IMG/VR virus record: IMGVR_UViG_3300037487_001276 | Coordinates: 1 to 29,041 of that record | DNA length: 29,041 nt | DNA from: a virus | Reading direction: 5' to 3' (one strand) | Shown: in pieces, positions 1 through 29,041 of the stretch | Layout: each line of letters begins with the position of its first letter | How positions within the stretch are numbered: the stretch's first letter is position 1 | Translations under genes and position numbers: made by a program | Notes under the pieces: generated by a model | What the model saw: the letters and a program-made list of their open reading frames with translations, nothing else | What the model was told of the DNA's origin: nothing | Database searches by the model: none

Positions 1-1499
1 GTGTAGGTGGCGGTGGGGGTGGAATAACTCAGCGCCGAAGGTGCGACTGCATTGACCCTAATGCTCAACGTAACTGGCGCTGCACCGCCAGTATTCGTGG
101 CGGTGACGGTATAGGAGGCTACAGCAGTCACAACTGTCGGTATGCCGCTGATCACACCTGTGGTAGTGTTCAGCGAGAGTCCCGCAGGAAGTGGGGGTGA
201 GACCGCGTAGGAAACCACCGCTCCACCGCCGCTGGTTGGCGTGTTGTTCGTAATCGCCGTGCCATTGGTGTAGATGGCGGGGTTGCTGGAATAAGTCAGC
301 GCCGAAGGTGCGACTGCGGCAGCTCTCGTCACCGTCACCGTATACGTTGTCGTAGAGTCATTTCCTGCTGTAACCACGGTAGTCAGAGTGTTTGGTCCAA
401 CATTCAGGGTGAGCGATCCACTCGCCGCGCCCGAAGTAACGGGATTGCTATTGACCGTTACAGTCGAAGTGCCATCCGTCACCGTAGGCGTAAGCGTGAC
501 TGAAGCAGTCGCATTCGTGACGGTTGCAGTGTAAATAAGTGTGCCAGCAGCAAAAGTAGGGCTTAAAGTTCCGCCACCAGTTAAAACAAGACTATTCAGA
601 GAAGAGACGTTAGACTCCGTTTCAAATGTAGAAACCCTATCGAAACTTCTGCCACCTACATTATCTGTAATAGATGCCTCGTAATTAAAATCTAATTGTG
701 CATTTCCATCTATTCCCAAAGATTCAGAAATTGATTTCAATGACGCATTATTAAAAGAATAAGTATATCCCTTTAACCTACAATCCTTCAAACCAAAAAC
801 AATTGAACCAGTCGGCAAAATTAAATTAGAAAAATTAATTCCTGTAATTTGATTCTTTACTACGGAAAATCTAATTGGCGCAGTAATCGGTAATTGAGGG
901 TATCTATAGCTTGGAACAGTTTGCCCCAAAAGAGTTATTGGTTTTCTTTGTATTGGTATTTCGAAAGAAAAAGATTGTATTGCAAAACCGCTAAGACTAA
1001 CCGTATTTGCCGAGCCTGAAAAAGAAACATCTATGTTTGAAGGCAACAAAGGAGAATAACTATCACTTGTTTGATCGGTTATTAATAAATTATTTCCAGT
1101 AGAATAAAACAAACCATCTGCTTCATAATTAAGAGAACCCTCAACTAAATTCCCAACAGAAGCACTAACAGAATAACTCGTAAGATAAGCTCCACTAATA
1201 AAATTACTACCAACTAAATCTTTAATTGTAAAATCAAATTTTTGCACTGATATAAATCCAGAATTTGAATTACGAAAATCATAAAAAGGATCATTTGATC
1301 CAGTAGCCAAAATCCACGAAAGAGAAAAGTCTATTTTTTGATTTGGGTTCTTTATTCTATTGCTAATATGGTAATCCCCAAGCCCTTGTAAGGTAGTGAC
1401 TTCTTGATCAAAGGAAAAATCATATTTTGTTATTCCTTTCAATCCTGTAGTGCCAAGATAAATTCTTGCATTACTAGAGTGAATCCTACTTACCGCCAT
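1..1499 (-). CDS. Tail tube-like protein with C-terminal Ig-like/cadherin-like domains (3' end outside window)
   Basis: An open frame starts at ATG 1499 and runs off the left edge without a stop, giving about 499 residues. The N-terminal 300 or so residues look like a paralogue of the gene at 1573-2805: both contain a segment of the form LSG(I/F)(S/A)IQS followed by a P-L/I-x-R-x-P-I pattern, and both have beta-rich, Ser/Asn-rich character. About residues 305-395 resemble a cadherin-like beta-sandwich (a TVTVTRAA-type end). They are followed by at least one and a half copies of a roughly 90-residue putative-Ig (He_PIG-like) unit beginning VAPSAL(T/S)YS. Inferred role: a virion tail protein displaying Ig domains, as lambda gpV does. 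The DNA under the Ig part (1 to about 540) is clearly more GC-rich than the rest, suggesting separate acquisition. A terminator and a late-promoter motif lie directly upstream. The tail-protein call is inferred from paralogy and position. Confidence 0.72.
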   Translation of the reverse strand, partial: MAVSRIHSSNARIYLGTTGLKGITKYDFSFDQEVTTLQGLGDYHISNRIKNPNQKIDFSLSWILATGSNDPFYDFRNSNSGFISVQKFDFTIKDLVGSNFISGAYLTSYSVSASVGNLVEGSLNYEADGLFYSTGNNLLITDQTSDSYSPLLPSNIDVSFSGSANTVSLSGFAIQSFSFEIPIQRKPITLLGQTVPSYRYPQLPITAPIRFSVVKNQITGINFSNLILPTGSIVFGLKDCRLKGYTYSFNNASLKSISESLGIDGNAQLDFNYEASITDNVGGRSFDRVSTFETESNVSSLNSLVLTGGGTLSPTFAAGTLIYTATVTNATASVTLTPTVTDGTSTVTVNSNPVTSGAASGSLTLNVGPNTLTTVVTAGNDSTTTYTVTVTRAAAVAPSALTYSSNPAIYTNGTAITNNTPTSGGGAVVSYAVSPPLPAGLSLNTTTGVISGIPTVVTAVASYTVTATNTGGAAPVTLSIRVNAVAPSALSYSTPTATY

Positions 1500-1507
1500 A
1501 TAAAGTA

Positions 1508-1517
1508 TTACACTATA
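1508..1517 (-). promoter_or_regulatory. Putative late promoter motif TATAGTGTAA
   Basis: On the minus strand TATAGTGTAA lies 8 nt upstream of ATG 1499 and just after a hairpin terminator. The same 10-mer, or TTTAGTGTAA, precedes the protease, portal and PhoH genes. It is inferred to be a late promoter core; no -35 box is obvious. Confidence 0.55.
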
Positions 1518-1524
1518 AAATAAT

Positions 1525-1556
1525 AAAACCCCATCAGATTACTCTGATAGGGTTTT
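1525..1556 (-). terminator. Rho-independent terminator after the tail-tube gene
   Basis: An inverted repeat (AAAACCC, ATCAGA, loop TTAC, TCTGAT, GGGTTTT with one mismatch) lies 17 nt past the stop of the gene at 1573-2805 and is followed on the minus strand by TTATTATTTT. It separates the two tail-tube-like genes just ahead of the late-promoter motif. Confidence 0.7.
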
Positions 1557-1572
1557 ACTAAATTTATATTAA

Positions 1573-2805
1573 TTATGGATTGTTGGCATATGAAGTCGTT
1601 CCGCTAATAAACGTTGGCTTTTCACTACTTGATCCCATTGCCGTTCCAGTTGAACCACCATAAGACCCCGACATAAATATGCCAGCGCTAGCTGATGTCG
1701 CTCCACCAATTTGAGCGGAAAACGTCAAATCAACTGTTTCGTTATCCTCAAGACCCATCGAAAAATTTTGACTGTCAAGAACTGCGCCTACCATTTTGTA
1801 TTTTAAAGTTTCAGCATTTGCACAGCGATTTAAAACCGAAATTGAAATATCTGTACCTCCTCCAAAAACACATCCAGTAAGAACACGTTGTAATGAACCA
1901 GATGCGAAATCAGTAACGAATGCGCTAATGCTACACGTTACATTAATTGGAAAATCGAGTGGTTTTGCAAATGGCAATTCATCACCAAGTTTTTCAATTG
2001 GAGTTCTGCTAAGAGGAACGTCAATATCTAAAGATTGAATACTAATGCCAGAAAGATCAACTCCACCAATAGAAAAAGAACTATTGCTAAAATTAATTGA
2101 CATGTCTCCAGCTCTTAATACATCAACAACGCTTGATCCAGTACTTGGAGCGGGAAGGACAAATAATCCAGTATCCACTTGTGCGGCAGTAGTTCTATTG
2201 ATGGCGGGATTTTTGAGTCCAGAACTTTGTCCAGTGTAAAAAATAATGTTGCCGCATTCCATTTCGACATCAGCTCTTGGAATTTCTCCAACCTTAAAGG
2301 AAGCTTTGTAGCTGTTCAAGGTCGCATTTCCAAAACCAATGACAGAATGGGTTGTTCTATTTGTGACAAAGGTTCCTGATTCGAATGCATCGATGCCTTC
2401 CGCAACGGTTAAAAGATAAAGATTTTTTTCTTTTTTGAGACCGTCTTCAGTCATAATTCCAGAAATAAATTGAGAGGAGGCGACATTTGCTCCAGAAATC
2501 CCCAGAGTATTTAAACCAAGATTAAATTCTTGATTTCCATCCATTAAATAATACCCAAAAGTAACTTTAGGTGTCAACTCTTTAAGCCTGACTGCTGCAA
2601 TTCTGGCTAATTGCCCGAATTCACGAACATCTGTTCTGGCTCCAGCGATATCAACATCAAAAGAAAAAGTGTCGATCCTGTTTAATTGAGTTGGGAACAT
2701 TCCACTTGCACCACTATTATTCGACGTATAATAAGACGAAGGGAGACATCCTGTGGGAGAAACATACAGGGCTTTACTTTGGGAGATAATTCTTGTTCTT
2801 GGCAT
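1573..2805 (-). CDS. Probable tail tube (major tail) protein
   Basis: This 410-residue protein has no signal peptide or membrane segment. It is rich in Ser, Gly, Thr and beta-prone segments, which fits a structural virion protein. Residues near 45-110 hold a strongly patterned stretch (NRIDTFSFDVDIAGARTDVRE), and the C-terminal half has the IQSLDIDVPLSRTPIEKLG segment shared with the neighbouring Ig-domain protein. Gene order (capsid, neck proteins, then this) matches where siphovirus tail tube genes lie. No Shine-Dalgarno is seen; A-rich sequence precedes the ATG. A weak TTTGTGTAA late-motif relative lies about 20 nt upstream of the ATG. A terminator follows. It is the best tail-tube candidate, but a baseplate or fibre role cannot be excluded. 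Confidence 0.6.
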   Translation of the reverse strand: MPRTRIISQSKALYVSPTGCLPSSYYTSNNSGASGMFPTQLNRIDTFSFDVDIAGARTDVREFGQLARIAAVRLKELTPKVTFGYYLMDGNQEFNLGLNTLGISGANVASSQFISGIMTEDGLKKEKNLYLLTVAEGIDAFESGTFVTNRTTHSVIGFGNATLNSYKASFKVGEIPRADVEMECGNIIFYTGQSSGLKNPAINRTTAAQVDTGLFVLPAPSTGSSVVDVLRAGDMSINFSNSSFSIGGVDLSGISIQSLDIDVPLSRTPIEKLGDELPFAKPLDFPINVTCSISAFVTDFASGSLQRVLTGCVFGGGTDISISVLNRCANAETLKYKMVGAVLDSQNFSMGLEDNETVDLTFSAQIGGATSASAGIFMSGSYGGSTGTAMGSSSEKPTFISGTTSYANNP

Positions 2806-2835
2806 AATGATTTATTTTTCACTTATTACACAAAT

Positions 2836-3714
2836 TTAAAGTCTTGGGAATCTATAAGTTGACAAATCAAAATCCAAAAATCCAATTAAAAAATTCTTAT
2901 TAAGTTTTTGCCTCATAGACTCACTTACAATTTTTGACACATTAACATTTGTGATTAACGATCTATTTTGAGATATACACGGTTGAGCGTCTTTTAACGT
3001 TGTATATTTATACGGGAAATTTTTTATAGAAAAGAACGCGCCATAAGGAAAATCTTCATAGGGAATATGAGTTAGCGTTTCTCTCGCGGAATCTCTAAAT
3101 GAAGATAAAATTGCGTCAAGAGTATAATTATCTCTTGTTAAAACAGTAACACGAATTCTTGTTTCAGTATTTTCTTCACCGCCCAAACTAAATTCCTTAT
3201 TATCCGCCGAAACCAAAGATATAAAACAAGCAGGAAGAAAATAAGTTTTCTCGTCTAATTTATCCGTTTTATTATAAAAATAAGCATTGGTCTGACCTAA
3301 TTCTAAAAAATCGCCATGAATAATAAGTTGTTGCTCATCTTCGTTACTAATATAAGTATTAACTTCTTTTACTGTGGAGTTCGCCGTAATCGTTAGTCCT
3401 GTTCCTGATGCTTGAGGAAATATTAATCTTCCGTTTTCGTAATCTGTATAAACATTAGATTGAGTTGTATTGCCAGTAACAAAAGAACCATTTACAAAAA
3501 ACCCAGAATTTGGCACATCTACATTTGATTCAGCGACCAATTGCCTAAACTCTCCCTGATAACCATAATAACCACTTGGAATATCATAAGCCTTGACATA
3601 TTTAAAATTGTTGCTTAAATTTATATTATAAGCTTTTACTTTTGAGGAAACTAAACGATTCTCAAACCATAAATAAAAACTAGATAAAATATTATGATCA
3701 AATTGGGCTTTCAT
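2836..3714 (-). CDS. Conserved virion protein, neck or tail-completion candidate
   Basis: This 292-residue protein has no recognisable catalytic motif. It is rich in Asn, Tyr, Phe and Ser and appears mostly beta, without membrane segments. Its ATG overlaps the stop of the upstream gene in the form TTTAATG (base 3714 shared), so the two are probably translationally coupled. It sits fourth after the capsid protein, in the stretch where tail phages encode head-tail connector, tail terminator and tail completion proteins, just before the tail-tube candidate. A tail terminator or adaptor role is inferred from position alone. Confidence 0.6.
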   Translation of the reverse strand: MKAQFDHNILSSFYLWFENRLVSSKVKAYNINLSNNFKYVKAYDIPSGYYGYQGEFRQLVAESNVDVPNSGFFVNGSFVTGNTTQSNVYTDYENGRLIFPQASGTGLTITANSTVKEVNTYISNEDEQQLIIHGDFLELGQTNAYFYNKTDKLDEKTYFLPACFISLVSADNKEFSLGGEENTETRIRVTVLTRDNYTLDAILSSFRDSARETLTHIPYEDFPYGAFFSIKNFPYKYTTLKDAQPCISQNRSLITNVNVSKIVSESMRQKLNKNFLIGFLDFDLSTYRFPRL

Positions 3715-4337
3715 TAAATTTTAGTAAGTTTCCTCTTAAAGTTATTTATTATTGCGGATAAATAAGAAGTATTTTTAAATTTTACACCAGAAACTCTATT
3801 ATAGACCTGAACACCTGTATCGGAACGAGAATTATCAAATCCGTTTTCTGAATAAAGATATTGTCCTAATCCGCTAATTCCCCTCTCTATACCATCAACC
3901 CAACTTCTTCCAGAAAGCCAAGGAATAGGCGTTGCCGCATTAATCTCTTCTCTGCTTGGTATAGTTAAAGTTATTACATAACCTCCACTATTGTCTCTTC
4001 TTTTTACGGAGGTTCTTATTTTTTTATTTAAAATAGCCAAAACAGTTTCTATTGGAGAATCAGAAGATGAAAAACCAATAAATGAAAATAAATTACCATA
4101 GCCTCCTAGTAAACCACTAGTATTTGAAGCATTTGGGCCATCGTTTAATTCTGAAGTTACTGGATGAGATCTAAATTCTTCAACCATTTGCTCTTGCAAC
4201 ACATTAATTCTTGGCTCAATATATTCTTTAACGAGTTGGTTTGTTATTCTTGAATTATTTGCAACTATTTCTTTTAATAGTTGTTTTTTATCAATTGTAA
4301 TCTTGAACTTAGAAGAACTTAAAAAATTAGTTTTCAC
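3714..4337 (-). CDS. Neck/tail-completion candidate (HK97 gp10-like position)
   Basis: This 207-residue protein has a charged, helix-prone N-terminal third (lysine-rich, then repeated E/Q/V heptad-like residues to about residue 58), a Gly/Ser-rich middle (SGLLGGYGNLFSFIGFSSSD) and a beta-prone C-terminal part. HK97 gp10-type tail-completion proteins have a similar layout and genome position, but no diagnostic motif is visible, so this is positional inference. Its start overlaps the end of the upstream gene by 11 bases and its stop overlaps the next start (TTTAATG), so it sits in a tightly coupled operon. Confidence 0.55.
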   Translation of the reverse strand: MKTNFLSSSKFKITIDKKQLLKEIVANNSRITNQLVKEYIEPRINVLQEQMVEEFRSHPVTSELNDGPNASNTSGLLGGYGNLFSFIGFSSSDSPIETVLAILNKKIRTSVKRRDNSGGYVITLTIPSREEINAATPIPWLSGRSWVDGIERGISGLGQYLYSENGFDNSRSDTGVQVYNRVSGVKFKNTSYLSAIINNFKRKLTKI

Positions 4338-4773
4338 GTTTTAAGAATAAGGTATAAAAGTTTTGCGAAATCTGATCTTCAATTTTTAAGTCTGAATCAA
4401 GCACATAAAGTGTATCGTTGATTTCAATTTTTGAACAAATTTTAATTTTTTCAACAACTTCTGCTTTTACTTTGATTCTTACTCTTCCTTGAGAAGCTAT
4501 AAGATTAGTTTGTGCGCCAAAATCAACTATTGATTCAGTTTGAGAACTTGGATAATAGACCCTAGCTTGATATTCGTATTTAGTCAAAATTTTACTTAGT
4601 TGACTATTAGACTGATCTTTTACTCTTCCATATAATGGATTATAATTAGCGTTAACAGGAGCAACTTGAGTCTCTTCTACATAAACATATATTGTTTTTG
4701 CAAAAGTATCATGCATGTTATTCAATACATTATTAAATGCTGCCTTCTGCTCTGCTGTTAAATAAGATGCCAT
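4327..4773 (-). CDS. Head closure / stopper-like candidate
   Basis: This 148-residue protein has a helical N-terminus (MASYLTAEQKAAFNNVL) followed by beta-rich segments, including RVRIKVKAEVVEKI and EINDTLYVLDSDLKIEDQ. The pattern is of a small beta-barrel in which a short strand-turn motif ends the domain. Small beta-barrel head-closure proteins typically have this size and lie between the connector and tail-completion genes, as here. It is coupled to the upstream gene through a TTTAATG overlap at 4773. No catalytic residues are apparent. The assignment rests on size, order and secondary-structure impression only. Confidence 0.5.
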   Translation of the reverse strand: MASYLTAEQKAAFNNVLNNMHDTFAKTIYVYVEETQVAPVNANYNPLYGRVKDQSNSQLSKILTKYEYQARVYYPSSQTESIVDFGAQTNLIASQGRVRIKVKAEVVEKIKICSKIEINDTLYVLDSDLKIEDQISQNFYTLFLKREN

Positions 4774-5300
4774 TAAATAGATCTTCTGTATGCATTACTA
4801 TCTCTTGAATAATCAAGAGCGCCATAAGGGACTTCTCCATCAAGACCAGCAACTTGACTTGGGCCTCCCTGATTAGAATTATGTTGGAATACTAGATGAG
4901 TTAGTTTTTTTTCTGCGTCTCTAGCAAATGCAGAGAACGCACTTGAAACAGCCGCCTTGCTTTGTCTTTGAATAGTGGTATCGCCCTCTTTGATCATTAA
5001 CCAATCACTGGAAGCTTCTGCGCTTGTAGGATAAACAGAAGACCTAAGAGATTCTCTACTTGCTTTTTCATAATAATGAATTTCATATATAGTCGCAAAA
5101 ATATGAGATTCTTCTTTGGTTAATCCTCTTGGTTGAAAATTACCACTATTGTCAATAGTGAAGTCTTCGTGAATATAAGTATTCAACTCTCCAACGTGAG
5201 CGTCAAGCCATCCAGAAATATAAGAAATAGGAAAACGACTTGCATCTTCCTTAAACTCATATTTAATTATTGTATATGCTAAATTACCTAAATCGTTCAT
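4773..5300 (-). CDS. Head-tail connector (adaptor) candidate
   Basis: This 175-residue, mostly helical protein has an N-terminal stretch resembling connector proteins (LGNLAYTIIKYEFKEDASRF, then SGWLDAHVGELNTYIHEDF). A second helical region (EESHIFATIYEIHYYEKASRE) lies mid-protein, and the tail is disordered and Gly/Ser/Asn-rich with the sequence DGEVPYGALDYSRDS. Helical adaptor proteins of the lambda gpFII/HK97 gp6 class occupy this place between capsid and closure genes. The start overlaps the stop of the upstream gene (TTTAATG at 5300), indicating coupled translation. Function is inferred from order and predicted helix content. Confidence 0.5.
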   Translation of the reverse strand: MNDLGNLAYTIIKYEFKEDASRFPISYISGWLDAHVGELNTYIHEDFTIDNSGNFQPRGLTKEESHIFATIYEIHYYEKASRESLRSSVYPTSAEASSDWLMIKEGDTTIQRQSKAAVSSAFSAFARDAEKKLTHLVFQHNSNQGGPSQVAGLDGEVPYGALDYSRDSNAYRRSI

Positions 5301-5734
5301 TAAATACCCTCTTTAAAGAGTCTTACAACCGATTCGTAATTTGGGGAACTTGGATCAATAATTGGTCTGCCAGAAACAGATGATCCAATATTATGTTGCC
5401 TAATATATATTTCTAAAGACCTCTTGAGATTCTTTTTTAATTCAATGCTATTTCTTGTTGGGGGGATTCCAATTTTTATAGATAGATTTTGCAAATCTGT
5501 CAAAGTCATTGATTCTAACTTTTCGGCAAAGATTTCTTGATTTAATGTACCATAAGGATTCATCGTTTTAACGCCAAGAAGTTCTTCTAAATCTCTTAAA
5601 TTTTGAATGTCTTCTTCTTTTCTATTCTTTCCATCAACTACATCGAACTCTTCAAGATGTTTTGTATCGTAATCTCTCTTAGGATTTTCTTTTTTATCTT
5701 GGGCGATTATTTTGTCGTATTCTTCTGGATTCAT
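5300..5734 (-). CDS. SAP-like domain protein in the head-neck operon
   Basis: I place the start at ATG 5734 (MNPEEYDK, 144 residues). The longer form starting at 5767 would add 11 residues encoded by the T-rich DNA just after the capsid terminator and is unlikely. The N-terminal half is highly charged. Roughly residues 75-115 read as a SAP/Rho-N-like helix-turn-helix pattern (LTDLQNLSIKIGIPPTRNSI, then ELKKNLKRSLEIY), a fold usually associated with nucleic-acid binding. It is the first gene after the strong terminator behind the capsid gene, and its stop overlaps the next start. The role is unknown; a DNA-contacting head or neck accessory is possible. Confidence 0.6.
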   Translation of the reverse strand: MNPEEYDKIIAQDKKENPKRDYDTKHLEEFDVVDGKNRKEEDIQNLRDLEELLGVKTMNPYGTLNQEIFAEKLESMTLTDLQNLSIKIGIPPTRNSIELKKNLKRSLEIYIRQHNIGSSVSGRPIIDPSSPNYESVVRLFKEGI

Positions 5735-5770
5735 ACTATATAATAAATAATTTTTAAAAAAAATCAAAAA

Positions 5771-5804
5771 AAAAGAGCCGCCCCTTTCGGGACGACTCTT
5801 TTAA
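5771..5804 (-). terminator. Rho-independent terminator after the major capsid gene
   Basis: On the minus strand an 11-12 bp GC-rich stem (AAGAGTCGTCCC / GGGGCGGCTCTT, with G-U pairs) closes a CGAAAG-type loop and is followed by an uninterrupted T-run. It starts about 12 nt past the capsid stop and would cap the abundant head-gene transcript. Confidence 0.85.
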
Positions 5805-5815
5805 ATTTAATCTTA

Positions 5816-6964
5816 TTAGACGAAAATTCCAACAAGAGCGCGGTCATCAAGAATAACGCGACCTTCTTCAAGACGGCCATAATAGCCGATCTTGTTTTGG
5901 CGCATTGAGAATTGATCATCAACTGCAACTGTGAGTTCAGCAGTGCCACCTTCGTCAAGAAGTACTGGACGAATAAGAGCATCGCGTGAACGATCAACAC
6001 CGATGAGAATTTCATCAGCAGTAGTCCAAGCAGTATTACCACCAGATGGACCAGCAAGAGTAGCACCAGAAGCAGTAAGAACTGCGTCAAAGATTTTATT
6101 GAAACGTTGTCCGACTCCCATTTCAAGAACTTCGATGATATTGATACCATAGAAGCTTGGAAGACCAGCAGCACTATAGAGTTGCTCGCGCAAAGCATCC
6201 GTAGCGGGAATACCAGTAGTATTCGTTGAAATACCTGCTCTGGAGTTAATTGGGTTATATGCCATTGCACGAAGCTCTTGAACCATTTCTGGTGAAACAA
6301 GAAGATCGGTAACGCCAATTTTTGTACCACCAACAGGAGTACCGCCTGAGAAAGAAGCATTGATGCGCTTGCTCAAGGTAATAAGTCTATTGAAGTCATT
6401 AAGCGTCAATACATCAGTAGTTGTGGAACCAATGATGTGATTGCCTTTTGCAACAGAGCCACCAGCCGAAGACTTAGTAGATCCATTAACAAGAGCAGTG
6501 GCGATTACATTGAATGCTGTTTTCTCTTGCTTAAGAAGGATTTCTTGAGCCATACGGGTAAAGGTCTTGCTGACAACATCAAGGCGGCTCTTGCTAGCAT
6601 ACTTACGGTCGAAAGCATATGCTGTATCGAGAGTATAGGTGCTGAACTTGAGTTCGTTATGAGCTGGGAAAACTTGGCTGTATGGAAGACCACCAGCAAC
6701 TTGTTGCGAATAAACTTGGATGTAATCCTCGTCTGTGATATCGTGGAAGAGATCAAGAGGAAGTGATGGATTATCATCGTGTTGATAAGTGAATGTTTGG
6801 AATAAGCTTCCAACTGAAACAGCATTGTTGATAACTTGATTTAGCACTGGGCCAATAAGAGTTGCAACCGCAGCTTGAGCCTCGTAAGCTTCTTCACGAT
6901 TATTGCTTGCCATAGCTTTCACTAATGCAAGTTGTTCTTCTGTTCTTTTAATAGTAATTTTCAT
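5816..6964 (-). CDS. Major capsid protein, HK97-like fold
   Basis: This 382-residue protein has features expected of an HK97-fold capsid protein: a helical N-terminal arm (residues 1-45), a Gln/His/Asp-rich E-loop-like region, a long spine-helix region (SKTFTRMAQEILLKQEKTAF near 130-150), alternating Gly/Ala/Thr beta segments, and a C-terminal segment ending in strand-forming residues (GRVILDDRALVGIFV). It lies downstream of protease-scaffold and a decoration-like gene and is followed by the strongest terminator of the left arm, consistent with high expression. The start has no Shine-Dalgarno; A-rich sequence precedes it. No obvious protease-cleaved N-terminal domain is visible, though short trimming is possible. 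Confidence 0.85.
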   Translation of the reverse strand: MKITIKRTEEQLALVKAMASNNREEAYEAQAAVATLIGPVLNQVINNAVSVGSLFQTFTYQHDDNPSLPLDLFHDITDEDYIQVYSQQVAGGLPYSQVFPAHNELKFSTYTLDTAYAFDRKYASKSRLDVVSKTFTRMAQEILLKQEKTAFNVIATALVNGSTKSSAGGSVAKGNHIIGSTTTDVLTLNDFNRLITLSKRINASFSGGTPVGGTKIGVTDLLVSPEMVQELRAMAYNPINSRAGISTNTTGIPATDALREQLYSAAGLPSFYGINIIEVLEMGVGQRFNKIFDAVLTASGATLAGPSGGNTAWTTADEILIGVDRSRDALIRPVLLDEGGTAELTVAVDDQFSMRQNKIGYYGRLEEGRVILDDRALVGIFV

Positions 6965-6990
6965 TATATTTCGTGATTTTAAATAAGTTA

Positions 6991-7623
6991 TTAGAGATCG
7001 ATTTTGACCATTGCGTAGTAACCAGTTGCAAAATCAGCATCTTGTGTTGATTCGCGTGTTCCAGTTGCTAAGACAGTTCCGACCTTAAAGGCAGCATAAG
7101 TTGTCTTAAGAGTAGGTGTGCCAACTCCAGTAAGCAAACCATTGGTTGCAGGAACGACCCAATCACCGACAGCAGGACGAACAGTAGATCCGTTTTCGAA
7201 TGCATTTTGAGAGAATGTAAACACTCCCTTTGCAGCAACAGGAACAGCTTCGCCAGAAACGACACATTGAAGTTCGGCTTTCTTTTCTGGATAGTAAAGT
7301 AAGTTTTGTCCATTTTCATCAACAGTACGAACGTCTCTAAGCATGATGCCAAGAGCGCCAGTCAGGAAATCCCCAGTTCCAGTTACTTTAGTAACTTTAT
7401 AAGGAACCGCTGGATAAAGAGACGATGCGTGAGCAATCGTATTTAAATATGCATTTGCGTCACCGCGAGTTGTGTATTGAATTGGATCTAAGTCAAGGTT
7501 AGCGGAGCTAACTCTAACAAGCGATCCAGCTTCACCAGTAGCTGCGTCTAATGAATAGAAGTTGATAACTTCTTGTTCAGAATATTGACGAAACGGTAAT
7601 AGTCTTGATATTGTATTTGCCAT
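6991..7623 (-). CDS. Probable capsid decoration/stabilisation protein
   Basis: This 210-residue protein sits between the protease-scaffold and capsid genes, where head decoration or stabilisation proteins are often encoded. It is compositionally a beta-rich, Gly/Ala/Thr/Val-rich virion protein with paired barrel-like segments (KKAELQCVVSGEAVPVAAKG and VGDWVVPATNGLLTGVGTP). It has no Cys cluster, signal or membrane segment. It shares the leftward head operon, 18 nt after the scaffold gene and 26 nt before the capsid gene, so it is expected to be made in capsid-like amounts. The decoration call is inference from position and composition; a minor capsid role remains possible. Confidence 0.6.
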   Translation of the reverse strand: MANTISRLLPFRQYSEQEVINFYSLDAATGEAGSLVRVSSANLDLDPIQYTTRGDANAYLNTIAHASSLYPAVPYKVTKVTGTGDFLTGALGIMLRDVRTVDENGQNLLYYPEKKAELQCVVSGEAVPVAAKGVFTFSQNAFENGSTVRPAVGDWVVPATNGLLTGVGTPTLKTTYAAFKVGTVLATGTRESTQDADFATGYYAMVKIDL

Positions 7624-7641
7624 AATATTTTAGTTTTAAGA

Positions 7642-9198
7642 TTAGAGATTTACTTCGACAGAAAAACTGTCTTTGAGTTTTTGTAATAGAGAAATTGATC
7701 CTGAAGCCTGAGCGTTGTTATTTGGAATAGTTGAAGGCAATCCTTCGACTTCTAAATCTTCGTCTCCTTCTTTTTCATCTGGAGACTTGGAAGCTTTCGA
7801 AACTTGAATTCTTTTTGCGACTTCTTCTTCAATGCGAGCTTTAATTTCGTCTTCTTGAGAAGCGATAACTGATTTAAGTTTATGAGCGAAAAGAACAGAA
7901 AGTTTTGACTTATATTGTTCAAATGCTTCTTCTGTGTCTTCGATTGATTTAACTTCAGCAACAACAAATTCGATTTCTTTTTCTGAGAAATTAAATTGGT
8001 CTTCTAAAAAGTTCATACGAGAATTGAATAAATCAACAGCAATTTTAGCAGCGATTTCTGCTTTGACATGATCTAATTCTTTTTTAGCGTCTTCAAAAGA
8101 GGCTTTTAATTGAGTTAAGTCATTTTCGACTTGCTCTCTGGTTTCGCGCTCTTGCTGAACTTGGGATTTCCAAGAATCTGCATGTTCTACCAATGCGTTT
8201 CTCATAATCAAACCAATTGACTTGGCTTGAGACTCTTCAGGGGTTGTAGATGCAATGCTTTGCTCTAGCTTATCCAAGAATTGATTGAATTGTGTTTCGT
8301 TCATATTTAAGACTTCTTTAAATTTTTTAATCTTTACAATGTTTTCCGCAATTAGGGAATTTTTTTGTATTATTTTTTTGGAAGAGTTGTTTTTTAATAA
8401 ATTTTGATTTTCATCTGTTGGTTCATCTAATTCAGGATCTTCTGATTCTTCATCATCTTGCACAAGATAGACTCCAAGCACAGAAGCGGCAGGATTTGTC
8501 GTTAATGCTGCTCCTAATGGATGCACTTCGCCAACAATTAATCTATTTACCATATTGCCCTTATTATCAATGCCTTTTCCTCCAAAACCTTTTAGATACT
8601 GTTTCATTTCGTCCTGATGAACAGAGTCTTCGATTATAGTAGACTCGTTTAATTTATCTGAAGCTCCATAAGTCACCTTGTAATCTTTAAAGGCTAATTC
8701 CCAACTAGTAGAAATAGATTGATACTCCTTGCTTTCTGGATCAGAGGCTTGCATTAATGCATTAGCTAATTCTGGATATACATGTTTATATATTAAACCC
8801 GCCGCAGTAATGTAAAATGGATCAGTTCTACCAGCAAATGATTGAATATCATTGTCTTTAAAATCTGGCTCTTGATCCGACAAAGAGGCATTCAAAATAT
8901 GACCAACAATTTTATTTTTTTTATGCTCAATATTAATTGGTTTATTCGCAAAACGTTTTACAGCCTCTATCGCAGTTTGAGTATCGATGCCATCGCCATT
9001 AGCATTAAATTTATTAACCACAGCTAAATTAAAAATAACTGGGAGAACGTCAATATTCTTTGTAGCATCAAATGATTCTGGCATTAGGGATTTTGCACTC
9101 TCCATGACGGAACCCTTTGAGATGCCAAATTTTCCAAAATCATTTTCAGACATGATTTTGATTGTTCCCTCAAATTTTGCGAGTAATTCCGTTGACAT
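7642..9198 (-). CDS. Prohead protease fused to scaffolding protein
   Basis: Residue numbers follow the longest frame (521 aa from ATG 9207). Residues 1-255 look like a phage prohead serine protease: a histidine in INIEHKKNKIVGH (H95) and a serine in SISTSWE (S166/S168) match the family's His and Ser active-site blocks. Residues about 260-290 are acidic and linker-like. The remainder is a charged coiled coil (about 300-460) with an acidic end, typical of scaffold. Met302 (ATG 8304), preceded by A-rich DNA, could start a free scaffold protein. I choose ATG 9198 (Met4), because the first ATG lies inside the putative late-promoter motif and the 8-nt spacing then matches the tail gene. Translation from 9207 by TAATG coupling to portal is still possible. 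Confidence 0.8.
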   Translation of the reverse strand: MSTELLAKFEGTIKIMSENDFGKFGISKGSVMESAKSLMPESFDATKNIDVLPVIFNLAVVNKFNANGDGIDTQTAIEAVKRFANKPINIEHKKNKIVGHILNASLSDQEPDFKDNDIQSFAGRTDPFYITAAGLIYKHVYPELANALMQASDPESKEYQSISTSWELAFKDYKVTYGASDKLNESTIIEDSVHQDEMKQYLKGFGGKGIDNKGNMVNRLIVGEVHPLGAALTTNPAASVLGVYLVQDDEESEDPELDEPTDENQNLLKNNSSKKIIQKNSLIAENIVKIKKFKEVLNMNETQFNQFLDKLEQSIASTTPEESQAKSIGLIMRNALVEHADSWKSQVQQERETREQVENDLTQLKASFEDAKKELDHVKAEIAAKIAVDLFNSRMNFLEDQFNFSEKEIEFVVAEVKSIEDTEEAFEQYKSKLSVLFAHKLKSVIASQEDEIKARIEEEVAKRIQVSKASKSPDEKEGDEDLEVEGLPSTIPNNNAQASGSISLLQKLKDSFSVEVNL

Positions 9199-9206
9199 AA
9201 TTTTCA

Positions 9207-9216
9207 TTACACTATA
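9207..9216 (-). promoter_or_regulatory. Putative late promoter motif TATAGTGTAA before protease
   Basis: TATAGTGTAA on the minus strand is identical to the copy before the tail gene and again lies 8 nt from an ATG (9198). It overlaps the last codons of the portal gene, so part of its sequence is also constrained as coding. Confidence 0.45.
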
Positions 9217-11228
9217 ATTTTGCTTGAGTGATATAAAATTGCAGCAGAGAGATCGTCTAGCTGATGCTTCGCGCCAATTTCTAGAATATTTGGGGAAATA
9301 TCTAAGTTTTGTATCAAATCAAGATCATCAACAATAGCTCCTAATGTAGAATCCCATTCACCAAATTCTTTTGAGCCAATAATAGATTCGCATACATTAG
9401 AAACCAATTGTTTTTTATTTTCTTCTAATTCTTCAACGCCGTATTTTTGAGCAAATGCAGAATAAGCCTTAAATTCAAATTCATTCATTAATTTAGTAAC
9501 TCCAATGATATTTTTTCTAGAAAATTCTCCTACTGCTTTACTTGCCCCAATTGGTCTCCCGCCAGAAGGAGAACTTGTCGTTGCTGTTTTAGTTTTTGCA
9601 TTTGGATTTGGTTTTTGAATAGGAAGTTTCGAAGTTTTATTTGGCGTTGGAGAAGTAGCACTATCTTCTTGATATAAATTAATGCTATTTACCAATGGCA
9701 TATAATGACCCTTATCTCTATCATTCTTAAATTTATCTTGAGCAGCAGACATATCTTCAACGCTTGGGAATGACCCGCTATTGATTGTTTGAATGCCTTG
9801 TTCTGGAGTAAGGACTCCAAGTTCCATCATTCTTGTAACAAGTTTTTGAAGATCGGAATTATCCAATGTGTCAGTCTTAACAAATTTCGCAATAGGCCAA
9901 TTTTTCATACCCATTGCCTTGCAGAGTTTCTTGATTTCTGGTTGCAAAAATTCTTTGATAAATAAATCTCTAGGTTCATCAAGTCTTTGCATGAAAATCT
10001 TGAGTTTTAATTGAGTATCGGCATATTTTGATTCTCCAATTAAGATATTCTGCAAACCTTCTTCGATGTCCTTGTTAAGAACTTCGTATTTTTCTTTTCC
10101 GATTACTTTTCTTAAATCAGGAATAACGAAATCCGCTTTTGTCGTATAGTCTGAAACCAGAACTCGACCAACGCTTTGATTTTTAAAAATCTGTTGCATT
10201 GCTGATAAATTTTTCTGATTGATGCCTCCCTTTTCTGGTTCAGCTCCCATTGTTACTAATAAAACAACATTTTCAATAGAACGAGCAATAGCTTGATCTA
10301 TTTTTTTTAATTCTAATTTTTTATTAATATCGTCGAGAACTGGAAAGCCCATTGGAATTGACAATGGCTCATAATCTTGTTTCTTATAAAAGATTACATG
10401 AAGCAAATTTGAATCAAGCTTAATATATAGGCGCTCAGAAGTAGTTGCAACACCAGTTTTAATTCTAACCTGAACATCTTTTGGCATTGAATTAAATAAT
10501 TCTTTTTCGTACTCAGTTTTAGGCTCACGCAATCTTGAAATTTCATAAGGAGTCAAAACTTTAAAGTATTGATACTGACTAAAGGATATGCTCCCCTTTG
10601 TTGCTACATCAGAAGGATTAAGCATAAGATACTTAATGGGAATCGGAGTATTTGCCGCTTCAGCCCCATAAGACTCAAGAATTTTTTGAGCGTCATCTGT
10701 TTTGATTTTACCATCTAGCCTATACATGAAAACATTACCAGAACGATAATATTCTCTAAAATACTGAGACTTAATATCATGAAGCTTTATTCTTTTAAAC
10801 CAAGCTTCAATAAACTTTCTCCCTTTTTCACTTCCGCCCTCTAAATAAATATTAGAATCAGCAAATTCAGATAATAAATCAATAGTAGATCTAAAAGCAG
10901 GAACATTAAAATACGCTCTCTGACATAATTGAATAGCATCTCTAGCATCAACAGAATCACTTGAATAATCAAATGGGAGCAGACCATCGTCAATATTTTT
11001 ATATCTTTTCGTCGTAAAACTTGAGCTTATAGCATTCGTTCTCAATTCTGTCCTGCTTGCATAAGAAGTCTTAACTGGAGTCTGAACAGATTCATAAAAA
11101 CTCTCTCCAGATAATTCTGGAACGAAATTTTCTAAAGAAACATTTATGTTATTTAAGCTTGCTTCAGTTTTCTTAAATTTTTCCCAGTAGTCTGATCTTT
11201 TTTTGTAGTTTCTTTTGTTTTCGGCCAT
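9207..11228 (-). CDS. Portal protein
   Basis: This 673-residue protein lies directly downstream of the large terminase and upstream of the prohead protease, the classic place of the portal vertex protein through which DNA enters and leaves the head. The N-terminus is basic and probably disordered. Around residues 92-125 it has a DSVDARDAIQLCQRAYFNVP-type helix followed by STIDLLSEFADSN, a pattern typical of portal wing domains. The middle holds alternating helical and stem-like segments, and the C-terminal 130 residues include a Pro/Thr/Lys/Ser-rich linker (near 535-565) and a helical tail, longer than in minimal portals. A TTTAGTGTAA motif lies 9 nt upstream of the ATG. Its stop (TAA) overlaps the long-form start of the protease. 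Confidence 0.83.
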   Translation of the reverse strand: MAENKRNYKKRSDYWEKFKKTEASLNNINVSLENFVPELSGESFYESVQTPVKTSYASRTELRTNAISSSFTTKRYKNIDDGLLPFDYSSDSVDARDAIQLCQRAYFNVPAFRSTIDLLSEFADSNIYLEGGSEKGRKFIEAWFKRIKLHDIKSQYFREYYRSGNVFMYRLDGKIKTDDAQKILESYGAEAANTPIPIKYLMLNPSDVATKGSISFSQYQYFKVLTPYEISRLREPKTEYEKELFNSMPKDVQVRIKTGVATTSERLYIKLDSNLLHVIFYKKQDYEPLSIPMGFPVLDDINKKLELKKIDQAIARSIENVVLLVTMGAEPEKGGINQKNLSAMQQIFKNQSVGRVLVSDYTTKADFVIPDLRKVIGKEKYEVLNKDIEEGLQNILIGESKYADTQLKLKIFMQRLDEPRDLFIKEFLQPEIKKLCKAMGMKNWPIAKFVKTDTLDNSDLQKLVTRMMELGVLTPEQGIQTINSGSFPSVEDMSAAQDKFKNDRDKGHYMPLVNSINLYQEDSATSPTPNKTSKLPIQKPNPNAKTKTATTSSPSGGRPIGASKAVGEFSRKNIIGVTKLMNEFEFKAYSAFAQKYGVEELEENKKQLVSNVCESIIGSKEFGEWDSTLGAIVDDLDLIQNLDISPNILEIGAKHQLDDLSAAILYHSSKIIV

Positions 11229-11237
11229 ATATAAATG

Positions 11238-11247
11238 TTACACTAAA
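11238..11247 (-). promoter_or_regulatory. Putative late promoter motif TTTAGTGTAA before portal
   Basis: TTTAGTGTAA on the minus strand lies 9 nt upstream of the portal ATG at 11228, in the 42-nt gap after TerL. It matches the copies before protease, tail gene and PhoH at 9 to 10 of 10 positions, and the spacing suggests a leaderless or near-leaderless portal mRNA. Confidence 0.55.
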
Positions 11248-11270
11248 GTTATAAAAGTTACTTTGAACTT

Positions 11271-13163
11271 TTAAATAGTGAATGGAACGAATGTATTAAA
11301 ATCTTTCTTTTCTTCTTGGACATTTCCAGAATCAAATAATATTTTTACAAACCAATTTCCTAATACTAAAGCAGAATAAGAGTCTTTTCTTGCTCTATTT
11401 GGTCCCTTTTGACGTTTCAAGTTTTGAGGCAAGTTAAATGATTGAGATCCTTGTGGGTTTGCAATAACCTCAATATTCGCGCATTCTGATTTTGTTAATT
11501 CAATTAATGTTTTCTGATGATCAATAAAATCAATCATAGCGGCGGCTTGAGAAGTCTTATTTAACTTTAAATCCCACTTTAAATTCTCTACTGGAATATT
11601 TTTCTTTCTTTGCTCGTCAAAATGTCCGTCAACCGCTCTTGAACCAAACAATATTCTTCTGTGATCAATTGATGCTTGCAACATTTCATTTGCAGTTCTG
11701 ATCCATGAGGCAGAAGGCTTTCTTAAAATGCAATATCTTCTTTCTTTACAATTATATTGATTTTTAAATTGAACTAATTCATCATGATACAACTCTGGTT
11801 TATCAAAATCGACTTCGATAGTATTAATTTTGATATTTGCCTTTTTAAATATCTCGCTTTCGTTGCATGAATTAATAAATTGAACTCCTCCGTTATAGTC
11901 TCCACATACACCCACAACATTGAAATAATTAAGCAAGTATAAAAAGTAGTTCATATGTTCCTTTAAATCGACTCCAGCTATCGCATAACTATGAACTAAG
12001 CAAGACCTCTGATCGTCGCGCTGTAGCTTAAATACTTGCATCGCAAAATGGTCAGCACTACTGTTGCCAGCCCAGTTAGGGTCGAAAGCAATAACATATT
12101 CGTCACTAGGGCTTCCGACAACCTCTACAGCAGGAAAATCTCCATCAGCAATTGTGCAAGCAGCCATTTTAGATAACCTAAAGTAACCATCGCTCTCATC
12201 TACAAATTGAGCGCCAAATTCTCTCTTAAATTGCATTTCACTCATTGTCGCTTTCGCTTGTTTAAGCAAGTTTTGATCATACAACCTTTGTGGAGCGCAA
12301 TCATAACTTAATTGCATTATTAAACGATAGGCGTTGTCGCTCAGTCCTTCATTATCTTCGTCCTCCTGAGATGAGTCTTCTCCGAATATTAAAGATTCGT
12401 ATTTTTTGTACAGCTTATACATGTACTCAAATTTGAAGGACGGAGATGAAAGGATTATTAATTTATTATTAGACCAAACGTACCTTTCTTCTTCGCGCAT
12501 CTCGCCTTTATCGATTATTTGCGATTCCAACTTGTGTAACTCCTCTCTTTCTATAGGATTTTCTACCACCCCCAAGAAGGGGATGATAACTTCTGAGAAA
12601 ATCTTTTCTGGAATGGTGAGGAACTCATCAAGTACTATTCGATTAAATCGAAAACCACGCAAGCGTTCTCCATTTGCCAATGGAAGAGCAATTGCCCTAC
12701 TATTACCAATAGATAATGTCCACATATCTGTTCCTTTGGTAATTTTAATACCGCAATCTTTGGCTAATTTAGCTTCTGGCTTGGAAAGTATGTCCTCCAT
12801 CTTTTGGAAGATTTGTTTAGACTGCCTGAAGGTTCCCGCAATAACACCAATATTTGCATTTGGAGTTAAAAGACATTCAAGCAGAACATAAATTGCCGTA
12901 GAGTATGTTTTTGACATACCGCGAGAGAAAACAAACATGGAGTAATCAGAAATGATCATTCCTTTGATTGCCATTGTTTGGAATGGAAATAATTTGACTC
13001 CTAAGAATAATTCTGTTGTATAAGCAATGTTATTTCTTAAAAAACGATATAGTTCATACTTGGAATCTTCTTCTGACAAATTTCCTTGAATAGATTCTAA
13101 GTGTTTGTTGAGTTCCCTAGAGGAATACTCAAGTCTATATTTTTGTTTTCCTTTGTTCCACAT
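11271..13163 (-). CDS. terL: Terminase large subunit (ATPase-nuclease)
   Basis: This 630-residue protein is the motor that pumps DNA into the prohead and cuts it. The ATPase half shows an adenine/Q-motif-like region (LFPFQTMAIKG, about 58-68), a Walker A variant SRGMSKT (80-86) and Walker B IVLDEF (176-181), then a coupling-like SSPSF (239-243). The nuclease half has the RNase H-like acidic residues in AFDPNWAG (D361) and GDYNGG (D422), with a late Asp candidate in MIDFIDH. The length fits large phage terminases. It is preceded by the ERCC4-type nuclease gene (5-nt gap) and followed by portal. No Shine-Dalgarno is present; AAATAATATG surrounds the start. Confidence 0.93.
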   Translation of the reverse strand: MWNKGKQKYRLEYSSRELNKHLESIQGNLSEEDSKYELYRFLRNNIAYTTELFLGVKLFPFQTMAIKGMIISDYSMFVFSRGMSKTYSTAIYVLLECLLTPNANIGVIAGTFRQSKQIFQKMEDILSKPEAKLAKDCGIKITKGTDMWTLSIGNSRAIALPLANGERLRGFRFNRIVLDEFLTIPEKIFSEVIIPFLGVVENPIEREELHKLESQIIDKGEMREEERYVWSNNKLIILSSPSFKFEYMYKLYKKYESLIFGEDSSQEDEDNEGLSDNAYRLIMQLSYDCAPQRLYDQNLLKQAKATMSEMQFKREFGAQFVDESDGYFRLSKMAACTIADGDFPAVEVVGSPSDEYVIAFDPNWAGNSSADHFAMQVFKLQRDDQRSCLVHSYAIAGVDLKEHMNYFLYLLNYFNVVGVCGDYNGGVQFINSCNESEIFKKANIKINTIEVDFDKPELYHDELVQFKNQYNCKERRYCILRKPSASWIRTANEMLQASIDHRRILFGSRAVDGHFDEQRKKNIPVENLKWDLKLNKTSQAAAMIDFIDHQKTLIELTKSECANIEVIANPQGSQSFNLPQNLKRQKGPNRARKDSYSALVLGNWFVKILFDSGNVQEEKKDFNTFVPFTI

Positions 13164-13168
13164 ATTAT

Positions 13169-14119
13169 TTATTTTGACAAATTGATTATTTTCTTGGAGT
13201 CATTGTTAATTTTCATATCTATGTGATATTGAAGATCGACGTTCCATAATTGGTCTCCATAGTATAATATCTTTGGTATTATTTTTTTAGTTCCAGATCT
13301 TGAGCAAGCAAATATAATTTGTAAATTTTTAGGGTAATCTATTATTAGATGGCGCAAATTGTGCCATACAAAGCTGAGATTGGACTTAAATTTTGAATCT
13401 TTGTTGTCTTCTTCAATTTTATCGATACTAGATTCGACCACAACGAACATATAACAATTAAACTTGACGCAACGATCCATTTCGCGCCTAAATCTGTTAA
13501 TATCCTTGCCGAAAGTTTGTCTGAAGTCATCTTGTGCTTTTCTATCTACGAATGTTTTTGTGTACAAGTCTCCTCCAACTGTATAATCGCCAAAATCTAA
13601 CTTCTGTTGAATTGAATTATCAAATACTATAGGAGTTTTTTCTCTAGTATCTATAAATATTTTCAAATGATCGCAATTTTGGCCCCAAAAGTTCTCTGGT
13701 ATGTTTTTATTGAACCAAGGTTCTAATTTTGTTTTTTCTAAAAATTTAGAATATGAGCCAAATATTTTTTTGCATTGATTTATGTCTGCCATCTCTGCAA
13801 GTTGATAATATAAGTTGGGGGGAGATACTGTAACTTCTTTTTCCTCAAATTTAGAATTTGCTTTATTTAAAATATACGGTTGAACAACATCTGTATCGTT
13901 GGAATCCAACCAAGATAAATAATTTTCAAATGAACTAAAGTCATTTTCAAAATACTGCTCGTAGTTTTTAAATGGCAGTAGGTCTTTTGTGAATAAATCT
14001 CTTCTTTTATAGTGCTTGACATAATAATCTCCTATTCTTAAAGAGTGCGCTTTAAGATGACAATGAAAACTTTTGCGAGAAGCAAATTCTTCTTTGCATT
14101 CTTTACATTGAAACTTCAT
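13169..14119 (-). CDS. C2H2 zinc finger + ERCC4-type nuclease
   Basis: This 316-residue protein begins with a perfect C2H2 finger spacing (C5-x2-C8-x12-H21-x3-H25, residues FQCKECKEEF onward). A helical middle follows. Residues about 152-235 show the ERCC4/Mus81/XPF nuclease signature: IDTREKTP (D157), FGDYTVGG (D178) and VDRKAQDDF (D192, R193, K194), with a following RFRREMDRC helix. ERCC4 nucleases cut branched DNA. Lying immediately upstream of TerL, it may resolve branched replicative DNA before packaging, a job done by endonuclease VII in T4; that role is inference. The start overlaps the stop of the upstream gene as TTTAATG. Confidence 0.82.
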   Translation of the reverse strand: MKFQCKECKEEFASRKSFHCHLKAHSLRIGDYYVKHYKRRDLFTKDLLPFKNYEQYFENDFSSFENYLSWLDSNDTDVVQPYILNKANSKFEEKEVTVSPPNLYYQLAEMADINQCKKIFGSYSKFLEKTKLEPWFNKNIPENFWGQNCDHLKIFIDTREKTPIVFDNSIQQKLDFGDYTVGGDLYTKTFVDRKAQDDFRQTFGKDINRFRREMDRCVKFNCYMFVVVESSIDKIEEDNKDSKFKSNLSFVWHNLRHLIIDYPKNLQIIFACSRSGTKKIIPKILYYGDQLWNVDLQYHIDMKINNDSKKIINLSK

Positions 14120-15180
14120 TAAAGTAATTCTCTCTTAGATATACCAAGAATCCTAGCTTTGAAGTCGTCCATTGATTCTAGTCTATCAGCCTCTTCTTCA
14201 ATTAACTTGTTCTGAAGTTCAGCCATCATCATCATTCTGCCCCTCTCTTCTCTATCTTGAAAGGCTTCCACCAAAGCAAAGATATTTCCGTTTTGCTCTC
14301 CTTTTTCTTTAAGTCTAGCTTGGCGACTTCCATTTAGATCTTTCGTAAGCGATTCTATACGCTTCTCGCATTGATTGAGTTCGTCACTTGTCGTCTTAAT
14401 GATATCGGTCAAGCGCATTGTTATGTCTCTATCATTATCGGCATCATGCAAAAACGCATTTAATTTGTCCATTCTTGCCTGAATATGTTTTTGTCTTACA
14501 TAATTGGCGCAAACAGTAATATATAAGTTCTGTTCATCGACAGTAAGGTCTGGTTTATCCCAAACAACGCGCACATATTCGCTTTCAAATAATTCTCTGT
14601 CAGAAACAGTGGAATATTGATTAACAATATTGGAAATACGGGGGCTTTTTAAATAAATTAATAGTCTCTCGCAAAGTCTCCTTTGTTTACTAGACATTGT
14701 TATCTCATCTATTGTAAAACCAGACCAATCATTGATTTTTTTAATGGCTCTCGACAAAGATTTTGGAGCAGACCAGCGTTCAAAGGTCACTGAGTCGTCC
14801 TCATTCATGATTTCTGGACGATATTTCTTCAAAAAATCAACTACTGCCCTATGTCTAGAGCTAAGAGATTGAACAGAACGATCTTTAAACACTAAACGCG
14901 CCGATTCAAGAGCATTAATGCCAACTTCAATGTTTTCGCTCATCAAAAACTCTTTTTGCTCCTTGGTTAATTCTATTTCTTCAAGTTTTTCGACCAAAGA
15001 TGTTTTATATGTGAGACTTTTTTTAGATAAAAAAGACCTAACTAGTCTTCCCTCGATACTTCGCCCATCAATTTCGGGATTGTTAAATACTTTTTGAGTT
15101 AATTCTCGTAAATCAGGATTTTTAACAAATTCTTTGGTTAAAAACTCTTTTTGCTCATCTGTAAGTTCTAATTCGCTCAT
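14119..15180 (-). CDS. Probable terminase small subunit / DNA-binding protein
   Basis: This 353-residue helical protein begins with two similar units: LTDEQKEFLTKEFVKNPDLR (about 5-24) and LTKEQKEFLMSENIEVGINA (about 71-90). Each is followed by a second helix ending in a basic stretch, as in duplicated helix-turn-helix domains. The C-terminal third is a charged coiled coil (about 240-335). DNA-binding N-terminus plus oligomerising coil, and location upstream of TerL, suggest the small terminase that recognises packaging DNA, although it is longer than most. Its ATG overlaps the upstream stop as ATGA. The identification is inferential. Confidence 0.5.
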   Translation of the reverse strand: MSELELTDEQKEFLTKEFVKNPDLRELTQKVFNNPEIDGRSIEGRLVRSFLSKKSLTYKTSLVEKLEEIELTKEQKEFLMSENIEVGINALESARLVFKDRSVQSLSSRHRAVVDFLKKYRPEIMNEDDSVTFERWSAPKSLSRAIKKINDWSGFTIDEITMSSKQRRLCERLLIYLKSPRISNIVNQYSTVSDRELFESEYVRVVWDKPDLTVDEQNLYITVCANYVRQKHIQARMDKLNAFLHDADNDRDITMRLTDIIKTTSDELNQCEKRIESLTKDLNGSRQARLKEKGEQNGNIFALVEAFQDREERGRMMMMAELQNKLIEEEADRLESMDDFKARILGISKRELL

Positions 15181-15857
15181 AATACATCATTTTCTTTTAA
15201 TACATCTATCGCAAGAGCATAAAATTTCTTTTTGAGATTAGTTATTTGCTTGTATCTTGTTGTTTTTCTTTTAGATGAGTCGGGTTTAAATTTAAAAGCC
15301 GTTGCCACATCTTCGTCTGAAAAATTATCTACATATAACATCTTGTATATTTTTTGATGCTTGTCATTTAACTGCAACATAACAAGATTATGCAATTTTT
15401 TTTGAGCAACATCATAATCAAAAGAATCCCTAAGAGATGTCTCGCCCAAAAACAAACTGTCTTCAATGGGGAGCGGCAATTTAAGATTGTAGGCTTTTTC
15501 CTTTTTAGCTTTCCACTTTGCAAACAAATCACATTCGGCATCTTGGACTCCGCTCTTAGTAAATAAGCAAGAATTGCCGCTATTATAGTGAGGACATTTC
15601 AAACAAGGCTTTGTAAAGTTCGAATAATTATTACGAACCATGTTTTTCATTTGATTTGAGATAATCATTGCCGCCCAAGGCTTAAATGGACGATCTTGAT
15701 CCCACAAATGCCACTTATTAAAGATATGAATTCTGATAATTTGACATACGTCATCATAATCAAGCCAAGCTAAGGCATCTAACTGCCACTTACTTCGATA
15801 TCTTCTCAGAAGCTCTTCTAGGTCTTCTATTTTGTCCTCATATATATAATCAGTCAT
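15177..15857 (-). CDS. Sigma factor-like transcription protein with zinc-binding insert
   Basis: This 226-residue protein resembles phage late sigma factors. About residues 24-78 look like sigma region 2 (ALAWLDYDDVCQIIRIHIFN, then FKPWAAMIISNQMKNMVRNN). An insert with four cysteines follows (C85, C88, C97, C109), a probable zinc knuckle. About 155-215 look like region 4 (LNDKHQKIYKMLYVDNFSDE, then DVATAFKF and a basic recognition-like helix). It most likely directs host RNA polymerase to late promoters; the TWTAGTGTAA motifs at PhoH, portal, protease and tail genes are candidate targets. It overlaps its upstream neighbour by 8 bases and its downstream neighbour by 4. Confidence 0.72.
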   Translation of the reverse strand: MTDYIYEDKIEDLEELLRRYRSKWQLDALAWLDYDDVCQIIRIHIFNKWHLWDQDRPFKPWAAMIISNQMKNMVRNNYSNFTKPCLKCPHYNSGNSCLFTKSGVQDAECDLFAKWKAKKEKAYNLKLPLPIEDSLFLGETSLRDSFDYDVAQKKLHNLVMLQLNDKHQKIYKMLYVDNFSDEDVATAFKFKPDSSKRKTTRYKQITNLKKKFYALAIDVLKENDVL

Positions 15858-16233
15858 CTGTAACGTCAGTAAATTTAGATGTTGAACATTCTTTTTCAGT
15901 TTGGTTTAAAAGTTCTTGTCCTTCTGGGCCATTAAACGCTCTTCTTTCGATATTTTCTCTTGGAGCGGGGTTTGACCACAGATCATCTAATTTTACTTTA
16001 TTATTTACTCCTTCATAAGCAATAGTGTTTCTTAATTTGGCGAAATCAATCTCACTAAACATAACGCCGCCGTCATCTTCTTCATCAGAGAAGTTTTTTG
16101 CTTGTGAAATTTCTTTAGGTGAATTAGCTTTAGCTAAAGTATTAAATTGATTGCCACAACCAGCGCAAAATCTTGGCTTCGAAACTTCGAAGATATTTTT
16201 GTGGCCACATTGAATACAAAACTCTTTGTTCAT
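15850..16233 (-). CDS. Zinc-ribbon protein of unknown function
   Basis: This 127-residue protein has an N-terminal zinc ribbon formed by C6-x2-C9 and C23-x2-C26 (FCIQCGH and FCAGCGN). The remainder is acidic and probably disordered, with an acidic run EEDDGG and a Ser/Thr/Asp-rich C-terminus. It sits between PhoH-like ATPase and the sigma-like protein and overlaps the latter by 8 bases, so it is co-translated with it. A small zinc-ribbon partner for transcription or DNA metabolism is plausible, but no specific family is recognised. Confidence 0.7.
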   Translation of the reverse strand: MNKEFCIQCGHKNIFEVSKPRFCAGCGNQFNTLAKANSPKEISQAKNFSDEEDDGGVMFSEIDFAKLRNTIAYEGVNNKVKLDDLWSNPAPRENIERRAFNGPEGQELLNQTEKECSTSKFTDVTDD

Positions 16234-16247
16234 ACACCTATTTTAAA

Positions 16248-16928
16248 TTAAATATCATTTTTTTCTAATTTATCTATGATATAAGATATAATAGGATCGC
16301 GCATGATATCACTTTTGTCGAATTCAAGATTATAAATGCCTTGAGCCTCGCTTTCCTTGTCATTGAACATGTCGCAGAACCTCTGATAGCCAGTACTACG
16401 AATATCGCTCTGCATGGTATCTCCACATAAGAAGATCTTGGTGCTTCTTCCAATACGAGTGACGATTGTGGTTAACTCTTTAGCAGACATGTTTTGCGCC
16501 TCATCTACAATAACAATTTTCTCCCGCCAACTTTGGCCGCGAATAAAATTTATAGGTTCAGCACTAAGAACACCCTTTTGCTTAAGATATACTTTTTCGG
16601 GTTCATTTAGAAGTTCATCAATCTTATCTTCTAACGGGGCCATATAAGGACCGAACTTATCGTTCATCGAACCCTTCAGGTAGCCAAGGCTCCTGTCTGC
16701 ACTTTCGACCACTGTTCTTAAATAAGAAATTGAAAGAAGAGGATTCGCGCTATATAATTGTAAGGCAGCATAAACAGATAAAAACGTTTTGGAGGTTCCC
16801 GCTGGACCGCTTATGAATACTATCCTAGTATCCGCCGCGCTCATTATTTTGTAGAAATTATGTTGTTTGGGGGTTAATTCTATATGAGACAATAATAGAC
16901 CGTTTGAGTAGCCAGTTTTTTTGGACAT
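16248..16928 (-). CDS. phoH: PhoH-like P-loop ATPase
   Basis: This 226-residue protein has the PhoH family layout: LTPKQ near residue 18, Walker A GPAGTSKT (41-48), Walker B with VDEAQN (141-146), and a sensor-like FLCGDTMQSD (167-175) followed by an arginine-containing SDIMRDPI end. PhoH-like ATPases are common auxiliary genes in phages; they are related to superfamily 1 helicase cores and their phage role is unsettled. It is the first gene of the leftward operon. The motif TTTAGTGTAA lies 13 nt upstream of the ATG, and a rightward promoter overlaps the same DNA. Confidence 0.9.
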   Translation of the reverse strand: MSKKTGYSNGLLLSHIELTPKQHNFYKIMSAADTRIVFISGPAGTSKTFLSVYAALQLYSANPLLSISYLRTVVESADRSLGYLKGSMNDKFGPYMAPLEDKIDELLNEPEKVYLKQKGVLSAEPINFIRGQSWREKIVIVDEAQNMSAKELTTIVTRIGRSTKIFLCGDTMQSDIRSTGYQRFCDMFNDKESEAQGIYNLEFDKSDIMRDPIISYIIDKLEKNDI

Positions 16929-16948
16929 CCGATAACATTATTTACACT
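16921..16948 (+). promoter_or_regulatory. Rightward sigma70-like promoter for the gene at 16957
   Basis: TTGGAC (16921-16926), a 16-nt spacer and TACACT (16943-16948) precede ATG 16957 by 8 nt. The -10 box is the complement of the leftward late motif, so the two opposite promoters share bases. Confidence 0.5.
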
Positions 16949-16951
16949 AAA
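16942..16951 (-). promoter_or_regulatory. Putative late promoter motif TTTAGTGTAA before PhoH
   Basis: TTTAGTGTAA on the minus strand ends 13 nt before ATG 16928. It is identical to the portal copy, and at the divergence point of the two arms it would drive the whole leftward operon. Confidence 0.5.
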
Positions 16952-16956
16952 AACAA

Positions 16957-17193
16957 ATGGACCTACCAATAAGATTTCCTAATTATGAAGACTGTCTCAT
17001 GGGGGTAGGACAAACATATGACAACACCATTTACGTCTATGATAAAGAGAAAATCCTGCTTAAAATAATGAATACTTCAAGTTGCTCTTATAAAGATGCG
17101 TTGAATTTTTTTGAGGTTAATATAAACAAAAGCTTTGGGAAAAGAAGCCCCCTTTATTTTTCTCGTATTGATGATGTTGTTGAAGTTTTTTGA
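16957..17193 (+). CDS. Hypothetical small protein at the divergence point
   Basis: This 78-residue soluble protein (start MDLPIRFPNYEDCLMG) has a mixed alpha/beta look and no recognised motif, signal or membrane segment. It is the first rightward gene, transcribed divergently from phoH across only 28 bp of intergenic DNA. A TTGGAC-16-TACACT promoter ends 8 nt before its ATG, so its mRNA should have almost no leader. Its base composition is closer to the AT-rich left arm than to the right-arm cassettes. It is followed by the G-rich intergenic region at 17208-17300. Confidence 0.65.
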   Translation: MDLPIRFPNYEDCLMGVGQTYDNTIYVYDKEKILLKIMNTSSCSYKDALNFFEVNINKSFGKRSPLYFSRIDDVVEVF

Positions 17194-17207
17194 GTTTGTT
17201 TTATTTT

Positions 17208-17302
17208 AGGAAAAGGGGTGGGGGTCTAGTGGGTTTGGGTTGGGAGGGGAGGATTTGGGATGAGGGGGGATTCGATATGGAGTAGACCACCCCCCCCTAC
17301 TT
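17208..17302. other. G-run cluster with possible G-quadruplex or hairpin
   Basis: The plus strand carries six or more runs of at least three G within about 70 bp (GGGG, GGGGG, then GGG runs separated by 2-6 nt), followed by a C-run at 17288-17296. The segment around 17214-17228 (GGGGTGGGGGTCTA) can also pair with TAGACCACCCCCC near 17283-17296. The 17194-17435 gap holds no gene that I can see. Confidence 0.6.
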
Positions 17303-17305
17303 TTG

Positions 17306-17325
17306 CTGTTAGACCAATCTAACAG
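17306..17325. repeat. Inverted repeat CTGTTAGA-CCAA-TCTAACAG
   Basis: A perfect 8-bp inverted repeat has a 4-bp centre. It is built from the TGTTAGA motif that recurs in almost every right-arm intergenic region, and a further CTGTTAGA lies at 17350. It is a probable regulator-binding site. Confidence 0.55.
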
Positions 17326-17436
17326 AATTTCAGAAAAACCCCTCCCCTTGCTGTTAGATTTCTGCTAGATGGTTTTTAGTCAAACTTGTCAAGTTTTTTT
17401 CTCGAAAATAATTCTTCAAATAATGTAAAAAAGATC

Positions 17437-17465
17437 TTGCGATTAGTCCGCCGCTCTGGTACTCT
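17437..17465 (+). promoter_or_regulatory. Class A leaderless promoter (unit 17472)
   Basis: TTGCGA, a 17-nt spacer and TACTCT are followed by TTGGGC and then ATG 17472. The A-rich upstream sequence AAAAAAGATC is shared with the promoters at 18893 and 19705. Confidence 0.8.
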
Positions 17466-17471
17466 TTGGGC

Positions 17472-17801
17472 ATGGAAACAACCACACCAACCACTGCTCC
17501 TAGTCTCAAAGCCGCTTATACCGCTGTTCCTCTGGAAACAACCACTAAGGTCAACGATGGAAAAGTAACCACTTGCTACTGCGCCAAGGAACAAATCACT
17601 TGTGACTATGGCTACAATACGATCAAAACTTTTGAGGTTGGTGAACAAATTCATGGTGAACACCATGAAGATGGACTTGCTCAAGTGGACGGATACGATT
17701 GCCTTGTTTGTGAAATCATTCCTTGGGACAAGATCATCACCCGTTCATTCATCACGGTGCGTGAAACAAAAGTCACCACTTGGGAAATTCTCGATAAATA
17801 A
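17472..17801 (+). CDS. Hypothetical protein, Thr-rich N-terminus
   Basis: This 109-residue protein starts at ATG 17472. An in-frame TTG at 17466 lies between the -10 box and the ATG and cannot be in a transcript that begins at the ATG. The first 30 residues are rich in Thr, Pro and Ala and probably flexible. The rest includes CYCAKEQITCDYGYNTIKTF, a His/Glu stretch (GEQIHGEHHEDG) and DCLVCEIIPWD, giving a scatter of Cys and His that could bind metal, although no standard finger spacing is seen. The gene is a single-gene unit, and the next promoter begins 13 nt after its stop. Confidence 0.75.
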   Translation: METTTPTTAPSLKAAYTAVPLETTTKVNDGKVTTCYCAKEQITCDYGYNTIKTFEVGEQIHGEHHEDGLAQVDGYDCLVCEIIPWDKIITRSFITVRETKVTTWEILDK

Positions 17802-17814
17802 AACAAAAAAGATC

Positions 17815-17843
17815 TTGCATAACCCTAAAAAATAAATTATACT
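17815..17843 (+). promoter_or_regulatory. Class B leaderless promoter (unit 17850)
   Basis: TTGCAT, a 17-nt spacer (AACCCTAAAAAATAAAT) and TATACT are followed by 6 nt and ATG 17850. An almost identical copy lies at 19129-19157. Confidence 0.82.
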
Positions 17844-17849
17844 TTTGCC

Positions 17850-18110
17850 ATGACTAACACCAATACACCATTCGAAATCGGACAACTCACCACCCAAGGA
17901 ATCTTCCTTGGTATGCAAGGCACACTTGCAAAGTTCCGAAAGGGTTCAATGCTCTGCATCATCTCGCCCCTTGTTGCCAAGGCAATCACTCAAGAAGAGT
18001 TAGATGCTAGCCTTGCAAGCCAAGAGGCTTGCCGTGCAAGAGGCTTCTTCAGCAATGCGACCATCCTCCCTGCCTTGGAAGCGGTCAAAGCTGTTGCTTG
18101 GGAGAGATAA
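17850..18110 (+). CDS. Hypothetical small protein
   Basis: This 86-residue protein is followed by a hairpin terminator. The N-terminal part (PFEIGQLTTQGIFLGMQGTL) looks beta-rich and the C-terminal half is Ala-rich and helical (QEELDASLASQEACRARGFF). No known family is recognised. The leaderless class B promoter puts the transcription start on its ATG. It has no terminator before it, only the 48-nt gap that holds the promoter, so read-through from the preceding gene is also possible. Confidence 0.75.
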   Translation: MTNTNTPFEIGQLTTQGIFLGMQGTLAKFRKGSMLCIISPLVAKAITQEELDASLASQEACRARGFFSNATILPALEAVKAVAWER

Positions 18111-18140
18111 GCTGTTAGCCTAACATCTAGCAGTCTAACA

Positions 18141-18168
18141 GCCCACCCCTACAAGGGTGGGCTTCTTG
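18141..18168 (+). terminator. Rho-independent terminator
   Basis: GCCCACCC and GGGTGGGC form an 8-bp stem around a 6-nt loop, followed by TTCTTGTT. This is the least T-rich tail among the right-arm terminators. Confidence 0.75.
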
Positions 18169-18190
18169 TTGCCCACGCCCTAACATAAGT

Positions 18191-18269
18191 CATAAGTCAT
18201 TGATACTAAACGAGTTATGCAAGCGCCCCCGCCCCGCGCTCGTAACTCATTGATAATGAATGAGTTATG
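18191..18269. repeat. Twin-palindrome unit 1
   Basis: Palindrome 18191-18219 (CATAAGTCATTGA ... GAGTTATG) and palindrome 18241-18269 (CGTAACTCATTGA ... GAGTTATG) have centres 50 bp apart and flank a C-rich block in forward orientation (GCGCCCCCGCCCCGC). A TGTCAAG box follows near 18283. Confidence 0.85.
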
Positions 18270-18323
18270 TAATCAATGCATATGTCAAGCATTAAATAAA
18301 TAAACAAATAAACAAAATAGTTC

Positions 18324-18351
18324 TTGCGTTTATCTTAAAAACTCGTATTCT
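18324..18351 (+). promoter_or_regulatory. Leaderless promoter (unit 18358)
   Basis: TTGCGT, a 16-nt spacer and TATTCT are followed by TTGGGC and ATG 18358. Confidence 0.78.
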
Positions 18352-18357
18352 TTGGGC

Positions 18358-18510
18358 ATGTCAATTGATTCACTTGCTCACGCCGATTCCTTAGAACTCC
18401 TCGCCATGTTCTCCAATGCTGAAATGATGATGGAGTTCGAAATGGAGATGGATCTCCTAGCCCAAAAGATCGAGGCATCCACGCCCGATCCAACCCCAGA
18501 AAACCGCTAA
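18358..18510 (+). CDS. Small acidic Met-rich protein (50 aa)
   Basis: This short frame is supported by its leaderless promoter (6 nt between TATTCT and ATG) and by a TAATG overlap of its stop with the next start. The product is acidic and strikingly methionine-rich in the middle (AEMMMEFEMEMDLL, about residues 22-35), probably one amphipathic helix. It ends in a Pro-rich tail ASTPDPTPENR that resembles the ASTPDPEPED segment of the protein at 20781-21164. The function is unknown. Confidence 0.72.
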   Translation: MSIDSLAHADSLELLAMFSNAEMMMEFEMEMDLLAQKIEASTPDPTPENR

Positions 18511-18716
18511 TGTATACTGTTAGATACTACCTTGTTGTCCCCCTTGCCGTGCGGCAAGGGGTTGCCATGCATAGCTCGCCCAAAGAGGCTATGCGTCACG
18601 CCATCTCCCGCGCCTATGATGCCTCTGAAGCATCTGGTGGGTGTGAGAGTATAGGTGTTGAGGGGTATACAATGTGCCTTGATGGTAAGGTCATCCATAC
18701 CTTCTGCGACATCTAA
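18510..18716 (+). CDS. Hypothetical small protein
   Basis: This 68-residue product starts at the ATG of a TAATG overlap with the 50-aa gene, so translation is probably coupled. It begins with a beta-like YTVRYYLVVPLAV segment, then a helix (SPKEAMRHAISRAYDASEA), and ends with a strand-like stretch (GYTMCLDGKVIHTFCDI). This beta-alpha-beta arrangement resembles many tiny phage domains, but none is recognised. No hairpin terminator follows; the twin-palindrome unit begins 6 nt after the stop. Confidence 0.68.
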   Translation: MYTVRYYLVVPLAVRQGVAMHSSPKEAMRHAISRAYDASEASGGCESIGVEGYTMCLDGKVIHTFCDI

Positions 18717-18722
18717 GATCAG

Positions 18723-18801
18723 CGTAACTCGTTAAGGCTCAACGAGTTACGTCAGCGCCCCCGCCGCGCCGCTGCAACTCGTTGATAATGAGTGAGTTAT
18801 G
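18723..18801. repeat. Twin-palindrome unit 2
   Basis: Palindromes at 18723-18751 and 18773-18801 have centres 50 bp apart around a forward C-rich block (GCGCCCCCGCCGCGCC). They are followed by three TGTTAG copies (18805-18835) and TGTCAA. No terminator precedes it. Confidence 0.85.
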
Positions 18802-18892
18802 TAAGTTGTTAGAATGCTGTTAGAAGGCTGTTAGGAAATAGCTGTCAACAAAAAAGTGCAGAAAAAAAAGAATTAAAATAGCAAAAAAGATC

Positions 18893-18921
18893 TTGCGGTT
18901 CGGTCGCCGCTGTGGTACTCT
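18893..18921 (+). promoter_or_regulatory. Class A leaderless promoter (unit 18928)
   Basis: TTGCGG, a 17-nt spacer and TACTCT are followed by TTGGGC and ATG 18928. The spacer TTCGGTCGCCGCTGTGG is nearly identical to that at 19711-19727. Confidence 0.82.
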
Positions 18922-18927
18922 TTGGGC

Positions 18928-19119
18928 ATGGAAATGAACGACTTCAACAACTGGATGAAAGAAAACGAATTGCAAGGTGAAGCTTACGACATGGGATACG
19001 CCGAAGGTGTTGAAGTTTACTGGAACGAAGAAGAAGGTAATGGTAATCAATACGAAGCTGGTTCGTTGAATTGGTTCTTGTTCGAAGAAGGAAAAGCTCA
19101 AGCTGGTCAAGATTTGTGA
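18928..19119 (+). CDS. Small acidic protein
   Basis: This 63-residue, strongly acidic protein starts at ATG 18928, not at the in-frame TTG six bases earlier, which lies upstream of the predicted transcription start. It contains NDFNNWMKENELQGEAYDMG and a run of Glu and Asn (WNEEEGNGNQYEAG). Small acidic early phage proteins often act as DNA mimics or host-protein inhibitors, but nothing here specifies such a role. It is a single-gene unit followed after 9 nt by a class B promoter. Confidence 0.72.
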   Translation: MEMNDFNNWMKENELQGEAYDMGYAEGVEVYWNEEEGNGNQYEAGSLNWFLFEEGKAQAGQDL

Positions 19120-19128
19120 AAAAACCTC

Positions 19129-19157
19129 TTGCATAACCCTAAAAAATAAATTATACT
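19129..19157 (+). promoter_or_regulatory. Class B leaderless promoter (unit 19164)
   Basis: TTGCAT, a 17-nt spacer and TATACT are followed by TTTGCT and ATG 19164. From TTGCAT onward it is identical to the 17815 promoter over 34 bases. Confidence 0.82.
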
Positions 19158-19163
19158 TTTGCT

Positions 19164-19448
19164 ATGACCAACGATAATTACATCGCAGACCTGAAGGAAT
19201 TATATCAATCAGTAGTCACTTGGGGTGACTACAAGGAGGCGGGGAAAATCTCAGAGGAGATCGAACGTCTCAAAAAAAGAGACATCGTCGCCCAATTAGG
19301 GCAATCCTCGTTCTCAACGGGACGTGCGATGTTCCCAAATGCCATCGTCATCAACCAGACCTACTCAAGGTCATTAGAGATCGATGGCGACAACTACAGA
19401 CCAAACCTGCATGACTCTGGTCATGTGATGGGATGGCACTGCGTCTAA
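19164..19448 (+). CDS. Hypothetical protein with N-terminal helical hairpin
   Basis: This 94-residue protein begins with about 45 residues of charged helix (YIADLKELYQSVVTWGDYKE, then AGKISEEIERLKKRD), resembling a helical hairpin or short coiled coil. A Ser/Asn/Tyr-rich half follows, ending DSGHVMGWHCV with two His and one Cys. No family is recognised. It uses a leaderless class B promoter and is followed by a strong terminator, so it is probably the only gene of its transcript. Confidence 0.74.
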   Translation: MTNDNYIADLKELYQSVVTWGDYKEAGKISEEIERLKKRDIVAQLGQSSFSTGRAMFPNAIVINQTYSRSLEIDGDNYRPNLHDSGHVMGWHCV

Positions 19449-19458
19449 CGGTCTAACA

Positions 19459-19486
19459 GCCCACCCGCAAGGGTGGGCTTCTTTTT
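19459..19486 (+). terminator. Rho-independent terminator (GCAA loop)
   Basis: The 20-nt GCCCACCCGCAAGGGTGGGC hairpin (8-bp stem, GCAA tetraloop) is followed by TTCTTTTT and then the GTTAGATTCTAAC palindrome at 19488-19500. Confidence 0.9.
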
Positions 19487-19526
19487 AGTTAGATTCTAAC
19501 AGCTTTTTAGATCAAAACCTCACTTT

Positions 19527-19605
19527 CGTAACTCACTAAGTCTCAACGAGTTATGACCGCGCCCCCGCCGCGCCGCCGCAACTCGTTGAGTATCAAGGAC
19601 TTATG
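19527..19605. repeat. Twin-palindrome unit 3
   Basis: Palindromes at 19527-19555 and 19577-19605 have centres 50 bp apart around a forward C-rich block. Three TGTTAGA copies lie at about 19611-19639 and TGTCAAG near 19648. The second palindrome has non-matching arms (AACTC with GACTT). Confidence 0.85.
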
Positions 19606-19704
19606 TAAGTTGTTAGAAGTTGTTAGAACGCTGTTAGACAGTTTTCTGTGGTAGCTGTCAAGAGTTTTCTTAAAAAGAATTTTCAAAATAATGTAAAAAA
19701 GATC

Positions 19705-19733
19705 TTGCGATTCGGTCGCCGCTATGGTACTCT
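19705..19733 (+). promoter_or_regulatory. Class A leaderless promoter (unit 19740)
   Basis: TTGCGA, a 17-nt spacer and TACTCT are followed by TTGGGC and ATG 19740, with A-rich ATGTAAAAAAGATC upstream. Confidence 0.83.
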
Positions 19734-19739
19734 TTGGGC

Positions 19740-19955
19740 ATGAAGAACTACCAAGTTACCATCGAATTCTCATCCACCACTGAGTGTTTTTTCCTTGAAA
19801 TCCAAGCTCAAGACGTTCGCCCAGCAATCGAAAATGCTGTAAAGCAAATGAAAGAGGCTTATCCTTACTTTGCAGAGGGAAAAGATTACTCGATTGCCGA
19901 AGTCAAATTAGTTGAACACTTTGAACATTTTGAGTGCGGCGTTTGGCACAAATAA
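19740..19955 (+). CDS. Hypothetical small protein
   Basis: This 71-residue protein starts at ATG 19740. It has a beta-strand start (YQVTIEFSSTTECFFLEIQA), a helix (VRPAIENAVKQMKEAYPYFA) and an acidic, strand-like end (YSIAEVKLVEHFEHFECGVW). A beta-alpha-beta arrangement of this size is common in small phage proteins, but the family is not recognised. The leaderless promoter and the adjacent downstream promoter (8 nt after the stop) make it a one-gene unit. Confidence 0.74.
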   Translation: MKNYQVTIEFSSTTECFFLEIQAQDVRPAIENAVKQMKEAYPYFAEGKDYSIAEVKLVEHFEHFECGVWHK

Positions 19956-19962
19956 AAACTTC

Positions 19963-19990
19963 TTGCATAACCCAAAAAACCCTTTATACT
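19963..19990 (+). promoter_or_regulatory. Class B promoter with a short leader (unit 20012)
   Basis: TTGCAT, a 16-nt spacer and TATACT lie 21 nt before ATG 20012. Unlike its class B relatives it leaves a leader of about 15 nt (ending CCAAAAAAAAC). Confidence 0.78.
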
Positions 19991-20011
19991 CACCTCGTAA
20001 CCAAAAAAAAC

Positions 20012-20266
20012 ATGACACTAGAATACAACACCCCAAGCGAAAAACTCGCATCAGAATTGACTGGAAAAACCGTTAGATACTTTGCTAACAAGTCCAAGGT
20101 GACTAAGGATGGCGTTCGCGTCTTCAAGATCGAATCGGTTGAAAAAATCAGCTTTGCCGTTAAGACTGGAAAGCGTTTCGTGACTGTTCTTGCAAAGGAC
20201 ATTGACGACTCTGGCGTTGCCAAGTATCGCAATCTGCAACTAGCAGGAATCGACTTGGTAGTCTAA
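20012..20266 (+). CDS. Small basic beta-rich protein
   Basis: This 84-residue basic protein starts at ATG 20012, which follows an A-run leader and agrees with the promoter position; an upstream in-frame ATG at 19934 lies before the promoter and belongs to the previous gene region. It is rich in Lys, Val and Thr, with alternating strands (GKTVRYFANKSKVTKDGVRV, then VFKIESVEKISFAVKTGKRF). This suggests a small beta-barrel, perhaps nucleic-acid binding, but no motif is decisive. It is followed after 59 nt by a small membrane protein gene in the same unit. Confidence 0.74.
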   Translation: MTLEYNTPSEKLASELTGKTVRYFANKSKVTKDGVRVFKIESVEKISFAVKTGKRFVTVLAKDIDDSGVAKYRNLQLAGIDLVV

Positions 20267-20325
20267 TCGAAAAGCCCTGAGCATGGCGGGAAAAGGCTCT
20301 TCTAACAACTAACATAAAAAATTAA

Positions 20326-20517
20326 ATGAAAAAAAATCTTATCCTAATCTTCGCAATCGTCGGCTCTGCTCTTTTACACTTTGGGATTGTCGTCCCTGTC
20401 TTGCTGTTTGCTAGCGGTCTTGTACCTCTAACAGAAGTAAATGCCGCCATCTTGTTAGGTGCAATGGCAATCAACACCTATGCTTTGGTTAGACTCCACA
20501 CTTGGAACCGAGCCTAA
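20326..20517 (+). CDS. Small two-segment membrane protein
   Basis: This 63-residue hydrophobic protein begins MKKN. Its first transmembrane segment is about residues 4-30 and its second about 36-55, with a short C-terminal tail ending HTWNRA. It would sit in the host inner membrane. Small early membrane proteins of phages often serve lysis timing, superinfection exclusion or membrane takeover; none is shown here. Its ATG follows an A-rich stretch (ACATAAAAAATTAA) without Shine-Dalgarno. A terminator follows 10 nt after the stop. Confidence 0.72.
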   Translation: MKKNLILIFAIVGSALLHFGIVVPVLLFASGLVPLTEVNAAILLGAMAINTYALVRLHTWNRA

Positions 20518-20527
20518 CAGTCTAACA

Positions 20528-20555
20528 GCCCATCCGCAAGGGTGGGCTTCTCTTT
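20528..20555 (+). terminator. Rho-independent terminator (GCAA loop)
   Basis: The hairpin GCCCATCCGCAAGGGTGGGC (a C-to-T change gives a G-U pair, keeping the stem) is followed by TTCTCTTT. Confidence 0.87.
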
Positions 20556-20575
20556 AGCCACATTCTAACAGAAGT

Positions 20576-20654
20576 CATAACTCACTAAGGTTCAACGAGT
20601 TATGACCGCGCCCCCGCCCCGCCGCCGCAACTCGTTGATAATCAACGAGTTATG
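20576..20654. repeat. Twin-palindrome unit 4
   Basis: Palindromes at 20576-20604 and 20626-20654 have centres 50 bp apart around a forward C-rich block. The second has perfect AACTCGTTGA/TCAACGAGTT arms. Three TGTTAG copies follow to 20689, then TGTCAAG near 20697. Confidence 0.87.
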
Positions 20655-20745
20655 CAAGTTGTTAGAAGGGTTGTTAGACTGCTGTTAGGTCGAGCCTGTC
20701 AAGCTTTTTCTCAAAAATAATTCTTTGAATAATGCAAAATAGTTC

Positions 20746-20774
20746 TTGCGATTCGTCGGTTTCCACCCTACCCT
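20746..20774 (+). promoter_or_regulatory. Leaderless promoter (unit 20781)
   Basis: TTGCGA, a 17-nt spacer and TACCCT are followed by CTGGGT and ATG 20781. Upstream AAAATAGTTC is shared with the promoters at 18324 and 21421. Confidence 0.78.
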
Positions 20775-20780
20775 CTGGGT

Positions 20781-21164
20781 ATGGCGTTTCCATCCAATCC
20801 TGCCGAGTACGAAGAATATGTTTCCATCATGAACGAAATGGCTGAACAAGCCATTGCGTCCACGCCCGATCCTGAGCCAGAAGATTTTGGTGGGCGTTGC
20901 GAAGATGCACCCTGCTGCGGGTGCTGCGGCAACGAAAATTACGAGTCCGCGATGGACTACGAACGCCAACGCGAGGAGTTCGAAGATAATTACTCGCCCG
21001 ATGAGGAGTCGGATGAGCTTCGCCAACGCGAAGAGGACGACGAGCTTCGCCAACGCGAAGAGGACGAGGGTCGCGATGATTTTGATCCAGAGGATCGGTA
21101 TCTTGACTCGCAATGGGAGGACGCAAACGAGTACGGCATGGAGGGGTGCTGCGGCGACTTCTAA
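20781..21164 (+). CDS. Acidic Cys-cluster protein with tandem nonapeptide repeat
   Basis: This 127-residue protein is very acidic (Glu and Asp dominate residues 52-118). It carries a dense cysteine cluster C40, C45, C46, C48, C49 (RCEDAPCCGCCG) and a second pair C123-C124 near the end (GCCGDF). Residues 78-86 and 87-95 are an exact tandem repeat DELRQREED, mirrored by a 27-bp DNA duplication at about 21012-21065. The cysteines could bind metal, and the acidic segment could mimic DNA or bind a basic partner; both are guesses. Its leaderless promoter and terminator make it a single-gene unit. Confidence 0.75.
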   Translation: MAFPSNPAEYEEYVSIMNEMAEQAIASTPDPEPEDFGGRCEDAPCCGCCGNENYESAMDYERQREEFEDNYSPDEESDELRQREEDDELRQREEDEGRDDFDPEDRYLDSQWEDANEYGMEGCCGDF

Positions 21165-21174
21165 TGGTCTAACA

Positions 21175-21203
21175 GCCCACCCGCAAGGGTGGGTTTCTTT
21201 TTG
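21175..21203 (+). terminator. Rho-independent terminator (GCAA loop)
   Basis: GCCCACCCGCAAGGGTGGGT is followed by TTCTTTTT. The GTTAGATTCTAAC palindrome follows directly (about 21204-21216). Confidence 0.9.
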
Positions 21204-21242
21204 GTTAGATTCTAACAGCTTTTTGCTTTAAAGGCTTGTTTC

Positions 21243-21321
21243 TGTAAGTCGTTGAAACTCAACGAGTTACGGGCGCGGGGCGGGGGCGCAGCCATAAGTC
21301 GTTGATAATCAATGAGTTATG
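21243..21321. repeat. Twin-palindrome unit 5 (GC block inverted)
   Basis: Palindromes at 21243-21271 and 21293-21321 have centres 50 bp apart. The block between them reads GCGCGGGGCGGGGGCGC, the reverse complement of the forward block. TGTTAGA copies follow (21337-21362), then TGTCAAG near 21372. Confidence 0.86.
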
Positions 21322-21420
21322 AATTTGGGGCGAATCTGTTAGAAGCTGTTAGACTGATGTTAGGCGGGGGCTGTCAAGCACTATTTAGAAAAAAACATTC
21401 ACAAAAGATCAAAATAGTTC

Positions 21421-21449
21421 TTGCGGTGAGTCGTTTCTTTCGCTACACT
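21421..21449 (+). promoter_or_regulatory. Leaderless promoter (unit 21456)
   Basis: TTGCGG, a 17-nt spacer and TACACT are followed by TTGGGC and ATG 21456. Confidence 0.8.
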
Positions 21450-21455
21450 TTGGGC

Positions 21456-21647
21456 ATGAAGACAAAGTTCTACAAAATTGAAAACGGTGCAAGATACGTT
21501 CATTTCGCGACTTCAAGATTTGGGGTGATACTCACAAGCAGAAGCAACCTATCAAAAGAATTGATGATCGAAAAAATCAGTAGACAAGAGGCGGCAAATA
21601 TGTTAAGATTTGCCCGTGCTAAGATGGCAACCATCACCATCAGATAA
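21456..21647 (+). CDS. Small basic protein
   Basis: This 63-residue basic protein starts at ATG 21456, directly at the predicted transcription start. It shows two or three strands (KTKFYKIENGARYVHFATSR, FGVILTSR), then a helix with EKISRQEAANMLRFARAKM. The layout resembles small DNA- or RNA-contacting domains, but no family is recognised. It is the first gene of a three-gene unit with two membrane proteins (21667 and 22116) and a shared terminator. Confidence 0.72.
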   Translation: MKTKFYKIENGARYVHFATSRFGVILTSRSNLSKELMIEKISRQEAANMLRFARAKMATITIR

Positions 21648-21666
21648 TCTCTAACAAAAAAACAAA

Positions 21667-22104
21667 ATGAAAATGAACCAAATCCTATTCGTGCTAACCC
21701 TAGCTCCACTCGTCATCTGTTTCTTTTACGTTATGATTCTAATCTACTTTGAGAAAAAACACGAAAAAAGAGAGTGCAAAGATCTATCAGATTGGATTCT
21801 TCAGAAAAAGAAGTTAGAAAAAACCGAGATCGAAAAAGAACTCGACCGTCTAATCAAATCCACCAAGGGTAAATTCTTTTCTGTTTCTTTTAAGCAGAAA
21901 GATGGAACAATAAAAACATTCAACGGCAAAGACTTTTACAAGAGAATCGAATTCGATAACATGAATTCATTCGGCTTTGTTGACCCTAACAAAAAAACCA
22001 TTTTCAAGAACCAAAAAAAGGGAGGATGGCAGAAGGACATTGGCGAGATCGTGCAATTCAAATGCGGAGCAAAGACAGACTTCGTGACTTTCAACAAAAT
22101 CTAA
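21667..22104 (+). CDS. Membrane-anchored protein, possible SH3-barrel (DUF2693/WYL_2-like) domain
   Basis: This 145-residue protein has an N-terminal transmembrane segment (about residues 5-28) followed by a charged linker helix with many Lys and Glu (residues 30-68). The C-terminal domain begins GKFFSVSFKQKDGTIKTFNG and continues with strand-like segments to the end. The pattern F-x-V-x-F-x-x-K-D-G-T resembles the small Sm/SH3-like barrel proteins (DUF2693) common in phages, but fused here to a membrane anchor. This match is from memory of the family pattern and is tentative. The start follows CTAACAAAAAAACAAA without Shine-Dalgarno. Confidence 0.7.
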   Translation: MKMNQILFVLTLAPLVICFFYVMILIYFEKKHEKRECKDLSDWILQKKKLEKTEIEKELDRLIKSTKGKFFSVSFKQKDGTIKTFNGKDFYKRIEFDNMNSFGFVDPNKKTIFKNQKKGGWQKDIGEIVQFKCGAKTDFVTFNKI

Positions 22105-22115
22105 CAAACAAAAAA

Positions 22116-22283
22116 ATGAAATCAATACTACTAATGATGTTTTTCAGTGCCGCCCACATCTTTATCTTTCTAGCAGTTAGAAGGTATACGGATATCAATC
22201 CAGAAATAAATTTTCTAATGTTCTGGGGATGCATGGCATTGACTTGGGCGGCGACCATAAAAGCCGTCTCAAGAGTAATCTAG
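22116..22283 (+). CDS. Small two-segment membrane protein
   Basis: I start this 55-residue protein at ATG 22116, which follows an A-rich stretch 12 nt after the previous stop; longer in-frame starts would overlap the upstream gene heavily. It has two hydrophobic segments (about residues 3-21 and 31-50) separated by RRYTDINPE. It is the last gene of its unit, and the terminator begins 10 nt later. Its function is unknown. It resembles the 63-aa membrane protein at 20326 in size and layout, not clearly in sequence. Confidence 0.68.
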   Translation: MKSILLMMFFSAAHIFIFLAVRRYTDINPEINFLMFWGCMALTWAATIKAVSRVI

Positions 22284-22293
22284 CAACCTAACA

Positions 22294-22321
22294 GCCCACC
22301 CGCGAGGGTGGGTTTCTTTTT
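22294..22321 (+). terminator. Rho-independent terminator (GCGA loop)
   Basis: GCCCACCCGCGAGGGTGGGT is followed by TTCTTTTT and the GTTAGATTCTAAC palindrome at about 22323-22335. The loop is GCGA rather than GCAA and still fits GNRA. Confidence 0.9.
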
Positions 22322-22341
22322 GGTTAGATTCTAACAGAAGT

Positions 22342-22420
22342 CATAAGTCGTTAAGGATCAACGAGTTACGCAAGCGCCCCCGCCCCGCCGCCATAACTCG
22401 TTGAGTATCAGTGAGTTATA
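22342..22420. repeat. Twin-palindrome unit 6
   Basis: Palindromes at 22342-22370 and 22392-22420 have centres 50 bp apart around a forward C-rich block. The first has unmatched arms (AAGTC with GAGTT). This lies in the 300-nt gene-free stretch 22284-22583, which holds terminator, unit, third palindrome and promoter and no gene that I can see. Confidence 0.86.
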
Positions 22421-22457
22421 GAAATGGGCGTTCTAATGGAAATCTAACAAGTGTATT

Positions 22458-22486
22458 CATAACTTGTTGACACTCAACGACTTATG
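22458..22486. repeat. Third palindrome after unit 6
   Basis: CATAACTTGTTGA ... TCAACGACTTATG has its centre 66 bp after the second palindrome of unit 6, the same offset as the extra palindrome at 28483. A GTCAAG box follows at 22489. Confidence 0.75.
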
Positions 22487-22546
22487 GGGTCAAGCCCTAT
22501 TTGGTCTATTTCTTGTTATTCTTGTTATTCTTAACTCAAAAAAATG

Positions 22547-22574
22547 TTGACACTCTAAACTTTTTTGCTACTCT
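22547..22574 (+). promoter_or_regulatory. Sigma70 promoter for the 22584-24426 operon
   Basis: TTGACA (consensus -35), a 16-nt spacer and TACTCT are followed by 9 nt and ATG 22584, so the leader would be at most about 3 nt. Confidence 0.78.
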
Positions 22575-22583
22575 TTTCTCGAA

Positions 22584-22694
22584 ATGAAAATTCAAATCAC
22601 TCTCAAGCCCATTAAACAAAGAATCCACTTTGCTCCTCCCACAAAATACTTTGCGGATAAAAAGAAGAAGCAGAATAAAAATGCTTGCCGTTAG
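22584..22694 (+). CDS. Small basic peptide (36 aa)
   Basis: This very short frame is supported by its place directly behind a strong promoter (9 nt from the -10 box to the ATG). The product is highly basic (KADKK-like runs near residues 24-33) with a Pro/His/Phe centre (RIHFAPPTKYF). No family is recognised. Because it opens a seven- to eight-gene unit it could also act as a leader that starts translation of the operon, but no arrest-like sequence is evident. Confidence 0.5.
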   Translation: MKIQITLKPIKQRIHFAPPTKYFADKKKKQNKNACR

Positions 22695-22722
22695 AATTAA
22701 AATCAATTAAAATACCCACGAC

Positions 22723-22875
22723 ATGAAACTACTAAAGAAAATCTATCATCTAATCAATCCGCCGATTCCGCCAACCTATGGCAAAAGTATCTTTGACCAA
22801 AAATCTTGGTTGACAAGAAAGGTCGAAGATGAACAATGGAAACAAGCAAAGGCTAACATTTATAAAACAAGATGA
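22723..22875 (+). CDS. Small basic protein (50 aa)
   Basis: This frame begins MKLLKKIYHLINPPIPPTYG and ends ANIYKTR. Its stop overlaps the next start as ATGA, which supports real translation. The N-terminal 12 residues are an amphipathic basic helix, followed by a Pro-rich turn and a charged helix with Trp (SWLTRKVEDEQWKQAKANIY). It might be a membrane- or partner-binding adaptor. The function is unknown. Confidence 0.6.
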   Translation: MKLLKKIYHLINPPIPPTYGKSIFDQKSWLTRKVEDEQWKQAKANIYKTR

Positions 22876-23198
22876 TCACTCAAGAAGAAGCAGACTGTTT
22901 CATTAGACTAACACTTAAACAGTGGAATCTTCAAATGCCTTTCGAGTGGACTAACACTCAGCGGCGTTTGGGTGCATACGATATAAAAAATCGCCGCATT
23001 GAACTTTCGCGGCAAATCTTGAATTCTTTTCCTTTGTTTAAAGAAGTCTTCTTGCACGAACTAGCCCACGCATTAGACTTAAAAGAAAGAAATCATTTGT
23101 TTCATAAGAACGGCAGATGCTCATTCCACAACCGCACTTGGAAAAAATGGTGCTTGACTCTTGGCATTCCCGCCCGTAGATTGATTCCCGCAAAATAA
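22872..23198 (+). CDS. SprT-like zinc metalloprotease
   Basis: This 108-residue protein carries the zinc-protease signature HELAHALD (H62, E63, H66) preceded by LFKEVFL, and a downstream SFHNRTWKKW in which H86 is a candidate third ligand. These features, with the short RRIELSRQIL strand ahead of the motif, match the SprT/Spartan-type fold. Bacterial and phage SprT-like proteins are thought to act on DNA-linked proteins or have an unknown role; cytoplasmic action is expected because there is no signal peptide. It is coupled by an ATGA overlap to the preceding 50-aa gene and followed after 4 nt by the next gene. Confidence 0.85.
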   Translation: MITQEEADCFIRLTLKQWNLQMPFEWTNTQRRLGAYDIKNRRIELSRQILNSFPLFKEVFLHELAHALDLKERNHLFHKNGRCSFHNRTWKKWCLTLGIPARRLIPAK

Positions 23199-23202
23199 AA
23201 AC

Positions 23203-23400
23203 ATGACAACCATTGAAGAACTAATAAACACAATCGAGGAACTAAACTCCCTCGCCACAAAAGCTCTCGATGCTCTCGATCTCATCGATGAAACATCTCT
23301 TCTTATCGATTCTTATCATTTGCGTAATATCGCTATCGTGACAAAAGAAATGAGAGAAAGATTGAAACAAATCATTGACGAACACAGAGAAAACGATTAA
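23203..23400 (+). CDS. Small coiled-coil protein
   Basis: This 65-residue acidic protein is almost wholly helical, with Leu/Ile at heptad-like spacing (IEELINTIEELNSLATKALD, then RNIAIVTKEMRERLKQIIDE). It probably forms a helical dimer or bundle. It lies 4 nt after the SprT-like gene, within the same operon, preceded by AAAATAAAAAC without Shine-Dalgarno. No function is recognised. Confidence 0.68.
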   Translation: MTTIEELINTIEELNSLATKALDALDLIDETSLLIDSYHLRNIAIVTKEMRERLKQIIDEHREND

Positions 23401-23409
23401 ACTACGCAC

Positions 23410-23754
23410 ATGGACACACTACCAACACCACCCGCAATTATCAAAGTGAATGCCGACTTGTCACAAGGTCTCGACCTTCGCAACCCACTTCATGCCAAGG
23501 CGTATCTCAAAGCAGCAAGCCACTTCCTTTCCTCTTGGAATCAAGAATGGTCTGCCGAAAAACTTTGTCTCGTTATGATCGCAGACGAAGAAGACGATGC
23601 CGCAATGAATGACCGCAAAGAAATATTGGTTTGGTCTGCCATCTCAAATTGGGAACTTCACCCGATGGACGATACCGATCCTTGGTACTTTGTCGAAGAA
23701 TTGATCAATGGACTAGCCGAGGACTTTCTAACCTTTTTATCAGAAAACGCATGA
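23410..23754 (+). CDS. Hypothetical acidic protein
   Basis: This 114-residue soluble acidic protein is rich in Trp, Asp and Glu, with an N-terminal Pro-rich segment (DTLPTPPAIIKV), a helix (LHAKAYLKAASHFLSSWNQE) and a C-terminal DPWYFVEELINGLAEDFLTF helix. No catalytic motif is visible. It lies 9 nt after the previous gene and its stop overlaps the next start as ATGA. The function is unknown. Confidence 0.7.
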   Translation: MDTLPTPPAIIKVNADLSQGLDLRNPLHAKAYLKAASHFLSSWNQEWSAEKLCLVMIADEEDDAAMNDRKEILVWSAISNWELHPMDDTDPWYFVEELINGLAEDFLTFLSENA

Positions 23755-23915
23755 AACATCTTGTTCTAACAGTACACTCTGGACTTGTGTCATATCAACT
23801 TAGTACAGCGGCGAGAGTATCGTCTGGCTCGCATCCTTTGGGTGACGATACCCCTCAACAGGTCATCGACTATCTGATTTCAATCATCAAACCGACAACG
23901 CACGAAGTAATATGA
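23751..23915 (+). CDS. Hypothetical small protein (54 aa)
   Basis: ATG 23751 is chosen because it forms ATGA with the upstream stop, and the same frame's stop forms ATGA with the next start (23912); longer in-frame starts would overlap the upstream gene. The product has strand-like HLVLTVHSGLVSYQLSTAA, a Gly/Ser loop and a helix DDTPQQVIDYLISIIK. No family is recognised. Confidence 0.65.
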   Translation: MKHLVLTVHSGLVSYQLSTAARVSSGSHPLGDDTPQQVIDYLISIIKPTTHEVI

Positions 23916-24112
23916 AAAAGTACACAGAGAAGCAAGTCTGGAATCTAATAAAACAATTGGGTTGGTCTGCTACGATATGCGACCATGAACCCTGCTATGG
24001 TCAAATGACTATACAGGTTGCTCTCCATGAGGACATGCCTTATCTTGCCGAATTCGTTCAAGATGCAGGCGGACTTTATACTTTTGTTTTTTATACCGAA
24101 GAAAGTAATTGA
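23912..24112 (+). CDS. Hypothetical small protein (66 aa)
   Basis: This 66-residue protein begins with a basic helix (YTEKQVWNLIKQLGWSATIC), then DHEPCYGQMTIQVALHEDMP, and ends with a strand-like LYTFVFYTEESN. Three of its residues (C30, H32, C36) are a loose Cys/His group without a standard spacing. It is joined by an ATGA overlap to the upstream gene. The function is unknown. Confidence 0.68.
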   Translation: MKKYTEKQVWNLIKQLGWSATICDHEPCYGQMTIQVALHEDMPYLAEFVQDAGGLYTFVFYTEESN

Positions 24113-24144
24113 CTAACCAACCAAACCAACCAATAATCCCTCAC

Positions 24145-24426
24145 ATGAATTCATCCGAACTAATCCAAGCAATCGAAAACGACAAAGCAGCATCTTACTG
24201 GTTAATCGATCAAATCCGCTTAATCGGTAAGAGAGACATCTTCGACTTTATGCGAGATGTCGAAACTCTAAACGATGTCCTGCAACTTCAATGGCATGAG
24301 ATGACGCAAGAACGAATGAAGAAAGAACGCAATGCTCAAATGCTGGAGACATCGACGCTCTGGAAAAGGGATCAAGAACGTATGGTCAAAGATTTTCTCG
24401 CTGGTAAATGCGAGCATCCCATCTAA
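24145..24426 (+). CDS. Hypothetical helical protein
   Basis: I start this 93-residue protein at ATG 24145, although an in-frame TTG at 24109 overlapping the previous stop would add 12 residues rich in Asn/Pro/Gln. It is charged and mostly helical (MNSSELIQAIENDKAASYWL, then a long Met/Lys/Glu-rich helix near residues 55-85). No motif is recognised. It ends the 22584-24426 operon, and a terminator begins 29 nt later. Confidence 0.7.
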   Translation: MNSSELIQAIENDKAASYWLIDQIRLIGKRDIFDFMRDVETLNDVLQLQWHEMTQERMKKERNAQMLETSTLWKRDQERMVKDFLAGKCEHPI

Positions 24427-24455
24427 CATTTTCTGGTTAGTGTTAGTGTTAGTCG

Positions 24456-24483
24456 CCTCCACCCGAAAGGGTGGAGGTTTTTT
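24456..24483 (+). terminator. Rho-independent terminator (GAAA loop)
   Basis: CCTCCACCC, a GAAA tetraloop and GGGTGGAGG are followed by TTTTTT. This is a longer variant of the common right-arm terminator, and a TGTTAGAGTCTAAC palindrome follows it. Confidence 0.92.
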
Positions 24484-24502
24484 GTTAGAGTCTAACGGAA
24501 GT

Positions 24503-24581
24503 CATAAGTCGTTGAAACTTAGCGAGTTATGGCGGCGGGGCGGGGGCGCGGCTGTAACTCCTTGAGTATCAGTGAGTTACG
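24503..24581. repeat. Twin-palindrome unit 7 (GC block inverted)
   Basis: Palindromes at 24503-24531 and 24553-24581 have centres 50 bp apart around GGCGGCGGGGCGGGGGCGCG, the reverse complement of the forward block. There are no TGTTAGA repeats after it; the promoter follows within 30 nt. Confidence 0.85.
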
Positions 24582-24608
24582 AAAAGAATAAAAAAGAATA
24601 AAAAAGCA

Positions 24609-24636
24609 TTGACCTTATCCACCCCCATGCTATCTT
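24609..24636 (+). promoter_or_regulatory. Leaderless promoter (unit 24643)
   Basis: TTGACC, a 16-nt spacer and TATCTT are followed by ACTCCC and ATG 24643. Confidence 0.74.
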
Positions 24637-24642
24637 ACTCCC

Positions 24643-24948
24643 ATGCAAACGCTATTTGAATATCGATCAGAACTCGCATCCTTACCAGAATATCGCATCC
24701 ACCGTCCCGATGCTTGCCAAACATTCATGGCAAGCGTAGAGCATAAAGAAGAAGATGATGATGAAATCTTGTTAGAAACAATCTTCTCACTTTGCAATCG
24801 TGGCTCACGCCATGAGCATCCGCAATTTGATCAAACACCAATTCCTTCTCTTTCGTTAGGGGATTGTGTAAAATTAGGTTGCAACTATCGAGGCGAACCT
24901 GTACGAATCTATCGATGCGAAGCTCAAGGTTGGACTAAACTCTTTTAA
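24643..24948 (+). CDS. YodL-like (SLSLGD motif) hypothetical protein
   Basis: This 101-residue protein has a Glu/Asp-rich middle (residues 33-47) and a C-terminal segment PSLSLGDCVKL (68-78) followed by a Gly/Arg turn and YRCEAQGWTKLF (90-101). The form SLSxGDxV then GW near the end recalls the YodL-like and related small domains of phages and plasmids, whose function is unknown. The match is by motif only. The leaderless promoter supports the ATG at 24643. The gene is followed closely by the gene at 24953. Confidence 0.72.
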   Translation: MQTLFEYRSELASLPEYRIHRPDACQTFMASVEHKEEDDDEILLETIFSLCNRGSRHEHPQFDQTPIPSLSLGDCVKLGCNYRGEPVRIYRCEAQGWTKLF

Positions 24949-24952
24949 TAAT

Positions 24953-25330
24953 ATGAAACAAATCCGCGTTTACTATAACTTCCACAAAAAACTCTTCTCT
25001 GTTCAAGAGAAGGTGAATGGTTCTTGGAAGGTCGTCGAGTATACTAACGAAATCTTTATCCGCAACGCTACCTTCAAGGTAAGCGAGGCGGGGCGGCAAA
25101 GGGTGCTGAAGGAAAAAAGGAAAAACGTTCATGCGTTTATCATTGGTGAGCGTTTCCCTTTCATCCCCAAGTCTTTTGTTTATCGTGATGAGGTTTCTTA
25201 TAACCCATACAAGGGGGAAAATTTTATCATCACCAAGGAAGACAAACCTCTTGACTGGGCAAAATACGTCACTATACTGAACGGGAAGGTGATTGCACTA
25301 ATCCCCGAATTCAAAGGAGTAAGAATCTAA
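24953..25330 (+). CDS. Conserved phage hypothetical protein (YYNFHKK family)
   Basis: This 125-residue basic protein begins with strand-like IRVYYNFHKKLFSVQEKVNG, has a central VSEAGRQRVLKEKRKNVHAF segment, and a VSYNPYKGENFIITKE segment (about residues 80-95). I recognise the pattern as one recurring in phage genomes as an uncharacterised protein, but I cannot name a function. It lies 4 nt after the previous gene and is followed by the 24-aa frame at 25335 with a 4-nt gap, so it is part of the same operon. Confidence 0.72.
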   Translation: MKQIRVYYNFHKKLFSVQEKVNGSWKVVEYTNEIFIRNATFKVSEAGRQRVLKEKRKNVHAFIIGERFPFIPKSFVYRDEVSYNPYKGENFIITKEDKPLDWAKYVTILNGKVIALIPEFKGVRI

Positions 25331-25334
25331 CAAT

Positions 25335-25409
25335 ATGATATACATTGACCAAAAAATAACTACATGGGAACGATTCGAAACCGTGAGTGATCTGGGAGGT
25401 GCGGCGTGA
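25335..25409 (+). CDS. Putative leader peptide or micro-gene (24 aa)
   Basis: A short ATG frame begins 4 nt after the previous stop, and its TGA overlaps the GTG start at 25406 (GTGA). It encodes IYIDQKITTWERFET and then a Gly/Ala-rich end. The last codons include GGGAGG 6 nt before the GTG, so the frame might exist mainly to couple or activate translation of the next gene. A random frame cannot be excluded. Confidence 0.4.
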   Translation: MIYIDQKITTWERFETVSDLGGAA

Positions 25410-25660
25410 ACACCTTGCAATTTCTCCAGTCGTTTTCACCCAATCGGTTGGATCGGTACAGGCAACCATCTGCTACAAGTGAAAGCGTGTTGCGTTTACT
25501 CAACATCGAACTCGCCGAAATTCACGCTCGCTGGATGGCTGGGAGTGATCCCGAGACGTGGGCTAAGTACGAATGCAAGCGGGATGAGCTAACTGCTCTT
25601 GACAACACTCCACCATCATGCCTCCCTACGGATTTCACTTTCTGCGGAAGAGGCATCTAA
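25406..25660 (+). CDS. Hypothetical protein with GTG start and a Shine-Dalgarno
   Basis: This 84-residue protein starts at GTG 25406, the only non-ATG start I accept in the window and the only start here with a good Shine-Dalgarno (GGGAGG 25396-25401, 4 nt before TGC...GTG). It has a basic N-terminus (FLQSFSPNRLDRYRQP), a central helix (SESVLRLLNIELAEIHARWM) and a C-terminal Cys/Pro stretch. Its GC content is higher than that of its neighbours. No family is recognised. It could have been acquired from a phage or host with a canonical ribosome-binding site. Confidence 0.68.
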   Translation: MNTLQFLQSFSPNRLDRYRQPSATSESVLRLLNIELAEIHARWMAGSDPETWAKYECKRDELTALDNTPPSCLPTDFTFCGRGI

Positions 25661-25686
25661 CAATAAAACACTAACTAAATAAAAAT

Positions 25687-26052
25687 ATGGGATTAGATCA
25701 GTTCGCATACGTTACAAACCTAAAGACTGAGGAAAAAAGTGAATTCGGCTATTGGAGAAAGCACAATGCTCTCCAAGGTTGGATGGAAAACCTTTGGCGT
25801 TCCAAGGGTTGCCCTAACAAGGAGAAAGATAGCGAAGACTTCAACTGCATTCCGTTAGATTTGACCCATGAAGACCTCGACGCTCTAGAAAAGGATCTGT
25901 TAGATTCTCGACTGCCAGAGACCAGAGGTTTCTTTTTCGGTTCTAGCACGGCGAGCGACAATCCGCATTTGTTAGATGATCTGGGCTTTGTGTCTCAAGC
26001 GAGGAAGCATTTGGATTCTGGTCTAGAGATCGAATACTTTTCTTGGTGGTGA
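25687..26052 (+). CDS. Conserved phage hypothetical protein (GYWRKxN / GFFFGS)
   Basis: This 121-residue protein begins MGLDQFAYV and contains GYWRKHNALQGW (residues 21-32) and GFFFGSSTAS (81-90). Proteins with MGLDM/Q, YWRK-N and FFFGS-type segments recur in many tailed phages; none has a proven function to my knowledge. It lies 26 nt after the previous gene and is preceded by ACTAAATAAAAAT, without Shine-Dalgarno. No hairpin terminator follows; the twin-palindrome unit 8 starts 12 nt downstream. Confidence 0.77.
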   Translation: MGLDQFAYVTNLKTEEKSEFGYWRKHNALQGWMENLWRSKGCPNKEKDSEDFNCIPLDLTHEDLDALEKDLLDSRLPETRGFFFGSSTASDNPHLLDDLGFVSQARKHLDSGLEIEYFSWW

Positions 26053-26063
26053 CACAACAACCC

Positions 26064-26142
26064 CGTAACTCGTTGTAAATCAGCGAGTTATGGCGGCGGG
26101 GCGGGGGCGCGGCTGTAACTCGTTGATAATGAACGACTTATG
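26064..26142. repeat. Twin-palindrome unit 8 (GC block inverted)
   Basis: Palindromes at 26064-26092 and 26114-26142 have centres 50 bp apart around the inverted GC block. A CTAACAGAAC and a TGTCAAG box follow (26157-26180). No terminator precedes it. Confidence 0.85.
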
Positions 26143-26231
26143 AATCTATCAGAACCCTAACAGAACGCCGCTGTCAAGAATTAAATTCAAGATGCCCCAA
26201 AAATAAAAAACGAAAAACAATAAAAAAGATG

Positions 26232-26259
26232 TGGACAAATCCGCTCGTTCTGGTAATCT
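26232..26259 (+). promoter_or_regulatory. Promoter with ordinary leader (unit 26301)
   Basis: TGGACA, a 16-nt spacer and TAATCT precede ATG 26301 by 41 nt, so the leader would be about 35 nt, ending in an A-run (ACCAAAAAAAAAT). This is one of the few right-arm genes not predicted leaderless. Confidence 0.6.
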
Positions 26260-26300
26260 CTCCTTGTTGCCGCTGATGGCACTCACAACCAAAAAAAAAT

Positions 26301-27044
26301 ATGTCACTAATTATTGCAAAAAACAAAGTATCCACCGAACAGCTCGCGACCTCTTTCACTCCAGAGGGAACCGATTCTTTTCAACCCATCTCCCACTCAT
26401 CCCTTGTCTCTTACACCAGAGACGCGATTGAACGTGCGGGTCTTTCCATCGTCGATGAAGAACACTCTCTTGCGAGAGCAGGTCAACGCTACTTCGGGGG
26501 CTTTGCTCTTACTGGTTCCGATATCACGGGTTCAGACCGTCAAATTGTGTTAGGCTTGCGTAACGCACACGACAAAAGTTTCGCCGCTTCGGTGTGCGTT
26601 GGAAATCGCATGATGGTCTGCGAAAATCTTTGCTTCTCTTCGGATGTAAAGCTCGCTCGTCGCCACACGACGAACATTCTAACCGATCTTCCTCGCGTCC
26701 TTGCCGATGCTGTGGGGCGTGTTGTTTCTCATTGGAACGACATGGGAAATCGTATCGAGGCTTATCAGCAGACCGAAATTTCTCGCGACCGTGCCGCCGA
26801 TCTTCTAATCGATTTAGTTGACTCCAAGGCTTTCCCTGCTCGCGAAATCTACAACGCTGTTCAAGAATTCCGCAACCCTCGCCACGAAGAATTCAAGGGT
26901 GGCACTCTGTGGACGTTGTACAACTCCATCACCGAAAATCTCAAGGGCGGCGACCTTGCCAAGTTGCCTTTCCGAACGATGACCACGCAAAGCATCTTCG
27001 ACCGTGTGAGCGGTCACAAGAATGCAATCGCCCTTCCCGCCTAA
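26301..27044 (+). CDS. DUF932 family protein
   Basis: This 247-residue protein matches the DUF932 (phage/plasmid-related) family in the core GLRNAHDKSFAASVCVGNRM (residues 85-104), VCENLCFSSDVKLARRHT (106-123), an AYQQTEIS-type helix, and a late NAVQEFRNPRHEEF and TLWTLYNSITENLKGG stretch. Members occur in phages, plasmids and integrated elements. The function is unknown and probably soluble, cytoplasmic. The start has an A-rich leader and no Shine-Dalgarno. A promoter lies 41 nt upstream, and a terminator follows 16 nt after the stop. Confidence 0.88.
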   Translation: MSLIIAKNKVSTEQLATSFTPEGTDSFQPISHSSLVSYTRDAIERAGLSIVDEEHSLARAGQRYFGGFALTGSDITGSDRQIVLGLRNAHDKSFAASVCVGNRMMVCENLCFSSDVKLARRHTTNILTDLPRVLADAVGRVVSHWNDMGNRIEAYQQTEISRDRAADLLIDLVDSKAFPAREIYNAVQEFRNPRHEEFKGGTLWTLYNSITENLKGGDLAKLPFRTMTTQSIFDRVSGHKNAIALPA

Positions 27045-27060
27045 CAGCTAACAGCTAACA

Positions 27061-27090
27061 GCCTCCACCCGCAAGGGTGGGGGCTTTTTT
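27061..27090 (+). terminator. Rho-independent terminator (GCAA loop)
   Basis: The stem CCTCCACCC/GGGTGGGGG with a GCAA loop is followed by CTTTTTT and a GTTAGACTCTAAC palindrome (about 27091-27103). Three tandem CTAACAG copies precede it (27043-27061). Confidence 0.9.
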
Positions 27091-27109
27091 GTTAGACTCT
27101 AACCAAAGT

Positions 27110-27188
27110 CATAACTCGTTAAGTATCAACGAGTTACGCGAGCGCCCCCGCCGCGCCGTCATAAGTCGTTGAAAACCAACGACTTATG
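27110..27188. repeat. Twin-palindrome unit 9
   Basis: Palindromes at 27110-27138 and 27160-27188 have centres 50 bp apart around a forward C-rich block. The second is a perfect 12-bp inverted repeat (CATAAGTCGTTG ... CAACGACTTATG), with G and C exchanged relative to other copies, showing a compensating pair. Confidence 0.87.
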
Positions 27189-27259
27189 TAAACCGTTAGA
27201 AAGATGTTAGACTCATCTGTCAAGCATAAAAAAATGATTAAAAATGATTAAAAAATCGC

Positions 27260-27287
27260 TTGCCAAGTCCCTGCTATCTGCTAAGGT
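27260..27287 (+). promoter_or_regulatory. Leaderless promoter (unit 27294)
   Basis: TTGCCA, a 16-nt spacer and TAAGGT are followed by CTGCTC and ATG 27294. The -10 box is a weak match, so confidence rests on the shared 6-nt spacing and the A-rich upstream sequence. Confidence 0.58.
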
Positions 27288-27293
27288 CTGCTC

Positions 27294-28049
27294 ATGTCAC
27301 TACTCAACTCAGGCAACAGTAAAACACGCAAGGGCGAAAAAAAAGGCTTCACAACCTACGGCTTGCATTTAGCACCGTCCAATCTATCAGGTTTCAACGT
27401 ATGCAAGGACGCATCTATCGGGTGCGGAAATGCCTGTCTGAATACTGCGGGGCGGGGTGCAATGAATTCAGTCCAGAAAGCACGAATCAAAAAAACGCTT
27501 TTCTTTTTTAAGGACAAGCAAAAATTCCTTGCCGAGCTTTGGGCGGAAGTCGCAAAATCTATCAAGTCGGCATCACGCAAGGGGATGACTCCCTGCTTTC
27601 GTCTCAACCTAACGAGTGACTTGCCTTGGGAAAAAATCAAATTCAACGGGCAAAATGTTTTCGAGGCTTTCCCCCTTGTAACCTTTTATGATTACACTAA
27701 ATCCCCCGAACGGATGACTGCCTTTCTTTCGTCGCAAAGAGTACCGCAAACATGGGCGGGTAACATGGCATGGGTGGCACAAGGTGGGCGAGATTTCCCA
27801 AAAAATTATCATCTCACTTTCTCACGCAGTGAAACGAATGGCGAGATTGCTTTGTCTTTCCTTAAGTCTGGCGGCAATGTCGCGATGGTCTTTCGCCATC
27901 ATCTCCCCACTTCTTACTTGGGATTCGAAGTCGTTGACGGTGACGAAACGGATTTGCGGTTCCTTGACGGGTCTGGAAAGATTATCGGTCTGAAGGAAAA
28001 AGGTCTTGCAAAAAAGGATGAAACGGGCTTTGTTCTTGAACCCGCATGA
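27294..28049 (+). CDS. Gene product 88-like (GP88) phage protein
   Basis: This 251-residue protein closely follows the gene product 88-like pattern: TRKGEKKGFTTYGLHLAPS (residues 11-29), FNVCKDASIGCGNACLNTAG (34-53, with C37, C44, C48), NSVQKARIKKTLFFFKD, FYDYTK, YHLTFSRSE, and a GLKEKGLAKKDETGF end. The conserved cysteines could bind metal or an iron-sulfur cluster, which is an inference. Members occur in actinobacteriophages and other phages and have no established activity. Its leaderless promoter supports ATG 27294. The stop overlaps the start of the 23-aa gene as ATGA. Confidence 0.87.
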   Translation: MSLLNSGNSKTRKGEKKGFTTYGLHLAPSNLSGFNVCKDASIGCGNACLNTAGRGAMNSVQKARIKKTLFFFKDKQKFLAELWAEVAKSIKSASRKGMTPCFRLNLTSDLPWEKIKFNGQNVFEAFPLVTFYDYTKSPERMTAFLSSQRVPQTWAGNMAWVAQGGRDFPKNYHLTFSRSETNGEIALSFLKSGGNVAMVFRHHLPTSYLGFEVVDGDETDLRFLDGSGKIIGLKEKGLAKKDETGFVLEPA

Positions 28050-28117
28050 ACGAAAACGCCACACTTCTCTGCATTCTAATCGCTTTCCTGTTCTTTATCC
28101 TAACGCATAACCGATGA
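28046..28117 (+). CDS. Single-span membrane peptide (23 aa)
   Basis: This 23-residue frame is linked by ATGA overlaps to both the upstream stop (28049) and the downstream start (28114), an arrangement unlikely by chance. The product is one hydrophobic stretch (ATLLCILIAFLFFILT) flanked by a short polar N-terminus and a basic end (HNR), a likely single transmembrane segment with the C-terminus inside. Its role could be membrane modification, holin-like or regulatory; the sequence does not show which. Confidence 0.6.
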   Translation: MNENATLLCILIAFLFFILTHNR

Positions 28118-28311
28118 AAATCTTTCAAACAATAAGCTCAACCGAAGAGGGCGATTTCTTCATAAGTGCAATTCACGAAGAGCAAAAAATAAAAACGCTT
28201 TCTATCCATCCAATAGAGGGCGGCATCGTTCAAGATTCAATTCCGCTTTGCCACCTAAGCGGTCTGTCTATCTTGGTGGAAAAAATACAGGAAATTCTAT
28301 CAGAAATCTAA
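28114..28311 (+). CDS. Hypothetical small protein (65 aa)
   Basis: This 65-residue protein starts at the ATGA overlap with the 23-aa gene. It is beta-rich at first (KIFQTISSTEEGDFFISAIH, then EQKIKTLSIHPIEGGIV) and ends with a helix (LSILVEKIQEILSEI). No family is recognised. It ends the last rightward unit, and a terminator begins 10 nt later. Confidence 0.7.
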   Translation: MKIFQTISSTEEGDFFISAIHEEQKIKTLSIHPIEGGIVQDSIPLCHLSGLSILVEKIQEILSEI

Positions 28312-28320
28312 TTGTTAGAA

Positions 28321-28346
28321 CCCACCCGCAAGGGTGGGCTTCTTTT
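28321..28346 (+). terminator. Rho-independent terminator (GCAA loop)
   Basis: CCCACCC, GCAA, GGGTGGG is followed by CTTCTTTT, with a GTTAGAATCTAAC palindrome just after (about 28349-28361). Confidence 0.88.
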
Positions 28347-28366
28347 CGTTAGAATCTAACGGAAGT

Positions 28367-28445
28367 CATAACTCGCTAAGTATCAACGAGTTACGCGAGC
28401 GCCCCCGCCTCGCGTCCATAACTCGTTCACTATCAATGACTTACA
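28367..28445. repeat. Twin-palindrome unit 10
   Basis: Palindromes at 28367-28395 and 28417-28445 have centres 50 bp apart around a forward C-rich block (GCGCCCCCGCCTCGCG). The second has non-matching arms (AACTC with GACTT). It is the last unit in the window and no promoter follows it before the minus-strand tRNA. Confidence 0.85.
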
Positions 28446-28482
28446 GAAACACGCAATCGCATGGTCTCTTTTTTTTCGTTAT

Positions 28483-28511
28483 CGCAACTCGTTGATGATC
28501 AATGACTTACA
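28483..28511. repeat. Third palindrome after unit 10
   Basis: CGCAACTCGTTGA ... TCAATGACTTACA has its centre 66 bp after the second palindrome of unit 10, the same offset as the extra palindrome at 22458. A T-run precedes it. Confidence 0.75.
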
Positions 28512-28524
28512 GAACCCTATATGC

Positions 28525-28585
28525 TTATTTAGGCAATCTCAATTGAACTTAGTCCAATTATTTAGGCAAACTCAATTAAACTTAG
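28525..28585. repeat. 28-bp tandem direct repeat beside the tRNA
   Basis: TTATTTAGGCAATCTCAATT and its continuation to GAACTTAG (28525-28552) repeat at 28558-28585 with two changes and a 33-bp period. It lies 10 nt beyond the 3' end of the minus-strand tRNA and has no coding content. Confidence 0.75.
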
Positions 28586-28594
28586 ATTATTATT

Positions 28595-28669
28595 TGGTGG
28601 GTCATGTAGGAATCGAACCTACATTGGAGGATTAGAAATCCTCAGTCCTATCCGTTGAACGAATGACCC
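28595..28669 (-). tRNA. tRNA-Arg (anticodon UCU), CCA encoded
   Basis: On the minus strand a complete cloverleaf is readable: acceptor GGGTCAT/ATGACCC, anticodon stem GAGGA/TCCTC closing the loop TTTCTAA (anticodon TCT), T arm GTAGG-TTCGATT-CCTAC, discriminator A, then encoded CCA. It decodes AGA/AGG, codons common in AT-rich left-arm genes (for example the capsid-operon proteins), so it may help late translation in a host that uses other Arg codons. It is the only RNA gene seen in the window. Confidence 0.93.
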
Positions 28670-28689
28670 TTATTTAAAGTCTCATATAT

Positions 28690-28700
28690 CGTACACTAAT
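28690..28700 (-). promoter_or_regulatory. Late-motif relative upstream of the tRNA
   Basis: ATTAGTGTAC on the minus strand shares TTAGTGTA with the four putative late promoters and lies about 22 nt before the tRNA 5' end. It sits in an imperfect inverted repeat (about 28683-28722: CATATATCGTAC ... and the opposing ATATATCATAC) that could alternatively be a hairpin ending the upstream gene. Confidence 0.35.
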
Positions 28701-28736
28701 ACTGTATTAAGTATGATATATAAGACGTTATGTTAT

Positions 28737-29021
28737 TTAGATGTAGATAGCTAAAATTTCTTCGTCGCTCATTGTTGTAAGCATGAATAGCTGATTGTAT
28801 TCTGTTGGTTCGCCATCGACAGGAGATTCGCCATCGTCATGAAAGTATTGCATTCTTAGGCGACCATCGATAAGGTAGTCAAAGTCTTCGCCCCACTTGT
28901 TACCGTCGAGAACGATTGAGGGATATCTTTTGCCGTTGTTCTTACCAACGATTCCATATTCGACGACTAGGCGGCGGTAGCTGCTTTTATCCATTTTGGT
29001 GATGTCTGTTATTGTTTCCAT
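28737..29021 (-). CDS. Hypothetical protein near the right edge
   Basis: This 94-residue acidic protein starts at ATG 29021, 20 nt from the window edge, so its promoter is outside or partly outside. It contains TDITKMDKSSYRRLVVEYG, a central GKRYPSIVLDGNKWGEDFDY stretch, and a C-terminal helix (TMSDEEILAIYI). No family is recognised. It is transcribed toward the tRNA, with which it may share a transcript. Confidence 0.7.
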   Translation of the reverse strand: METITDITKMDKSSYRRLVVEYGIVGKNNGKRYPSIVLDGNKWGEDFDYLIDGRLRMQYFHDDGESPVDGEPTEYNQLFMLTTMSDEEILAIYI

Positions 29022-29041
29022 GTTAGAAGTTTTCGAAGTTG

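Follow-up and report, generated by a model that had tools for sequence, protein, structure and literature searches.

The cI gene of bacteriophage lambda is transcribed from PRM into a leaderless mRNA with a 5'-terminal AUG. Lambda has been named as the first leaderless case (PMC3160421), and the mechanism described for leaderless mRNA is 70S initiation at the 5'-terminal AUG (PMC9031893). In Deinococcus-Thermus, a TANNNT motif about 6-7 bp before the ORF is the -10 element of promoters that yield leaderless mRNA (PMC12340547), and the TA-led genes of Zheng et al. 2011 are leaderless genes of the same TANNNT-before-ORF kind (PMC3160421). Thermus phage phiYS40 has leaderless middle and late transcripts according to a passage of PMC3594737 that cites Sevostyanova et al. 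2007. In Lactococcus cremoris, leaders are either shorter than 5 nt or near 40 nt (PMC10986495).

The phage units described here have in common with Deinococcus-Thermus and the TA-led genes a TANNNT -10 box some 6-7 bp before the ORF. In Deinococcus-Thermus, however, these are cellular genes amounting to about a third of the genome, the -10 box alone can suffice, and genes with Shine-Dalgarno motifs coexist with them; here the genes are those of phages, a -35 box is nearly always present at a spacer of 16-17, and Shine-Dalgarno-like motifs occur at the level of chance. Whereas lambda cI is a single leaderless gene, the lineage examined here appears to use a systematic design; whereas the leaderless transcripts of phiYS40 are reported for middle and late genes and 33% of its starts have Shine-Dalgarno-like motifs, the candidates here are presumed early genes whose motifs are at chance. 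The geometry and its precedent (the Deinococcus -10 motif, phiYS40) are already known; what is new is a family-wide array of small, putatively leaderless units.

Layout and promoter-ATG units of the window

The window, meaning the whole stretch of DNA analysed, is a 29,041-base virus record (IMGVR_UViG_3300037487_001276) that represents a fragment of a tailed phage. Its minus-strand genes (Table 1) include one for a sigma-70 region 2 protein that might serve other (late) promoters, and its plus strand from 16957 onward carries many small genes, including those for an SprT-like protein, a DUF932 protein and a GP88 protein. We label this plus-strand block early on the basis of its position or gene order and its promoter type. 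Promoters, terminators and a palindromic element between units indicate short transcription units of one to several genes each. The element, 100 nt long, occurs in ten copies between 18193 and 28468, mostly directly after terminators, and consists of two palindromes (CGTTGATAATCAACG type) flanking a GC-rich core. A tRNA-Arg (TCT) gene lies at the end of the early block (28595-28669, minus strand). At the opposite end, positions 1-700 are a GC-richer, repeat-like coding stretch (GC 0.47 across the first kb), apparently Ig-like repeats, as judged by eye, belonging to a long protein that the contig end truncates.

The original prediction was that ten genes of this block have a sigma70-type -35 box, a 16-17 nt spacer, a -10 box, exactly 6 nt and then ATG, and that two more, at 16957 and 22584, have 8-9 nt; all ten have this arrangement, and the other two have 8 nt and 9 nt, respectively. 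The prediction understated the pattern, missing an eleventh start with 6 nt (23410, whose promoter overlaps the end of the preceding gene); four starts have 7-9 nt. Not every unit is leaderless, since 20012 and 23203 have good promoters at gaps of 21 and 20; altogether, promoters lie 20-41 nt upstream of the ATG at 20012, 23203 and 26301.

Table 1. Candidate promoter-ATG units and other features of the window (promoters are written as -35 box, spacer, -10 box, gap and start codon; "new" marks units absent from the original prediction)
Feature	Positions	Strand	Promoter and start	Gene end or remark
Terminase	11271-13163	-		tailed-phage block
ERCC4-type nuclease match	13169-14119	-		
Sigma-70 region 2 protein	15177-15857	-		kept in relatives
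PhoH	16248-16928	-		
Short leader	16921..17193	+	TTGGAC-16-TACACT-8-ATG at 16957	
Candidate leaderless unit	17437..17801	+	TTGCGA-17-TACTCT-6-ATG at 17472	17801
Candidate leaderless unit	17815..18110	+	TTGCAT-17-TATACT-6-ATG at 17850	18110
Candidate leaderless unit	18324..18510	+	TTGCGT-16-TATTCT-6-ATG at 18358	18510, equal to the next gene's start
Candidate leaderless unit	18893..19119	+	TTGCGG-17-TACTCT-6-ATG at 18928	19119
Candidate leaderless unit	19129..19448	+	TTGCAT-17-TATACT-6-ATG at 19164	19448
Candidate leaderless unit	19705..19955	+	TTGCGA-17-TACTCT-6-ATG at 19740	19955
Leadered contrast unit	19963..20266	+	TTGCAT-16-TATACT, 21 nt to ATG at 20012	
Candidate leaderless unit	20746..21164	+	TTGCGA-17-TACCCT-6-ATG at 20781	21164
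Candidate leaderless unit	21421..21647	+	TTGCGG-17-TACACT-6-ATG at 21456	21647
Gap-9 class, predicted 3-nt leader	22547..22694	+	TTGACA-16-TACTCT-9-ATG at 22584	
Gap-9 class, predicted 3-nt leader	22685..22875	+	TTGCCG-17-TAAAAT-9-ATG at 22723	new
Leadered contrast unit	23154..23400	+	TTGACT-17-TAGATT, 20 nt to ATG at 23203	
Candidate leaderless unit	23375..23754	+	TTGACG-17-TAAACT-6-ATG at 23410	23754; new
Candidate near-leaderless unit	24109..24426	+	TTGACT-17-AATAAT-7-ATG at 24145	new
Candidate leaderless unit	24609..24948	+	TTGACC-16-TATCTT-6-ATG at 24643	24948
Candidate leaderless unit, GP88 protein	27260..28049	+	TTGCCA-16-TAAGGT-6-ATG at 27294	28049
Strong intrinsic terminators (n=8)	18140, 19458, 20527, 21174, 22293, 24455, 27060, 28321	+		closing units

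With the gap defined as the number of nucleotides between the end of the -10 box and the ATG, and a hit as a score of at least 7 bits against a sigma70 weight matrix, a gap-6 promoter precedes 9 of 28 gene-start ATGs and none of the 199 remaining same-strand ATGs (binomial P 2.5e-16); scoring with region-specific base frequencies gives 10 of 29 gene starts. Promoter-like sites as such are no commoner than in shuffled DNA (17 found, 17.1 expected), so that the signal lies in their position relative to the ATG. The ten starts are not independent, eight being apparent near-copies of one of two promoter cassettes: the first is found at 17472, 18358 (assigned by eye), 18928, 19740, 20781 and 21456, and the second at 17850 and 19164. 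Counted as five independent groups, the starts give P of about 9e-9.

Gap geometry in relatives

A terminase search located relatives, of which the best 80 of 176 loci were used; the gene order of terminase, sigma protein, PhoH and divergent block is common to many of these 80. The divergent blocks of the relatives, together with the GP88 relatives, supplied an early set of 362 distinct starts, most of them ATGs taken as starts by rule. A gap-6 promoter precedes 121 of the 362, as against 0-14 for each other gap up to 35; the runners-up are gap 9 (14) and gap 5 (10), and the scarcity of gaps 10-19 resembles the bimodal leader lengths of Lactococcus cremoris (PMC10986495). These counts are inflated by shared descent, but the non-redundant set left after removal of similar upstream sequences still peaks at gap 6 (36 of 210 starts, any other gap at most 6). 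When start positions are shifted at random, 0-3 of 383 match at gap 6, compared with 124 at the true positions. A TANNNT box 6 bp before the start codon is far above chance, and TTG[AC] accompanies it at a spacer of 16 or 17 in 118 of 149 cases and never at the remaining spacers between 11 and 24; by its sequence, the box appears to behave as a promoter -10 with a correctly spaced -35. Distant relatives reached through the sigma protein have gap-6 promoters in most cases, the numbers being small. Exact matches to GTACTCTTTGGGCATG elsewhere fall mostly in unrelated coding sequence, with a promoter in L107 only.

Orthologous genes tend to keep the gap. Many GP88 orthologues have gap 6 or 9 despite differing upstream sequence, the exceptions, which are not leaderless, being L086-L088 and L055; the GP88 start is consistent with the family profile, which begins to align at residue 3. 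The orthologues of 24643 in L083 and L085 have gap 6, and that family keeps a short gap, as does the family of 22723. In L003, the orthologue of 21456 has gap 6 and that of 16957 retains gap 8, and the match to 22584 in L083 has gap 9. In the window and in L083-L085 the DUF932 gene lacks a near promoter, whereas in L028, L055 (weak score) and L060 it has one at gap 6, so that the arrangement seems to change over evolution. Retention of the layout across a large uncultured phage lineage indicates that it is under selection.

Predicted RNA starts and competing explanations

The base before the ATG at gap-6 promoters is C in 82% and T in 18%, never A or G (n=121), whereas only 62% of starts without a near promoter have C or T at -1. 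In all 13 listed cases of the gap-9 class, the seventh base after the -10 box is a G that follows a pyrimidine. Both features fit transcription beginning 7 nt past the -10 box, that is, at the A of the ATG (gap 6) or at the G three bases before it (gap 9). Shine-Dalgarno-like motifs show no excess in the early set of relatives (2.9%, compared with 3.5% in shuffles), and are somewhat above shuffles in the late set (11.3% vs 6.3%). Because many genes of the early set have no near promoter, the host probably does without Shine-Dalgarno motifs as a requirement. The late block of the window and its relatives has no gap-6 peak. A smaller gap-5 group in the late block was considered as leaderless and rejected, its listed cases recurring at few positions with similar sequences. 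Leaderless transcription, with predicted 5' ends at the A of the ATG, is thus strongly supported by geometry, by the -1 pyrimidine, by the absence of Shine-Dalgarno motifs and by conservation in relatives.

In the model that we infer for these transcript 5' ends, their early timing, 70S initiation and a host translating without Shine-Dalgarno motifs, the right-hand divergent block would be a set of short transcription units, most of them transcribed from host-type sigma70 promoters and many ending at a strong intrinsic terminator. Where the -10 box ends 6 nt before the ATG, RNA polymerase would start at the A of the ATG, and in the gap-9 class 3 nt upstream; the mRNA would then carry a 5'-terminal or nearly 5'-terminal AUG, which 70S ribosomes would probably recognise with the help of initiator tRNA, independently of any Shine-Dalgarno interaction. 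The close promoters suggest that host ribosomes readily start on leaderless messages. Leaderless transcription of these phage genes is very likely, and the best reading, to which we assign a probability of about 0.88, is that this transcription starts at host-type promoters and has been conserved in an uncultured lineage of phages.

Three explanations would deprive the constant gap of this meaning. If one promoter cassette had been duplicated together with its ATG, the distance could be functionally meaningless, as the resemblance of eight of the ten units to two cassettes might suggest; yet 23410, 24643 and 27294 are unrelated to the cassettes and have the same gap, the peak survives in non-redundant upstream sequences, and diverged orthologues keep the gap, which makes copying alone highly improbable. 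It is very unlikely, too, that the promoters are real and the true start codons lie further downstream, giving leadered mRNAs: the starts of small genes are uncertain from sequence, but the GP88 profile alignment begins almost at the chosen start, orthologues mostly share their starts, the chosen starts show no excess of Shine-Dalgarno motifs, and the -1 pyrimidine and the strict gap are tied to the listed ATGs. That the motif beside the ATG is a translation signal rather than a -10 box is scarcely credible; it does occupy the position expected of a ribosome site, but the exclusive promoter-like spacing of TTG[AC] argues against this.

A different question is whether leaderless messages reflect a habit of the host or a strategy of the phage, in which the phage would alter the host's initiation apparatus so that its leaderless messages outcompete those of the host. 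A precedent is phiYS40, for which a passage of PMC3594737 reports that most middle and late transcripts are leaderless, with IF2 raised and IF3 lowered, and the lack of a gap-6 peak in the late block of the window and relatives also counts in favour of a phage strategy. The promoters here nevertheless look host-type, and the genes would be expressed before the phage could change its host; moreover, the subset of ORFs searched contained no recognisable initiation-factor gene. That Shine-Dalgarno motifs are lacking even where no promoter is near points more to a host habit than to a bypass of host control, and a phage strategy is on balance unlikely. The fuller account of host-native leaderless initiation, namely a widespread lineage with early arrays of small, individually promoted leaderless genes whose leaders are 0 or 3 nt long because the host natively uses 5'-terminal AUGs, is tentative and falls a little short of even odds.

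Host lineage, significance and other phages

The consensus of Bacteroidota promoters is TAnnTTTG, and this -7 element is present in 0 of 121 gap-6 promoters. A terminase scan of a genome collection gave one contig (L113, CAKZOO010000042.1), which belongs to a Flavobacteriaceae bin; among 149 Flavobacteriaceae genomes only this bin matched, and it holds two phages of the lineage. The bin was rejected as evidence of the host and treated as mixed, because those of its contigs that were read vary widely in Shine-Dalgarno content and show no clear gap-6 peak, and because the phage promoters are without TAnnTTTG. Verrucomicrobiota are a guess: Shine-Dalgarno motifs are scarce in part of the phylum (PMC10783764), and there is a weak match between the phage sigma protein and a Rhodopirellula/Verrucomicrobium model, with a score far under the model cut-off; no paper on leaderless transcription starts in Verrucomicrobia turned up in a literature search. 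If the host-native reading is true, the host would be a largely leaderless lineage outside Actinobacteria and Deinococcus-Thermus. With this geometry, transcript starts can be predicted to the single base for dozens of genes across many phages, and gene starts in such genomes could be called more easily. The units may supply a naturally occurring collection of leaderless messages, with leaders of either 0 or 3 nt, and may also mark, at the sequence level, phages and perhaps hosts whose translation does without Shine-Dalgarno motifs.

When the gap assay is applied to other phages, phiYS40 has a weaker gap-6 TANNNT peak (8 of 60 starts) and P23-45 has TANNNT at gap 6 in 3 of 86 starts, while T7, HTVC134P, Slash and D29 have no gap-6 signal above background. 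The promoter layout of the window would suit leaderless expression on the phiYS40 pattern, but phiYS40 does not appear in the relatives listed for the proteins searched, and no relationship to it was detected. Viral contigs were also scanned for one exact promoter at gap 6, with gap 8 as control, the two samples being drawn differently; among the matches listed, an ORF of at least 40 codons is opened in 98 of 125 cases at gap 6 compared with 24 of 80 in the control, and 7 of 98 contigs have at least three gap-6 promoters compared with 0 of 65. Single leaderless genes therefore seem widespread in phages, and arrays rarer. The most extreme case is a 148-kb phage contig (L206, IMGVR_UViG_3300020044_008989), in which the best promoter lies at gap 5 or 6 in 28 of 37 starts, with a pyrimidine at -1 in 29 of 29 sites counted at these gaps; over the part that matches, its terminase is a 43% relative of the one in the window, and it reads through an insert resembling an intein. 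An otherwise different 146-kb contig (L156, IMGVR_UViG_3300023174_000064; GC 0.55 in the stretch read) has several strong gap-6 promoters and a terminase 55-56% identical to those of Synechococcus phages. Another contig (L179, IMGVR_UViG_3300046092_000227) combines ten gap-6 promoters among 35 starts with few Shine-Dalgarno motifs.
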